A stretch of DNA of 64,000 nt, taken from positions 1,705,501 to 1,769,500 of the forward strand of contig NZ_CP106881.1 in NCBI RefSeq assembly GCF_023634805.2. Reading direction: 5' to 3'. The notes below the pieces were generated by a model, which made no database searches, had not been told where the DNA came from, and was given only the letters and a program-made list of their open reading frames with translations. The DNA comes from Comamonas endophytica (GTDB lineage: Bacteria; Pseudomonadota; Gammaproteobacteria; Burkholderiales; Burkholderiaceae_C). Each line of letters begins with the position of its first letter. Positions within the stretch are counted from its first letter, which is position 1. Shown piece after piece: positions 1 to 64,000 of the stretch. The translations under genes were made by a program, and so were the position numbers.

Positions 1-44
1 CCCTCGGGCGTGCCGCGGAAGGCGGGGGCAAGTTGGGTTTGCAT
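1..44 (-). CDS. glcF: Glycolate oxidase iron-sulfur subunit, N-terminal 14 residues only
   Basis: Only the first codons lie in the window; the gene continues past position 1. The visible start reads MQTQLAPAFRGTPEG, the usual beginning of GlcF, the subunit that carries two 4Fe-4S clusters and passes electrons from the flavin subunits to the quinone pool. It begins 24 bases after the glcE stop on the same strand, which is the normal glcE-glcF order. No motif beyond the N-terminus can be checked here. Confidence 0.75.
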   Translation of the reverse strand, partial: MQTQLAPAFRGTPE

Positions 45-68
45 GGCGTGGGAAGAAAAGGAGCCGGA

Positions 69-1184
69 TCAGGCCAGGCGCCCGGGGTTGAAGATGCCGG
101 CCGGATCGAAGGCCTGCTGCAGCCGTGCGTGCAGCGCCGCCAGTGCGGGCGGCAGCGGCGCGGCGGGGACCAGCCCTGCGCCGCTGCCGCCCGCACCCGC
201 ACTTTGCGCATGGAACATCTGCGCCGAGCCGCCCACCTGCGCCGCCAGCGCCTGCAGCGCCGGGCCCAGCGCGCGCGGCGCCTGCACCCAGCGCAGCGCG
301 CCATGCCACTCGACGAGCGGGCCGCGCGCGCCCTCGGGCAACGCCAGCACCGGCGCCTGGGCCGGCACCGAAAGGCGCCACAGCGCGAGCTCGGGCTGCG
401 CCAGGCGGTCGAGGAACCAGGGCAGCTGGTGGTCGCGGCAGGCGTCCCAGTCGGCGGCCACCTGCGCGTTGTCCTGGCGCTCGCCGCCCAGCGTGGCGCA
501 GGCCGACTGCACCGCGGACTTGGCGCCGCGCAGCCGCAAGAACAGGGTGCCCTGCCCTTGGTCCTCGACCCAGCAGCTGGCGTTCAGCGGCAACGGCTGG
601 CCGCCCCAGGTGTTGAGCCATTGCAGCGCCTGGGCCTGCGTGCAGCGGAACAGCAGCGTGGCCTCGGCCGGAGCCTGGGGCAGCACCTTGAGGCTGACCT
701 CGGTGATCAGGCCCAGCGTGCCCCAGGAACCGGCCATCAGCCGCGGCACGTCGTAGCCGGCAACGTTCTTCATCACCTGGCCGCCGAAGCGCAGCAGCTC
801 GGCGCGGCCGTTGAGCATCTCCAGCCCCAGCACATAGTCGCGCACCGCGCCGACGCTGGCGCGCGCCGGCCCGCTCAGGCCCGCGGCGACCATGCCGCCG
901 ACCGTGGCGCCGGGGGCGAAGTGGGGTGGATCGAAGGGCAGGCACTGGCCCTGTTCGGCCAGCAGCGCCTGCAGCTCGGCCAGCGAAGTGCCGGCACGCG
1001 CGGTGACGACCAGTTCGCTGGGTTCGTAGCTGAGCACGCCCTGCAGCGCGCGCGTGTCGAGGATCTCGCCCTCCAGCGTGCGCGCATGGAAGTCCTTGCT
1101 GCCGCCGCCGCGCAGGCGCAGCGGGGTCCGGTCGGCAACGGCGGCGCGCACGCGCCCGGTGATCTGGCTGAGGGCTGAATCCAT
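69..1184 (-). CDS. glcE: Glycolate oxidase FAD-binding subunit GlcE
   Basis: 371-residue flavoprotein subunit of the GlcDEF complex, which oxidises glycolate to glyoxylate at the inner face of the membrane. The N-terminal half is a PCMH-type FAD-binding domain: LRLRGGGSKDF near residue 22, then PGATVGGMVAAGLSGPARAS near 100 and GQVMKNVAGYDVPRLMAGSWG near 145. The C-terminus carries the family signature FDPAGIFNPGR. The start at 1184 was chosen because MDSALSQ begins the conserved domain; the open frame runs on upstream to 1646 but that part is repeat and terminator sequence. glcF follows in the same direction. glcD is not in the window and may lie elsewhere. Confidence 0.9.
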   Translation of the reverse strand: MDSALSQITGRVRAAVADRTPLRLRGGGSKDFHARTLEGEILDTRALQGVLSYEPSELVVTARAGTSLAELQALLAEQGQCLPFDPPHFAPGATVGGMVAAGLSGPARASVGAVRDYVLGLEMLNGRAELLRFGGQVMKNVAGYDVPRLMAGSWGTLGLITEVSLKVLPQAPAEATLLFRCTQAQALQWLNTWGGQPLPLNASCWVEDQGQGTLFLRLRGAKSAVQSACATLGGERQDNAQVAADWDACRDHQLPWFLDRLAQPELALWRLSVPAQAPVLALPEGARGPLVEWHGALRWVQAPRALGPALQALAAQVGGSAQMFHAQSAGAGGSGAGLVPAAPLPPALAALHARLQQAFDPAGIFNPGRLA

Positions 1185-1284
1185 GCGCTTATCGTAGCGG
1201 CAGGGGTCGCAACGCAACCGGGGCAGGAGCGTGAATTTTTTGCACGCGGGGCGTGAAGCTTGGGCCGGGGGGACGACTTGTAGG

Positions 1285-1381
1285 GCGGGACGTCCACCCT
1301 TCGACGGGCCCGCCCAGGCAGGCTCAGGGCGAACGGAAAAACCCTTCGTGGTGAGCTTGCCGAACCATGAAGGTCCTGCCC
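1285..1381. repeat. REP-like intergenic repeat, copy 1
   Basis: Contains CCTTCGACGGGC, then CAGGCTCAGGGCGAACGG, and after a short A-rich loop an imperfect inverted arm (CCCTTCGTGGTGAGCTTGCC). This is a diverged member of the family seen six more times in this window. It lies between the glcE start and the amtB terminator. The sequence shows a long imperfect hairpin; function is unknown. Confidence 0.7.
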
Positions 1382-1399
1382 TATAGAAAAACCAGTCCC

Positions 1400-1427
1400 A
1401 AAAAAAAGCCCACCGCATGGGTGGGCT
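1400..1427 (-). terminator. Rho-independent terminator of the amtB operon
   Basis: Read on the minus strand: AGCCCACC, loop CATGC, GGTGGGCT, followed directly by a run of T. The 8-bp stem is perfect and the T tract is eight bases, so this is a strong intrinsic terminator. It lies about 90 bases past the amtB stop and ends the porin-glnK-amtB transcript. Confidence 0.9.
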
Positions 1428-1516
1428 GAAATTCCAGCGTCCGAGGAGAACCTGGTATTCGCAATGAAGTTGGGGCAGACGGCCCCGCCACCAGACAGGG
1501 CCGCCCGTGCCGGGAG

Positions 1517-2977
1517 TTACCGCACGTAGGCGGTTTCGCCGTGGGAGCTGATGTCCAGGCCCTGGCGCTCTTCTTCCTCGCTGACGCGCAGGCCGACCAG
1601 CAGATCCGCGATCTTGTAGGAAACGAAAGCCACGACACCCGACCACACCAGCGTCACGAGCACGCTCTTGATCTGCACCCAGACCTGGTGGCCCATGGAG
1701 TAGTTGGCCGGCTCAACGCCGCCCAGGCTGGCGGCACAGAACACGCCGGTCAGGATGGCGCCGACGATGCCGCCGACACCGTGCACGCCGAACACGTCGA
1801 ACGCGTCATCGGCACCCAGCATGCGCTTGAGGCCACCCACGCCCCACACGCACAGGGGACCGACGATCAGGCCCATGACGATGGCGCCCATCGGGCCGAC
1901 GAAGCCGGCGGCGGGAGTGATGGCCACGAGGCCGGCGACGGCACCCGAGATCGCGCCCAGCATCGAGGCCTTGCCCTTGTGCAGCGCTTCGGCAGCCAGC
2001 CACGACAGGGTGGCGGCGCCGGTGGCGACGATGGTGTTGACGAAAGCCAGGCCGGCAATGCCGTTGGCCGCGCCGGCCGAGCCGGCGTTGAAGCCGAACC
2101 AGCCCACCCACAGCAGCGAGGCACCGACCATGCTCAGCGTCAGGCTGTGCGGGGCCATCGACTCCTTGCCGAAGCCCAGGCGCTTGCCCAGGACGTAGGC
2201 ACCGACCAGACCGGCGATACCGGCATTGATGTGCACCACGGTGCCGCCGGCGAAGTCCAGCGCGCCGTCTTCGGCCAGCAGGCCGCCGCCCCAGACCATG
2301 TGGGCCATCGGGATGTAGCTGAAGGTGAACCACAGCACGGCGAACACCAGCACCGCGGCGAACTTGATGCGCTCGGCAAAGGAGCCGACGATCAGCGCCA
2401 CGGTGATGGCGGCGAAGGTGGCCTGGAAGGACACGAACACGTATTCGGGAATGGTCTTCAGTGCGCTCGACAGCGTGTCGGGCGTGATGCCCTTGAGGAA
2501 CAGCTTGTCGAAGCCGCCGAAGAACTTGCCTTCGCCGCCAAAGGTCAGCGTGTAGCCGTAGATGGTCCACAGCACGGTGATCAGCGAGAAGATCACGAAG
2601 ACCTGCATCAGCACCGACAGCATGTTCTTGGAGCGGCCCAGGCCGCCGTAGAACAGGGCCAGGCCGGGGATGATCATCAGGATCACCAGCATGGTCGAGG
2701 TCAGCATCCAGGCGGTGTCGCCGGAGTCGAGCGTGGGCGCGGCTTCAGCGGCTGCAGCAGGTGCTTCGGCCACGGGAGAAGGGGTAGCGACCGCGGCCGC
2801 TTCGGGGGCGGGTGCGGCGGCTGCCGGGGCAGCGACGGCTTCAGGTGCAGGCGCCGCAGCGGACGCTTCCACCGCGGGAGTGGTGGCAGTCGCATCGGCC
2901 GCAGGCGTCTGCGCCAGGGCGATACCGCCTGACAGCAGGCTCATGCCCAGGCAGAGGGAGGCAAGCAATTTTTTCAT
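1517..2977 (-). CDS. amtB: Ammonium transporter AmtB
   Basis: 486-residue ammonium channel of the Amt/Rh family. Residues 1-23 are a cleavable signal peptide ending LAQ. They are followed by an unusual Ala/Pro/Glu-rich stretch of about 65 residues before the first membrane span (DTAWMLTSTMLVILMIIPGLALF). The two pore histidines are in GGTVVHINAGIAG and DVFGVHGVGG. About eleven membrane helices follow the signal peptide. glnK lies 35 bases upstream on the same strand; the GlnK trimer normally plugs the cytoplasmic pore when nitrogen is plentiful. The Ala/Pro-rich region would sit in the periplasm and is longer than in most AmtB proteins. Confidence 0.95.
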   Translation of the reverse strand: MKKLLASLCLGMSLLSGGIALAQTPAADATATTPAVEASAAAPAPEAVAAPAAAAPAPEAAAVATPSPVAEAPAAAAEAAPTLDSGDTAWMLTSTMLVILMIIPGLALFYGGLGRSKNMLSVLMQVFVIFSLITVLWTIYGYTLTFGGEGKFFGGFDKLFLKGITPDTLSSALKTIPEYVFVSFQATFAAITVALIVGSFAERIKFAAVLVFAVLWFTFSYIPMAHMVWGGGLLAEDGALDFAGGTVVHINAGIAGLVGAYVLGKRLGFGKESMAPHSLTLSMVGASLLWVGWFGFNAGSAGAANGIAGLAFVNTIVATGAATLSWLAAEALHKGKASMLGAISGAVAGLVAITPAAGFVGPMGAIVMGLIVGPLCVWGVGGLKRMLGADDAFDVFGVHGVGGIVGAILTGVFCAASLGGVEPANYSMGHQVWVQIKSVLVTLVWSGVVAFVSYKIADLLVGLRVSEEEERQGLDISSHGETAYVR

Positions 2978-3012
2978 GGCAACAATCTTTCTGATCGGTA
3001 CGAACGCAGGCC

Positions 3013-4096
<1,084 letters not shown>

Positions 4097-4309
4097 GAGG
4101 CTCTCCAGTTGTAAAAATTTTCGACAACCGGTGAAAAGCATGAACTGTGCCAAGGCAAGTAGGTCGAAGCCGCCACGGTATGCAGGCATTACCGGAAAGA
4201 CATGGACTGGACGCATTGCACCCTATTGGTGCGCAAACAGCCCGGATTCCCCCCATGGCGCTGCACCAAAATGGACAACGCACCAGGCTTGCCGTGCCAT
4301 GTCACGGAT

Positions 4310-5152
4310 TCAGGGATGCCAGCGCGAAGTGCGCACCGCCGAGGTGCCCGTGTTCCCGGCGGTTCCAGCCAATGCATACGACAGCTGGTTGGCCGTGGCC
4401 AGCAGCGTCTGCGCCAGCGACTCGAGCTTCTGAACCGGCAGGCGCGAAGCCGGGCCGGAGATGCAGACCGAGCCGAACAGCCGCCAGTGCATGCCGAAGA
4501 CCGGCGCGGATACGGTGGCCACGCCCTGCTCGCGCTCACCGATGGAGTAGTGGTAGCCGCGCTCGCGGATCTGTTCATAGAGCGCCCCGGGCTCGCCTGA
4601 GAAGGCCAGGATGACGCGCCCGGGCGAGCCCTTGTCCAGCGGCAGTTCCTCGCCCATGCGCGCGTGGTGGCGCAGCGCCTGCGGCCCCTCGACACGCACG
4701 ATGCAGGTGCGCGCATTGCCCTCGCGCACATAGAAGGCCGCGCTTTCGCCGCACGCCAGCGTCAGCGCGCGCAGCGCCGGCTCGAGCACGTTCTGCACGT
4801 CGAAGCCGGCCTTGTAGCGCGCGCCCAGCCAGCCCGCGGCCGGCCCCAGGCGCCAGTCGCCGTCTTCGCGCTGCACCATGTAGCCATGGTGGGCCAGCGT
4901 GCGCGCCAGCCGCAGCACGGTGGTCTTGTGCAGCTGGCAGCGCCGGCTGAGCTCGGCCAGCGACAGATGGGATTCGCCCAGCGCATAGGCCTCGAGCAGC
5001 TGCAGCGCGCGCGCCACCGCGGTCACGAAGCCATTGGAGGCAGCCGGCTCGCCCTCCGGCCCGGTCATTTCGGACATGGGTGCCAAGACCGCGGGACGGG
5101 CGTTGCGGAGCTTCTTCACTGGCGGGGGATGTGGGGTGTCGTCGGGCTTCAT
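4310..5152 (-). CDS. IclR-family transcriptional regulator
   Basis: 280 residues. After a Pro-rich leader, a winged helix-turn-helix spans about residues 45-105 (VARALQLLEAYALGESHLSLAELSRR, then the recognition helix LHKTTVLRLARTLA). The effector domain follows and holds the family pattern GSPGRVILAF. It is divergent from the Bug/aldolase operon at 5273 and so probably controls it. No start has a good ribosome site: ATG at 5152 is the longest sensible choice, and ATGs at 5077 and 5067 would still keep the whole DNA-binding domain. Confidence 0.85.
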   Translation of the reverse strand: MKPDDTPHPPPVKKLRNARPAVLAPMSEMTGPEGEPAASNGFVTAVARALQLLEAYALGESHLSLAELSRRCQLHKTTVLRLARTLAHHGYMVQREDGDWRLGPAAGWLGARYKAGFDVQNVLEPALRALTLACGESAAFYVREGNARTCIVRVEGPQALRHHARMGEELPLDKGSPGRVILAFSGEPGALYEQIRERGYHYSIGEREQGVATVSAPVFGMHWRLFGSVCISGPASRLPVQKLESLAQTLLATANQLSYALAGTAGNTGTSAVRTSRWHP

Positions 5153-5179
5153 CGTGCAATGTGTTTCATCGTGCGAAAC
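5148..5179. promoter_or_regulatory. Candidate IclR operator: direct and inverted repeats
   Basis: TTCATCGTGC occurs twice, at 5148-5157 and 5165-5174, 17 bases apart (centre to centre). The second copy lies inside an inverted repeat GTTTC-N7-GAAAC at 5163-5179. The element sits between the divergent iclR gene and the Bug operon and overlaps the first codons of the longest iclR reading frame. Such repeats fit an autoregulated IclR operator; binding is inferred. Confidence 0.5.
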
Positions 5180-5272
5180 GGCATTGTATGCGTTGAAACG
5201 TTTTTTTAAACTGCGCTTCCATTGCCGGCATGCACCGCGGCAACCCATAAATACATCGACGGAGACAAGACA

Positions 5273-6277
5273 ATGGCATCGACCACGCGTTTTCATGCAT
5301 TCGCCGCGCAGCTTTGCGCCGCCACCCTGGGCCTGGCTGCCGCCGCCCTGCCCCTGGCCAGCGCCCAGGCACAGGCTGCCTACCCCTCCAAGCCGGTTCG
5401 ACTGATCGTGCCCTTTCCGCCCGGCGGCGGCACGGACATGATCGCGCGCACCGTGGCACAGAAGCTCACCGACCTGAACAAGTGGACCGTGGTGGTGGAC
5501 AATCGCCCCGGCGCCGGCGGCAACCTGGGCGTCGATGCCGCCACCAAGGCCGCACCCGATGGCTACACCCTGGTCATCGGCCAGACCAGCAACCTGGCGA
5601 TCAACCCCGCGCTCTACCCCAAGCTGCCCTACGACCCGATCAAGGACCTGACGCCGGTGGCGCTGGCAGTGTCCTCCCCGGTCGTGCTGGTGACGGCGGC
5701 CAGCTCGCCCTACAAGAGCTTTGCCGATGTCGTGGCCGCGGCCAAGGCCAGGCCCGATGGCATCACGCTGGGCTACTCGGGCAACGGCACCGTGTCGCAC
5801 CTGGCCGGCGAGCTGGCCCAGCATGCGGCGGGCATCAAGCTGCGCCACGTGCCCTACAAGGGCGCGGCGCAGGCCATGACCGATGTCGTGAGCGGCCAGA
5901 TCGACCTGTACATGTCGACCATTCCCACGCTGATCGGCCAGGTGCGCAACGGCAAGATGAACGCCATTGCCATCACCTCCAAGGCGCGTTCGACGCAGTT
6001 GCCCAAGACCCCGACGCTGGCGGAACTGGGCTACAAGGACTTCGAGGCCGTGAGCTGGTTCGGCGTGCTGGCGCCCGCGGGAACGCCGCCGGCCATCGTG
6101 CAGCAGCTCAACAAGGCCATCAACCAGGCGCTGGCCCAGCCCGACGCCGCCGAGCGGCTGCGCTACGAGGGCGGCGAGATCCTGGGCGGCTCGGCGGAAA
6201 GCTTCCAGCAGCTGCTGAAAGCGGAAATCCCGCGCTGGGCCCGGGTCGTCAAGGAATCCGGCGCCAGCCTCGACTGA
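5273..6277 (+). CDS. Bug-family tripartite tricarboxylate transporter receptor (1)
   Basis: 334-residue periplasmic solute receptor of the Bug/TctC family. A signal peptide of about 33 residues ends ALPLASAQAQA and is followed by the family opening YPSKPVRLIVPFPPGGGTDMIARTVA. Other family marks are DNRPGAGGNLG near residue 80 and HVPYKGAAQAMTDVVSGQID near 200. The start at 5273 is preceded by GGAGACAAGACA, a good ribosome site, unlike the upstream in-frame ATG at 5222. It heads an operon with an aldolase, a dehydrogenase, a second Bug gene and an SMP-30 gene. No TctA/TctB membrane partner is present, so this receptor is an orphan here. The ligand is presumably a carboxylate. Confidence 0.92.
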   Translation: MASTTRFHAFAAQLCAATLGLAAAALPLASAQAQAAYPSKPVRLIVPFPPGGGTDMIARTVAQKLTDLNKWTVVVDNRPGAGGNLGVDAATKAAPDGYTLVIGQTSNLAINPALYPKLPYDPIKDLTPVALAVSSPVVLVTAASSPYKSFADVVAAAKARPDGITLGYSGNGTVSHLAGELAQHAAGIKLRHVPYKGAAQAMTDVVSGQIDLYMSTIPTLIGQVRNGKMNAIAITSKARSTQLPKTPTLAELGYKDFEAVSWFGVLAPAGTPPAIVQQLNKAINQALAQPDAAERLRYEGGEILGGSAESFQQLLKAEIPRWARVVKESGASLD

Positions 6278-6397
6278 GGCGCTGCCCGCAGCGCTCCTGC
6301 CCCATCCCTACAGATCACAGGACATGCCCGCGCGCATGTCCGCGGGCTGCGCATTCCCGCCCTCTGCGCCCTCTCCATTTCCACCGGACGAAGCACC

Positions 6398-7084
6398 ATG
6401 AACCAACTTCCAGAAATCATCCGCGACATCGAGCGCGTGGCCCCCGACGTCGTAGAGAAAGCCGGCACTTTCCAGGCAGCGATCCTGGCCGACGTCGCCG
6501 GCCGCCGCGGCACCATGCACGGCCGCGTCGCGCCCGTGCACCAGGACATGAAGGTCGCCGGCCCGGCCTTCACCGTGGAAGTGCGCCCCGGCGACAACCT
6601 GATGATCCACGCCGCGATCGCGCTGGCGCAGCCCGGCGACGTGCTGGTGATCGATGGCAAGGGCGATCTCACGGCGGCGCTGATGGGCACGCTGATGCTC
6701 AGCGCCTGCAAGAAGCGCGGCCTGGCCGGCGTGATCGTCGATGCCGCCATCCGCGACAAGCTGGAAATCCTGGACCTGGACTTCCCGGTGTTCAGCGCCG
6801 GCTTCAACCCTGCGGGCCCGACCAAGTACGTGCCCGGCCGCATCAACCACCCGGTCTCCGCGGGCGGCACCGTCGTCAACCCCGGCGACCTGGTCGTGGG
6901 CGATGCCGACGGCGTGGTCGTGATCGAGCGCGCCAAGGCCCCGGGCCTGATGGCGCTGGCCGACAGGAAGGTGGCCGACGAAGCTGCGCGCATCGACGCC
7001 ATTTCGCGCGGCGACACCGCCTCCAAGTGGCTGCCCGCCGCGCTGCGCGCCGCCGGCGTGCTCAAGGAAGGGGAAGCGCTGTGA
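6398..7084 (+). CDS. RraA-family aldolase (4-hydroxy-4-methyl-2-oxoglutarate / 4-carboxy-4-hydroxy-2-oxoadipate aldolase type)
   Basis: 228 residues of the RraA/HMG-CHA aldolase fold. The family makes metal-dependent retro-aldol cuts that release pyruvate or oxaloacetate from 2-oxo-4-hydroxy acids. The signature GDLTAALMGTLMLSACKKRG is followed by GVIVDAAIRD, whose Arg-Asp pair binds substrate and metal. Some members instead inhibit RNase E (RraA proper) or act as oxaloacetate decarboxylases. The catabolic setting, next to a D-2-hydroxyacid dehydrogenase and Bug receptors, argues for the aldolase role. Its stop overlaps the GTG start of the next gene by four bases. Confidence 0.8.
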   Translation: MNQLPEIIRDIERVAPDVVEKAGTFQAAILADVAGRRGTMHGRVAPVHQDMKVAGPAFTVEVRPGDNLMIHAAIALAQPGDVLVIDGKGDLTAALMGTLMLSACKKRGLAGVIVDAAIRDKLEILDLDFPVFSAGFNPAGPTKYVPGRINHPVSAGGTVVNPGDLVVGDADGVVVIERAKAPGLMALADRKVADEAARIDAISRGDTASKWLPAALRAAGVLKEGEAL

Positions 7085-8010
7085 GCAGCATTCTCGTCAC
7101 CGGTGCCGACCTGGCACCGCAGGCGCTGGCGCTGCTGGACGGCTATGACATGGTCTATGCCGGCAAGACGCCCACCGAGGAAAGCCTGATCGCGCTGTGC
7201 CGCGCGCACAACCCGGTGGCGATCATCGTGCGCTACGGCGGCGTGGGCGCGGCCATGATGGATGCGGCGCCGGCGCTGAAAGTGATCTCCAAGCACGGCA
7301 GCGGCACCGACACCATCGACAAGGTGGCGGCCAAGGAGCGCGGCATCGAGGTCGTGGCGGCGCTGGGCGTCAACGCCGCGGCCGTGGCCGAACAGACCAT
7401 GGCGCTGCTGCTGGCCTGCGCCAAGTCGGTGGTGGCGCTGGACGCGCGCATGCGCGCCGGCCACTGGGACAAGGCCACGCACAAGAGCCTGGAACTGGGC
7501 GGGCGCACCGTCGGGCTGGTGGGCCTGGGCGCGATCGGCCTGCGCTTCGCGCGCATGGCCGACGCCATGGGCATGCGCGTGATCGGCTTCGATCCCTATG
7601 CGCGCGACCTGCCCGAATACGTGCAGGGCGTGGCGCTCGAAACGCTCTGGCGCGAATCCGACGTGATCTCGCTGCACTGCCCGCTCACCGCCGACAACCG
7701 TGGCCTGCTGAACGCCGAAACGCTGGCGCGATGCAGGCGCGGAGTGATCGTGGTGAACACCGCGCGCGGCGGCCTGATCGATGAAGCGGCGCTGCTGGCC
7801 GCGGTGCGCTCCGGCCAGGTCATGGCCGCGGGCCTGGACAGCTTTGCCGTCGAGCCGATGACCGCCGGCCACCCCTTCCAGGGCGAGCCGCGCATCGTGC
7901 TGAGCCCGCACATCGGCGGCGTGACCAGCGATGCCTACGTGAACATGGGCCTGGGCGCCGCGCGCAATGTGCTGCAGGTGCTGGAGCGCGCCGCCGCACC
8001 AGCCCATTGA
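7081..8010 (+). CDS. D-isomer-specific 2-hydroxyacid dehydrogenase (1)
   Basis: 309 residues; NAD(P)-linked interconversion of a 2-oxo acid and its D-2-hydroxy acid. The nucleotide-binding motif is GLVGLGAIGLRFAR near residue 145, with an Asp (FDPYAR) just after it that favours NAD. Catalytic residues are visible: Arg in VNTARGGLIDE, Glu in the LDSFAVEP stretch and His in LSPHIGG. Translation starts at a GTG whose last two bases form the upstream stop (GTGA overlap), so it is probably coupled to the aldolase gene. Phosphoglycerate-dehydrogenase-like members look similar, but the C-terminal ACT domain is absent. Confidence 0.85.
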   Translation: MSSILVTGADLAPQALALLDGYDMVYAGKTPTEESLIALCRAHNPVAIIVRYGGVGAAMMDAAPALKVISKHGSGTDTIDKVAAKERGIEVVAALGVNAAAVAEQTMALLLACAKSVVALDARMRAGHWDKATHKSLELGGRTVGLVGLGAIGLRFARMADAMGMRVIGFDPYARDLPEYVQGVALETLWRESDVISLHCPLTADNRGLLNAETLARCRRGVIVVNTARGGLIDEAALLAAVRSGQVMAAGLDSFAVEPMTAGHPFQGEPRIVLSPHIGGVTSDAYVNMGLGAARNVLQVLERAAAPAH

Positions 8011-8071
8011 ACCCAGGGCCGCGCCGGGGTGCGCGCGGCGCGGCCCCATCCATTCCTCCGGAGACAAAACC

Positions 8072-9028
8072 ATGCATGCTCTCGCCAAGACCCTGATTGC
8101 CACCTGTGCCCTGGCCGCCGCCACGGTGCACGCCGCCTTTCCCGACCGCCCGATCACCATCGTCGTGCCCTACGCGCCCGGCGGCGCCGCCGACGCGGTA
8201 GCGCGCCTGGTGGCGACGCACATGGGCCCCAAGCTGGGCACTAGCGTGATCGTCGAGAACCGCGCGGGCGCCAGCGGCACCATCGGCGTCAGCTCCGTGG
8301 CCAAGGCGCCGGCCGACGGCTACACCATGCTGTATGACGCCACGCCCTATTCGATCAACCCGCACCTGTTCGCCAGGATGCCGTATGCCGCCAATGCGCT
8401 GCAGCCGCTGTCGCTGGTGCTGCAGGCGCCGAACGTGCTGATCGTTCCCGCCAACTCGCCGCTCAAGAACGTGGGCGACCTGATCGCCAAGGCCAAGGCG
8501 CAGCCGGGCAAGCTCAATTTCGCCTCGGGCGGCAGCGGCACGGTGCAGCGCCTGGCGTCCGAGCTGTTTCGCCAGCAGCTCAAGCTGGACATGGTGCACG
8601 TGCCCTACAAGAGCGGTGGCCCGGCCATTGCAGACGTGATCGGCGGCCAGGTGGACTTCATGTTCAGCACCGTCGCCGCGTCGCAGTCGCTGGTGGCGGG
8701 GGGCAAGCTGCGCGCGCTGGCGGTGTCGTCGCCCGAGCGCAGCCCGCGCCTGCCCGACGTGCCCACCGTGGCCGAGACCGTGATTCCCGGCTACGAGGTC
8801 TTCGAATGGAACGGCATGTTCCTGCCCGCGGGCACGCCGCCCGCGGTGGCCGGCAAGCTGCAGCAGGCCGTGGTGGAGGTGCTCAAGGAAGAAGCCGTGC
8901 AGCAGCGCCTGGCCGACATCGGCGCCAAGCCCGTCGGCTCCACGGCCGCGGAGTTCGCCAGCTTCCTGGCCAAGGAAGACGCGAAATGGGGCGAGGTCGT
9001 GCGCAAGGGCGGCATCAAGCTGGACTGA
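8072..9028 (+). CDS. Bug-family tripartite tricarboxylate transporter receptor (2)
   Basis: 318-residue periplasmic receptor. A short signal peptide (MHALAKTLIATCALAAATVHA) is followed by FPDRPITIVVPYAPGGAADAVARLVA, ENRAGASGTIG and VHVPYKSGGPAIADVIGGQVD, all typical of the family. The ATG at 8072 follows CCGGAGACAAAACC, a ribosome site nearly identical to that of the first Bug gene. It is the second Bug receptor in one operon, with a different binding-loop sequence (SGGSGTVQ), so the two may bind different forms of the substrate, such as acid and lactone, or different isomers. Confidence 0.92.
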   Translation: MHALAKTLIATCALAAATVHAAFPDRPITIVVPYAPGGAADAVARLVATHMGPKLGTSVIVENRAGASGTIGVSSVAKAPADGYTMLYDATPYSINPHLFARMPYAANALQPLSLVLQAPNVLIVPANSPLKNVGDLIAKAKAQPGKLNFASGGSGTVQRLASELFRQQLKLDMVHVPYKSGGPAIADVIGGQVDFMFSTVAASQSLVAGGKLRALAVSSPERSPRLPDVPTVAETVIPGYEVFEWNGMFLPAGTPPAVAGKLQQAVVEVLKEEAVQQRLADIGAKPVGSTAAEFASFLAKEDAKWGEVVRKGGIKLD

Positions 9029-9090
9029 CAATGCGCGGGGCCGTGCCGCCGCCCGCGCCGGCTTCCGAGATCGAGAAGGAAAGTGCTCCC

Positions 9091-10041
9091 ATGTTTCTGC
9101 TGCAAGCTCCCCGGGTCCGAGACCTGGAATTGTTCACCACGATGCCTGAATCGCTGCGCCGCCGCGAGCGCAGCGACTGGTCCGATGCCAACCGCGGCGG
9201 CGCGGTCACCGACTCCTTTCTCGAGGGCCCGGTGTTCGATGCGGCCGGCAATCTCTATGTGAGCGACATTCCCTGGGGCCGCATCTTCCGCATCGACGCG
9301 CAGGGCGCATGGAGCCTGGTCGCCGAGTACGACGGCGAGCCCAACGGCATGAAGTTCCTCGATGCCGGCACGCTGCTGATCACCGATTACAAGAACGGCT
9401 TGATGCGCCTCGACGTGCACAGCGGCGCAGTCACGCCCTATCTGGAGCGGCGCAACAGCGAGCGCTTCAAGGGCGTGAACGATCTGGTCTTCGACGCCGG
9501 GGGCAACCTGTATTTCACCGACCAGGGCCAGAGCGGCCTGCACGACCCCAGCGGGCGCCTGTACCGCCTGCGCCCGAACGGCCAGCTCGACCTGCTGCTG
9601 AACAATGTGCCCAGCCCGAATGGCGTGGCGCTGTCGCCCGACGGCCGCGTGCTGTATCTGGCCGTCACGCGCGGCAACTGCGTCTGGCGCGTGCCGCTGC
9701 TGCCCGACGGCAGCGTCGCCAAGGTCAGCCAGTTCTTCACCTCCTACGGCCCGAGCGGCCCGGACGGCCTGGCGGTCGATGCCGAGGGCCGGCTGCTGGT
9801 CGCCAACCCGGGCCTGGGCTATGTGTGGGTGCTCAACCACCGCGCCGAGCCGGTCGAGGTGCTGCGCGGCGCAGCCGGCAGCTCGACCACCAACCTGGCC
9901 TTTGGCGGCGTGGACCGGCGCACGCTGTATGTGACGGACTCCACCCATGGGCGGATCCTGCGCTCGACGCTGGAGGTGGCGGGGCTGGCGCTGCACGCGG
10001 GGCGTGCGGGCCAGGGGCAGCTTTCCTACAGGTCCTGCTAG
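9091..10041 (+). CDS. SMP-30/gluconolactonase-family protein (1)
   Basis: 316 residues predicted as a six-bladed beta-propeller that opens sugar or hydroxyacid lactones with a divalent metal. Visible metal-site motifs are FLEGPVFDAAGNLYVSD (Glu), GVNDLVFDAGGNLYFTD (Asn), NVPSPNGVALSPDGRVLY (Asn) and GPDGLAVDAEGRLLVAN (Asp). The ATG at 9091 is preceded by GAGAAGGAAAG, a better site than that of the in-frame ATG at 9031, which directly follows the Bug stop. As the last gene of the IclR-linked operon it probably opens a lactone that then feeds the dehydrogenase or aldolase. Confidence 0.82.
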   Translation: MFLLQAPRVRDLELFTTMPESLRRRERSDWSDANRGGAVTDSFLEGPVFDAAGNLYVSDIPWGRIFRIDAQGAWSLVAEYDGEPNGMKFLDAGTLLITDYKNGLMRLDVHSGAVTPYLERRNSERFKGVNDLVFDAGGNLYFTDQGQSGLHDPSGRLYRLRPNGQLDLLLNNVPSPNGVALSPDGRVLYLAVTRGNCVWRVPLLPDGSVAKVSQFFTSYGPSGPDGLAVDAEGRLLVANPGLGYVWVLNHRAEPVEVLRGAAGSSTTNLAFGGVDRRTLYVTDSTHGRILRSTLEVAGLALHAGRAGQGQLSYRSC

Positions 10042-10183
10042 GTTCCGCCCACATCCGGGACCCTTGTGGCGGCACACAGTGCATTCATTGCCCGCCGATG
10101 CCCGGCAGGCTGACTGCCCTCGTGATGGCGCCTGGCCGCATGCACCTGCGGCCAGCCATTCATCACCAACCCAGGAGGAATCG

Positions 10184-10612
10184 ATGAACGCCACAAAAAC
10201 CACCCCACTCGCCGGCTGCAGGATGCTTGCCCTGGCTTCGATCGTCGGCGCCGCGATGGCGCTGTCCGCCTGCGACCGCAACGAGACGCCCAATTGGAAA
10301 ACGGAAGCTCCCCAGACGGGTACCCAACAGTCGCCATCGCCTGACGCCGGCACCGGCACCGGCACCAATGCCACAGGCTCCGACACCACGGACGGCGGAA
10401 AATTCATCAACGGCCCGACCACCGGGTCGGGCGTCGAAACCGGGCCCGTCCCCATCCCGGGCACGACCGGCGCGGGCACGGGCGGCACCGGCACGGCCGG
10501 CACGGACGCGGGCACCTCGCCGGGTTCGGCCAACAGCACGCCGGCCGGCGACGGCACCTCGCCGGGGTCGGGCGGCATGCCCGGCAGCGGCACCGGCAAT
10601 ACGGCCCGCTGA
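10184..10612 (+). CDS. Small Gly/Thr-rich putative lipoprotein
   Basis: 142 residues. A signal sequence ends in the lipobox LSAC with the acylated Cys at position 30. The mature part is low-complexity: runs of GTGTG, TTGSG, GTTGAGTGGTGTAGT and PGSG with almost no hydrophobic core, so it is probably disordered. AGGAGGAATCG just before the ATG is a near-perfect ribosome site. No family is recognised. It may be a cell-envelope or stress lipoprotein; the 68-residue gene downstream could share its transcript. Ser/Thr/Gly codons dominate and give a strongly repetitive DNA sequence. Confidence 0.7.
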   Translation: MNATKTTPLAGCRMLALASIVGAAMALSACDRNETPNWKTEAPQTGTQQSPSPDAGTGTGTNATGSDTTDGGKFINGPTTGSGVETGPVPIPGTTGAGTGGTGTAGTDAGTSPGSANSTPAGDGTSPGSGGMPGSGTGNTAR

Positions 10613-10708
10613 CGCGCCGCAGGCGCGCCTGGCAGCAGCGCGCCTCGCGCCCGCGGCGGGCCTGAGGCGCGGCAGTGATCGGCCACCGATTCGACAACAG
10701 GAGTCGCT

Positions 10709-10915
10709 GTGCAAACAACCAACAAAGACGTGATGCAGGAATCGGCGCGGGTGGTGGACGAGAAATCCGACATCCCCGATGGCCCGAACGTGGGGCCCAG
10801 CCCGCAAGAGCATCTGGCGGCAAAGGGTATCGTGAAGCCGCCTGCCGAGCCAGCGGAGTTGCCGGGCGGCGCGGACAAAGGCTCCGAAGCCGGCGCTGCG
10901 GCCACGCGCAGCTAG
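10709..10915 (+). CDS. Small hydrophilic hypothetical protein
   Basis: 68 residues starting at GTG, preceded by AACAGGAG at good distance. The product is acidic and polar (VVDEKSDIPDGPNVGPSPQEHLAAKG), with no membrane span or cysteine, and probably disordered. Its stop overlaps the 3' end of the convergent RidA-like gene by four bases. I do not recognise the family. The good ribosome site and the lack of a better frame support it as real, but the evidence is thin. Confidence 0.5.
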   Translation: MQTTNKDVMQESARVVDEKSDIPDGPNVGPSPQEHLAAKGIVKPPAEPAELPGGADKGSEAGAAATRS

Positions 10916-11313
10916 TCAGCAGCCACCGGCAGCCTGGCAGTCACCTTGATCTCGAACTGGAAACCATAAAGCCAGGTCACGCCCACCCCTGTCAGCGTCG
11001 GGTAGGGCGCTTCGCCCCAGAATTCCGGCACGATGCGCCAGATGGTCTCGAAGTGGGCTTCGGGATCCACCACGAAAACCGTGACATCGATCACGTCCTC
11101 GAAAGTGCAGCCGGCAGCTTCCAGCACCGCATTCAGGTTGGCAAATGCGCGCCGCACCTGGGCCTCGAGCTCCGGCTCGGGTGAGCCGTCCTCGCGGCTG
11201 CCGACCTGGCCGGAGACAAACAACAGGCCATTGGCGCGCACCGCCGGCGAATAGCGGTTGCGTTCATACAGCGCCTGGCGGCCCGCGGGGAAAACGACAT
11301 CGCGTTGCGTCAT
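10912..11313 (-). CDS. RidA/YjgF-family protein lacking the catalytic arginine
   Basis: 133 residues with the RidA trimer fold: YSPAVRANGLLFVSGQVG, then VRRAFANLNAVLEAAGCTFEDVIDVTVFV. True RidA deaminases (imine/enamine hydrolysis) have an Arg in a PxRxxVGV-type segment and a VEIE motif. Here the segment is PYPTLTGVGV with Pro at the Arg place, and the end is FEIKVTA with Lys for the second Glu. It therefore belongs to a Rid subfamily with a different, unknown reaction. It lies divergent from a LysR regulator at 11436, which probably controls it. Confidence 0.85.
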   Translation of the reverse strand: MTQRDVVFPAGRQALYERNRYSPAVRANGLLFVSGQVGSREDGSPEPELEAQVRRAFANLNAVLEAAGCTFEDVIDVTVFVVDPEAHFETIWRIVPEFWGEAPYPTLTGVGVTWLYGFQFEIKVTARLPVAAD

Positions 11314-11435
11314 GGGTTTCTTTCTTCAATGGAGAGGAAACCGACTTTAGGCACCTCGCAGGCTTCGATAAACCAGCAAGCCTGTCCAACACTGTTCGTA
11401 GAATCCAAACAATCTTCATTGGATCCGGAGTTCGG

Positions 11436-12362
11436 ATGGACCGTTTCGACGCCATGCAGGCCTTTGCCCGGGTGGTGGAAACCGGCAGCTTCACCAAGGC
11501 CGCGATGACGCTGCACATGAGCAAGACCAGCGTCACGCAGCTGGTGCAGCAGCTCGAAGCGCGGCTGCGCGTGCGCCTGCTGCATCGCACGACACGCAGG
11601 GTCAACGTGACCGCCGACGGCGCGGCCTATTACGAGCGCGTGGTGCGCGTGCTGGCCGATGTGGACGATGCCGAGACCAGCCTGTCGGGCGCGGCCGTTT
11701 CCCCGCGCGGCCGGCTGCGCGTGGACGTGCCCAGCCCCTTTGCGCGGCTGATCCTGGTGCCGGCATTGCGCGACTTCCATGCGCGCTATCCCGATATCCA
11801 GCTCGATCTGGGCGTCAGCGACCGCATGGTGGACATCATCGGCGAGAACGTCGACTGCGTGGTGCGCGGCGGGCAGCTCACCGACCAGTCGCTGATGCAC
11901 CGGCATATAGGCGACCTGCAGCTGGGTGTCTACGCCGCGCCGGAATACCTGGCGCTGGCCGGCAAGCCGCTGCATCCGCATGAACTGCAGGACACGCATC
12001 ACCGCATCGTCGGCTTCCACTGGGCCCGCCACGGCAGGGCCGCGTCCTATGCCATGCACTGCGCGGGCGAGAGCATCGAAGTGCGTGGGCGCCACGCGCT
12101 CTCGGTCGATGACGGCAACGCCTATCTGGCCGCCGGGCTGGCGGGCCTGGGCGTGCTGTGGCTACCCGAATACATGGCTGCAGCGCACCGGCAAAGCGGC
12201 GAGCTGGTGGCGCTGTTCGAGGACTGGCAGCTGGAGCCGATGCCGCTCTATCTGGCCTTCCCGCCGCATCGGCATGTGAGCGCCAAACTGCGCGTGTTCA
12301 TGGACTGGGTGGCGGCGCTGATGGACGGGCTCGCACCCGTGGCGCGGCATGCCGGCAGGTAG
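11436..12362 (+). CDS. LysR-family transcriptional regulator (1)
   Basis: 308 residues. The N-terminal winged helix-turn-helix runs from MDRFDAMQAFARVVETGSFTKAA to LVQQLEARLRVRLLHRTTRRVNVT. An effector-binding domain of two alpha/beta lobes follows (RGRLRVDVPSPFARLILVPAL; YPDIQLDLGVSDRMVDIIGENVDCVVRGG). The sequence is of the common betaproteobacterial CrgA/DsdC-like subgroup. It is divergent from the RidA-like gene with a 122-base gap, so that gene is the likely target. The start at 11436 gives the canonical MDRFDAM opening. Confidence 0.9.
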   Translation: MDRFDAMQAFARVVETGSFTKAAMTLHMSKTSVTQLVQQLEARLRVRLLHRTTRRVNVTADGAAYYERVVRVLADVDDAETSLSGAAVSPRGRLRVDVPSPFARLILVPALRDFHARYPDIQLDLGVSDRMVDIIGENVDCVVRGGQLTDQSLMHRHIGDLQLGVYAAPEYLALAGKPLHPHELQDTHHRIVGFHWARHGRAASYAMHCAGESIEVRGRHALSVDDGNAYLAAGLAGLGVLWLPEYMAAAHRQSGELVALFEDWQLEPMPLYLAFPPHRHVSAKLRVFMDWVAALMDGLAPVARHAGR

Positions 12363-12477
12363 CTGGGCCCCTTGCCGCCCTGCCCCGGGCAAGGTCATGG
12401 GATCCTGAGGCCGCATCTGCCCGCGTGGCAAACTGTTTCGCGCCCGGAACAGCCCCGCCCCCTTGCGTGTCACTCCC

Positions 12478-14013
12478 ATGAGCCTTGCCCTCGTTCAAAG
12501 CCGCGCCCTGCTCGGGCTGCATGCGCCGCAGGTCACGGTGGAGGTGCATCTGGCCAATGGCCTGCCCTGCTTCACGCTGGTGGGCTTGGCCGATGTCGAA
12601 GTCAAGGAAGCGCGCGAGCGCGTGCGCAGCGCGCTGATCAATGCCGGGCTCGAATTTCCCGGCAACAAGCGCATCACCGTCAATCTCGCGCCTGCCGACC
12701 TGCCCAAGGATTCGGGGCGCTTCGATCTCCCCATTGCCATCGGCATCCTGGCCGCCAGCGGCCAGATCGACGCGCAGCGGCTTGCCGGCTGGGAGTTCGC
12801 GGGCGAACTGTCGCTGTCGGGCGAGCTGCGGCCGGTGCGCGGCGCGCTGGCCACCAGCCTGGCGCTGCACCAGCAGCGCGAGCAGGTGCTGCAGGTGCTG
12901 CCGCCGGGCAGCGCCGAGGAGGCGGCCTGGGTGCCCGAGGCGCAGGTGTTCTGCGCGCGCCATCTGCTGGACGTGGTGCAGGCCTTTGTGCCGCGCCACG
13001 CGGACGACGAGGATGCGGCATCCGCCGGCTGGCAGCGCATGCCTTGCCAGCCGCGCGAGACCCATGCAGGCAATGCCGAGATGGCCGAGGTCAAGGGCCA
13101 GGCGCAGGCCAAGCGCGCGCTGGAGATCGCGGCGGCGGGCGCGCACAGCCTGCTGCTGATCGGCCCGCCGGGCGCGGGCAAGTCGATGCTGGCCCAGCGC
13201 TTTGCCGACCTGCTGCCGCCGATGTCGGTCGACGAGGCGCTGCAGACCGCGGCGCTAGCCAGCCTCAGCGGGCGCTTCGATGCGCGGCGCTGGGCGCAGC
13301 GGCCCACGGCCAGCCCGCACCACACGGCCAGCGCCGTGGCGCTGGTCGGCGGCGGCTCGCCGCCGCGCCCGGGCGAGATCTCGCTGGCGCACCACGGGGT
13401 GCTGTTCCTCGATGAATTCCCCGAGTTCAGCCGCGCCGCGCTGGAAGCCCTGCGCGAGCCGCTGGAGACCGGCCGCATCAGCATCGCGCGCGCCGCGCAG
13501 CGCGCCGAGTTTCCCGCGCGCTTCCAGCTGGTGGCGGCGATGAACCCCTGCCCCTGCGGCTTCTGGGGCTCGGCGCTGCGGCGCTGCCGCTGCACGCCCG
13601 ACCAGGTGGCGCGCTACCAGGGCAAGCTCAGCGGCCCGCTGCTCGACCGCATCGACCTGCATGTCGAAGTGCCGGCGCTGCCCGCGGCGCAGCTGCTGGC
13701 GGCGGCGCCCGCCGAAACCACGGCGCAGATCCGCGCGCGCGTGGCAAAGGCCCATGCCGCGGCGCTGCGGCGCCAGGGCGCGCCCAACCAGCAGCTGCAG
13801 GGCCGCGCCATCGACCAGCACCTGCGGCTGGCATCCGCGGCCAGCGATTTCGTGCAGGCCGCCGCCGCGCGCCTGGGCTGGTCGGGGCGCAGCCTGCACC
13901 GCGTGCTCAAGGTGGCGCGCACGATTGCCGATCTGGCGGACAGCGCCGGCATCGAGACGCCGCATGTGGCGGAGGCGGTGCAGTACCGGCGGGCGCTGCT
14001 GCAGGCGCAGTAG
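12478..14013 (+). CDS. comM: YifB/ComM-family Mg-chelatase-like AAA+ ATPase
   Basis: 511 residues. The N-terminal domain (SRALLGLHAPQVTVEVHLANGLPCFTLVGLAD) is followed by an AAA+ module: Walker A GPPGAGKS near residue 225 and Walker B VLFLDEFPEF near 305. A small Cys-rich turn (NPCPCGFWG) and the C-terminal Mg-chelatase-type domain follow. ComM is a hexameric helicase that promotes branch migration during natural transformation in Vibrio and Acinetobacter; many non-competent bacteria also have it. It stands alone here, preceded by LysR and followed by the SDR operon promoter region. The ATG at 12478 is preferred over the GTG five codons upstream. Confidence 0.92.
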   Translation: MSLALVQSRALLGLHAPQVTVEVHLANGLPCFTLVGLADVEVKEARERVRSALINAGLEFPGNKRITVNLAPADLPKDSGRFDLPIAIGILAASGQIDAQRLAGWEFAGELSLSGELRPVRGALATSLALHQQREQVLQVLPPGSAEEAAWVPEAQVFCARHLLDVVQAFVPRHADDEDAASAGWQRMPCQPRETHAGNAEMAEVKGQAQAKRALEIAAAGAHSLLLIGPPGAGKSMLAQRFADLLPPMSVDEALQTAALASLSGRFDARRWAQRPTASPHHTASAVALVGGGSPPRPGEISLAHHGVLFLDEFPEFSRAALEALREPLETGRISIARAAQRAEFPARFQLVAAMNPCPCGFWGSALRRCRCTPDQVARYQGKLSGPLLDRIDLHVEVPALPAAQLLAAAPAETTAQIRARVAKAHAAALRRQGAPNQQLQGRAIDQHLRLASAASDFVQAAAARLGWSGRSLHRVLKVARTIADLADSAGIETPHVAEAVQYRRALLQAQ

Positions 14014-14162
14014 CAGCCTTGCTGGCGCATGCCCGGAACCGGCACCGCCTCGAACCGGCATTCGCACCAACTGCTGGATACGCCACGCGGCTGCGCTCAC
14101 ATCACCCTATCCAAGGCATCGCACTCTCCGGCAACAGAGGCGCCGGGATAGCGTTGATACCG

Positions 14163-14192
14163 TTGACAGTCCATTTGCTTGAAGTCTATAAA
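14163..14192 (+). promoter_or_regulatory. Sigma-70 promoter of the SDR-Bug-CoA transferase operon
   Basis: TTGACA at 14163-14168 matches the -35 consensus perfectly, and TATAAA at 14187-14192 follows after 18 bases as -10. The start codon is at 14219. The palindromic operator at 14183-14201 covers the -10, as expected for a repressor site. Confidence 0.7.
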
Positions 14193-14201
14193 GTACAGAA
14201 T
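14183..14201. promoter_or_regulatory. Candidate GntR operator, site 1
   Basis: On the minus strand it reads ATTCTGTACTTTATAGACT, differing from the perfect palindrome at 19207-19225 at 3 of 19 positions. It overlaps the -10 of the SDR operon promoter. I infer binding by the GntR/FCD protein encoded at 18399, because all three copies lie in promoter regions of this cluster. Confidence 0.65.
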
Positions 14202-14218
14202 ACAAGATAGGAGACAAG

Positions 14219-14980
14219 ATGGAACGTTTTGCACGCGAGGTGGTGATTGTGACTGGCGCGGGGCGGGGCATCGGCCTGGCCATCGCGCAGCGTTTCATGG
14301 ACGAGGGCGCCTATGTGGCCATCGCGGACAACCAGGCCGAGGTACTGGAGCAGGCCCAGAACACCCTGGGCCACCGGGAGCGCCTGCTCGCCATGGTGTG
14401 CGACGTGTCCAGCGCGCAGGATGCGCAACGGCTGGCGCAGCAGACGCTGCAACGCTTCGGGCCCGTCGGCGTGCTGGTCAACAACGCCGGCATCTCGCCC
14501 AAGCATGCGGGCGTCAAGGCGCCCATCGCCGAAATGGACGAGGCCGAATGGCGCCAGGTGCTGGACATCAATCTCACAGGCGCGTTCCTGTGCTCGCAGG
14601 CCTGCCTGGAACAGATGAAGGGGCGCGGATTCGGGCGCATCGTCAACATCGCCTCGCAGGCCGGGCGCACGCGCACCGACATTGCCGGCGCGCATTACGC
14701 CGCCTCCAAGGCCGGCATGATGGGCCTGACCCGGGTGCTGGCCACCGAGCATGGCCGCGACGGCATCACCGCCAACGCCATCGCGCCGGGCCGCATCGAG
14801 AGCGCCATGGCGGCTGCCGCCGGCGCCGCGGTCAACGCCGCCTATCTGGAACGCATTCCCGTCGGCCGGCTCGGCACGCCGCAGGACATCGCCGCTGCCG
14901 CCGCCTTCCTGGCCAGCCGGGAAGCCGGCTTCATCAGCGGCGCCACGCTCGACGTCAACGGCGGCACCTTCATGATCTAA
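14219..14980 (+). CDS. SDR-family NAD(P)-dependent oxidoreductase
   Basis: 253-residue classical short-chain dehydrogenase. The cofactor motif TGAGRGIG is at residues 12-19, NNAG near 93, and the catalytic Ser-Tyr-Lys set is visible in NIASQAG and HYAASKAGMMG. The Asp in VAIADNQAE, after the second beta strand, favours NAD. The C-terminal GATLDVNGGTFMI is typical of 3-oxoacyl-ACP-reductase-like SDRs that act on many alcohols. It is the first gene after the operator-covered promoter and heads the Bug-CoA transferase-MDR run. ATAGGAG precedes the ATG. The substrate is unknown; a hydroxy intermediate of the cluster's pathway is likely. Confidence 0.9.
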   Translation: MERFAREVVIVTGAGRGIGLAIAQRFMDEGAYVAIADNQAEVLEQAQNTLGHRERLLAMVCDVSSAQDAQRLAQQTLQRFGPVGVLVNNAGISPKHAGVKAPIAEMDEAEWRQVLDINLTGAFLCSQACLEQMKGRGFGRIVNIASQAGRTRTDIAGAHYAASKAGMMGLTRVLATEHGRDGITANAIAPGRIESAMAAAAGAAVNAAYLERIPVGRLGTPQDIAAAAAFLASREAGFISGATLDVNGGTFMI

Positions 14981-15040
14981 CCACCGCGCATTCACCACCA
15001 CGAGGGCTGCCAAAGCCCCGCATCCACCGGAGACAAAGCC

Positions 15041-16003
15041 ATGAACAGGATCCTTCAAGTGTTGGCCGCGGCCACCCTGGCCGCCAGCGCGATGAGCTTG
15101 CCGCTAGCGGCCGGCGCGACCTATCCCGAGCGCGAGATCAAGCTGGGCGTCGGCTACGGGGCCGGTGGCGTGGGCGACGTCTCGGCGCGCCTGCTGGCCA
15201 AATCCATGGAAAAGGAGCTGAAGCACCCCATCATCGTTCTCAACCGGCCCGGCGCCCAGGCGACCCTGAACCCGGCGCAGCTGGCGCGGCTCGAGCCCGA
15301 CGGCTACAACGTCGGCGTGCTGACCTTCGCGCCCATGGCCATCGTGCCGCACATGCTGCCGGTGACCTATACCGCCAAGGACTTCATCTTCGCCGGCGCC
15401 TTCGGCCGTTTCCAGTACGGCCTGGCCGTGCGCGCCGACTCGCCCTACAAGACGGTCAAGGACCTGGTGGAAGCAGCCAAAGTCAAGCCGATCTTCTTCG
15501 GCGCACCGGGCGCGCCCAACAACATCGCCCTGTACGAGCTGGGCCGCAAGAGCGGCGCGCGCTTCGAGCAGGTGCTGTACAAGTCGGGCAACGACACCGT
15601 GCTGTCGCTGATCGCCGGGCAGACGGAGGTCATCATCCAGACCCCGTCGGAGATCATGCCGCACGTGCAGTCGGGCAAGCTGCGGCTGCTGGCCTCGGTG
15701 AGCCCCGCGCGCTGGCCCGACCGGCCCGACATGCCCACCGTGAAGGAAAGCGGCTATGACGTGGAGATCGAGTCCTGGATGGGCCTGGCGGTGCCCAAGG
15801 GCACGCCCGCACCCATCGTCGAGCGGCTGCAGGGCGCGATGATGACGGCCATGAAGGACAAGGACGTGCTGGACGGGTTCAAGCGCATGGGGCTCGATGC
15901 CGTCACCATGACCGGCCCCGAATACGCGCGCATGATCGACGAGGGCTACGTCGCCATGGGCAAGGCCCTCAAGGAAGCCGGGCTGACCGGCAAGCAGCCA
16001 TGA
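15041..16003 (+). CDS. Bug-family tripartite tricarboxylate transporter receptor (3)
   Basis: 320-residue periplasmic receptor. The signal peptide is MNRILQVLAAATLAASAMSLPLAAGA. The mature opening YPEREIKLGVGYGAGGVGDVSARLLA departs from the usual IVPF-GGGTD form, and NRPGAQATLNPAQLARLEPDGYN replaces the usual GAGG-N loop, so this is a divergent branch. It still shows LYKSGNDTVLSLIAGQTEVIIQTPSEI and a family-type end. CCGGAGACAAAGCC precedes the ATG. Its last bases overlap the CoA-transferase start (ATGA). No TctA/B is present nearby. Confidence 0.9.
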   Translation: MNRILQVLAAATLAASAMSLPLAAGATYPEREIKLGVGYGAGGVGDVSARLLAKSMEKELKHPIIVLNRPGAQATLNPAQLARLEPDGYNVGVLTFAPMAIVPHMLPVTYTAKDFIFAGAFGRFQYGLAVRADSPYKTVKDLVEAAKVKPIFFGAPGAPNNIALYELGRKSGARFEQVLYKSGNDTVLSLIAGQTEVIIQTPSEIMPHVQSGKLRLLASVSPARWPDRPDMPTVKESGYDVEIESWMGLAVPKGTPAPIVERLQGAMMTAMKDKDVLDGFKRMGLDAVTMTGPEYARMIDEGYVAMGKALKEAGLTGKQP

Positions 16004-17286
16004 GCGCGGCCATGGGCGCCCTGAGCGGCATCCGGGTGCTGGACCTGAGCCGGGTGCTGGCCGGCCCCTGGGTCGCGCAGATGCTGGCCGACTTCGGCGC
16101 CGACGTGATCAAGGTCGAGCGCGCGGGGGTGGGCGACGAATCGCGCACCCAGGGCAGCCGGCCGGCGCAGCGCGCGGGCCACAACACCGAGGACAGCTCG
16201 GGCTTCAGCGCCGTCAACCGCGGCAAGCGCTCCATCGAGCTGGACCTGTCCCTGCCCTCGGGCCAGGAGGTGGCGCGGCGCCTGGCCGCCGAATGCGACA
16301 TCCTGATCGAGAACTTCAAGACCGGCGACCTGCAGCGCTACGGGCTCGACTACGCCACGCTCGGCCGCATCAACCCGCGCCTGGTCTACTGCTCGATCAC
16401 CGGCTTCGGCCAGACCGGGCCGTACCGCCAGCTGCCGGGCTACGACCTGATCTTCCAGGCCATGAGCGGCCTGATGAGCGCCACGGGCGGGCCGCACGAC
16501 GCCCCGGGCGGCGGGCCGCAGCGCGTGGGCTACCCGATCTCCGACGCCACGGCCGGCCTGTACGCCACCATCGGCATCCTGGCCGCGCTGCGCTGGCGCG
16601 ACACGCCCGGGGGCAGCGGGCAGCACATCGATCTGGCGCTGCTCGATGCGCAGATCGCCGCCATGACGCTGGTGCCCACCAATTACCTGATCGCGGGCCA
16701 GCTGCCGCAGCGCGTGGGCATCGCCTCGCAGATGAGCTGCCCCTACCAGGCCTTCGACTGCGCCGACGGGCAGCTGGTGGTGGCCGTCAACAATGCCAAG
16801 CAGTTCACTGCCATGTGCCGCGTGCTGGGCCTGGAGCATCTGGCGCAGGAGCCGCTCTACGCCAGCAATGCGCTGCGCGTGGCGAACCGCGCCAGCCTGA
16901 TTCCGCCGCTGGCCGAGGCCATGGCGCGGATGCCGGTGGCCGAGTGCCGTGCGCGCCTGTCCGACGCCGGCGTGCCCTGCGGCCCGCTCAACGATATCGG
17001 CCAGGTCTTCGAGGACGAACAGGTACGGCACCGCGGCCTGCGCCAGCAGGTGGCGCATCCGGTCAAGGGCATCACGCCGATCGTGGCGAATCCGCTCAAG
17101 TTCTCGGCCTCGCCCGTGGCCTACCGGCGCGCGCCGCCGCAGCTGGGCGAACATACCGCCGAGGTGCTGCGCGAGCTGCTGGGCATGGATGAAGCCGAAC
17201 TCTCCGACCTGCGCGCCGCCGGCGGCGTGGGCAGCTCCGACCTGGCGCGCCAGAGCGCCGGCGATACGATGAAAGTGACTTCATGA
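16000..17286 (+). CDS. CaiB/BaiF family (class III) CoA-transferase
   Basis: 428 residues. This family moves CoA between carboxylic acids through an Asp acyl-anhydride. The N-terminal signature LSGIRVLDLSRVLAGPWVAQMLADFGADVIKVE is complete. The likely nucleophile is the Asp in YPISDATAGLYATIGILAAL near residue 180. NRGKRSIELDLSLPSGQEVARRL and LRQQVAHPVKGI are also typical. It starts on the ATGA overlap with the Bug gene and its stop overlaps the next gene in the same way, so all three are translationally coupled. It probably turns the imported acid into its CoA ester. Confidence 0.92.
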   Translation: MSAAMGALSGIRVLDLSRVLAGPWVAQMLADFGADVIKVERAGVGDESRTQGSRPAQRAGHNTEDSSGFSAVNRGKRSIELDLSLPSGQEVARRLAAECDILIENFKTGDLQRYGLDYATLGRINPRLVYCSITGFGQTGPYRQLPGYDLIFQAMSGLMSATGGPHDAPGGGPQRVGYPISDATAGLYATIGILAALRWRDTPGGSGQHIDLALLDAQIAAMTLVPTNYLIAGQLPQRVGIASQMSCPYQAFDCADGQLVVAVNNAKQFTAMCRVLGLEHLAQEPLYASNALRVANRASLIPPLAEAMARMPVAECRARLSDAGVPCGPLNDIGQVFEDEQVRHRGLRQQVAHPVKGITPIVANPLKFSASPVAYRRAPPQLGEHTAEVLRELLGMDEAELSDLRAAGGVGSSDLARQSAGDTMKVTS

Positions 17287-18263
17287 AAGCCATGCTCTGC
17301 CGCCGATACGGCCCGCCGGACAGCCTGCAACTCGAGGACGTGCCCAGCCTGCAGCCCGGGCCGCAGCAGGTGGTGATCGGCGTTGCCGCCGCGGGCGTCA
17401 ATTTCCCCGACACGCTGATCATCCAGGGCAAGTACCAGTACAAGCCCGAGATGCCTTTTTCTCCGGGCGGCGAGGTGGCCGGCACCATCCTGCGCGTGGG
17501 CAGCGAGGTCACCGGGCTGCAGCCAGGGGACCGCGTGCTGGCGCCGCTGGGCTGGGGCGGCTATGCCGAGGAGGCGCTGGCCGAGGCCTGGCGCGTGCTG
17601 CCCATTCCCGGGGAGATGGACTTCGACACGGCGTCGGCCTTTGCGCTGACCTATGGCACCTCGCACCATGCGCTGAAGGACCGCGCCCGGCTGCGGCCCG
17701 GCGAGACCCTGCTGGTGCTGGGCGCCGCCGGGGGCGTGGGGCTGGCGGCGATCGAGATCGGCAAGGCCATGGGGGCGCGCGTGATTGCCGCTGCCTCCAG
17801 CGACGAAAAGCTGGCGCTGTGTGCCGAACACGGCGCCGACGCGCTGATCCACTATGGCCGCGACGACCTGCGCGCCCGGATCAAGGAAATCGTTGGCGAC
17901 CGGGGCGTGGATGTGGTCTATGACCCGGTGGGCGGCAAGCTCAGCGAGCCGGCGCTGCGCAGCATCGCGTGGAACGGACGCTTCCTGGTGGTCGGATTCG
18001 CGGCTGGCGATATACCATCCATCGCGCTCAACCTGCCGCTGCTCAAGGGCTGCGCCATCCTCGGCGTGTTCTGGGGGGCGTTCGCACGCAAGCAGCCCGA
18101 GGACAACGCGGCCAACATGCGCGAGCTTTTCCAGTGGTTCCGCGAGGGGCGGGTGCGGCCGTATATCTGCGCGCGATTCCCGCTGGAGCAGGCGGCGCAG
18201 GCGATGGAGCTGGTGGCTGGCCGCGGGGCAAGGGGGAAGGTGGTGATTACGGTGGGATCTTGA
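17283..18263 (+). CDS. NADPH:quinone oxidoreductase-like MDR protein (zinc-free)
   Basis: 326-residue medium-chain reductase/dehydrogenase without zinc ligands. The opening MKAMLCRRYGPPDSLQLEDVP, then AGVNFPDTLIIQGKYQ and PGGEVAG, match the QOR2-like group. The nucleotide-binding motif LGAAGGVGLAAIEIGKAMGA lies near residue 150. Members reduce enones, quinones or enoyl-CoA double bonds with NADPH. In this operon, after a CoA-transferase, reduction of an enoyl-CoA or enone intermediate is plausible. It starts inside the CoA-transferase stop (ATGA) and ends the operon; a REP-like repeat follows. Confidence 0.85.
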   Translation: MKAMLCRRYGPPDSLQLEDVPSLQPGPQQVVIGVAAAGVNFPDTLIIQGKYQYKPEMPFSPGGEVAGTILRVGSEVTGLQPGDRVLAPLGWGGYAEEALAEAWRVLPIPGEMDFDTASAFALTYGTSHHALKDRARLRPGETLLVLGAAGGVGLAAIEIGKAMGARVIAAASSDEKLALCAEHGADALIHYGRDDLRARIKEIVGDRGVDVVYDPVGGKLSEPALRSIAWNGRFLVVGFAAGDIPSIALNLPLLKGCAILGVFWGAFARKQPEDNAANMRELFQWFREGRVRPYICARFPLEQAAQAMELVAGRGARGKVVITVGS

Positions 18264-18277
18264 GGACAGGCCATTCA

Positions 18278-18396
18278 TCCTTCGATCCTTCGACAAGCTC
18301 AGGATCAGGACGAACGGTTTTTTACCGCTCGCCCTGCGCTTGCCTCGGCGGCCCCGTCGAAGGGCGTTTCAAGGCAGGGCGGTCAAGATGAAAACG
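18278..18396. repeat. REP-like intergenic repeat, copy 2 (long form)
   Basis: Runs from TTCGACAAGCTCAGGA through CGAACGG, GCCTCGGCGGCCCCGTCGAA and GGGCGTTTCAAGGCAGGGCG to GGTCAAGATGAAAACGC. Its whole length, about 115 bases, is the inverted counterpart of copy 3 at 22905-23022. The right end reaches the last codon of the gntR gene at 18399. Confidence 0.8.
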
Positions 18397-18398
18397 CT

Positions 18399-19109
18399 CT
18401 AGGCGCTTTCCGCCTGCGCCTGCGCATCCGCGCGCAGCGCATTCACCACCGGCTCGCCGCCGCGGATGATGTCCTGCGCCACCGCCTGCGCCGCGAGTTC
18501 GGGATCGCGCGCCTTCAGCGCGGCCAGCAGGCCGTCATGCTCGTGGGTCTTCGGCAGCGGGACGGTGTCGCGGTAGATCAGGTTGAGATAGGGGCCGGTG
18601 CGCACCCACAGCGACTCGATCAGCGCCACCAGCTCGGCGCGCCCGCTCAGGGCGTAGATGCCGAGGTGGAATTCACGGTTCAGCCGCATGGTGCTGCGGT
18701 AATCGCCGCCGCGCTTGGCGACCATCATCTGCCGGTGCAGCTTGCCCAGCGCCACGAGATCGGCGTTCTTCACGTTCTCCGCCGCGCAGCGGCAGGCCAG
18801 GCCCTCGAGCGCGACGCGGATGTCGCGCAGCTCGATGTAGTCGTCCGCGCTCAGCACCGGCACGGTCACCGACTTGTTGCGGTGCATCGTCAGCGCGCGC
18901 TCGGCCACCAGTTGCAGCATGGCTTCGCGCACCGGGGTCTGGCTCACGCCCAGGCGGTCGATCAGCGTGCGGGCGCTGAGTTTCTGGCCCGGCAGCAGCT
19001 CGCCGTTGGCCAGTGCGCTGCGCATGAATTCATACACCTTGGTCGACAGGTTCGTGTGTGCAAGGCGCTCCGAGGCTTCGTGCGCGTTATCGCTGGCGGA
19101 CAGGATCAT
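18399..19109 (-). CDS. GntR-family regulator, FadR/FCD subfamily
   Basis: 236 residues from the ATG at 19109; a GTG at 19193 would add 28 residues but has no spaced ribosome site. The winged helix-turn-helix covers about residues 18-85 (TKVYEFMRSALANGELLPGQ, LIDRLGVSQTPVREAMLQLVAE). An all-helical FCD effector domain follows, with metal or ligand residues in YIELRDIRVALEGLA, REFHLGIYALSG and HDGLLAALKARDPELAA. It is divergent from the ThDP enzyme gene at 19256. The palindrome at 19207-19225 between them overlaps that gene's promoter, so it likely represses itself and the cluster until an acid effector binds. Confidence 0.9.
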   Translation of the reverse strand: MILSASDNAHEASERLAHTNLSTKVYEFMRSALANGELLPGQKLSARTLIDRLGVSQTPVREAMLQLVAERALTMHRNKSVTVPVLSADDYIELRDIRVALEGLACRCAAENVKNADLVALGKLHRQMMVAKRGGDYRSTMRLNREFHLGIYALSGRAELVALIESLWVRTGPYLNLIYRDTVPLPKTHEHDGLLAALKARDPELAAQAVAQDIIRGGEPVVNALRADAQAQAESA

Positions 19110-19199
19110 TTTCAAAAAGTGTTCAAAGGGTTTGGCCAATTGAATCACACGCACAGCCAAGGGGTCCAAGGCGGCGGTTCTCCACTGGGTCACTCCGGG

Positions 19200-19228
19200 T
19201 TGACATATTCTATAGTTTATAGAATTAT
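19200..19228 (+). promoter_or_regulatory. Sigma-70 promoter of the ThDP enzyme-ADH-hydratase operon
   Basis: TTGACA at 19200-19205 is a perfect -35 and AATTAT at 19223-19228, 17 bases later, is a weak -10. The spacer is almost filled by the operator palindrome at 19207-19225. The start codon is at 19256. Confidence 0.6.
19207..19225. promoter_or_regulatory. Candidate GntR operator, site 2 (perfect palindrome)
   Basis: ATTCTATA-GTT-TATAGAAT: both 8-base arms are exact inverted repeats. It lies between gntR and the ThDP enzyme gene, within the latter's -35/-10 spacer. Two close relatives lie at 14183-14201 and 25814-25832. Confidence 0.75.
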
Positions 19229-19255
19229 TCGAAGCATTCTACTAGGAGACACGCC

Positions 19256-21028
19256 GTGAACGACATCGCTTCCGCTCCCGTTGCATCCCTGGATGCGCTC
19301 GATCCCACCACCCGCCGCGCCACGCGCTCGCGCGGGCTGGACTACCGCGATACCGTCGCGCACCGCATCGCCCAGGGCCTGCAGCGCCACGGCGTGACCT
19401 GCCTTTTCGGCCAGAGCCTGCCGTCGATGGTGCACCTGGCCGCGCGCGAGCTGGGCCTGCAGCAGATCGCCTACCGCCAGGAGAACACCGGCGGCTACAT
19501 GGCCGATGCCTATGCGCGGCTCACCGGCAAGGTGGGCGTGGTCACCGCGCAGAACGGCCCCGCCGCCGCCCTGCTGGTGGCGCCGCTGATGGAGGCGCTG
19601 AAGGTGTCGGTGCCGGTGATCGCGCTGGTGCAGGACGTGGCGCGCGACCAGACGGACCGCAACGCCTTCCAGGAAATCGACCACGAGTCCATGTTCCGCC
19701 CCTGCAGCAAGTGGGTGCGCCGCGTCACCGATGCCAGGCGCATCGACGACTACCTGGACATGGCCTTCGTGGCCGCCACCAGCGGCCGGCCCGGGCCTGC
19801 CGTGCTGATGCTGCCCGCCGACCTGCTGCTCGAGCCCGCGCCCCCCGCCAGCCATCGTGCCGCCTCGCTGGGCCACTATCCGCTGGACCGCGCCCTGCCC
19901 GGCAGCGCCGACCTGGATGCCGCCGCGGCCCTGCTGGCCGGCGCCGAGCGGCCCGTCGTCATTGCCGGCGGCGGCGTGCACCTGTCGGGCGCCAGCGCCG
20001 AGCTTGCACGTCTGCAGGAGGCCGCCAGCCTGCCCGTGGCCACCACCGTCATGGGCAAGGGCAGCGTGGACGAGCGCCATCCGCTGTCGCTGGGCGTGGT
20101 CAGCTACTTCACCGGGCCCAACGGCGGCGCGCGCTATCTCAAGCAGATGGTCACGGGCGCCGATGTGGTGCTGCTCGTGGGCAACCGCACCAACCAGAAC
20201 GGCACCGATTCCTGGAAGCTGTACCCCGAGGGCGCGAAATTCATCCACATCGACGTGGCGCCCGAGGAAGTCGGCCGCAACTACGAAGCCATGCGGCTGA
20301 TCGGCGACGCGCGGCTGACGCTGGCCGCCCTCACCGAGCGCCTGGAGACGCTCGACCTGGGCAAGCGCCATGCCGCGCGCGCCGATGTCGAGGCCACGAT
20401 CCGCCAGGGCCAGCAGCAGCATGTGCGCGAGGTGGCGCGGCTGGTCGAGAGCGATGCCGCGCCGGTGCGGCCGGAGCGCATCATGGCGGAGATCGACAGC
20501 CGTCTGCAGGGCGACAGCGTGGTGGTGGCCGATGCCAGCTACTCCTCGATCTGGATCGCCAACTACCTGAAGTCGCGCCGCGCGGGCATGCGTTTTCTCA
20601 CGCCGCGCGGCCTGGCCGGGCTGGGCTGGGGTTTCCCGATGGCCCTGGGCGCACGCGTGGCGCAGCCCGAGGGGCATATCTTCTGCGTCGTGGGCGACGG
20701 CGGCTTCGCCCATGCCTGGGCCGAGCTGGAGACCGCCGTGCGCATGAAGCTCAAGGTGGTGCTGGTGGTGCTGAACAACGGCATCCTGGGCTACCAGAAG
20801 CATGCGGAGAACGTCAAATTCGGCGCCTTCACCGATGCCTGCGAATTCGCGCCGGTGGACCATGCCGCGCTGGCCCGGGCCACCGGCGCGCATGGCGTGC
20901 GCGTGGAGCAGCCGGGCGAACTGGGCGCGGCGCTCGACGAGGCTCTCGCGGCCGACGGCGTCACGCTGATCGATGTGGTGACCGACCCGGACGCCTTCCC
21001 TCCCGTCAGCTGGTACGAGGTGGTCTGA
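19256..21028 (+). CDS. ThDP-dependent acetolactate synthase/benzoylformate decarboxylase-like enzyme (1)
   Basis: 590 residues in the three-domain ThDP fold. The cofactor-activating Glu is E76 in AYRQENTGGYMADAYAR. The central domain is near 210-340, and the ThDP/Mg motif begins at residue 480 (GDGGFAHAWAELETAVRMKL) and ends in NN at 507-508. Family members cleave or join C-C bonds next to a carbonyl: acetolactate synthase, sulfoacetaldehyde acetyltransferase, 2-hydroxyacyl-CoA lyase, cyclohexanedione hydrolase. No small regulatory subunit is nearby, so a biosynthetic role is unlikely. Starts at GTG with GGAGACACGCC upstream. It leads the ADH and hydratase genes by one base. A catabolic lyase on a 2-oxo or 2-hydroxyacyl substrate is inferred. 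Confidence 0.85.
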   Translation: MNDIASAPVASLDALDPTTRRATRSRGLDYRDTVAHRIAQGLQRHGVTCLFGQSLPSMVHLAARELGLQQIAYRQENTGGYMADAYARLTGKVGVVTAQNGPAAALLVAPLMEALKVSVPVIALVQDVARDQTDRNAFQEIDHESMFRPCSKWVRRVTDARRIDDYLDMAFVAATSGRPGPAVLMLPADLLLEPAPPASHRAASLGHYPLDRALPGSADLDAAAALLAGAERPVVIAGGGVHLSGASAELARLQEAASLPVATTVMGKGSVDERHPLSLGVVSYFTGPNGGARYLKQMVTGADVVLLVGNRTNQNGTDSWKLYPEGAKFIHIDVAPEEVGRNYEAMRLIGDARLTLAALTERLETLDLGKRHAARADVEATIRQGQQQHVREVARLVESDAAPVRPERIMAEIDSRLQGDSVVVADASYSSIWIANYLKSRRAGMRFLTPRGLAGLGWGFPMALGARVAQPEGHIFCVVGDGGFAHAWAELETAVRMKLKVVLVVLNNGILGYQKHAENVKFGAFTDACEFAPVDHAALARATGAHGVRVEQPGELGAALDEALAADGVTLIDVVTDPDAFPPVSWYEVV

Positions 21029-21029
21029 G

Positions 21030-22088
21030 ATGCTGGCATTGCGCAAAACCGCCCCCGCTCCCGGGCTGTCGCTCGACGAGGTGCCCGAGCCCGGCCGGCC
21101 TGGCCCGGGCGAAGTGCTGATCGAGGTGGCCGCGGCCGGCATCTGCGGCTCGGACGTGCATGTCTACGAATGGACCGGCAGCTACGAGTTCATGCGCCGG
21201 CGCCTGCCGGTCATCCTGGGCCACGAGTTCTGCGGCCGCATCGCCGCCGTCGGGCCCGATGTCCCGGGCCTGGCGCAGGGCGATCTGGTGTCCGCCATTC
21301 CCACCATCGGCTGCATGAAGTGCGCGGCCTGCGCCGGCGGCTTTGCGCAGCGCTGCGAATCGCGCCGCACCATCGGGCTGACCAGCGACGGCGCCTTTGC
21401 GCGCTTCGTGCGCGTGCCCTGGCTGGCGTGCATCCCCCTGCGCGAGGGCACCGACCCGGTGCTGGGCGCGCTGATGGAGCCGCTGTGCGTGGGCGACAAC
21501 GCCGCCGAGGTGGGCGCGGTGACCCATGGCGACACGGTGCTGGTGCTGGGCCCCGGCACCATCGGCCAGGCGATCGCGCGGGCCGCTGCCTGGCGCGGCG
21601 CCACCACGGTGGTGGTGGCAGGCCTGAACGACGGCGCCCGGCTGCAGACCGCGCGCCAGATCGGCGCCACGCACACGCTGGATCTGGCGCACACGCCCGA
21701 TCTGGCCAGCGCCTTTCTGGCGGCCACCGGCAACCGCATGGCCGATGTGGTGTTCGAGGCCACGGGCCATCCCGCCAGCATCTCGCAGGGGCTGTCGGTG
21801 CTGCGCAAGGACGGCATCCTGGTGACGGCCGGCATCCATGCCCAGCCCGCGTCCATCGACCTGACGGCACTGGTGCGCAACCGCCAGCAGATCCGCGGCG
21901 CCCATGCCTCGCAGCGCCGCGGCTGGGAGGTGATGGCGCGCCGCCTGTACGAAACGCCCGAGGCCGTGCGGCCCTTTGTCTCGCTGGTGATGGGGCTGGA
22001 CCAGGCCATCGAGGGCTTCGAGCAATCGAAGGCGCGCGGTGTGTCCAAGGTGGTGCTGCAGCCCGGCCTTGCCATGGAGGCTGCATGA
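21030..22088 (+). CDS. Zinc-dependent alcohol dehydrogenase (sorbitol/threonine dehydrogenase type)
   Basis: 352-residue zinc MDR enzyme. Catalytic zinc ligands are Cys in AGICGSDVHVYE and His-Glu in LGHEFCG. The structural zinc site has four Cys in GCMKCAACAGG, a C-x2-C-x2-C-x7-C pattern. The cofactor motif is LGPGTIGQAIARAA near residue 172. It oxidises a secondary alcohol to a ketone with NAD(P). It follows the ThDP enzyme gene after one base and overlaps the hydratase gene by four bases (ATGA), so the three work together. It could produce the ketone or aldehyde that the ThDP enzyme handles, or remove its product. Confidence 0.9.
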   Translation: MLALRKTAPAPGLSLDEVPEPGRPGPGEVLIEVAAAGICGSDVHVYEWTGSYEFMRRRLPVILGHEFCGRIAAVGPDVPGLAQGDLVSAIPTIGCMKCAACAGGFAQRCESRRTIGLTSDGAFARFVRVPWLACIPLREGTDPVLGALMEPLCVGDNAAEVGAVTHGDTVLVLGPGTIGQAIARAAAWRGATTVVVAGLNDGARLQTARQIGATHTLDLAHTPDLASAFLAATGNRMADVVFEATGHPASISQGLSVLRKDGILVTAGIHAQPASIDLTALVRNRQQIRGAHASQRRGWEVMARRLYETPEAVRPFVSLVMGLDQAIEGFEQSKARGVSKVVLQPGLAMEAA

Positions 22089-22870
22089 ACGCCGACGCGG
22101 GAGAAATCCTCTACGAAGTGCGCGACGGCCATACCGCCGTGCTGACCCTCAACCGGCCGCAGGCGCGCAACGCCGTCAACGGCGCCGTGGCCGCGGCCAT
22201 GGAGGCGCTGGTGGAGCGCACCGAGTCCGATCCCGAAATCCGCGCGGTGGTGCTTGCCAGCTCGCATGCGGAGGTGTTTTCCGCCGGCGCGGATCTGAAG
22301 GAGATCGCCGCCGGCCGGCGCGCCAGCCTGCGCACGGAACGCGGCGGCTTTGCCGGCCTGGCCTTTGCGCGGCGCGACAAGCCATGGATCGCCGCGGTGG
22401 ACGGCAAGGCCCTGGCCGGCGGCTGCGAGCTGGTGCTGAGCTGCGACATGGTCGTGGCCTCCACCGCTGCCAGCTTCGGCCTGCCCGAAGTATTGCGCGG
22501 GCTGGTGGCCGCGGCCGGAGGCCTGTACCGGCTGCCGCGCGCGCTGCCCCCGAATGTCGCCCTGGAGCTGATCGCCACCGCCCTGCCGATCGACGCGGCG
22601 CGCGCCCACCATTTCGGTTTCGTCAACCGCCTCACGGCGCCGGGCGAGGCGCTGCAGGAGGCGCTGCTGCTGGCGCGCCAGATCGGCGCCAATGCCCCGG
22701 TGGCGGTGCGCGAGAGCCTGAAGGTGGCGCGCGCCGCGCTGGACCGCATCGAGCCCGAACTGCGCCAGCGCAGCGCCGAGGCCATGGCCGTGGTGGCGGC
22801 CAGCGAGGATTACCGCGAAGGGCCGCTGGCTTTCATTGAAAAGCGCGCGCCGCGGTGGAGGGGGCGCTGA
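22085..22870 (+). CDS. Enoyl-CoA hydratase/isomerase (crotonase) family protein
   Basis: 261 residues of the crotonase fold. The oxyanion-hole segments are AEVFSAGADLKEIAAGR near residue 62 and DGKALAGGCELVLSCDMVV near 105. One of the two usual catalytic acids is seen in FGLPEVLRGL; the second position (GGLYRLPRALP) lacks an acidic residue, so isomerase, hydrolase or lyase activity is possible rather than standard hydration. Its start overlaps the ADH stop. It is the last gene of the operon and shows, with the CoA-transferase, that the pathway runs through CoA esters. Confidence 0.87.
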   Translation: MNADAGEILYEVRDGHTAVLTLNRPQARNAVNGAVAAAMEALVERTESDPEIRAVVLASSHAEVFSAGADLKEIAAGRRASLRTERGGFAGLAFARRDKPWIAAVDGKALAGGCELVLSCDMVVASTAASFGLPEVLRGLVAAAGGLYRLPRALPPNVALELIATALPIDAARAHHFGFVNRLTAPGEALQEALLLARQIGANAPVAVRESLKVARAALDRIEPELRQRSAEAMAVVAASEDYREGPLAFIEKRAPRWRGR

Positions 22871-22904
22871 GGGCCCGATTGCCCGCTGGGCGCCCCCGGC
22901 AAGG

Positions 22905-23022
22905 GCATTTTCATCTTGACCGCCCTGCCCTGAAACGCCCTTCGACGGGACCGCCGAGGCAGGCTCAGGGCGAACGGTGGGGTTATCCGTTCGTCCTGAG
23001 CTTGTCGAAGGATGACGGGCTG
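22905..23022. repeat. REP-like intergenic repeat, copy 3 (long form, inverted relative to copy 2)
   Basis: Begins GCATTTTCATCTTGACC, continues CGCCCTGCCCTGAAACGCCC and TTCGACGGGACCGCCGAGGC, then holds the AGGCTCAGGGCGAACGG and CCGTTCGTCCTGAGCTTGTC hairpin arms. Nearly the whole of it matches copy 2 in reverse complement. It separates two convergent operons. Confidence 0.8.
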
Positions 23023-23070
23023 CTCAGCACGAAACTGCCATAGGCGCCCCCGGCTGGGCGCCCCCCACCT

Positions 23071-24003
23071 TCAAACATTGAGAAAATTCAACCCCAGCCC
23101 GGGCCGCTCCCACTCCATCGCCACCAGCCGCCCGGTGGAGGACAGGGTGATGAAAGCAGTCTGCAACGAAGGCCCGCCAAAGCACAGATTGGTGGTCATG
23201 GCGTCGGGCATGGGAATGTGTTCGATGTGCGCGCCGCAGGGCGACACCACCGTGATGCCGCCGTTCGAGAGCGTCGCCACGCAGATATTGCCGGCGCTGT
23301 CCAGCGCCAGCGAATCCAGGTTCTGGTAGCCCGGCAGCCCCGCCACCAGCCGCCCGCCCTGGGGCGAATGCGGCCAGGGCTGGGGCTTGATCTCGCCCGG
23401 CGCGCTCAGCTCGAAGGCCCAGATCCGACCGGTGAAGGTCTCGGCCACATAGAGCGTGCGTTCATCGGCCGACAGCCCGATGCCGTTGGGCGACCACAGC
23501 GGGAAGATGATCTCGCGGATGGAGGAGCCATCGGCCCGGGCGTAATACACGCTGCCCCGGTCCACGTCGCGCGCCCGGGTCTTGCCATGGTCGGTGAACC
23601 AGAAGCCACCCTGGCGGTCGAACACCAGGTCGTTGGGCCCGCGCAGCGGTCCGCTTTCGCTGCGCTCGTAGAGGCGCTCGACGCGGCCGCTGGCCAGGTC
23701 CACGGTCTCGATCCAGCCGCCGGTGTAATCGTCCGCCTGCCCGATCGGGCGTATGCCGTGCTCGGCGCTGTCATGCCACTTGAAGCCGCCGTTGTTGCAG
23801 ATGTAGACCTTGCCATCGGGCCCGAGGGCCGCGCCGTTGGGCCCGCCCTGCAACTGCACGATGCGCTCGACGCGGCCATCGGTGCCCACGCGCGTCAGCG
23901 TGCGGCCCTCGATCTCCACCAGCAGCAGCGAGCCGTCGGGCATGGCGATCGGGCCTTCGGGAAAGCGCAGGCCTGCGGCTATTTCCTGGATTCGAACGGT
24001 CAT
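23071..24003 (-). CDS. SMP-30/gluconolactonase-family protein (2)
   Basis: 310-residue predicted beta-propeller lactonase. Metal-site motifs: LRFPEGPIAMPDGSLLLVE (Glu), LRGPNDLVFDRQGGFWFTD (Asn), SPNGIGLSADERTLYVAE (Asn) and LDSLALDSAGNICVA (Asp). It differs clearly from the SMP-30 protein at 9091, so the two are not a recent duplication. It starts on the ATGA overlap with the second ThDP enzyme gene, so the two are translated together. That pairing, a C-C lyase with a lactonase, hints at a cyclic ester or diketone intermediate. Confidence 0.85.
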   Translation of the reverse strand: MTVRIQEIAAGLRFPEGPIAMPDGSLLLVEIEGRTLTRVGTDGRVERIVQLQGGPNGAALGPDGKVYICNNGGFKWHDSAEHGIRPIGQADDYTGGWIETVDLASGRVERLYERSESGPLRGPNDLVFDRQGGFWFTDHGKTRARDVDRGSVYYARADGSSIREIIFPLWSPNGIGLSADERTLYVAETFTGRIWAFELSAPGEIKPQPWPHSPQGGRLVAGLPGYQNLDSLALDSAGNICVATLSNGGITVVSPCGAHIEHIPMPDAMTTNLCFGGPSLQTAFITLSSTGRLVAMEWERPGLGLNFLNV

Positions 24004-25745
24004 TGCGCGTCTCCTTGGGGTTCACGGGATTCGACGACCGCGCTCAGTGGCGAGGTCAGCTGATCGAAGCGCAACTCCAGCGAAGTCATCACGTCGATGA
24101 CGGTGGGCCGGCCGCTGGCCAGCGCCGCCTGCAGCGCCGGGCCCAGTTGGGACGGCTCATGCACCCGCACGCCCTCGCAGCCCATGCCGCGGGCAATGGC
24201 GGCGTGGTCGAAGTCGCCCAGCGTCGTGGCAAAGGGCCCGCGCGAATGCAGCGACCAGCCCAGTGCCTGGTTGTTGAAGATGATCACGACGATGGGCAGC
24301 GATTGCTCGACGGCGGTCATGAGCCCGTTCATGGTCATGGCGAAGCCGCCGTCGCCCACCACCGCCACCACCGCGCGCTCGGGGTGCACCAGCTTGGCCG
24401 CCAGCGCCGCTGGAATGCCGTAGCCCATCGGGCCGGCGCCCGCCGCCTGCAGGAAGGCGCCCGCCGAGCGCGTCTGGTAGCAGTGCGTCATGAAAATGCG
24501 GTTCTCGCCCGCGTCGCAGGTGACGATCGCATCCTCGGGCAGATGCGCGTGCATCTCGGCGATGATGCGCTGCGGCATCAGCGGCGCGGCGTCGGACTGG
24601 TAGGCCGGCGCGTTGAAATGCCCATGCCGCGCGCGGTGGCCGGCCACGCGCTGCTGCCCGGCAAACGCGGGCATGCCGCCCAGTGCCTCGCCCAGCTGAT
24701 CGAGCACCGCGCCGGCATCGCCCAGCAGCACATGCTCCGCCGGGAAGGTCCAGGAGGCGTTGCGCGTCTCCACGTCGATCTGCACGAAGACCTGGCGCTC
24801 CGGGTCGAGCAGCAGCGGGTTCTCGCGCACGGTGTCAGAGGCCGTGAGCTTGGAGCCCACCACCAGCACCAGGTCGGCCTCGGCCACGCAGGCATTGGCG
24901 CCATCGGTGCCGAAGGTGCCGAACACCCCCAGTGCCAGGTCATGGGTCTCGGCCAGCACCCCCTTGCCCGAGGGCGTGGTGACGACCGGCACCCCGCTGC
25001 GCTCGGCAAAGCGCTGCAGCGCTTCGTAGGCGGCGGCCAGGCGCACGCCGTTGCCGGCGACGATCACCGGCCGGCGCGCGGCGCGCAGCGCTGCCGCGGC
25101 CTGTGCCACCGTGCGCGGATCGGCCGCCGCTGCCGGTGGCGGCAGGTAGTGATGCGTCGGATACAGCCGCGGCTCGGACTGCGGGCCGACCTCTCCGGTC
25201 AGCGCCTGCAACCCGAAGATCACCGCCACCGGGCCGGGCTGGCCGCTCAGCGCATGCTTGACTGCCAGCTGCGTCGCATGCACCGCCGAGGCCGGCTCGT
25301 GCACCGCGAACACCTGCTTGACCAGGCCGCCAAAGGCCTGGCGCGCATCCCAATTTCCGTACTCCCCCGTCCCCGATTGGTAGGGCGCATGCAGGCCAAA
25401 GGGCGGCGTGTCGCTGAAGTCCGTCAGCAGCAGCATCGGCGAGCTCGACAGCCGCGCCTCGATGGTGCCGACCAGGCCATTGCCCAGCACCCAGGGGCCC
25501 TGCCCCAGCACCACGCCCGGCTTGCGGGTGAGGCGCCCGTACACCTCGGCCATCACGGCGGCCAGCGACTCCTCGCGCACCAGCACCGTGCGGATGCTTT
25601 GCTGGCGCTGCTCGAGCGCCCCGAAGATGCGGCCGGTGTGGCCGCCGGAGATGCCGAAGACGGCGCCGATGCCGGCCTCCTCGAGGACTGCGGCAATGAG
25701 TTCCGGGCTGGGCCGGCTGTTTTTCAGACTGCGTTGGATGCTCAT
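24000..25745 (-). CDS. ThDP-dependent acetolactate synthase-like enzyme (2)
   Basis: 581 residues. The cofactor-activating Glu is E59 in VREESLAAVMAEVYGR, ten residues before the conserved Tyr. The ThDP/Mg motif starts at residue 464 (GDGGFAMTMNGLMTAVEQSL) and ends in NN. GISGGHTGRIFGAL is the N-terminal pyrimidine-domain opening. It is only distantly similar to the ThDP enzyme at 19256, so the cluster has two distinct C-C lyases rather than a duplicate. It is divergent from the liv genes; operator site 3 lies between. Closest in style to unnamed ThDP proteins of Comamonadaceae carboxylate clusters; the substrate is not known. Confidence 0.83.
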   Translation of the reverse strand: MSIQRSLKNSRPSPELIAAVLEEAGIGAVFGISGGHTGRIFGALEQRQQSIRTVLVREESLAAVMAEVYGRLTRKPGVVLGQGPWVLGNGLVGTIEARLSSSPMLLLTDFSDTPPFGLHAPYQSGTGEYGNWDARQAFGGLVKQVFAVHEPASAVHATQLAVKHALSGQPGPVAVIFGLQALTGEVGPQSEPRLYPTHHYLPPPAAAADPRTVAQAAAALRAARRPVIVAGNGVRLAAAYEALQRFAERSGVPVVTTPSGKGVLAETHDLALGVFGTFGTDGANACVAEADLVLVVGSKLTASDTVRENPLLLDPERQVFVQIDVETRNASWTFPAEHVLLGDAGAVLDQLGEALGGMPAFAGQQRVAGHRARHGHFNAPAYQSDAAPLMPQRIIAEMHAHLPEDAIVTCDAGENRIFMTHCYQTRSAGAFLQAAGAGPMGYGIPAALAAKLVHPERAVVAVVGDGGFAMTMNGLMTAVEQSLPIVVIIFNNQALGWSLHSRGPFATTLGDFDHAAIARGMGCEGVRVHEPSQLGPALQAALASGRPTVIDVMTSLELRFDQLTSPLSAVVESREPQGDAQ

Positions 25746-25813
25746 GGTTCGAAGTGGGTTGGGGCCCGGTTTGCCCTATTGACAGCGCTCGAAGCCGGGA
25801 CCAGGATGTACAC

Positions 25814-25832
25814 ATCTTGTAGTTTATAAACT
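25814..25832. promoter_or_regulatory. Candidate GntR operator, site 3
   Basis: ATCTTGTAGTTTATAAACT shares 14 of 19 positions with the perfect palindrome at 19207. It contains its own exact 12-base palindrome AGTTTATAAACT at 25821-25832. It lies between the second ThDP enzyme gene and livH. A TTGACA hexamer is at 25779-25784, but a convincing -10 after it is lacking. Confidence 0.6.
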
Positions 25833-25887
25833 ATTAACTTCAACCGGATACGGCAAAACCCGCGCCCTTGCAAATCGCATCTCTGCC

Positions 25888-26772
25888 ATGAACGATTTCA
25901 TCCAACTCCTGGTGTCGGGCATCCTGCTCGGCGGTGTCTATGCCCTCTGCGCGCTCGGGCTGAACCTCATCTTCGGCGTGGCGAAGGTGGTCAATTTCGC
26001 CCACGGCGAGTTCCTGATGCTGGGCATGTACGCGGGCTACTGGCTGATGCGCGGCACCGGCATCAATCCGTACTACGGCGCCCCGCTGGTGGGCGCCGCC
26101 TTCTTCGTGCTGGGCCTGCTCTTCTACTGGTGCCTGATGCGCTTCACCATCTACAAGCCGGAGATGACGCAGGTGTTCGCCACGCTCGGCCTGGGCATCG
26201 CGCTGCAGAACCTGGCCCTGCTGCTGTGGGGCGGCGACTACCGCACGGTGCAGGTGATGCCGGCCGGGGCGGAGTCGGTGGAGTTCCTGGGCATCACCGT
26301 GAGCGCCAACCGGCTGGTGGCCTTCTGCTTCGCCATGTCCATCCTGGCGGCGGTGGTGCTGTTCCTGCGCCTCACCTTCCTCGGGCGCGCCATCGAGGCG
26401 ATCTCGCAGGACATCTCGGCCGCGCGGCTGATGGGGATCGATCCCGGACGCATCTTCCTGCTCACCTTCGGCCTGGGCATCGGCCTCACCGGCATCGCCG
26501 GCGCGGTGCTGGTGCCCAGCTTCTATGCCTTCCCCTCGGTGGGCACCTTCTTCGTGCTCGTGGCCTTCGTGGTGGTGGTGCTGGGCGGCCTGGCCAGCGT
26601 GCCCGGGACGGTGATCGGCGGACTGGTGCTGGGGGTCATGGAGTCGTTCACGGGCTTTTTCAGCCCCGATCTCAAGGAAGCCACGCACTTCGTGCTGCTG
26701 ATCCTGCTGCTGGCGCTGCGCCCGCATGGTCTGTTCGGCGTCAAGGGCGCGGAAAAGGAGGCTCTCAAATGA
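25888..26772 (+). CDS. Branched-chain amino acid-type ABC transporter permease LivH
   Basis: 294-residue inner-membrane permease with about eight helices. The opening FIQLLVSGILLGGVYALCALGLNLIFGVAKVVNFAHGEF is the LivH signature. FVVVVLGGLASVPGTVIGGLVLG near residue 225 is the cytoplasmic loop that docks the ATPases. First gene of the livHMGF-binding protein-hydratase operon, overlapping livM by four bases. Liv-type importers in such catabolic clusters often carry aromatic or aliphatic acids rather than amino acids, which is my inference here given the CoA-ester enzymes around it. Confidence 0.92.
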   Translation: MNDFIQLLVSGILLGGVYALCALGLNLIFGVAKVVNFAHGEFLMLGMYAGYWLMRGTGINPYYGAPLVGAAFFVLGLLFYWCLMRFTIYKPEMTQVFATLGLGIALQNLALLLWGGDYRTVQVMPAGAESVEFLGITVSANRLVAFCFAMSILAAVVLFLRLTFLGRAIEAISQDISAARLMGIDPGRIFLLTFGLGIGLTGIAGAVLVPSFYAFPSVGTFFVLVAFVVVVLGGLASVPGTVIGGLVLGVMESFTGFFSPDLKEATHFVLLILLLALRPHGLFGVKGAEKEALK

Positions 26773-27791
26773 CATTGCGCTATCTGCTGCTGCACCGCAG
26801 CGACGCCTTCTGGACCCTGCTGCTGGTGGCAGCCGTGCTGCTCGGCGCGCTGGTGCCGAGCAACGACTACTACCTGAACCTGATGGTGCTGACCCTGCTG
26901 TACGCCGGCCTGGCCTCGGCCTGGAACATCGTCGGCGGCATGGCCGGGCAGTTCTCGCTGGGCCATACGGCCTTCGTCGGCATCGGCGCATACACCTCGA
27001 CGGTGCTGCTCAACTACGCCGGCATCAGCCCCTGGCTGGGCATGCTGGTGGGGGCGGCCTTCAGCATGCTGCTGGCGGTGGTCATTGCCTTTCCCACCTT
27101 CCGCATGCGCGGGGTGTTCTTCGCCATGGCCACGCTGGCTTTTTCCGAGACCGTGCGCATCCTGCTGATCTATTCGCGCAAGTTCGTCGATCTGCCCTAT
27201 GGCCTGAGCATCGACTTCCAGCCGGGTCTCGCGCGCATGGTGTTCGAAGACCGCGCCAGCTATGTCTGGCTGGCGGGCGGCTATCTGGCGCTGGTGCTGG
27301 CCGCGGCTTTCGTGCTGTCGCGCAGCTTCATGGGCTTCTACCTGCGCGCCATCCGCGACAACGAGGACGCGGCCGAGGCCACCGGCGTGCCGGTGCGCCG
27401 CTACAAGCTGCTGGCGCTGCTGCTTAGCGCGGCCTTCAGCTCCATCGGCGGCACGCTGATGGCGCAGTACGTCATGTATATCGAGCCGGGCACGGTGTTC
27501 ACCGTCGCGCTGTCCGTGGACCTGGCGCTGATGAGCATCCTGGGCGGCGTGGGCACGCTGGCCGGGCCGGTGCTGGGGGCGGCGATTGCGCTGCCCTTCC
27601 GCGAATTCCTGGTGGAGGCCTTTGGCGATGCCGCCTCCGGCACCCACCTGGTGGTCTACGGCCTGCTGCTGATCGTAATCGTGGTGCTGCTGCCGCAGGG
27701 CCTGCTGGGCGGCGCCCGCAGCCTGCGCGAGCGAATCGCGGCGCGCGGGCGCCGCAGCGCCGGGGCGCAGCCCAAGACAGGAGAACAGTGA
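26769..27791 (+). CDS. Branched-chain amino acid-type ABC transporter permease LivM
   Basis: 340 residues with about ten helices. The signature LYAGLASAWNIVGGMAGQFSLGHTAFVGIGAY is complete. The EAA-like ATPase-contact loop is MSILGGVGTLAGPVLGAAIALP near residue 255. Starts on the ATGA overlap with livH; its stop overlaps the start region of livG. Forms the second half of the membrane channel with LivH. Confidence 0.92.
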   Translation: MTLRYLLLHRSDAFWTLLLVAAVLLGALVPSNDYYLNLMVLTLLYAGLASAWNIVGGMAGQFSLGHTAFVGIGAYTSTVLLNYAGISPWLGMLVGAAFSMLLAVVIAFPTFRMRGVFFAMATLAFSETVRILLIYSRKFVDLPYGLSIDFQPGLARMVFEDRASYVWLAGGYLALVLAAAFVLSRSFMGFYLRAIRDNEDAAEATGVPVRRYKLLALLLSAAFSSIGGTLMAQYVMYIEPGTVFTVALSVDLALMSILGGVGTLAGPVLGAAIALPFREFLVEAFGDAASGTHLVVYGLLLIVIVVLLPQGLLGGARSLRERIAARGRRSAGAQPKTGEQ

Positions 27792-28519
27792 TGCTGCAGG
27801 TACGGCAACTCACCAAACGCTTTGGCGGCCTGGTGGCGGTGGACGCGGTGGACTTCGACGTGGCGCAGGGCGAGATCTTCGGCCTGATCGGACCGAACGG
27901 CGCCGGCAAGACCACCCTCTTCAGCCTCGTGGCCGGCGCCCTGCCCCCCGATGCCGGCGAGATCCTTTTCGAGGGCCGCTCGCTGGCCGGCATGGGCTCG
28001 GCCGGCATCTGCGGGCGCGGCCTGGCGCGCACCTTCCAGATCCCGCAGACCTTTGCCTCGATGACGGTGCTCGAAAGCATCATGGCCGGCGCCATGCTGC
28101 ACCACCGCCGCATCGACGCGGCGCGCGCCGCCGCCAGCGCCGTGGCGCAGCGCGTCGGCCTGGGCCGGCGCCTGGACGTGCCCACGCCCGCGCTGACCAC
28201 CGCGGAAAAGAAGCGCCTGGAGGTGGGCCGGGCCCTGGCCACGCAGCCGCGCATGCTGCTGCTCGACGAGGTGCTGGCCGGGCTCAATTCCTCGGAGGTG
28301 GGCGCCATGCTGGAGCTGATCCGCACGCTGCGCGGCGAGGGCATGACGGTGCTGTTCGTGGAGCACAACATGGAGGCAGTGATGGGAATATGCGACCGCC
28401 TGGTGGTGATGGACACCGGCCGCAAGATCGCGGACGGCCCGCCGCAGGAGGTGATGCGCGATGCCGCCGTGGTGCGCGCCTACCTGGGCGATGCGGCAAC
28501 GGAGGTGCAGCATGCTTGA
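27791..28519 (+). CDS. Branched-chain amino acid-type ABC transporter ATPase LivG
   Basis: 242 residues. Walker A GPNGAGKTT near residue 37, Q-loop in LARTFQIPQTFASMTVLE, a divergent signature (LTTAEKKRLEVGRALAT in place of LSxGxQ), Walker B RMLLLDEVLAGLN and the switch His in LFVEHNM. The ATG at 27791 has AGGAGAACAGTG before it; the GTG one codon earlier is possible. LivG drives import by ATP hydrolysis together with LivF, whose gene overlaps its 3' end by eight bases. Confidence 0.92.
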   Translation: MLQVRQLTKRFGGLVAVDAVDFDVAQGEIFGLIGPNGAGKTTLFSLVAGALPPDAGEILFEGRSLAGMGSAGICGRGLARTFQIPQTFASMTVLESIMAGAMLHHRRIDAARAAASAVAQRVGLGRRLDVPTPALTTAEKKRLEVGRALATQPRMLLLDEVLAGLNSSEVGAMLELIRTLRGEGMTVLFVEHNMEAVMGICDRLVVMDTGRKIADGPPQEVMRDAAVVRAYLGDAATEVQHA

Positions 28520-29240
28520 GATCCGTGACCTCGATGCCGGCTACGGCGACACGCAGGTGCTGTTCGGCATGGACATGCAGGTGCAGCGCGGCGAGGTGGT
28601 GGCCATCGTCGGCTCCAACGGCGTCGGCAAGACCACGCTGCTGCGCACCATTGCCGGCCTGCTGCAGCCGATGCGCGGCAGCATCCGCTTCGACGGCGCC
28701 GAGATCGGCGGCCAGGCCACCAAGTCCATCGTCGAGCAGGGCGTGGTGCTGGTGCCCGAAGGCCGGCGGCTGTTTCCGCGCATGACGGTGCGGCGCAACC
28801 TGGAGCTGGGGGCGTACTCGAAGCGCGCCCGCCCGCACCTGGAGCAGCGGCTGGACTTCGTGCACCGGCTGTTTCCCATCCTGCAGGAGCGCGCCCAGCA
28901 GCTGGGGGGCACGCTCTCGGGTGGCCAGCAGCAGATGTGCGCCATCGCGCGCGGCCTGGTCGCCATGCCCGAGCTGCTGATGCTCGACGAGGTGTCGCTG
29001 GGCCTGGCACCGATCGCGGTGGACCGGGTCTACGACGCGATACAGAGCATCCGCGACAGCGGCGTCACGCTGCTGATCGTCGAGCAGAACGTCAGCCGGG
29101 CCCTGGCCATGGCCGACCGCGCCTACGTGCTCCAGCACGGCCACGCAGCGCTGAGCGGCACGGGCCGCGAGCTTTCGCAAAACCCCGAGGTGCAGAGCAT
29201 CTACCTCGGCCTCAACCACAAGACGGAGACATTGGCATGA
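28512..29240 (+). CDS. Branched-chain amino acid-type ABC transporter ATPase LivF
   Basis: 242 residues. Walker A GSNGVGKTT, Q-loop in VLVPEGRRLFPRMTVRRNLE (the LivF form), signature LSGGQQQMCAIARGL, Walker B LLMLDEVSLGLAP and the His-loop region LLIVEQNVSRAL, where Gln replaces the usual His as is normal for LivF. Overlaps livG by eight bases and the binding-protein gene by four. Confidence 0.93.
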   Translation: MLEIRDLDAGYGDTQVLFGMDMQVQRGEVVAIVGSNGVGKTTLLRTIAGLLQPMRGSIRFDGAEIGGQATKSIVEQGVVLVPEGRRLFPRMTVRRNLELGAYSKRARPHLEQRLDFVHRLFPILQERAQQLGGTLSGGQQQMCAIARGLVAMPELLMLDEVSLGLAPIAVDRVYDAIQSIRDSGVTLLIVEQNVSRALAMADRAYVLQHGHAALSGTGRELSQNPEVQSIYLGLNHKTETLA

Positions 29241-30517
29241 AGCATGATGATGGTATCTCGCGGCGTTCCTTCGCGGCGCTGGCCGCAGGCGGGCTGGCCG
29301 CCACGGCGGCGCCCGCGGTTCTGGCACAGGGCAAGACACCGGTGAAGATCGGCGTGCTGCTGCCGCTGTCGGGGCCGCTGGCCACGCTGGGCAACGATGT
29401 CTACCGCGGCTTCCAGATGGCGCAGGAATGGGTCAATGCCGAGGGCGGCGTGTTCGGCGCGCCGGTGGAATTCGCGGTGGCCGACGTGCCCAGTTCCACC
29501 GAGGCGGTGTCGCAGGCCAACCGGCTGATCAGCAAGGACCGGGTGAAGGTCATCGTCGGCTCCTACGCCAGCTCGATCTCGCTGCCGGCCAGCCAGGTGG
29601 CCGAGCGCAACAAGGTGATCTACCTGGAGCAGGGCGCGGTGGCCGACGAGGTGACGAAGCGCGGCTTCAAGTACCTGTTCCGCATGATCTACCCGGCCAC
29701 CGTGCTGGGCGCGGGCGCCGCGCGCTTCGTCACCGACACCATCGCGCCGGGCTGCGGGCTGGAGCTGTCGAAGATGAAGGTCGCGCTGCTGACCGAGGAC
29801 TCCTCCAACGGCAGCGCCATTGCCGAGGGCGCCAAGGGCTGGCTGGCGAAGATGAACGTCAACCTGGTGGACGCCACCAGTTACAGCTACAAGACCACCG
29901 ACATGTCGTCGATGGTGCAGCGCTACAAGTCGCTGCAGCCGGATGTGCTGATCGCCTGCCAGTACACGCCCGACTGCATCCTGTTCGCGCGCCAGTCGCG
30001 TGAAGCGGGGCTCAACTTCAAGGCCGTCATCGGCAATGGCGGCGGCCACAACGTGGGCGAATACGCCGACGCGCTGATGGACGACGTCAACGGCATCTTC
30101 AATGCCGGCACCTCGATCAACATCAACCCCGCGGGCCTGACGCCGGAAGCCGCGGCGCTGTTCAAGCGCTTCCACGAGGAGCACCGCAGGAAATTCAACG
30201 GCCGCGAGCCCTCGGCGCACACCGGCATGGGCTTCACCGCCATGCACCTGCTGCTCAAGCGCATCCTGCCCGACGCCGGCGCCATGGACACCGAGAAGAT
30301 CCGTGCCGCCGCGCTGGCGCTGGACCTTCCGGCGGGCTCCACCATCGTCGGCTGGGGCGTGAAGTTCGACCCGAAGACGCAGAGCAACACCCGCGCCTTC
30401 CCGACCTACGACCAGTGGCGCAGCCGCAAGATCGTGACCATCGCGCCCGAGCCCTTCGGCCTGGCCAAGCCCACGGCGATGCCCCTGCCCGGCTGGGGCA
30501 AGCGCGGCGCGATCTAG
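29237..30517 (+). CDS. Liv-type ABC transporter substrate-binding protein with Tat signal
   Basis: 426-residue periplasmic binding protein of the type I (Peripla_BP_6) fold. The N-terminus has a twin-arginine motif (SRRSFAALAAGG), so it is probably exported folded by the Tat system; most LivK proteins use Sec. The mature part opens KIGVLLPLSGPLATLGNDVYRGFQMA, and GSYASSISLPASQVAERNKVIYLEQGA holds likely ligand contacts. Long for the family (about 370 is usual). It sits at the end of livHMGF, overlapping livF. The ligand is unknown; a carboxylate that enters the cluster's CoA pathway is inferred. Confidence 0.9.
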   Translation: MKHDDGISRRSFAALAAGGLAATAAPAVLAQGKTPVKIGVLLPLSGPLATLGNDVYRGFQMAQEWVNAEGGVFGAPVEFAVADVPSSTEAVSQANRLISKDRVKVIVGSYASSISLPASQVAERNKVIYLEQGAVADEVTKRGFKYLFRMIYPATVLGAGAARFVTDTIAPGCGLELSKMKVALLTEDSSNGSAIAEGAKGWLAKMNVNLVDATSYSYKTTDMSSMVQRYKSLQPDVLIACQYTPDCILFARQSREAGLNFKAVIGNGGGHNVGEYADALMDDVNGIFNAGTSININPAGLTPEAAALFKRFHEEHRRKFNGREPSAHTGMGFTAMHLLLKRILPDAGAMDTEKIRAAALALDLPAGSTIVGWGVKFDPKTQSNTRAFPTYDQWRSRKIVTIAPEPFGLAKPTAMPLPGWGKRGAI

Positions 30518-30519
30518 CC

Positions 30520-31386
30520 ATGGCGATCGACTACCAACAGCTGAAGTCGCGGGTGTTTGCCGACGTGGTGCAGGATTACGGGCCGCGCGAATGCATGCTC
30601 TACGCGCTGGGCCTGGGCCTGGGCCACGACCCGATGGACCAGGCGCAGCTGGACTTCGTCTACGAGGAGGGCCTGCGCCTGCTGCCGACGATGGCCGTGG
30701 TGCTGGGCTACGGCGGCTTCTGGCAGCGCGAACCGGGCACCGGCATCACCTGGCAGGCCGTGGTGCATGGCGAGCAGGGGCTGGTCGTGCACCGGCCGCT
30801 GCCGGTATCCGGGCGCGTCACCGGGCGCACCGTCATCGAGGAGATCGTCGACAAGGGCCCGGGCCGCGCGGCCCATGTGCACACGCGGCGCGATCTGTTC
30901 GACACCGGCAGCGGCGAACTGCTGTGTTCGTTGACCTCCAACGCCATCTGCCGCAGCGACGGCGGCTTCGGCGGCCCGGCTGCCGGCCCGGCGGGCCCCG
31001 AACCGCTGCCGGACAGGGCCTGCGACCGCAGCTTCGATTACGCAATCCCGCTGCAGGTGGCGCTGATCTACCGCCTCAATGGCGACAGCAATCCGCTGCA
31101 CGCTTCTCCGGCGGTAGCGCGCCAGGCGGGCTTCGAGCGCCCGATACTGCATGGCCTGTGCAGCTATGGCATTGCCGCCTATTCGCTGCTGCGCATGACC
31201 GGGGCCGACCCGCAACAGTTACGGCGCTTCGATGTGCGCTTCTCGGCGCCGGTCTATCCGGGCGACGTGCTGCGCACCGAGCTATGGCTTGGACCAGATG
31301 GCGAATCCCCCCTGCGCTTTCGCTGCACGGTACCGGCGCGTGGGGTCACGGTGCTCGACCGGGGGTTGGCGCTTTTGTGTCGCTAG
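30520..31386 (+). CDS. MaoC-like (R)-specific enoyl-CoA hydratase, two hot-dog domains
   Basis: 288 residues, the size of eukaryotic-type hydratase 2 with an N-terminal non-catalytic and a C-terminal catalytic hot-dog domain. The hydratase motif is complete: YRLNGDSNPLHASPAVARQ, with Asp and His catalytic, then GFERPILHGLCSYG. It adds water to a 2-enoyl-CoA to give an (R)-3-hydroxyacyl-CoA. Lies two bases after the binding-protein gene, hence in the liv operon. With the crotonase at 22085 the regulon holds hydratases of two unrelated folds, which could give opposite 3-hydroxy stereochemistry. Confidence 0.88.
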   Translation: MAIDYQQLKSRVFADVVQDYGPRECMLYALGLGLGHDPMDQAQLDFVYEEGLRLLPTMAVVLGYGGFWQREPGTGITWQAVVHGEQGLVVHRPLPVSGRVTGRTVIEEIVDKGPGRAAHVHTRRDLFDTGSGELLCSLTSNAICRSDGGFGGPAAGPAGPEPLPDRACDRSFDYAIPLQVALIYRLNGDSNPLHASPAVARQAGFERPILHGLCSYGIAAYSLLRMTGADPQQLRRFDVRFSAPVYPGDVLRTELWLGPDGESPLRFRCTVPARGVTVLDRGLALLCR

Positions 31387-31484
31387 CAACTGGCCGCCCC
31401 CGTTGTTGCCGGATGCGTTGCAACGGGGCCGCCCTCGGGAAGACCAGCTATTGCCGCGCTGCCTGGCAGCAGCACAATCGGCGC

Positions 31485-31946
31485 ATGCACAGCGCCAAAG
31501 ACCCGTCCACCGACATCGTCGACACCGTCAACACCGACTTCCTGCGCACGCTGGTCGGTTACAACGCGCGGCGCGCGGCGCTGTCCATCATCGAGGTGTT
31601 CACCGAATGCATGGCCGTGCACCAGCTGAAGATCGTGGAATTCTCGCTGCTCAACCTGGTGGCCCACAACCCGGGCGTCACCTCGCGCCAGGTCTGCAAC
31701 AGCCTGAACATCCTGGCGCCGAACCTCGTGAACCTCGTGACCCTGCTGGAAAAGCGCGGCCTGCTGGTGCGCCGCCCGCACCCCTTCGATGGCCGCGCCA
31801 TGGGCCTGTACCTGAGCGAGGAGGGCCAGGCGCTGAACGAGCGCGCCGAGCAGACCGTCAGCGCGCTGGAAATCGAGGCCACCAGCAGTCTCACGGCGGC
31901 GGAGCGCAAGACGCTGATCCGGTTGCTGCAGAAGATCTACGACTGA
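31485..31946 (+). CDS. MarR-family transcriptional regulator
   Basis: 153 residues. The winged helix-turn-helix lies at about residues 40-115: LKIVEFSLLNLVAHNPGVTSRQVCNSLNILAPNLVNLVTLLEKRGLLVRR, then the wing PHPFDGRAMGLYLSEEGQ. N- and C-terminal helices for dimer contact flank it. It lies 98 bases after the hydratase gene in the same direction and 111 before the MFS gene; either may be its target. The ATG at 31485 is chosen as the first Met with MarR-like sequence. No operator palindrome was obvious upstream. Confidence 0.87.
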   Translation: MHSAKDPSTDIVDTVNTDFLRTLVGYNARRAALSIIEVFTECMAVHQLKIVEFSLLNLVAHNPGVTSRQVCNSLNILAPNLVNLVTLLEKRGLLVRRPHPFDGRAMGLYLSEEGQALNERAEQTVSALEIEATSSLTAAERKTLIRLLQKIYD

Positions 31947-32057
31947 GGCAGTCCCTGCAATGTAGCGCCCAAGGCGACAGCCGGCGCTTGCCAGCCGCAC
32001 GCCAGGCGCGCATGCTGCAGCCCGCGGCGTCCTGCCGCTGCCCTGCCGCACTTTCCT

Positions 32058-33290
32058 GTGATCCAACGCCACGAATTCCCCCTGCTGCTCACCGGCCTGC
32101 TGGCCACGCTGTGCGGTGTCGGCCTGAGCCGCATGGCCTTCACCGCGCTGATGCCGGCGCTGGTGCAGGCGCACTGGTTCAGCGCCGACCAGGCCGCCTA
32201 CCTGGGCGCGGCCACGCTGCTGGGTTACCTCGTGGGCGCGCTCGGCGCCCACCGGCTCACCGAGCGCTGGAGCGTGCCGCGCGTGCTGCTGGGCAGTTTC
32301 ATCGCGGTGGCGCTGAGCTTCGCGCTGTCGGTGCTGCCGCAGCCCTTTGCCACCTTCTTTGCCTGGCGCTGCCTGGCCGGTGTCGCGGCGGCGGTGCTGA
32401 TGGTGGTGGGCCCTTCTGCGGCGATGGCGGCGCTGCCCGTGGCGCGGCGCGCAGTGCTCGGCCCGGTGCTGTTCGCGGGCGTCGGCGTCGGGGCGCTGCT
32501 GTCGGCCACGCTGGTGCCGGCGCTGGCGCGGCTCGATCTGGCATGGACCTGGGTGGCGCTGGCGCTGGTGTCGGCGCTGTGCGGCTTCTGGGGCTGGCGC
32601 AGCAGCCTGCGGATCCCGGCCGTGGCGGCGCAGCTGGCACGGCAGCAGACGGTGGCGGCGCCCGCCCCGCCGCCTCAAGGCAAGACCCGCCGGCTCTGGC
32701 TTGTGCCCGTGCTGTGGCTGCTGGCCGCCTATGCCTGCGATGCCGCGGGCTTCGTGCCGCATACCGTGTTCTGGGTCGATTACCTGGCGCGCGAACGCCA
32801 GCTCGGCACCGCATTCGGCGCGCTGCAGTGGGGGCTGTTCGGCCTGGGCGCGCTGCTGGGCCCGATCGTGACCGCCTGGTGCGCAACGCGCTGGGACTGG
32901 CACCGCGCCGTGGTCGGCGGCATGGCGCTCAAGGCGGTGGCGGTGGGCATTCCCGTGGCGCTGCCCTGGGCATTGTTGTCCGGGCCCTCGCCCGCGCTTC
33001 AGCTCGTCGCCTACGGGGTGTCTTCGTTCATCGTCGGCGCGCTGTCGCCGGGCATGGCGGCACTGGTCTCGGGGCGGCTGCTGCAGCTGGTCGGGCCGCT
33101 GGCGCACAAGCGCATCTGGGGCTATGCGACGGCGGCGTTCGCGCTGGCCCAGGCGCTGTCGGGCACGGGCATGGCCTGGCTCTACGCGCAGACTCATCTC
33201 TACCATCCGCTGTTCGCGCTGGCCGCGGCCATGCTGGCGCTGGGCACGCTGCTGGCCTGGGCCAGCCGCACGCCTCAGATGCCCAGGTAA
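32058..33290 (+). CDS. YbfB/YjiJ-type MFS transporter
   Basis: 410 residues, twelve predicted membrane helices. The opening LLTGLLATLCGVGLSRMAFTALMPALV is typical of the YbfB/YjiJ group of the major facilitator superfamily. The cytoplasmic loop after helix 2 (GAHRLTERWSVPR) fits the G-x-x-x-D/R family pattern, and a long Ala/Pro/Gln loop near residue 200 links the two halves. Starts at GTG (32058). The last 16 bases overlap the convergent livF2 gene. Probably an exporter or acid/sugar porter; the substrate is unknown. Confidence 0.82.
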   Translation: MIQRHEFPLLLTGLLATLCGVGLSRMAFTALMPALVQAHWFSADQAAYLGAATLLGYLVGALGAHRLTERWSVPRVLLGSFIAVALSFALSVLPQPFATFFAWRCLAGVAAAVLMVVGPSAAMAALPVARRAVLGPVLFAGVGVGALLSATLVPALARLDLAWTWVALALVSALCGFWGWRSSLRIPAVAAQLARQQTVAAPAPPPQGKTRRLWLVPVLWLLAAYACDAAGFVPHTVFWVDYLARERQLGTAFGALQWGLFGLGALLGPIVTAWCATRWDWHRAVVGGMALKAVAVGIPVALPWALLSGPSPALQLVAYGVSSFIVGALSPGMAALVSGRLLQLVGPLAHKRIWGYATAAFALAQALSGTGMAWLYAQTHLYHPLFALAAAMLALGTLLAWASRTPQMPR

Positions 33291-34003
33291 GCCTGGCGTA
33301 CCGCCAGATTGCCCTGCAGCTCCCGCATGCTGCTGGCGTAGCGGATGCAGCCCTTCTCCAGCACATAGGCGCGGTCGGCCACGGCTTCGCAGAACGGCAG
33401 GTTCTGCTCCGACAGCAGGATGCCGATGCCCGCGCTCTTGAGCGCCAGGATGGCCTCTGCCATGTGCTCGACGATCAGCGGCGCAACGCCCTCCGAGGGC
33501 TCGTCGAGCAGCACCACCAGCGGCTGGCCCATCAGCGTGCGCGCCACCGACAGCATCTGCTGCTCGCCGCCGCTCATGCGTCCGCCCGGGCGGTCCGGCA
33601 TCTCGCCGAGATTGGGAAAGAGCTGGAACAGCCGCTCGGGCGTCCAGTGCGGCGCGGCGCGCCCGTCGGGCCAGCGGCGCGGCGCCTGCCGGCCGACCTC
33701 CAGGTTCTCGCGCACCGTGAGATCGGTGAAGATGCGCCGGTCCTCGGGCACATAGCCCAGGCCCAGACGCGCGATGCGGTACGCAGGCCAGCCGGCGATG
33801 GACTGGCCCATGCAGCGCACCTGTCCGTTGCTGCGCGCCAGCAGCCCGGCAATGGCCTTGAGCGTGGTCGACTTGCCTGCGCCGTTGCGCCCCATCAGCG
33901 CCACGACCTCGCCCGGGCCCACGCTCAGCGCGACGTCCTGCAGCACCTGCGCCGCGCCATACCAGCCGTCCAGCCCGCTGACTTCCAGTAGAGGTGCCGT
34001 CAT
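33275..34003 (-). CDS. Second Liv-type ABC ATPase LivF
   Basis: 242 residues. Walker A GRNGAGKST, Q-loop in LGYVPEDRRIFTDLTVRENLE, signature MSGGEQQMLSVARTL, Walker B LVVLLDEPSEGVAP and LLSEQNL. The EDRRIF segment is the usual LivF form. It is the last gene of the second Liv cluster (binding protein, fused permease, LivG, LivF), overlapping livG2 by four bases. It is not closely similar to the LivF at 28512, so the two importers have separate origins. Confidence 0.92.
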   Translation of the reverse strand: MTAPLLEVSGLDGWYGAAQVLQDVALSVGPGEVVALMGRNGAGKSTTLKAIAGLLARSNGQVRCMGQSIAGWPAYRIARLGLGYVPEDRRIFTDLTVRENLEVGRQAPRRWPDGRAAPHWTPERLFQLFPNLGEMPDRPGGRMSGGEQQMLSVARTLMGQPLVVLLDEPSEGVAPLIVEHMAEAILALKSAGIGILLSEQNLPFCEAVADRAYVLEKGCIRYASSMRELQGNLAVRQAYLGI

Positions 34004-34764
34004 TGCCTGTGCTTTCCCAGAATCTGCCCATTGCCCAGATAGGCCTGCTGCACGCGCGCATCGCGCTGGATGGCTTCGGGTGTGCCCTCGGCCAGCAGCC
34101 TGCCGCGCACCAGCACCAGCACGCGGTCGGCCTGGCCGAACACCACGTCCATGCTGTGCTCGGTGAACAGCACGCCCATCTGCCGCTCTTTCGCCAGCGC
34201 GCGCGTCAGCGCCATCAGCGCCAGCCGCTCGGCCGGCGCCATGCCGGCCGTGGGTTCGTCCATCAGCAGCAGCTGCGGCGCATGCGCCAGCGCCATGGCC
34301 AGCTCCACCCGTTTGACGTCGCCATAGGCCAGCGCGCTGCAGGGCCGGTCGGCTTGGGTGCCCATGCCCACGCGCTCGAGCAGCGCCAGCGCATCGGCGC
34401 GCCGGTGCCCGGCCGCGCGGCGCCAGAAAGCGAACACCTTGTGGTCGGCCGACAGCAGCGCCATCTGCACGTTCTCCACGACACTGAGCGAGGCAAAGGT
34501 CGCGGCGATCTGGAAGGTGCGGCCCACGCCCAGACGCCAGATGGCGCGCGGCGGCAGCCCGGCCATCTCGCGGCCCGCCAGGCGCACCGAGCCGCTGTCG
34601 GGCACGAGCTGCCCGCCGACCAGATTGAAGGTGGTGGACTTGCCCGCGCCATTCGGCCCGATCAGCGCCAGCAGCTCGCCTTTGTCCAGCGAGAAATCCA
34701 CGCCATCGACGGCTTTCACCCCGCCAAAGGCCTTGTTCAGCCCCGTGACCTGCAGCAGGCTCAT
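34000..34764 (-). CDS. Second Liv-type ABC ATPase LivG
   Basis: 254 residues. Walker A GPNGAGKST, Q-loop in VGRTFQIAATFASLSVVEN, signature LAYGDVKRVELAMAL (Gly-Asp form of LivG), Walker B LLLMDEPTAGMAP and the His of LFTEHSM. The C-terminal QQAYLGNGQ is typical. The ATG at 34764 overlaps the fused permease stop by four bases; the long upstream open frame is the permease gene in another frame. Confidence 0.92.
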   Translation of the reverse strand: MSLLQVTGLNKAFGGVKAVDGVDFSLDKGELLALIGPNGAGKSTTFNLVGGQLVPDSGSVRLAGREMAGLPPRAIWRLGVGRTFQIAATFASLSVVENVQMALLSADHKVFAFWRRAAGHRRADALALLERVGMGTQADRPCSALAYGDVKRVELAMALAHAPQLLLMDEPTAGMAPAERLALMALTRALAKERQMGVLFTEHSMDVVFGQADRVLVLVRGRLLAEGTPEAIQRDARVQQAYLGNGQILGKHRQ

Positions 34765-36656
34765 GCGCGCACCTCGCTGCGGTGAAACAGGCGCCGCAGC
34801 GGCCGCGCGATGCCGGCCAGGCCCTGCGGGAACAGGAGCACCAGCAGCAGGATGACCGCGCCCAGCAGCGCGCGCCAGTAATCGGTCTCGCGCGCGATGG
34901 TGTCGTGCAGCCAGGTGAACACGCCCGCGCCGAGCAGCGGCCCGGCCAGCGACTGCACGCCGCCCAGCAGCACCATCACCAGCGCATCGACGGAGCGCGT
35001 CACCGACAGGCTGTCGGGCGAGATGCTGCCCTTGGAGAACACGAACAGCGCGCCCGCCAGCCCGGCAAACAGCCCGGCGATGACGAAGCCGGCCCATTGC
35101 ACGCGCCGCACATCGATGCCAATCGCCTCGGCACGCAACGCCGAATCGCGCGCCGCGCGCAGTGACATGCCCAGCGGCGCGAACAGCATGCGCCGCAGCA
35201 GCCAGACACCCGCGGCCGCCAGCGCCAGCGCCAGCCAGTAGAAGCCCGCGCTCAGCAAAGCCCACTCGCTGGGCCATACGCCGGTCAGCCCGTTGCTGCC
35301 GCCCGTCACCGCATCCCACTGGAAGCAGATGGCCCAGACGATCTGCGCAAACGCCAGCGTCAGCATGGTCAGGTAGACACCCGACAGCCGCACGCAGAAC
35401 CAGCCGAACAACAAGGCGCCGCCGGCTGCGGCCAGCGGTGCGAGCAGCAGCGCGGCCTCCATCGGCAGCCCGCTGCCGCGCACCAGCAGCGCCGCCGCAT
35501 AGGCGCCCAATCCGAAGTACGCCGCATGGCCAAAGGAATGCATGCCGCCGGGCCCCAGGATCGCATGCAGGCTGGCGGCAAACAGCGCCATGATCAGGAT
35601 GTCCGTCATCAGCACCAGCGCATAGCTGCCCTCGCCGGCCAGCAGCGGCAGCGCGGCCAGCAGCGCCAGCCCCGCCCAGGCCGCGGCCTGCCCGCGTGTG
35701 CCCGTGGGCCGCAGCGGCGCCTCGGCCTCGCCCAGCGCGCGCGCCGCGGCCTGCGGCCGGCCCATCAGCCCCCAGGGGCGCCAGACCAGCACCACGGCCA
35801 TGACGACGAATTCCACGACCAGCGTCAGCTTGGAAAAGGAAATCTCGACACCCGCGATCTCGACCATGCCGAGCCAGATACAGATCGCCTTGAGCTCGGC
35901 GATCAGCAGCGCCGCAACGAACGCTCCGGGAATCGAGCCCATGCCGCCGACCACCACCACGACAAAGGCCGCGCCGATCGTCAGCAGGTCCATGTCCAGA
36001 TGTGCAGGCTCGCGCGGCAGCTGCAGCGCGCCGCCCAGGCCCGCCAGCAGCGTGCCCAGCGCGAACACCGCCGTGAACAGCCAGGCCTGGTTGACGCCCA
36101 GCGCGCCGACCATCTCCCGGTCCTGCGTGGCGGCGCGCACCAGCGTGCCCCAGCGCGTGCGCGTGAGCAGCAGCGTCAGCAGCCCCAGCACCACGGGCCC
36201 CGCGGCGATCAGCAGCAGGTCATAGACCGGGAACTGCCGCCCCAGGATGTCGACCGCGCCTTCCAGCCCCGGCGCGCGCGGGCCGAACAGCTCCTCCGGC
36301 CCCCAATGCCAGAGCACCGCGTCCTTGATCACCAGCACCAGCGCAAAGGTCGCCAGCAGCTGGAACAGCTCGGGCGCCTTGTAGATACGCCGCAGCAGCG
36401 CCATCTCGACCAGCGCCCCCAGCGCCGCGGTGGCCAGCGGCGCCAGCAGCAGCGCCGGCCAGAAACCGATGTGCTCGCCCAGATAGCCGACCAGCGAGTA
36501 CGCGATGTACAGCCCCAGCATGTAGAACGAGCCATGCGCGAAATTGATGGTGCGCGTGACGCCGAAGATCAGCGACAGCCCGACCGAGACCAGGAACAGC
36601 GAGGAGGCGCTGGCCAGCCCGTTGAGCAGTTGCACCAGCAGTCCGGACAGGCTCAT
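34761..36656 (-). CDS. Fused LivH-LivM ABC permease
   Basis: 631 residues carrying both permeases in one chain. Residues 1 to about 300 are LivH (GLSLIFGVTRTINFAHGSFYMLG; VVVVVGGMGSIPGAFVAALL). After a charged linker (GRPQAAARALGEAEAPLRPTG) residues 340-620 are LivM (AILGPGGMHSFGHAAYFGLGAYAAALL; VMVLLGGVQSLAGPLLGAGV). Each half keeps its own ATPase-contact loop. Such fusions occur in some proteobacterial urea, amide or acid importers. The reading frame is continuous, so this is a true fusion rather than two overlapping genes. Overlaps the binding-protein gene by four bases. Confidence 0.92.
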   Translation of the reverse strand: MSLSGLLVQLLNGLASASSLFLVSVGLSLIFGVTRTINFAHGSFYMLGLYIAYSLVGYLGEHIGFWPALLLAPLATAALGALVEMALLRRIYKAPELFQLLATFALVLVIKDAVLWHWGPEELFGPRAPGLEGAVDILGRQFPVYDLLLIAAGPVVLGLLTLLLTRTRWGTLVRAATQDREMVGALGVNQAWLFTAVFALGTLLAGLGGALQLPREPAHLDMDLLTIGAAFVVVVVGGMGSIPGAFVAALLIAELKAICIWLGMVEIAGVEISFSKLTLVVEFVVMAVVLVWRPWGLMGRPQAAARALGEAEAPLRPTGTRGQAAAWAGLALLAALPLLAGEGSYALVLMTDILIMALFAASLHAILGPGGMHSFGHAAYFGLGAYAAALLVRGSGLPMEAALLLAPLAAAGGALLFGWFCVRLSGVYLTMLTLAFAQIVWAICFQWDAVTGGSNGLTGVWPSEWALLSAGFYWLALALAAAGVWLLRRMLFAPLGMSLRAARDSALRAEAIGIDVRRVQWAGFVIAGLFAGLAGALFVFSKGSISPDSLSVTRSVDALVMVLLGGVQSLAGPLLGAGVFTWLHDTIARETDYWRALLGAVILLLVLLFPQGLAGIARPLRRLFHRSEVRA

Positions 36657-37861
36657 CGCGCGGCGGCAGGACGCAGCTGGCGCACGGCCTCGTTCGACGG
36701 CTGGTAATCCTTCCCATCCGCATAGTGGAAGTCCACCATCACCCCATGCCCCAGCTTCTGGTCATAGGCCGTCCTGCCCACATACGCGCCCATGGTCGAC
36801 TGGTTGTCCTCGGGCCGGTAGGTGATGCGGCCGAAGGGAATGTCGACTTCCAGGCCCTTGAACGCGGCAATGAGCTTCTCGCTGTCGGCGCTGCCGCCGG
36901 TCTTGCGCAGCCCGGCTTCCAGCGACTTGATCGCGCCATAGCCGACGATGGTGCCCAGCCGCGGATGCTCCCTGTACTTGTCCTGGTAGGCCTTGAGGAA
37001 GGCCTGGTGCTCGGGCGTCTTGATCGCATACCAGGGGTAGCCGGTGACGATCCAGCCCAGCGGCGCTTCCTTCCTCAAAGGCTCCAGGTACTCGGGCTCG
37101 CCGGTCAGCAGCCCCACCACCTCGCGGCCCTTGAACAGCCCGCGCGTATTGCCCTCGCGCACGAACTTGCCCAGGTCGGCAGAGAACAGCACGTTGAAGA
37201 TCGCATCGGGCTTGGCATCGGCCAGCGCCTGCACCACGCTGCCGGCATCGATCTTGCCCAGCGTCGGCGCCTGCTCGGCGACGAACTCGACATCGGGCTG
37301 TGCTTGCTTGAGCAGCTTCTTGAAGGTCGCCACCGCCGACTGGCCGTATTCGTAGTTGGGATAGACGATCGCCCAGCGCTTTTTCTTCAGCTTCGCCGCC
37401 TCGGGCACCAGCATTGCCACCTGCATGTAGGTCGAGCCGCGCAGCCGGTAGGTGTAGCGGTTGCCCTGGGCCCAGACCACCTTGTCGGTCAGCGTTTCCG
37501 AGGCCAGGAAGAAGCGCTTCTTCTGCTGCGCGTAATCGGTGAGCGCCAGCCCCACATGCGACAGGAAGCTGCCGGTGAGCACGTCGATCTTCTCGCGCGC
37601 ATAGAGCTCCTCGGCCGCGCGCACTGCGTCGCCCGGGTTGCCGTTGTCGTCGCGCGTGACGAGCGCGAGCTTCTTGCCGGCAATGCCGCCGCCGGCATTG
37701 ATCTGCTCGACGGCCAGCTCCATGCCTTTCTTGTAGGGCTCCAGGAAGGCCGGCATGGCCTTGTAGCTGTTGATCTCGCCGATCTTGATGACGCCTTGCG
37801 CCCCCGCCTGTCCCCCGGCCAGTGCCAGCACTGCCGCCACCGTCCACGCTTGCCTTGTCAT
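36653..37861 (-). CDS. Second Liv-type ABC substrate-binding protein
   Basis: 402 residues, type I periplasmic binding fold, with a Sec signal peptide (MTRQAWTVAAVLALAGGQAGA). The mature part begins VIKIGEINSYKAMPAFLEPYKKGMELAVEQINAGGGIAGKKL. The contact region is LTGSFLSHVGLALTDYAQQKKRFFLASE. First gene of the second Liv operon, divergent from the ferredoxin-NADP reductase gene with a 195-base gap. The Tyr-Lys pattern (NSYKAMPAF) at the binding lip resembles receptors for aromatic or short acids, but the ligand cannot be fixed from sequence. Confidence 0.9.
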   Translation of the reverse strand: MTRQAWTVAAVLALAGGQAGAQGVIKIGEINSYKAMPAFLEPYKKGMELAVEQINAGGGIAGKKLALVTRDDNGNPGDAVRAAEELYAREKIDVLTGSFLSHVGLALTDYAQQKKRFFLASETLTDKVVWAQGNRYTYRLRGSTYMQVAMLVPEAAKLKKKRWAIVYPNYEYGQSAVATFKKLLKQAQPDVEFVAEQAPTLGKIDAGSVVQALADAKPDAIFNVLFSADLGKFVREGNTRGLFKGREVVGLLTGEPEYLEPLRKEAPLGWIVTGYPWYAIKTPEHQAFLKAYQDKYREHPRLGTIVGYGAIKSLEAGLRKTGGSADSEKLIAAFKGLEVDIPFGRITYRPEDNQSTMGAYVGRTAYDQKLGHGVMVDFHYADGKDYQPSNEAVRQLRPAAAR

Positions 37862-38056
37862 GCGATTTCCTTGGTTCTGAATACGGACTGGGAATGAAAT
37901 GTACCCTTACATCCGCATTTGCCCGACAATGCCCAGGTTTGCCCGCTTGACAGATGCCCGCCCCGTGAACGTTGTGCCTCTCCACGCCGCGTTTTGCCAG
38001 CCAGCTTCCGACCTGTCCTTGCACCGGGTCCCGTTCCACTTCATCCCTATCACGCC

Positions 38057-38830
38057 ATGAGTGCTTTCAACGAAGAACGCGTGCTGTCCGTCCACCATTG
38101 GACCGACCGCCTTTTTTCCTTCACCACCACGCGCGACACCTCGCTGCGCTTTTCCAACGGCCACTTCACGATGATCGGCCTGAAGGTGGACGGCAAGAAC
38201 CTGCTGCGCGCCTACTCGATCGCCAGCGCGAACTACGAGGAGCACCTGGAGTTCCTGTCGATCAAGGTGGACAACGGCCCGCTGACCTCGAAGCTGCAGC
38301 ACATCCAGGTGGGCGACACCATCATCGTCGGCAAGAAGCCCACGGGCACGCTGCTGATCGACTACCTGCTGCCCGGCAAGAACCTCTACATGATCGGCAC
38401 CGGCACCGGCCTCGCGCCCTGGCTGTCCGTCGCGCGCGACCCCGAGACCTATGAGAAGTTCGAGAAGGCCGTCGTGGTGCACGGCGTGCGCCAGGTCGAG
38501 GAGCTGGCCTACCGGCAGCTGTTCGAGCAGGACCTGAACGAGCACGAGTTCCTCGGCGACATCGTGCGCGGCAAATTGATCTACTACCCCACCGTGACGC
38601 GCGAGCCCTTCCGCAACCAGGGCCGCATCACCGACCTGATCCAGAGCGGCAAGTTCGCCGCCGACATCGGCCTGCCCGAGCTGAACCCCGAGACCGACCG
38701 CGTCATGCTCTGCGGCAGCCCCGCCATGCTTGCGGACCTCAAGCACATGCTCGAGGAGCGCGGCTTCAAGGAAGGCAACACGACCACCCCCGGCGACTTC
38801 GTCGTCGAACGCGCGTTCGTCGAGAAGTAA
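38057..38830 (+). CDS. fpr: Ferredoxin/flavodoxin-NADP reductase
   Basis: 257 residues, the subclass I bacterial FNR length. FAD-binding motif LLRAYSIASANYEEHLEF (RxYS form) near residue 50 and GTLLIDYLLPGKNLYMIGTGTGLAPW for the pyrophosphate and NADPH sites. MLCGSPAM near 218 and the C-terminal VVERAFVEK are family marks; the C-terminal end beyond the FAD ring is longer than in plant FNRs. It moves electrons between NADPH and ferredoxin or flavodoxin, often in oxidative stress. The ATG at 38057 is chosen because the family begins there. It stands alone in its direction. Confidence 0.93.
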   Translation: MSAFNEERVLSVHHWTDRLFSFTTTRDTSLRFSNGHFTMIGLKVDGKNLLRAYSIASANYEEHLEFLSIKVDNGPLTSKLQHIQVGDTIIVGKKPTGTLLIDYLLPGKNLYMIGTGTGLAPWLSVARDPETYEKFEKAVVVHGVRQVEELAYRQLFEQDLNEHEFLGDIVRGKLIYYPTVTREPFRNQGRITDLIQSGKFAADIGLPELNPETDRVMLCGSPAMLADLKHMLEERGFKEGNTTTPGDFVVERAFVEK

Positions 38831-39219
38831 GCCATTCCTGCGCCAGGCCATCCAGGCGCAGGATGGCTGGTACCGCATTGGATTTGACGGGCCTGGCAGA
38901 TAGGCCCCGGCTTCTATTTCTCGGGCTTGGGTGCTTTGGGTCCTTCCAGCCTGGCTTTCGCATTTGCCGCTCCAGGGCTGAGGCGCAGGCCATACACGCC
39001 GGAGCCACGCCCGCTTCCTGCAGTCGAACCTCCACGGCAGCCATTGCCGCATTGCGCCTGGATCGAACAGCCGTCTGCCTGCGTCCCGCCCTGCTCGAAG
39101 GGCTAAAGGGCGCTTCACACTGACGCCCGCCCCCGGGCGCTTGTGTCGTTCTGGCCTTGCACCTGCGCCCAGCGCCATCGCCTCTGCACCGGTGAATGCA
39201 CGTGATGCTCCACCTCGCA
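38831..39219. other. Gene-poor stretch with two hairpins, no supported gene
   Basis: No frame here has a ribosome site plus a recognisable product. Right after the fpr stop there are two hairpins: GCCATCC-N7-GGATGGC at 38847-38867 and GGGCCT-N7-AGGCCC at 38889-38907. Neither is followed by a clear T run, so they may act as Rho-assisted terminators or mRNA ends. Short open frames on both strands (for example 38863-39123 plus) have no family resemblance that I can see. Confidence 0.5.
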
Positions 39220-39248
39220 TTGAAGATAGTTTAAAACTATCATACATT
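39220..39248 (+). promoter_or_regulatory. Promoter and palindrome upstream of the haemagglutinin-like gene
   Basis: TTGAAG (39220-39225) and TACATT (39243-39248) are 17 bases apart and make a plausible sigma-70 promoter. The spacer is filled by a 17-base palindrome, GATAGTTT-A-AAACTATC (39225-39241). A second inverted repeat, GCATA-GTT-TATGC, follows at 39255-39267. The region is much more AT-rich than its surroundings. An operator is inferred. Confidence 0.5.
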
Positions 39249-39310
39249 CACATCGCATAGTTTATGCATTAAACCACCTGATTTTCCTGATGTCCTGGAG
39301 GCAGACTTTC

Positions 39311-41920
39311 ATGAACCCCCACTACCGCCCTCTCTCGAATCACAGCGCCCGGTTCCATGCCCCCGCCCCTGCGGCCACGCGCGGCCCTGGCAAGGGCCAC
39401 CCTGGCAAGAACCCTGCTGTGCTGACGTCCGTGGCGCCGTTGGTGGGCGCGCAGCTGGCTGTGCGCACAGCAGCCCAGGTCCTGCCGACCGGCGGGCAAG
39501 TGGTTTCCGGCCAGGCCAGCGTTGGCCAGAGCGGCGCGCAGATGACCGTCGATCAGGCCAGCCAGGTCGCCATCCTGCACTGGCAGGACTTTGCCATCGG
39601 CAGCGGAGCCAAGGTGCAATTCAACCAGCCCGATGCCAGTGCCGTCACGCTCATCCGCATAGTGGGCGGCAATGCCAGTGAGATCAGCGGACAGCTCAGT
39701 GCCAATGGCCAGGTCTGGCTGGTGAATCCAAACGGTGTGGTTTTTGGCAAAGACAGCCAGGTAAACATGGGCGGGCTGGCGGCTTCGACGCTGGATATCA
39801 CCAGCATCGACTTCGATGCAGGCAAGCCGGTCTTCACGCGCAGCGCGGCACGGGGAGGCATCACCAACGGGGGCAATATCACGGTGGCAGATGGCGGCAC
39901 ATTGGCGCTGCTGGCGGTCACGGTGAAGAACGATGGAATCCTCAGCGCGCAGTCGGGCAACGTGGTGCTGGCCGGTGGCAACGAGGTCACGCTGCAGGCT
40001 GGCGTGGATGGAAGATTGCAGGTGGCGGTGGACCCGGCCACGGTGCACACGCTGATCGAGAACAGGCAACTGATCAAGGCCGATGGCGGCCAGGTGGTGA
40101 TGACTTCCAGCACCGCCGACACACTGTCGGCCAGCGTGGTGTCCAACACCGGCACGGTGCAGGCGCGCACGCTGGCCGTGAAAGAAGGGCGCATCCTGCT
40201 GCTGGGCGACATGCGGCATGGCGAGGTGGTGCACAGCGGCCTAATCGATGCAAGCGCGCCCGATGGGAGCAATGGCGGGTTTGTTGAAACCCGCGCCGCC
40301 CGGGTCACGCTGCAAGCCGGCCGCAAGGTCACCACCTGCGCCGCCAGCGGCCATGCCGGCACCTGGCTGATCAAGCCCGGCGATTACACCATTGCTCCCG
40401 TTGGCGGCGATATCTCCGGCGCGCAGCTGTCCGGCGACCTGGACGAAGGCAATGTCACCATCGCCATGGTCAGCCAAGGCATTGCCGGCGGCAAAGGCGA
40501 CATCCACTTCAACGATGACGTCACGTGGACGGCAAACACATTGACGCTCAACGCCGGGCGCAATATCAAAGTCAATGGCGTCATGACTGCCGAAGGCACG
40601 GCCGGGCTGGAGATGAATTACGGGGGCTACTCCGAAGCCAACGCGACAGCCGCTGCAGGCAGCGGCGTTCGCATGGCACGGATAAACGACAAGTTCACCG
40701 GACGCGTGGATTTCAGGGACGTGCAGGACCAAAGCATCCCAGAAAATCAACGGCTGAAGATCAACGGCGACAGCTACACCATCCTGACAGCGCTGGGCAG
40801 CCAGGACAGCACCACGGGGCTGGACCTGCAAGGCATTCAGGGCAACCTGTCGGGCAAATACGCGCTGGGCGCGGACATCGATGCCAGCCCCACGCGCAAG
40901 TGGTCGAAGGAAGCGGGCTTTGCGCCGATTGGAGATCGAAACCAGGCTTTTGGTGGCATCTTCGACGGCCTGGGCCATCGCATTGCCGGCCTGACCGTCA
41001 AACGTCCGGCGCAAAACCATGCAGGCCTTTTTGGCAATGCCGTGAACGCCACGCTGCGCAACGTCGGTTTGCACAGGGGCAGCGTGGAGGGCGCAAGCTA
41101 CGTCGGCGGGCTGGTGGGAGACAACAGGGCATGCGGCGCCATGGCTCTTGTGGACAACGTGTATGCCTGCGCGCGTGTCGCGGGACAGGGGAAGGTCGGC
41201 GCGATAGCGGGCCGTAACCGGGCCGAAAAAGGCGGTGAGATCCAGCTCTGCAACGCCCATGCAATCGCGCAGGTGTCGAGCAACGCCAACGTTGTCGGCG
41301 GGCTGGTCGGCCAGCATACGGCCACCGAAGGCGGCACCGCCAATATGTCCCGGTCTTATGCAGAAGGAGCCGTGTCTGGCGCAGACGCCGTAGGTGGGTT
41401 GGTTGGATTGATCAGCTCGGCCGACGGCGGCACGGCCCGGATCTCCAGCTCCCATGCCATGGCAACGGTGGACGGCAAGGAATTGGTCGGTGGGCTGGTG
41501 GGTGGGAGCATCTCCACCGGCGGCAAGATCGAAATTTCCGTGGCCTATGCAACCGGATCAGTGTCCGGCACAAACAGCGTCGGCGGGTTGATGGGAGCCA
41601 CCTTTGCCGCGCCAGACAGCACGGTTGGCATCTCCCGGTCGTGTGCCACCGGTTCCGTTTCTGGCGCTCCAAGCCATTGGTTTTATTTCCTTCCCAGGAA
41701 CTACATCGGCAGACTGATGGGTTTGAAACTCGCTCTCTACGGCAAGGTTGAAATTTCCGATTCCAATGCGACCGGGCGCGTTAGTGGCGCTTCCTCGACC
41801 GGCGAACGCATAGGAGCGGAGTTCGCATTTGGCGAGCAGCGCATCGGCCGCTGGTTCAGCTTGCTTGTTGCTGCTTACTATGGAAAAAGAATGATCCCGA
41901 CGCTGAACGTCCGTGACTGA
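39311..41920 (+). CDS. Orphan filamentous-haemagglutinin-type surface protein with GLUG repeats
   Basis: 869 residues. A polar, basic leader (GPGKGHPGKNP) precedes a weak hydrophobic stretch. Residues about 60-190 are a two-partner-secretion domain: GGQVVSGQASVGQSGAQMTV, HWQDFAIGSGAKVQFNQPDA and WLVNPNGVVFGKDSQVNMGG (the NPNG motif). Beta-helix-like sequence follows. From about 530 there are GLUG repeats (GGIFDGLGHRIAGLTV, then several GGLVG...YATGSVSG units). No TpsB pore gene is nearby, so export depends on a partner elsewhere or the gene is a relic. GGAGG nine bases before 39311 favours this start over 39290. Codon use is visibly less GC-rich than in neighbours, which suggests transfer. 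The C-terminus ends without a toxin or anchor domain. Confidence 0.85.
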   Translation: MNPHYRPLSNHSARFHAPAPAATRGPGKGHPGKNPAVLTSVAPLVGAQLAVRTAAQVLPTGGQVVSGQASVGQSGAQMTVDQASQVAILHWQDFAIGSGAKVQFNQPDASAVTLIRIVGGNASEISGQLSANGQVWLVNPNGVVFGKDSQVNMGGLAASTLDITSIDFDAGKPVFTRSAARGGITNGGNITVADGGTLALLAVTVKNDGILSAQSGNVVLAGGNEVTLQAGVDGRLQVAVDPATVHTLIENRQLIKADGGQVVMTSSTADTLSASVVSNTGTVQARTLAVKEGRILLLGDMRHGEVVHSGLIDASAPDGSNGGFVETRAARVTLQAGRKVTTCAASGHAGTWLIKPGDYTIAPVGGDISGAQLSGDLDEGNVTIAMVSQGIAGGKGDIHFNDDVTWTANTLTLNAGRNIKVNGVMTAEGTAGLEMNYGGYSEANATAAAGSGVRMARINDKFTGRVDFRDVQDQSIPENQRLKINGDSYTILTALGSQDSTTGLDLQGIQGNLSGKYALGADIDASPTRKWSKEAGFAPIGDRNQAFGGIFDGLGHRIAGLTVKRPAQNHAGLFGNAVNATLRNVGLHRGSVEGASYVGGLVGDNRACGAMALVDNVYACARVAGQGKVGAIAGRNRAEKGGEIQLCNAHAIAQVSSNANVVGGLVGQHTATEGGTANMSRSYAEGAVSGADAVGGLVGLISSADGGTARISSSHAMATVDGKELVGGLVGGSISTGGKIEISVAYATGSVSGTNSVGGLMGATFAAPDSTVGISRSCATGSVSGAPSHWFYFLPRNYIGRLMGLKLALYGKVEISDSNATGRVSGASSTGERIGAEFAFGEQRIGRWFSLLVAAYYGKRMIPTLNVRD

Positions 41921-42099
41921 TCTTCCGGCAGTTGGTGGCATGCAGTGGCTCCGTCGGCTCAACGCAGCCAATGCCGGGCATCATCCGGAATGCCTGCCCG
42001 TGGGGCCTCGGCAGACACGTCATGGCGAGCCCGCTTGTTGAAATGCTTTCCGGCATTTCTTGGCCGGGCAGGCGGCCGGTGGGCTGCGGCGGAATCAGC

Positions 42100-43065
42100 T
42101 CAGATATTCTCGCCCGCATAGGTGGGAATGGCGCTGTCGGGCTGCTTCGCAAGTTCGCCCAGCGGCTCCTTCTTCTTGCTGCGCGCATCGCACACCGCCT
42201 TGGCGCTGGCGGCGGCAAACAGCAAGATGGCCGAGGAGAAATAGATCCACATCAGCAGCACGACGATCGAGCCGGCCGCGCCATAGGCCGAGACCACGGC
42301 CGCCGTCGACAGGTAGTAGGCCAGGCCCTGCTTGCCCAGCGTGAACAGCGTGGCGCCGATGAACGCACCGAAGATCAGGAAACGCAGCGGCGGCTTGGGG
42401 CCGGTGCCGATGCGCATCAGCCCGACGAACAGCAGCATGGAAATGCCGAAGGCCACGCTCTCGTTGATCAGGCCGACCAGCGGCGCCATGGGCGCCACCG
42501 CCAGATGGCTGCCGGCCCAGGTCGTGAGCATGTGGACGGCCGTGGACAGCACCATCGAGACCATCAGCAGGAAACCCAGCGCCAGCACATAGGCCAGTCC
42601 GCGCAGGCGCAGCGTGGCCATGCGCCACCACGCGGCGCGTTGTTCGGCGGGTTGCGCCGAATTCATCTGCCAGAGCTTCTCGAGCGCCGACTGCAGCTCG
42701 ACGAACACACCGGTGGCACCCGACAGCAGCAGCACGAAGGCGATGATCGAAGCCACCGTGCCTTCGCTGGGCTCCTGGGCGCTGGCCAGCGCCGCCTTGA
42801 CGACCTCGGCGCCGCGCTCGCCGATGATGCCCTGCACCTGGGCCAGCAGCGTGGTTTCGATATACGAACGGTCCAGCCACCAGCCGAGGACTCCGACCAG
42901 CAGCAGCAGCAGCGGCGCCAGGCTCAGGATGCCGTAGAACGACATCGCCGCGCTCATGCGCAGCCCGTCGGCGTTCAGCCAGAGGTTGAACGCATCGATC
43001 AGCGGTTGGATGGGGCGCACGAGGACATGTGCGCGCTTCATGAGGGAGTCGAGCATCGGAGGCAT
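42100..43065 (-). CDS. YihY/BrkB-family inner-membrane protein
   Basis: 321 residues with about six membrane helices. The opening WLNADGLRMSAAMSFYGILSLAPLLLLLVGVLGWW is the family signature, and AAGSIVVLLMWIYFSSAILLFAAASAKA near residue 260 is the equally conserved last part. Once called ribonuclease BN by mistake; the real role is unknown (some members affect serum resistance or transport). The ATG at 43065 is chosen, though an in-frame start at 43155 would add 30 residues that do not look like the family. It stands alone, divergent from the hydroxyacid dehydrogenase gene. Confidence 0.88.
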   Translation of the reverse strand: MPPMLDSLMKRAHVLVRPIQPLIDAFNLWLNADGLRMSAAMSFYGILSLAPLLLLLVGVLGWWLDRSYIETTLLAQVQGIIGERGAEVVKAALASAQEPSEGTVASIIAFVLLLSGATGVFVELQSALEKLWQMNSAQPAEQRAAWWRMATLRLRGLAYVLALGFLLMVSMVLSTAVHMLTTWAGSHLAVAPMAPLVGLINESVAFGISMLLFVGLMRIGTGPKPPLRFLIFGAFIGATLFTLGKQGLAYYLSTAAVVSAYGAAGSIVVLLMWIYFSSAILLFAAASAKAVCDARSKKKEPLGELAKQPDSAIPTYAGENI

Positions 43066-43229
43066 GCGCTTATCTTGAACCAGGATGCGCGCTTGCGCTA
43101 TCAAAAATGCATTCCTGCGCGCTGCCGGAACGCATCCTGCGAAAAAGTCTGACACGCATGGCTGGCGCGGCAGCGGGAAAAAACGCGGCGAGAATGTCCG
43201 GCGTCATTGCACTTCGAAAGAATCGACCC

Positions 43230-44192
43230 ATGTCCCGTCCCCCTCGCCTGCTGCAAAACGGCAAGATGCCCCTGGCCGCGCTCGATCAGGAGCTGGCCGC
43301 CCAGTTCGATATCCACCGCCTCGACCTCGAGGCCGACCGCGCGGGCTTCCTGGCCGCGCATGGCGCCGAATTCGTCGGCCTGGTCACCTCGGCCGGCATC
43401 GGCGCGGACGCCGAACTGGTGCGCGCACTGCCGAACCTGCAGGTCGTGAGCAGCTTCGGCGTGGGCTATGACACGCTGGACGAGGCCGCGCTGGTCGCGC
43501 AGAAGGTGCGCGTGGGCCACACGCCGCAGGTGCTCGATGGCTGCGTGGCGGATCTCGCGTTTGCGCTGCTGCTCGACGTCTCGCGCGGCGTGAGCGCCGC
43601 CGACCGCTTCGTGCGCCGCGGCGACTGGACGCGCGGCCGCTTCGGGCTGCAGACCAGGGTGTCGGGCAAGCGCCTGGGCATTTTCGGCATGGGCCGCATC
43701 GGCTCGACGATTGCACGCCGCGGATCGGGCTTCGACATGGAGGTCGGCTATCACAACCGCCGCCCGGTCGAGGGCTCGCCGCATGCGTACAAGGACTCGT
43801 TGCTGGCCCTGGCCGAGTGGTGCGACTACCTGGTGGTGGCCGCCGCCGGCGGCGCCGGCACGCGCCATCTGGTCACCGCCGAGGTGCTGGACGCGCTCGG
43901 CCCAAAGGGCTTCCTGGTCAATATCGCGCGCGGCAGCGTGGTCGACGAAGCGGCGCTGGTGCAGGCGCTGCAGCAGGGGCGCATCGCGGGGGCGGGGCTG
44001 GATGTGTTCGAGGACGAACCGCGGCCGCTGCCGGCTTTGCTCGAACTAGACAACGTGGTGCTGGCGCCGCATATGGCCAGCGGCACGCATGAGACGCGAA
44101 GGGCGATGGGGGATCTGGTGGTGGAGAATCTGAAGGCGTTCTTTGCGACGGGAAGGCCGCGGGCCGAGGTGCCTTGGTCGGCGGAACTGTAG
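43230..44192 (+). CDS. D-isomer-specific 2-hydroxyacid dehydrogenase (2), glyoxylate/hydroxypyruvate reductase-like
   Basis: 320 residues. The cofactor motif is LGIFGMGRIGSTIARRG near residue 150, followed by HNRRPVEG where Arg-Arg after the second strand favours NADPH. Catalytic Arg in VNIARGSVVDE, Glu in LDVFEDEP and His in LAPHMASGTHE. The GTHE ending and the NRR pattern are typical of NADPH glyoxylate/hydroxypyruvate reductases. It is only distantly like the NAD-type enzyme at 7081. Single gene followed by a REP-like repeat. Confidence 0.88.
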   Translation: MSRPPRLLQNGKMPLAALDQELAAQFDIHRLDLEADRAGFLAAHGAEFVGLVTSAGIGADAELVRALPNLQVVSSFGVGYDTLDEAALVAQKVRVGHTPQVLDGCVADLAFALLLDVSRGVSAADRFVRRGDWTRGRFGLQTRVSGKRLGIFGMGRIGSTIARRGSGFDMEVGYHNRRPVEGSPHAYKDSLLALAEWCDYLVVAAAGGAGTRHLVTAEVLDALGPKGFLVNIARGSVVDEAALVQALQQGRIAGAGLDVFEDEPRPLPALLELDNVVLAPHMASGTHETRRAMGDLVVENLKAFFATGRPRAEVPWSAEL

Positions 44193-44276
44193 GCAGGACG
44201 TTCATCCTTCGACAGGCTCAGGACGAACGGTAGGGTCCGTTCGACCTGCGCCTGTCGAAGGGTAACGGGCCTGCCC
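44193..44276. repeat. REP-like intergenic repeat, copy 4
   Basis: Two arms, TTCGACAGGCTCAGGACGAA and the imperfect inverse TTCGACCTGCGCCTGTCGAA, face each other across a short loop. It fills the whole gap between the hydroxyacid dehydrogenase and the convergent metH2 gene, so it may act as a two-way terminator. Confidence 0.8.
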
Positions 44277-47015
<2,739 letters not shown>

Positions 47016-47019
47016 GCAA

Positions 47020-47137
47020 CTCACCTGCAAAAAACAAGGGCCAACAGGTGAGCGTCGTTGCGGAAGACGAAACCCCAAGCCTGACGAGCGGTCCGGACAC
47101 GTGCCGGGGCCGTCGCTGCAACGCTCCTTGGGGGTTA
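47020..47137 (-). promoter_or_regulatory. S-adenosylhomocysteine (SAH) riboswitch with switchable ribosome site, upstream of metH2
   Basis: Read on the minus strand, the segment from 47137 to about 47045 contains the SAH aptamer landmarks in order: CCCCCAAGGAGCGTTGCAGC, later CAGGCTTGGGG, and finally AACGACGCTCACCTG. The 3' strand CTCACCTG (47052 to 47045) is exactly complementary over eight bases to CAGGTGAG (47027 to 47020), which contains the metH2 ribosome site. So without ligand the site can be hidden, and with SAH bound the aptamer keeps the 3' strand and frees it: an ON switch. The aptamer family is known from Burkholderiales; the pairing is read from this sequence. Confidence 0.9.
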
Positions 47138-47190
47138 ACCCGGGATTTTAACGGGGATGCGCGGAGGTCGCAGTGGCTAGGGGTCTGGAG

Positions 47191-47264
47191 GGCAGGACGT
47201 CCATGGTTCGACAAGCTCACCACGAACGGGAAAATCCGTTCGCCCTGAGCCTGTCGAAGGGTGG
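47191..47264. repeat. REP-like intergenic repeat, copy 5
   Basis: Arms GTTCGACAAGCTCACCACGA and CGTTCGCCCTGAGCCTGTCG flank a short A-rich loop, followed by AAGGGT. It lies between the metH2 leader and the 3' end of the dehydrogenase gene. Confidence 0.75.
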
Positions 47265-47283
47265 CTAGCGACCAGAGAGCGCC

Positions 47284-48807
<1,524 letters not shown>

Positions 48808-48901
48808 GGAAGCTCCTTGGATCGTCGCGAAACTGGAGCCAAGTTTAGGCAGCCGGCTACGCCCTGCCCAGCCCTGGCAGCTGAATTGATTGTTTGATTT
48901 G

Positions 48902-49876
48902 ATGAACAATGCCGCAATGAATTCCAACGATGCATTGAAAACCGAGCAGCTCTGGTCGCACCTGTGGTGGCTGGTGGTGCTCGAGCAGCAGGGCAGCTTC
49001 ACGGCCGCCGCCGCGCGCCTGGGCGTGAGCAAGGCCGCGGTGAGCCAGCACATTGCCGGCCTGGAGCGCGCGGCCGGGGTGCCGCTGGTGCGGCGCACCA
49101 CGCGCTCGATGCTGCTGACCGAGGCCGGCCGGCATCTGGTGCAGGACACGCGCGAGGCCTTCGAGCGCATTGCCGGCAGCTTCGCGCAGGTGCGCGACCT
49201 CGCCGACGCGCCGCGCGGCAGCCTGCGCGTCACGGCGCCCGTGGCGCTGGCGCGCCAGCACCTGGTGCCGCGGCTGCCGGCGTTTCTCGACCGCTATCCC
49301 GACATCCAACTGGAGCTCGACCTCTCGGACCAGCTGCGCCCGCTGTCGCAGCAGGGCCTGGACCTGGCGATCCGTCACACCGCCGCGCCGCCCGAGAACC
49401 ATGTGGCCTGGGCGCTGTGCACGACCCATTCGGTGCTGGTGGCAAGCCAGGCCTATCTGGAGCGCCACGGCCCCGCGCCCGCCGTGCCCGACGACCTGCG
49501 CCAGCACCGCTGCCTGCACTACCCGCGCGGCCAGGAAGCCGCCGCCTGGACCCTGCAACGCCTGGGCCGCGGCGGCGGCGCCCGCACCACCGTGCCCGTG
49601 AGCGGCCCGCTGGTGGCCAACAACAGCGAGGCGCTGCGTGACGCGGCCATCGCCGGCTTGGGCATCGCCCTGGTGCCCGACTTCAGCGCCCAGGCCGCGC
49701 TGGCTTCGGGCCAGCTGGTGCCGGTGCTGCCGCAGTGGCGGCCGATGGGCGCTTTCAGTCCGACGATCTATGCGATGCGGCCCTATTCGGCGCATGTGCC
49801 GCGGGCGGTGGGGGTGTTCGTGGAGTGGTTGCGGGAGGTGTTTGCGGGGGGGTTTGCGCCGCAGGGGAAAGGGTGA
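48902..49876 (+). CDS. LysR-family transcriptional regulator (2)
   Basis: 324 residues. Helix-turn-helix near residues 18-75: [55 protein letters not shown]. The effector domain follows ([40 protein letters not shown]). It is divergent from mmsA with a 94-base gap and probably controls it. The start is uncertain: ATGs at 48902 and 48917 are both possible and neither has a ribosome site. REP copy 6 follows it. Confidence 0.88.
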
Positions 49877-49890
49877 CGGGGCTTATTTGG

Positions 49891-50010
49891 AGAGGGGCCG
49901 TTCATCCTTCGACAGGCTCAGGACGAACGGAGAAAACCGCAGCGCTTTGAATAACGTTCGCCCTGAGCCTGCCTCGGCGGCCCCGTCGAAGGGTAAACGG
50001 CCCCTCTATA
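49891..50010. repeat. REP-like intergenic repeat, copy 6, with perfect outer arms
   Basis: Besides the family core (TTCGACAGGCTCAGGACGAA and the inverse CGTTCGCCCTGAGCCTGCC), this copy has exact 12-base terminal arms, AGAGGGGCCGTT (49891-49902) and AACGGCCCCTCT (49996-50007). It lies between the LysR gene and the convergent Bug gene. Confidence 0.8.
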
Positions 50011-50065
50011 GAAGAACCACGCGGCATCCTTCCGGGCGCTTGGCATATACGGGATCAACCAACTC

Positions 50066-51070
50066 TCAAGCCTTGATCCCCAGCTTGTTGACCAGCTGCT
50101 TGAAGGTAGCGTTGTCCCGCGCAATCACCTCCAGAAACGCCGGCTGGTCCAGATACCCCTCGCCCATGTTCTGCTTGGCCATGGTCGCGCGCAGTTCGGG
50201 CTCCTGCAAGGTCCGCGCCATCACCGTGCGCAACTGCTGCACGATCTCCGGCGGCGTGTTCTTCGGCGCCGCCAGGCCGCGCCAGCCCCCGATCACCAGA
50301 TCGATGCCACGCTCCTTGAGCGTGGGCACCTGCTCCCAGCCCGCCTGGATGCGCCTGTCGCCCATGATCGCCAGCGGCCGCAACTTGCCCGCCGCCACAT
50401 AGGTGGCCACCTCGACCGGCGTAACCGCCACGGCCTCGATATGGCCGCCCAGCAGATCCAGCACCGCCGGGTTCGCACCGCGATACGGCAGATGGTTGAA
50501 CTGCACACCGACCTTGTCCTCCAGCGCCGCCGCGGCAAGATGCCCCAGCGAGCCCGGCCCGGCATTGCCGATGCGCACATCGCCCGCGCTCTTCTTCGCG
50601 GCAGCCAGGAATTCCTCCAGCGTCTTGAACGGCGAGTCGGCACGCACCGCAATCGTTGCCGGATCGGCATTCAACCGCGCGATGGGCTGCACATCGTCCG
50701 AAGTGACCTTCGTCAGCCCCATGTGCGGAATCATCGTCATCTCGACGGTGATGATCGCCAGCTTGTAGCCATCGGGCTTGGCCGCCGCCAGCTCGGACCA
50801 GCCCAGCGCGCCGCTGGCGCCCGCGCGGTTCATCACGATCACGTTCTGCGGAAAGTGCCGGCGCATGGTCTCGGCCAGCGCGCGCGCCAGCACGTCGGTG
50901 CCGCCGCCCGCGGCAAAGGGCACGATCAGCTCGACCGGGCGCTGCGGGTAGCCGCCGGCCGGCGAGGCACTGGCCGGCGAGGTGCCGGCAGCCCAGGCCG
51001 GCAGGGCGGACGCCGCGGCCAACGCGGCCAGCCGGCGGCCAAAGGCACGGCGGTGAAGGGAATGGGTCAT
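50066..51070 (-). CDS. Bug-family tripartite tricarboxylate transporter receptor (4)
   Basis: 334 residues. The leader has paired Arg (RRAFGRRLAALAAASALPAWAA), which could be a Tat-like signal. The mature part opens YPQRPVELIVPFAAGGGTDVLARALAETM, with NRAGASGALG and FNHLPYRGANPAVLDLLGGHIEAVAVTPVEV. The ATG at 51070 follows AGGAGACAGAC on the minus strand. It lies 73 bases after iolC in the same direction, so it is probably part of that transcript and may serve a sugar acid or inositol-derived ligand. Confidence 0.9.
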   Translation of the reverse strand: MTHSLHRRAFGRRLAALAAASALPAWAAGTSPASASPAGGYPQRPVELIVPFAAGGGTDVLARALAETMRRHFPQNVIVMNRAGASGALGWSELAAAKPDGYKLAIITVEMTMIPHMGLTKVTSDDVQPIARLNADPATIAVRADSPFKTLEEFLAAAKKSAGDVRIGNAGPGSLGHLAAAALEDKVGVQFNHLPYRGANPAVLDLLGGHIEAVAVTPVEVATYVAAGKLRPLAIMGDRRIQAGWEQVPTLKERGIDLVIGGWRGLAAPKNTPPEIVQQLRTVMARTLQEPELRATMAKQNMGEGYLDQPAFLEVIARDNATFKQLVNKLGIKA

Positions 51071-51123
51071 GTCTGTCTCCTTGTTCTGTGAGCGCGAGGC
51101 GCTTCGATTCCACTGAATTCCTA

Positions 51124-51142
51124 TGCAGCCGATAAAGCTGCA
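51124..51142. terminator. Small hairpin after the iolC stop
   Basis: TGCAGC-N7-GCTGCA directly follows the stop of the iolC-DUF2090 gene on the minus strand. No T run follows, so it may weaken rather than stop transcription into the Bug gene. Confidence 0.35.
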
Positions 51143-51143
51143 G

Positions 51144-53117
51144 TTATGCCGGCAGCCCTTCGGCCAGGGGCTGCGCCACCCGCGGCGCGCTGCGCGCCGC
51201 ACGCCATCCCGCGATCAGCGCGCGGAAATTCGCCGCGATGCGCGCATGCAGCCCCGCATCGTCGATCTCGCCTTGCAGCCAGGCCAGCGCCGGCGCCGAC
51301 CACACGCTGCGCCCGATCATGAAACCCTTGACCAGCGAGGCCGGGGCCTCGGCAAAGGCCGCGATCAGTTGCTCCAGCGGCTGCGACAGCCCCAGGATCA
51401 CCGCGCCGCGGCAATACGGATCGCGCTCGCGCACCAGCGCCTCCAGCGCCAGCCACTGCGCGCGCGACATCGCGCCCACCTTCCACCATTCGGGCTTGAA
51501 GCCCAGGTCGTAGAAGCGCCCGATGGTCTGCACCACGCATTCGCCGGTGTCGCCGGGCGCGATCCGGTCCCTGGGCGGAATCACTTCCAGCAGCAGCTCG
51601 TGGCCGCTGGCGCGCGTCGCCTCCCAGACCTGCTGCAGCCATTCCTCCTGCTCGGCGCGCAGCGCGGCGTCGTCCTGCGGGTGGTAGAACACCAGGCACT
51701 TGACGGTCTGCTCGCGCGGCCAGTGCTGCAGCTGCGAGGCCAGCGAATGCGTGCCGTCGAAGCGCAGCGGGCGCGAACCCGGGCGCTCGATGGGGCGGCC
51801 CACCCACCAGCCGCGGCCGGTGGCGTCGTGCAGCGCGGCCTCGCCGATGCGGCCGTCGATCAGCACGCCCATGCGGCCCTGGCAGCCGGGATCGGTCTCC
51901 ACTTCCTCGACCACGCGGTTGATCAGGCGCTTGAGCCGCGGCAGGCGCGCGCGGTCGGCGCCGGCCTGGTCGGCCAGCTCCTCGAACTGCGAGCGATGGT
52001 CATAGGCCAGCACGCAAAGTTCGGGCCAGGCCGGACGCGCCGCGGTGACGCGGTGCAGATGCGCCAGCTGCGGATCCTGGTCGGGCCGCACGTGGCGTTT
52101 GCCCGAGAACCAGTGCGCCAGCTCGGCCGGCGTGGGCATGGCGGGCGCGCAGCCATGGCGCGACACCACGATCGCGCCGCAGGCGTTGGCCATGGCCGCG
52201 GCTTCGGCAAAGGACTTGCCGCGCAGCAGCCCTGCCAGCAGGCCCGAGGCAAACGCATCGCCCGCGCCCAGCACGTTGAGCACCTCGATGCGCTCGCCCA
52301 GCACCGTCAGCGCATCGTCGATGGCCGCTGGGATCGCGCCTTCGATCACCGAGCAGCCCAGCGGGCCGCGCTTGACGACGAATACCGCGCGAGTGCATTC
52401 GCGCGCGCACCGCAGGCTGGCCATCAGGTCGCCTTCGGCGCCGCCGGCAATCATCCACTCCTCCTCGGTGCCGATGATCAGCTCGAACATTCCCAGCTGC
52501 TGCTGCAGGTGCGCGCTGACCTGGTCGTTGCCTATGTAGCGGGTCTCGCCGTCGCCCTTGCCGGTCAGGCCCCAGAGCACGGGCCGGTAGTCGATATCGA
52601 GCACGCGCACCAGGCCATGGCGACCACCGATTTCCAGCGCCTTGCGGCTGGCGGCCAGCACGCCGGGCGTGCTCAGATGGGTGCCGGTGACCACCAGGCT
52701 GCGGCACCGCGCGAGAAACGCCTCGTCGATGTCGTCCTCGCACAGCGCCATGTCGGCGCAATTCTCGCGCGCGAACAGCAGCGGGAACGTATCCTGGTCC
52801 TTGATGCCCAGCAGTACCATGCCCGTCAGGCGCTCCGGGTCAATGCGCACCTGGCTCACGTCGCAGCCTTCGCGCTCGAGCGTGCGGCACAGGAAGCGGC
52901 CGTTCTGTTCGTTGCCCACGCGCGAGACCATGGCCGAGCGCAGGCCCAGCCGCGCCGTGCCGAAGGCAATGTTCGCGGAGGAGCCGCCGAGGTATTTGGA
53001 GAAGCCGCTGGCGTCCTCGAGGCTGCAGCCGATCTGCTGCGCATAGAGATCGACGGCCAGGCGCCCGAGGCAGGCAACGTCGAAGGGGCGGTCGGCGGGA
53101 AAGGGCAGCGTGCTCAT
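51144..53117 (-). CDS. iolC: Fused 5-dehydro-2-deoxygluconokinase (IolC) and DUF2090 protein
   Basis: 657 residues. Residues 1 to about 325 are a PfkB-type sugar kinase ([37 protein letters not shown], and the catalytic [18 protein letters not shown]) that phosphorylates 5-dehydro-2-deoxygluconate in inositol breakdown. Residues about 345-640 are a DUF2090 domain ([56 protein letters not shown]), a TIM-barrel predicted to be the next enzyme, an aldolase on the kinase product. This fusion is common in proteobacteria. An RpiR regulator is divergent. iolB, D, E and G are not in the window. Confidence 0.92.
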
Positions 53118-53190
53118 GGGTTCCTTGTGGTCACATCGGCAGCGCGCAGGCCCCGCCGGATAATCTTCGCCAGCGGATGATAATCCGATA

Positions 53191-53206
53191 TAGAAAATAT
53201 TTTCTA
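53191..53206. promoter_or_regulatory. Perfect 16-bp palindrome, candidate RpiR/IolR operator
   Basis: TAGAAAAT directly followed by ATTTTCTA, an exact 16-base palindrome, ends five bases before the rpiR start codon and lies 74 bases before iolC on the other strand. Position and symmetry suggest the site where the RpiR regulator represses itself and iolC. Confidence 0.65.
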
Positions 53207-53211
53207 AATTC

Positions 53212-54114
53212 ATGAAAAATAGAACAACAACTTCAGGGAAAGCCCCGGTGGCCGTGGCGCCGGCGCCGTTTTCGGATACGCAGGCCTTCCTGGCGGACCT
53301 GCAGACGCAATTCGATGGCCTGAGCCGCCAGCTCAAGACCATCGCGCGCCATGTGGAGATGCACCGCGACCGGCTGGCGCTCGACGGCGTGCAGGCCACG
53401 GCCGAGGCCTGCGGCGTGCAGCCGTCGGCGGTGGTGCGCTTTGCCAAGCACTTCGGCTTCAGCGGCTATTCCGAGCTGCAGGCACTGTTCCGCGCCGACG
53501 CCGAACGCCAGCTCGCGCCCAACCGCGGCTACCAGGAGCGCATCCGCGGCCTGATCGTGCCCGGCGCCCAGACCCTGGCCGTGGGGCAGCTGGCGCGCGA
53601 AGTCATCGAGCGCAGCGTCGACAGCCTGCAGGCGCTGCAGCGCCAGCTGCCCGACGAGCGCTTCGAAGCCGGCGTGGATCTGATGGTGCAGGCCCCGGCG
53701 ATCTGGCTGGCGGCTTCGCGCCGCGCCTTTCCCGTGGGCGCCTACCTGGCCTATGCGCTGCAGCACACCGGCAAGCCGGTGCACTGGCTCAATGGCCTGG
53801 GCGCGATGCAGCAGCTCGAGATGCGCGCGCTGCGCCCCGGCGACGTGATGCTGGCGGTGTCGTTCGCTCCCTATGCGCAGGAAACGCTGGAGCTGGCCCA
53901 GGCCGCGTTGGCCCGCGGCGCGCACCTGCTGGCCATCACCGACAGCCAGCTGAGCCCGTTGGCCGCGCAAGCCAGCGTGGTGCTGGTCGCGCAGGATGGC
54001 GCGACCTTTGGGTTCCGTTCATTGACCAGCACCATGGCGCTGGCGCAGTCGTTGTTCCTGGGGATGGCGTATCGGCTGGAGCTGGCTTACGAGGCGCCGG
54101 CGGCCACGGATTGA
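53212..54114 (+). CDS. MurR/RpiR-family transcriptional regulator (IolR-like)
   Basis: 300 residues. An N-terminal RpiR helix-turn-helix (about 30-105: LKTIARHVEMHRDRLALDGVQATAEACGVQPSAVVRFAKHFGFSGYSELQALF) precedes a SIS sugar-phosphate-binding domain (about 140-285: AIWLAASRRAFPVGAYLAYAL, LRPGDVMLAVSFAPYAQET). SIS domains of this group sense phosphorylated sugars such as the IolC product. Divergent from iolC; the palindrome at 53191 lies between them. Its last 28 bases overlap the convergent PACE gene. Confidence 0.9.
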   Translation: MKNRTTTSGKAPVAVAPAPFSDTQAFLADLQTQFDGLSRQLKTIARHVEMHRDRLALDGVQATAEACGVQPSAVVRFAKHFGFSGYSELQALFRADAERQLAPNRGYQERIRGLIVPGAQTLAVGQLAREVIERSVDSLQALQRQLPDERFEAGVDLMVQAPAIWLAASRRAFPVGAYLAYALQHTGKPVHWLNGLGAMQQLEMRALRPGDVMLAVSFAPYAQETLELAQAALARGAHLLAITDSQLSPLAAQASVVLVAQDGATFGFRSLTSTMALAQSLFLGMAYRLELAYEAPAATD

Positions 54115-54578
54115 GGCGCGGACTGCTCCTGCGCCGAAGCCGGAAGCCCGAACACCCGGTCGAATGCCCAATTGAAGACAAAGGTATAGACCAGGAAGAA
54201 CAGCAGCAGCCCCAGGTCCATCAGAAAGGCCTGCCACAGGCTGACCTTGAACCACCAGGCGAACAGCGGCACCAGCATCACCACCAGCCCGCCCTCCATG
54301 CCCAGCGCATGCGCCGCGCGCCGCGCGAAGCCCCGGCCGCGCTGCGCCTGGCGCGCTTCCCAGCGCTCGAACAGGCCGTTCCAGACCACATTCCAGGCGA
54401 CCGCGATGGCCGAGGTCATGACGGCAACGATGCTGGAATGGGCGGCGCTTTCGCCGGTCAGTGCGGACAGGCCAAAGGAAGTGGCGGCAATGGCAAACAC
54501 TTCAAACAAAGTGACATACACGACGCGCCGCCAGGGTCCCTGCAGCTGGCGCTTCGGAGAAGAGATATTCAAAGACAT
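54087..54578 (-). CDS. PACE-family multidrug/biocide efflux protein
   Basis: 163 residues with four membrane helices in two tandem BTP domains, as in Acinetobacter AceI (chlorhexidine export). Domain 1 has VVYVTLFEVFAI with the conserved membrane Glu and AWNVVWNGLFERWE. Domain 2 has LGMEGGLVVMLVPLF and VFNWAFDRVFGLP. It is divergent from a LysR regulator at 54650, the arrangement seen for aceI and aceR. Proton-coupled export of small cationic or polyamine compounds is the family role. Confidence 0.9.
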   Translation of the reverse strand: MSLNISSPKRQLQGPWRRVVYVTLFEVFAIAATSFGLSALTGESAAHSSIVAVMTSAIAVAWNVVWNGLFERWEARQAQRGRGFARRAAHALGMEGGLVVMLVPLFAWWFKVSLWQAFLMDLGLLLFFLVYTFVFNWAFDRVFGLPASAQEQSAPQSVAAGAS

Positions 54579-54649
54579 GCGCGGACTTTATAGGGTTCTC
54601 ACTGACAGCAAAAGTCAGCATCTTTCAACTTTGCTGATAGATTGAGCCC

Positions 54650-55567
54650 ATGGCTTTCTCCTCCGACAATGTTCTGGTGTTCCTGGCGGTTCTCGATCAC
54701 GGCTCGTTCTCGGCCGCGGCGCGCGCGCTGTCGCGGGTGCCGTCGGCCGTGAGCATGGCGATCGCGCACCTCGAAGCGGAGCTCCAGCTCCATCTCTTCG
54801 ACCGCACTGGCCGCGAGCCCCAGCCCACCGCCAGCGCGCGTGCGCTGGAGCCCCAGGCGCGCCTGCTGGCCGCGCAGCTGCAGCAGCTCAACGGCCAGGC
54901 CCTGGCGCTGACGCAGGGGCTGGAGCAGCGCCTGAGCATCGCCATCGCTCCCGAGCTGCTGGCCTCGCACTGGCCCGCAGCCCTGGCCGCGCTGGCCCAG
55001 GCCCATCCCTTGCTGGAAGTCGAGGTGCTGGCCGCGCCGCAGGAAGACGCGCTGGCAATGCTGCACACCGGCCGCGCGCAGCTGGCGCTGGTCTTCGAGC
55101 GCCCCAGCCTCGACGGCCGGGAGGGCTTCGAGGAGGTCGGCAGCGACACCCTGGTGGCCGTCATGTCCCCGAATCATCCGGTGCTGGAAGCCGCACGCGC
55201 CCAGGCCGCAGGGCATGGACTGCCGTCGCTCAGTGAAGAACACCTCAAGACCACGCGCCAGATCGTGGTCGCCAGCCGCGACCTCGGCCAGATCGACGCC
55301 CGCTTCGTCTATGCCCGCCATATCTGGCGCACCGACAACCATCTCGCCGCCCTGGGCCTGATCGAGGCCGGCCTCGGCTGGGGCTGGCAGCCGCGCTCGC
55401 TGGTGGCGCCCTACATCGAGGCCGGGCGGCTGGTGGAGATGCCGTTTTCCAATCTCAGCAACGGCCTGCGGCTTTGGGTGGACGTGGTGTGGTCCAAGCA
55501 AAGGCCGATGGGGCTGGGGGCGCAGATGTTTGTGCGGGCGATGGGGAAGCAGATGGGTGGAGAGTGA
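54650..55567 (+). CDS. LysR-family transcriptional regulator (3)
   Basis: 305 residues. Helix-turn-helix: MAFSSDNVLVFLAVLDHGSFSAAARALSRVPSAVSMAIAHLEAELQLHLFDRTGREPQPT. The effector domain starts near 92 (QRLSIAIAPELLASHWPAALAALAQAHPLLEVEVLAAP). The 71-base gap to the divergent PACE gene suggests it activates that efflux gene, as AceR does. A half REP repeat follows. Confidence 0.9.
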   Translation: MAFSSDNVLVFLAVLDHGSFSAAARALSRVPSAVSMAIAHLEAELQLHLFDRTGREPQPTASARALEPQARLLAAQLQQLNGQALALTQGLEQRLSIAIAPELLASHWPAALAALAQAHPLLEVEVLAAPQEDALAMLHTGRAQLALVFERPSLDGREGFEEVGSDTLVAVMSPNHPVLEAARAQAAGHGLPSLSEEHLKTTRQIVVASRDLGQIDARFVYARHIWRTDNHLAALGLIEAGLGWGWQPRSLVAPYIEAGRLVEMPFSNLSNGLRLWVDVVWSKQRPMGLGAQMFVRAMGKQMGGE

Positions 55568-55595
55568 GCGGGGGTGAGCGTATCCATGCACTCTC

Positions 55596-55645
55596 GGGCA
55601 GGCCCTTCATCCTTCGACAAGCTCAGGACGAACGGTTTTACCTGC
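55596..55645. repeat. REP-like intergenic repeat, copy 7 (half unit)
   Basis: One arm only: CCTTCGACAAGCTCAGGACG and AACGG, without the inverted partner. It lies between the LysR gene and the convergent FAH-family gene. Confidence 0.7.
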
Positions 55646-55772
55646 AAGGGCTCGCTATAGGCACGGTTGACGTCTTTCACGTCCCAAAGAAGCTATTCCG
55701 CTCCCGATCCCGCCCATCTGGCTGCGCCTGCCGCGCGCAGGGCCCGGGCTGGCGGGGGCGCCTAGCCCCCAA

Positions 55773-56546
55773 TCAAAGCTGCAGCCAAGCCTCTCCCACC
55801 CCATCAAACTGCGCATGCACCCGATCCCCCGCCTGCACCTGTACCAACCCCACCCAGCTCCCAGTGGTCACGACGGTACCTGCCCTCAGCGTGCCGTACC
55901 GAGAAGTCGCATGGCGCAACCAGTCCGCCAGCAGCCAGGCCGGATCTCCCAGCGAATGGGTGCCGGCATGCACCGAAACCTCGCCCTCGCCCACGCGCAA
56001 CCGGCACACCTGCTGCATCCAGTCGGGAGCAGCCCGCACCAGATCGCAAGGCTGCCAGTCGCCAACCACCAGCGCCCCATGGCACAGCTGATCCGCCAGC
56101 AGCAGCAACGGCGGCGCCGAGAACTGCTGCAGCCAGCGCGACTCCACCACTTCGATGGAGACGGCCATCGCATCGATCAGCTCCGCGCCCCGACCCGCCA
56201 CCAGCCCCTCGGCCTGTGCAGGCGTCACATCCTGCCCCAGCCGCAGCGCGATCTCGGCTTCGATGCCGCCCGGACGCACGGGCCAGCGGGCCACCGTCGC
56301 CGGGCTGGCCCAGACGCCCGCCGGGGGCAGCGGCGCATGGGTCAGCGGCGCGCTGCGGGAGGCGCCGCCCGACTTCCAGGCGCGCGGCGCGCCGTTGTAG
56401 AACCAGTCGCGCTGCCGGGCCACGGCCTGCTGCACCGCATATGCGTCCTCCACGCTGGCAAGGCTCTCGGCCAGCGGCAGCGCATCGGCCAGCCGGCCAT
56501 GGGCGCGCGCCTGCAGCAAGGTGTGGGTGACGGCTTCAACGGACAT
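55773..56546 (-). CDS. 2-keto-4-pentenoate hydratase-like protein (FAH superfamily)
   Basis: 257 residues with the hydratase layout: SVEDAYAVQQAVARQRDWFYNGAPRAWKSGG, then the metal-site segment IEAEIALRLGQDVTP (two Glu) and IEVVESRWLQQ (Glu). Near the end, GDPAWLLADWLRHATSRYGTLRAGTVVTTGSWVG matches MhpD/DmpE-type hydratases, which add water to 2-hydroxypenta-2,4-dienoate, or the related decarboxylases. No meta-cleavage genes are near. The ATG at 56546 follows CCAAGGAATTCC. Divergent from gdhA; a strong palindrome lies between. Confidence 0.83.
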   Translation of the reverse strand: MSVEAVTHTLLQARAHGRLADALPLAESLASVEDAYAVQQAVARQRDWFYNGAPRAWKSGGASRSAPLTHAPLPPAGVWASPATVARWPVRPGGIEAEIALRLGQDVTPAQAEGLVAGRGAELIDAMAVSIEVVESRWLQQFSAPPLLLLADQLCHGALVVGDWQPCDLVRAAPDWMQQVCRLRVGEGEVSVHAGTHSLGDPAWLLADWLRHATSRYGTLRAGTVVTTGSWVGLVQVQAGDRVHAQFDGVGEAWLQL

Positions 56547-56639
56547 GGAATTCCTTGGCAAAGACAGCAATGTGACCAGGGCTGCATTCTTGCGTAAAAA
56601 CGTGGTTCCACGGCAAAGTGTCCTGGGAGACACACCATG

Positions 56640-56660
56640 GTTATGCATGAAATGCATAAC
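56640..56660. promoter_or_regulatory. Perfect palindrome between the FAH-family gene and gdhA
   Basis: GTTATGCAT-GAA-ATGCATAAC: nine-base arms, exact, with a three-base spacer. It lies 93 bases from the FAH-family start and 101 bases from the gdhA start, so it could control either. The arms do not match the GntR sites at 14-26 kb. No regulator gene is adjacent. Confidence 0.6.
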
Positions 56661-56761
56661 AAGCAAAGGAAGCGGCGTTGGACAAGCCGCAACTGCAGGA
56701 ATAAGCTCAAAAACGTGTCATTACTTCTTTGACCACCGCTTCAAACGCTTTGGAATCTTCC

Positions 56762-58078
56762 ATGCAAAACACCCCTGTCTCCCCGTCGACCAGCACGTTG
56801 CCGGCCCATCCCCTGCCCTCCTATCTGCAAGCCGAAAAGCTCGGCCCCTGGGGCATCTACCTGCAGCAGATCGACCGTGTCACGCCCTACCTGGGCCATC
56901 TTGCGCGCTGGGTCGAAACGCTCAAGCGCCCCAAGCGCGCGCTGATCGTCGATGTGCCGATCGAGCTCGACAACGGCACCATCGCCCACTTCGAGGGCTA
57001 CCGCGTGCAGCACAACACCAGCCGCGGCCCGGGCAAGGGCGGCGTGCGTTTCCACCAGGACGTGACGCTGTCCGAAGTCATGGCGCTGTCGGCCTGGATG
57101 TCGATCAAGAACGCGGCCGTCAACGTGCCCTACGGCGGTGCCAAGGGTGGCATCCGCGTCGATCCCAAGACGCTGTCGCACGCCGAACTCGAGCGCCTCA
57201 CGCGCCGCTACACCAGCGAGATCGGCATCATCATCGGCCCGAACAAGGACATCCCGGCGCCGGACGTCAACACCAACGAGCAGATCATGTCCTGGATGAT
57301 GGACACCTACTCGATGAACACCGGCTCCACCGCCACCGGCGTGGTCACGGGCAAGCCCGTGGACCTGGGCGGATCGCTCGGCCGGCGCGAAGCCACGGGC
57401 CGCGGCGTGTTCACCGTCGGCATTGAAGCCATGCGCCGCACCAACATGCGCGTCGAAGAGGCGCGCATCGCCGTGCAGGGCTTCGGCAATGTCGGCGGCA
57501 TTGCCGCCAAGCTGTTCGTCGAGGCCGGCGCCAAGCTGGTCGCGGTGCAGGACCACAGCGGCAGCATCCACAGCAGCCTGGGCATCGACGTGCCGGCGCT
57601 GCTGCGCCATGTGCAGCACACGGGCGGCGTGGCCGGTTTCGCCGGTGCCGACGTGCTGGCCAAGGAAGAGTTCTGGGGCGTGGACTGCGAGATCATGATC
57701 CCGGCCGCGCTCGAGGGCCAGATCCACGCCGACAACGCCGGCAAGATCAAGGCCAAGCTGGTGATCGAGGGCGCCAACGGCCCGACCACGCCCGAAGCCG
57801 ACGACATCCTGAACGACAAGGGCGTGCTGGTGCTGCCCGACGTCATTGCCAACGCCGGCGGCGTCACGGTGAGCTATTTCGAATGGGTGCAGGATTTCTC
57901 CAGCTTCTTCTGGAGCGAGGACGAGATCAATGCGCGCCTGGTGCGCATCATGCAAGACGCGTTTGCCGGCGTGTGGCAGGTGGCGCAGGACCACAAGGTC
58001 AGCCTGCGGACTGCGACGTTCATCATCGCGTGCCAGCGGATACTGCATGCGCGCGAGATGCGCGGCCTCTACCCGTGA
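56762..58078 (+). CDS. gdhA: Glutamate dehydrogenase (Glu/Leu/Phe/Val dehydrogenase family)
   Basis: 438 residues. Converts glutamate and 2-oxoglutarate plus ammonia. The N-terminal catalytic domain has [21 protein letters not shown] and the catalytic Lys in [15 protein letters not shown] near residue 113, followed by [20 protein letters not shown]. The Rossmann domain has [15 protein letters not shown] near 230 and [17 protein letters not shown] near 365. Size and sequence fit the catabolic NAD-type hexamer. ATG at 56762 is chosen over an upstream TTG. A strong hairpin follows the gene. Confidence 0.95.
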
Positions 58079-58126
58079 CGCGCGCCGGGCGCCGCAGGCC
58101 CTGAACGCGGCGCGCTGACGCCCTTG

Positions 58127-58157
58127 GTCCCCCTCTCACCTGACGGTGGAGGGGGAC
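58127..58157 (+). terminator. Hairpin terminator after gdhA
   Basis: GTCCCCCTC pairs exactly with GAGGGGGAC over nine bases, and inside it CACC pairs with GGTG around a TGAC loop, with one bulged T. It lies 48 bases after the gdhA stop. There is no T run, so it probably ends or protects the transcript without being a classical intrinsic terminator. Confidence 0.6.
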
Positions 58158-58487
58158 ACTGCTTTCTGGCACCCGGCAAATACGCTGGGTCTGTACGGAC
58201 TGCGCATCAGACGCAGGCTCCAACCTACTGCGCTCCTGCCTCTGCGGCTCCAGCGCCTGCACCGCCACGCAGTTCGCGCCGCGTCTTGGCAGGCCTGCGC
58301 CTGCGCGAGGCCCTGGCCCCCTGCCGCGCCACCGGCCTCCAGGCACTCCACCAACGCACGGCCCTGGCTGGAACCAAGGCAGGCGCGTGCTGATTAAGCA
58401 AATTCACAACAAATGAAAATGCTATTGATTAATCATTATTGATAGAGTTAAGCTATATATTCATCCATCAACTTTTCACTTTCAACC
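58158..58487. other. Intergenic stretch, AT-rich at its 3' end
   Basis: About 240 bases of GC-rich sequence with no supported gene are followed, from 58391, by an abruptly AT-rich 90 bases leading to the repeat-protein start. That part holds an exact palindrome TGATTAATCA (58426-58435) and TATATT (58456-58461). It looks like the promoter region of the next gene, but no convincing -35/-10 pair with normal spacing was found. Confidence 0.45.
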
Positions 58488-59195
58488 ATGCTCAACACAT
58501 CCGGGACGTATCTCAAGCAAGGCTATGAAACACAAAAGCACGTCGTCAACGACATGCTCCGCGAGCTCAAATCCGCTGCGAGCATGCTTCGGGAAAAAAT
58601 AGCATTCAAATACCAAGCACAAGAGAAGGCCATTGAGAAAGTCGCAGCGTCGCAGGCAGCTAAGGAGAAGGTCCTGGAGGAAGCCGCAGCCCTGCAGGAA
58701 GCTAAAGAGAAGGCCATGAAGGAGGTCACAGCCCTGCAGGAAGCTAAAGAGAAGACCATGAAGGAAGTCGCAGCCATGCAGGAAGCTCAAAAGAAGGCCT
58801 TGGAGGAAACCGAAGCCCTGCAGGAAGTTGACCCGAAGGCCCTGGAGGAAATGGCAGCCCGGCAGGAAGCTCAATACAAGGCCCTGGGGGAAGTCGAAGC
58901 CCTGCATGAAGCTCAAGAGAAGGCCTTGGAGGAAGTCGAAGCCCTGCGTGAAGCTCAAGAGAAGGCCTTGACGGAAGCCAACACCCTGACAACGGCGCAG
59001 ATCAAGTTCCTGATGGAAGCTATCGACCAGCAGGACGGCGGAACCAGTGCCCCAGACGACGAAGCACAAGCCGATGTGCAGCCACCTATGGATAGCGCCT
59101 GTGGGGATATGCTTCAGCCCTTTGAAGTTGCCGAGCCCCAGGACGCGGACAACAGCGTCGCCGTGGTCGGCTTGCCGGCGTTGAATATGGCATGA
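58488..59195 (+). CDS. Coiled-coil protein built from ten 14-residue repeats
   Basis: 235 residues. Residues 1-43 are a helical head (GYETQKHVVNDMLRELKSAA). Residues 44-183 are ten consecutive 14-residue units of the pattern A-Q/K-E-K-A-L-E-E-V-x-A-L-Q-E with no gaps, strongly predicted as one long coiled coil (two heptads per unit). Residues 184-235 are an acidic, Pro-containing tail. No signal peptide or membrane span. No family recognised. There is no good ribosome site, and the upstream DNA is AT-rich, unlike the surroundings. Phasin-like, cytoskeletal or phage-derived filament roles are all possible. Confidence 0.75.
   Translation: MLNTSGTYLKQGYETQKHVVNDMLRELKSAASMLREKIAFKYQAQEKAIEKVAASQAAKEKVLEEAAALQEAKEKAMKEVTALQEAKEKTMKEVAAMQEAQKKALEETEALQEVDPKALEEMAARQEAQYKALGEVEALHEAQEKALEEVEALREAQEKALTEANTLTTAQIKFLMEAIDQQDGGTSAPDDEAQADVQPPMDSACGDMLQPFEVAEPQDADNSVAVVGLPALNMA
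58617..59036 (+). repeat. Ten tandem 42-bp coding repeats
   Basis: The 42-base unit, with a core like GAAGCTCAAGAGAAGGCC and then CTGGAGGAAGTCGAAGCCCT, repeats ten times in frame. The middle units are most alike and the end units have drifted, the normal pattern for growth by unequal exchange. Copy number may vary between strains without breaking the frame. Confidence 0.85.
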
Positions 59196-59226
59196 ATCGG
59201 CGTCCCGGGCTTGACTGGCGCACGCC

Positions 59227-60377
59227 TCAGCTGGCGGCCGACCCGATGCGCGCCGTGGCCCAGGCCCGGTTCATTTCCGTGCAGAAGGGCTGCACGCAGC
59301 TGGCCTTGGCGCGATAGGGGCAGTCCAGTTCCTGGCACAGCCCGATGCGGCGCTCCTCGATGCGTTGCTCATCGCGCGGCTGCTGACCACTGGCCTGCAA
59401 AACGGCCATCTGCAGCCAGGGGTCGCTGCGGGGCTGCAGCGTGGCCAATGCCTGCTGCGCCATCTGCGCCGAGGGCAGCAGGCCGGCCAGCGCCGCTGCT
59501 GCGGATGGCGCGCCCGCCGCGGCCGGCGGCGGCTGGAAATCCAGCCACAGCAGCGCGCTGGTGCGCACCCTCTCCCCCGCAGGCCCCGCGCCCTGCATCA
59601 CCAAAGCCAGGGCACCCGATTCCAGCTGCTGCGCGGGCGCGGCAAACGGCAGCTGCAGCGGTGCCGGCGCCGCGGCAGAAGGCAGGGCTGCGCCGGGAGC
59701 GGGCACGGCCGCGGCCTGCATCTGCGCCCAGGCCTGCGGCACCTGCAGCGTGAGCGCAAAGCCGCGTTCGCCGTCCGGAGCCTGCACCACGCCCTGCTGC
59801 ACCAGCAGGGTCTGCATGGGCGGCAGGCGCGGCGCCGGGCCGGGCGCGCCCGGGCTGGGGGCGCCGTCGCGCCGGGACCGGCGGCCGTGCCTGGCGCGGC
59901 GCTGCCTGCGGCTTCGCTGCCGGAACCTGCGGCAGGGGCGGCAATGCCTGCGGGTGCCGGCGTGGCCGCAGCCGGCGGCAGCACCGCATTCACCCAGGCC
60001 TGCGGCCAGGGCTGCGCCGCCACCAGCTGCTGCGGCTGGGGCAAGCCCGCGGTAGCCTGCGCGATCAGCGCGGAAAGCATCTCGCGCAACTGCGGCGCCA
60101 CGCCCGATGCCGGCCACTGCGGCGCCGCGGCCGGGTTGCTGGACTGCACCTGGGTCACCAGCTGCGCAACCAGCGTCTGGAACACCTGCAGCCGCAGCGC
60201 CTGCTGCGCCTGGGCCGAGAGGCTCAACGCGGAAGTGACGGGGGCAGCGGGCGCGGCCGGCGCAGCAGCCTGGGCCGGTGCCGTGGGCGTGGTGGCCGCA
60301 GTGGGCGTCACCGCCGCGACCGGGGATGCGGCCGCCGTGAGGGCCGGTCCGGAAGCGGGCGGCAGCGGCTGGTTCAT
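59227..60377 (-). pseudogene. Ala/Pro-rich protein with Cys-rich tail, frameshifted
   Basis: Two minus-strand frames join into one plausible protein of about 383 residues. The N-terminal part (MNQPLPPASGPALTAAASPV through AQAWVNAVLPPAAATPAPAG) is open from 60377 to about 59860. The rest (PRLPPMQTLLVQQGVVQAPD to the end) is in the next frame. The switch is at the run of five G at 59857-59861 (five C on the coding strand); one more C would join the frames. So it is a frameshift or a sequencing error. The tail CQELDCPYRAKASCVQPFC has four ordered Cys. The Ala/Pro/Gln-rich body resembles FliK-type hook-length proteins, but I cannot confirm that. It begins 13 bases after metH1. Confidence 0.65.
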
Positions 60378-60390
60378 CGCGGCATGGCGC

Positions 60391-61455
<1,065 letters not shown>

Positions 61456-61494
61456 CCCCCGATTGTAGGAAGTTGGGCGTGGCCCCGTCTCCGG

Positions 61495-62202
61495 TCAGCC
61501 ATCTCTTGAATAGCGGGATCGCGCCATGCGGAAGGTCAGATTCCAGCGTTCATTGCCCAGCAAAGGATGCATTCCATCCTTGAGCGGATCGATCCCGTGG
61601 TAGGCCAGCCGCGTGGCCCCGCCCCAGACCAGCACATCGCCATGCCCGAGCCGCATGCGGCGCACGCGGTCGCTGCGTTCGAGGCCGCCCCAGACAAAGG
61701 TCGCGGGCAGGCCCAGCGACACCGAGACGATGGGCGCGCGCCGGTCGCTTTCATCCTGGTCGCGGTGCAGCGACATCCTGGCGCCCGGCGCATAGCGGTT
61801 GATCAGGCAGGCGTCGGGTGCAAAGCCGGGGTAGCCTGCGGCCGCGGCTGCCGCGCGCGCCTGGGCAAACAGCCATTCGGGCATGGCGGGCCAGGGCCGG
61901 CCGCTCAGTGGATCGGCGGCGCTGTAGGCATAGCCGCCGGCATCCGAAATCCAGCCCCAGGCGCCGCAATTGCTCATCGCCACCGACATCGATGCGCCGC
62001 CGGGCGTGCGCATGACGCGCCAGGGCGCGCGGGCCACGACCGACCGTACGCACTGCACCCACTGGCCGGCCTCGGCCTCGGCCCGGCCGGGCAGCAGCCA
62101 GGCGCCGTCATCGAGCGCGATGGGCGACTCGTCGGCCGCATCGAACAGCCGGCCGCTGTCGGCCAAGGCCATGGATCCGGAGGGCGAAGGAGTGCGGGGC
62201 AT
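61495..62202 (-). CDS. alkB: AlkB-type 2-oxoglutarate/Fe(II) DNA dioxygenase
   Basis: 235 residues. Repairs alkylated bases (1-methyladenine, 3-methylcytosine) by oxidative demethylation. Iron ligands are seen in SLHRDQDE (His-x-Asp) and RLAYHGI (His), and 2-oxoglutarate-binding Arg in RWNLTFRMAR. ACLINRYAPGARM is the usual segment before the first His. The N-terminal start at 62202 gives a family-sized protein. It lies between metH1 and the divergent recQ gene. Confidence 0.9.
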   Translation of the reverse strand: MPRTPSPSGSMALADSGRLFDAADESPIALDDGAWLLPGRAEAEAGQWVQCVRSVVARAPWRVMRTPGGASMSVAMSNCGAWGWISDAGGYAYSAADPLSGRPWPAMPEWLFAQARAAAAAAGYPGFAPDACLINRYAPGARMSLHRDQDESDRRAPIVSVSLGLPATFVWGGLERSDRVRRMRLGHGDVLVWGGATRLAYHGIDPLKDGMHPLLGNERWNLTFRMARSRYSRDG

Positions 62203-62391
62203 GGCAAAAACGCAGTGGATTCAAGGGGGTTGCGCGCATTGTAGAAAGCCCGCGGCAGCCGGGGCCGGGGCGGCGCGAGGACCACGCCGCGGCGCCGCGG
62301 GCGCACAATATACAGTTCCGCAGCATCGCCATCGCCGCCGCAGGCCGCCCGGCTGGCATGCCGCCCCCGCAGTTTTCTCGAGAGTATCCGC

Positions 62392-64000
<1,609 letters not shown>

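Follow-up and report, generated by a model that had tools for sequence, protein, structure and literature searches.

Three predicted operators of a local GntR/FCD regulator in the promoter regions of a catabolic gene cluster of Comamonas endophytica

How a catabolic gene cluster divided among several promoters might be governed by one local regulator is the question raised by a 64,000-nucleotide stretch of the Comamonas endophytica genome (contig NZ_CP106881.1, positions 1,705,501 to 1,769,500 of the forward strand; hereafter the window, to which coordinates refer unless stated). A first-pass annotation had noticed a 19-bp palindrome in three promoter regions of the cluster and had linked them to the GntR/FCD gene within it. 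From the DNA and protein sequences analysed here, we put the probability at about 85% that a local FCD-type GntR repressor acts at all three promoter regions.

The cluster comprises four or five transcription units over ~16 kb, with three promoter regions that each contain one site. The SDR-Bug-CaiB-MDR unit on the plus strand encodes an SDR oxidoreductase (14219–14980; Pfam adh_short_C2), a Bug/TctC periplasmic receptor (15041–16003; TctC), a class III CoA-transferase of the CaiB/BaiF type (16000–17286; CoA_transf_3) and an MDR-type quinone oxidoreductase-like dehydrogenase (17283–18263; ADH_N, ADH_zinc_N). The regulator gene gntR (18399–19109, minus strand, likely start ATG 19109; Pfam GntR and FCD) is divergent from the ThDP1-ADH-ECH unit (plus strand), which encodes the thiamine-diphosphate enzyme ThDP1 (19256–21028; NCBIfam PRK06112 at 942.6 bits, cut-off 673), a Zn-dependent ADH (21030–22088; ADH_N, ADH_zinc_N) and an enoyl-CoA hydratase family protein (22085–22870; ECH_1 on 22100–22870, with the start set separately). 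On the minus strand, the ThDP2-lactonase unit encodes a second thiamine-diphosphate enzyme, ThDP2 (24000–25745; TPP_enzyme_N/M/C), and an SMP-30-type lactonase (23071–24003; SGL; PDB 8djf/7ris at 373 bits). The LivHMGFK unit (plus strand) encodes LivH-type (25888–26772) and LivM-type (26769–27791) permeases, both with BPD_transp_2, the ATPases LivG (27788–28519; ABC_tran, BCA_ABC_TP_C) and LivF (28461–29240; ABC_tran), and a LivK-type substrate-binding protein (29237–30517; Peripla_BP_6 on a longer ORF, with the start set separately).

With two ThDP enzymes, two dehydrogenases, an SDR, a CoA-transferase, a hydratase, a lactonase and two solute-capture systems, the gene set would suit a pathway that imports a hydroxy or keto compound and cleaves its carbon chain. 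The solved-structure relatives of ThDP1, with acetolactate synthases, glyoxylate carboligase and hydroxyacyl-CoA lyases among them, are too broad a set for this enzyme to name a substrate. A literature search on the lactonase structure together with the cluster yielded nothing usable, the codes 8djf and 7ris leading to unrelated papers; likewise, a search with most subscription journals outside its coverage turned up no paper that deals with this regulon, and none with the three operator 15-mers was among the matches listed.

The 19-mer ATTCTATAGTTTATAGAAT forms an exact 8-3-8 palindrome at 19207–19225 (site 2, plus strand), and recomputation reproduced the previously reported copies with 16 of 19 matches at 14183–14201 on the minus strand (site 1) and 14 of 19 at 25814–25832 on the plus strand (site 3). 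The description of site 3 as a single copy does not hold, since a second, overlapping register at 25821–25839 (minus strand), 7 bp away, matches equally well (14/19), such that this predicted operator extends over 25814–25839. Beyond the three sites and their overlapping registers, no place in the window reaches 14/19 (next best 13/19, at 39252), and 100 shuffles of the window contain no match to the 19-mer with up to three mismatches. The whole-genome scan that the first-pass annotation had recommended did not reveal an abundance of equally good matches in coding sequence: across 4,488,558 bp in 3 contigs, three or fewer mismatches are found at sites 1 and 2 only. The core common to the three sites, TRTASTTTATARAMT, occurs with at most one mismatch only in these three regions of the genome; as it was derived from the sites, its uniqueness is informative and its presence is not. 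Two mismatches add six genome matches, compared with 19 matches at up to two mismatches for a reversed control pattern, and a somewhat relaxed form of the core, TRTANTTTATARAMT, has only three exact matches in 4.49 Mb, all of them at promoter regions of the cluster.

Two results count against so clean a picture, namely that ATTCTATANNNTATAGAAT at up to three mismatches misses site 3 and instead matches an unrelated place at 1855699, and that similar AT-rich palindromes are present without this GntR elsewhere in the genus (6 matches, in 5 of 52 further genomes). TATATTTTATAAAATATA is carried by 11 genomes of genus g93. Site 3 is the weakest of the three sites. A 6-0-6 register, AGTTTATAAACT, is strong at site 3 and was considered as the true operator, but the perfect 8-3-8 arrangement in the window, in Variovorax and in locus L070 favours a 3-bp centre; the second register at a 7-bp offset recurs and may represent an extra half-site. 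An origin of the sites as promoter copies by duplication is not favoured, the surroundings of the three window sites differing when the unaligned spacers are compared by eye.

Each site has a distinct relationship to its putative promoter. Site 1 covers the -10 element of a candidate SDR-operon promoter (14163–14192, plus strand), identified from its sequence, in which TTGACA (14163–14168) and TATAAA (14187–14192) are separated by an 18-bp spacer. Site 2 resides within the 17-bp spacer of the predicted ThDP1-operon promoter (19200–19228, plus strand), between TTGACA (19200–19205) and AATTAT, and overlaps the first three bases of this -10 element. The two perfect TTGACA hexamers, with sites at the -10 and in the spacer, are thus as initially described. 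Site 3 is located ~30 bp downstream of a further TTGACA (25779–25784, plus strand), a candidate -35 element of the Liv operon that is conserved in Variovorax and followed by a weak -10, and about midway from ThDP2 to LivH. While site 3 does lie between divergent genes, this does not distinguish it, since site 2 does as well. The regulator gene was correctly placed beside the perfect copy: ~107 bp separate site 2 from gntR and 40 bp separate it from ThDP1, distances that the accessible text of PMC4494728 leads one to expect of a single site in an FCD-type divergon. In a generic promoter scan, which does not report the SDR-operon promoter, the site-2 promoter alone passes; because this one hit compares with 1.0 expected in shuffles, the promoter assignments rest on position and conservation.

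The palindrome recurs at other loci that carry the regulator. Eleven non-window loci in which GntR is divergent from ThDP1 were examined, one of them (L013) from Variovorax sp. J22P240, and ten contain a similar palindrome between the two genes that matches 12–16 of 16 fixed positions; in nine of these ten, the site begins 7–8 bases after the start of TTGAC. Locus L072, whose ortholog is 51% identical and has the same helix, reaches 11 of 16 positions without a clear site, which counts against the association. This count leaves out L071, where GntR lies at a contig end without an adjoining ThDP1, as well as L074 and L075 (38–41% identical), with no ThDP1 within the stretch and no site at up to two mismatches. 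In the more distant L014–L017 (25–34% identical), no match to the core was found at up to three mismatches. Within another family (f4), where the regulator is present in 10 of 268 genomes at E ≤1e-45, the exact core occurs in eight of the ten, as a single copy that invariably lies between the genes for GntR and ThDP1.

It is highly improbable that a different regulator recognises the palindrome, or that GntR has nothing to do with it and it is simply an AT-rich element of promoters. A LysR gene does lie upstream (11145–12362), and 46 of the 258 f4 genomes that lack this GntR also carry the exact core, so that such AT-rich strings have a per-genome background of ~18% in f4. Nevertheless, the core and the regulator co-occur in f4 more often than chance predicts (Fisher P 5.6e-5), the palindrome accompanies the GntR-ThDP1 pair at the ten loci described above, and it cannot itself be a fixed part of the promoter, as its offset from TTGACA differs among the three window sites. 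What the computations show is that the sites exist, are nearly unique in the genome, keep their position and sequence, and go with this GntR lineage.

A matrix trained on nine f4 sites, with window and Variovorax sequence excluded, recovers the same places independently: its best three in the 64-kb window are 19207 (36.2 bits), 14183 (26.5 bits) and 25821/25814 (22.7 bits on the minus and 20.8 bits on the plus strand). The fourth place, at 53192, reaches 19.0 bits, which counts against a sharp separation. A 9-Mb random sequence with the base composition of the window gave no matches of at least 14 bits, and against an intergenic-like background a score this high would arise by chance with a probability of ~8e-5 in the spacer of site 1 and of ~5e-4 in that of site 3. 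The lower scores of sites 1 and 3, together with the single site per locus (at up to two mismatches) adjoining GntR in the f4 relatives, would be in keeping with a regulator that controls its own divergon through site 2 only, the other two sites being weak or inactive look-alikes. We consider this unlikely in view of their retention in Variovorax.

In Variovorax sp. J22P240, the gene content and gene order of the cluster are the same, with protein identities of 59–90% for the best matches and 72–74% for GntR. Its 6.6-Mb genome contains the exact core at all three equivalent promoter regions and has no further exact copy. At site 2, 32 of 32 bases are identical between the two genomes, although the remaining spacer aligns poorly, and at site 3 (~3292–3317 in L013) an 18-base identical block is preserved where most of the rest has diverged; site 1 (orthologous to 14860–14878 in L013) is kept but is less conserved. 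The earlier proposal of a single local regulon in which the GntR/FCD protein acts at three sites is thereby strengthened, as a prediction, by the Variovorax sites, the ten of eleven loci and the independent matrix.

We infer binding, repression, an inducer, autoregulation and a dimeric regulator as follows. GntR, probably as a dimer, would bind the ~19-bp palindrome ATTCTATA-NNN-TATAGAAT, which has the core TRTANTTTATARAMT. For the SDR-Bug-CaiB-MDR operon, it would cover the -10 element at site 1; for ThDP1-ADH-ECH, it would fill the promoter spacer at site 2, with gntR itself probably controlled too; and at site 3 it would be positioned near the expected start of LivHMGFK, roughly halfway to the divergent ThDP2-lactonase operon. 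GntR would block RNA polymerase as long as no inducer is present, whereas binding of an imported substrate or a pathway intermediate to the FCD domain may release it. Repression is proposed because the sites overlap promoters. GntR could instead activate from these sites or need an inducer for binding, given that the FCD regulator CitO binds with its ligand and induces transcription, as described in the accessible part of PMC4746285. However, the placement of site 1 on the -10 and of site 2 in the spacer fits blocking of RNA polymerase, and in nine of ten site-bearing relatives the site likewise follows TTGAC by only a few bases, which makes either alternative decidedly unlikely. The proposed repressor defines a testable regulon of 14 genes besides the regulator, encoding a catabolic pathway, and since one repressor would serve the whole cluster, the inducer could be sought by screening for release.

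By domain content, the protein is a GntR/FCD regulator (Pfam GntR 51.7 bits, cut-off 27; FCD 80.9 bits, cut-off 24.3). It scores 124.6 bits against NCBIfam PRK11414, which we take to belong with McbR, under the cut-off of 225, and 78.3 bits against PhnR (TIGR03338), under the cut-off of 271.5. The start at ATG 19109 appears more likely than GTG 19193, since the 28 extra residues of the latter precede the homologous start in Variovorax. The helix VSQTPVREA[ML]LQL is kept in all aligned orthologs. At the position corresponding to Arg45 of FadR (HTH position 38), 84 of 88 homologs have Gln, two have Leu and two have a gap, while Arg35 is kept in 85 of 88 and Glu34 is mostly replaced by Gly or Ala, the FadR numbering having been placed on this alignment by means of manually entered FadR residues. 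SQTP also occurs in the helix of the non-orthologous paralogs L020 and L024, and Gln at this position is thus not exclusive to the lineage.

The operator pattern TRTA-N3-TAYA stands in place of the TKGT/ACMA boxes that FadR-subfamily operators usually carry, with BioR (TTATMKATAA) a named exception in the accessible text of PMC4494728. This counts against a typical FadR-subfamily operator; FadR/FCD membership by domains stands, because the boxes are a usual trait with known exceptions (BioR, NanR). Gln generally prefers A, again from the accessible text of PMC4494728, and we note that the loss of G in the operator and the loss of Arg in the protein go together, as a correlation.

The distribution of the regulator is patchy. 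It is absent from 36 other genomes of the same genus searched at E ≤1e-50 (1e-45 in some searches), where the best match had 1.1e-34, and it is present in one of 101 genomes searched from the Variovorax group, which suggests that the cluster regulator spread by horizontal transfer. The same set of genes is found on alphaproteobacterial plasmids, together with either a GntR of 40% identity or another GntR. That the same operator was carried to these plasmids was considered and rejected, since other palindromes adjoin gntR there, TTGATATATCAA in L077 and CTGTTATAACAAAT in both L079 and L080, and the helices differ. Dihydroxyacetone kinase genes lie near three plasmid relatives, an observation that we regard as a lead only.

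Where the contigs of the f4 relatives extend far enough, ThDP1, Liv, ADH, SDR and Bug, or a subset of these, follow a single site as one run of genes in the same orientation, whereas in the window and Variovorax these genes are distributed among several units and there are three sites. A joint reading, which we advance tentatively and at somewhat short of even odds, is that a distinct FCD branch with a changed DNA code (Gln for Arg45, Glu34 lost, a near-pure A/T TRTA-N3-TAYA operator) moved as a cassette by horizontal transfer and has one operator copy per split unit. Within this joint reading, the ancestral single gene run would have had one operator, and each new promoter region would have gained its own copy. 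The locus would offer a natural case of how FCD regulators read operators that lack the GT/AC core and of how operators multiply upon operon splitting.

A local GntR regulon is of an ordinary kind, and control of this type is well known; the most interesting aspects are the non-canonical operator and the coupled residue change. Similar to FadR/FCD regulons as presented in the accessible text of PMC4494728, the system combines a GntR HTH with an FCD domain, an AT-rich palindromic operator with a 3-bp centre, a single site between the regulator gene and the structural operon that is closer to the latter, and several operons of one pathway. Atu1419 of Agrobacterium fabrum, as far as the accessible part of PMC7797058 describes it, is likewise an FCD repressor of a catabolic cluster, as predicted here, with palindromes over the -10 at one promoter and between the -35 and -10 at another. 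Its operator ATGTATACAT contains an essential G at position 3 that is read by Arg45, and changing this G to A abolished binding (accessible part of PMC7797058). In contrast, the window protein has Gln for Arg45 and its operator core lacks that G. The best solved relative by sequence is McbR/YncC of E. coli (PDB 4p9f, 104 bits), which also has AT-rich sites, with an ATATAT motif reported as bound in the accessible part of PMC13343897. McbR differs in having Ile where Gln is found here and, according to the same partial source, in binding very many AT-rich sites rather than three sites of a putative local regulon, and the curated families of the McbR group remain below cut-off for the window protein. 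Compared with FadR itself, TRTA/TAYA replaces TKGT/ACMA, Gln replaces Arg45, and Ala or Gly replaces Glu34 in most homologs. BioR, which controls the biotin pathway, differs from the present regulator in both pathway and palindrome sequence. Nevertheless, as a FadR-subfamily regulator whose operator has no GT/AC core, BioR provides a precedent in the accessible text of PMC4494728 for an operator such as the one predicted here.

Upstream of the catabolic cluster, the window encodes a second SMP-30-type protein (8806-10041), the gene for which is adjoined by a LysR gene at 11145-12362. The palindrome GATAGTTTAAAACTATC is located at 39225-39241, a short distance from ATCGCATAGTTTATGCATT (39252-39270), which matches the putative 19-bp operator of the local GntR/FCD regulator at 13/19 positions, and both elements lie close to the 5' end of an ORF on the reverse strand (37907-39247). 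The perfect 16-bp palindrome TAGAAAATATTTTCTA (53191-53206) resides immediately upstream of a gene encoding an RpiR-family regulator with HTH_6 and SIS (53212-54114), and is likely to represent the operator of a different regulator. A perfect 9-3-9 palindrome, GTTATGCATGAAATGCATAAC, is also observed at 56640-56660, where a Pfam scan of two neighboring ORFs returned no match in the frames tried.

Among the comparison genomes, 11 from one genus (g93) that lack this GntR, as judged at E up to 1e-45, have in common the palindrome TATATTTTATAAAATATA, which is present on both strands, 3 bp apart, and is perhaps a site for some other regulator.

The alphaproteobacterial plasmid loci L077, L079 and L080 carry the same catabolic gene set as the window cluster, but the palindromes adjoining gntR are distinct from the putative operator, namely TTGATATATCAA in L077 (within the region 8780-9010) and CTGTTATAACAAAT, which is shared by L079 (region 2700-2890) and L080 (region 5740-5860). 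On three alphaproteobacterial plasmids (L078, L079 and L080), dihydroxyacetone kinase genes are found in the vicinity of the homolog of ThDP1, the thiamine-diphosphate enzyme gene divergent from gntR, and this proximity may hint at the product of the pathway.
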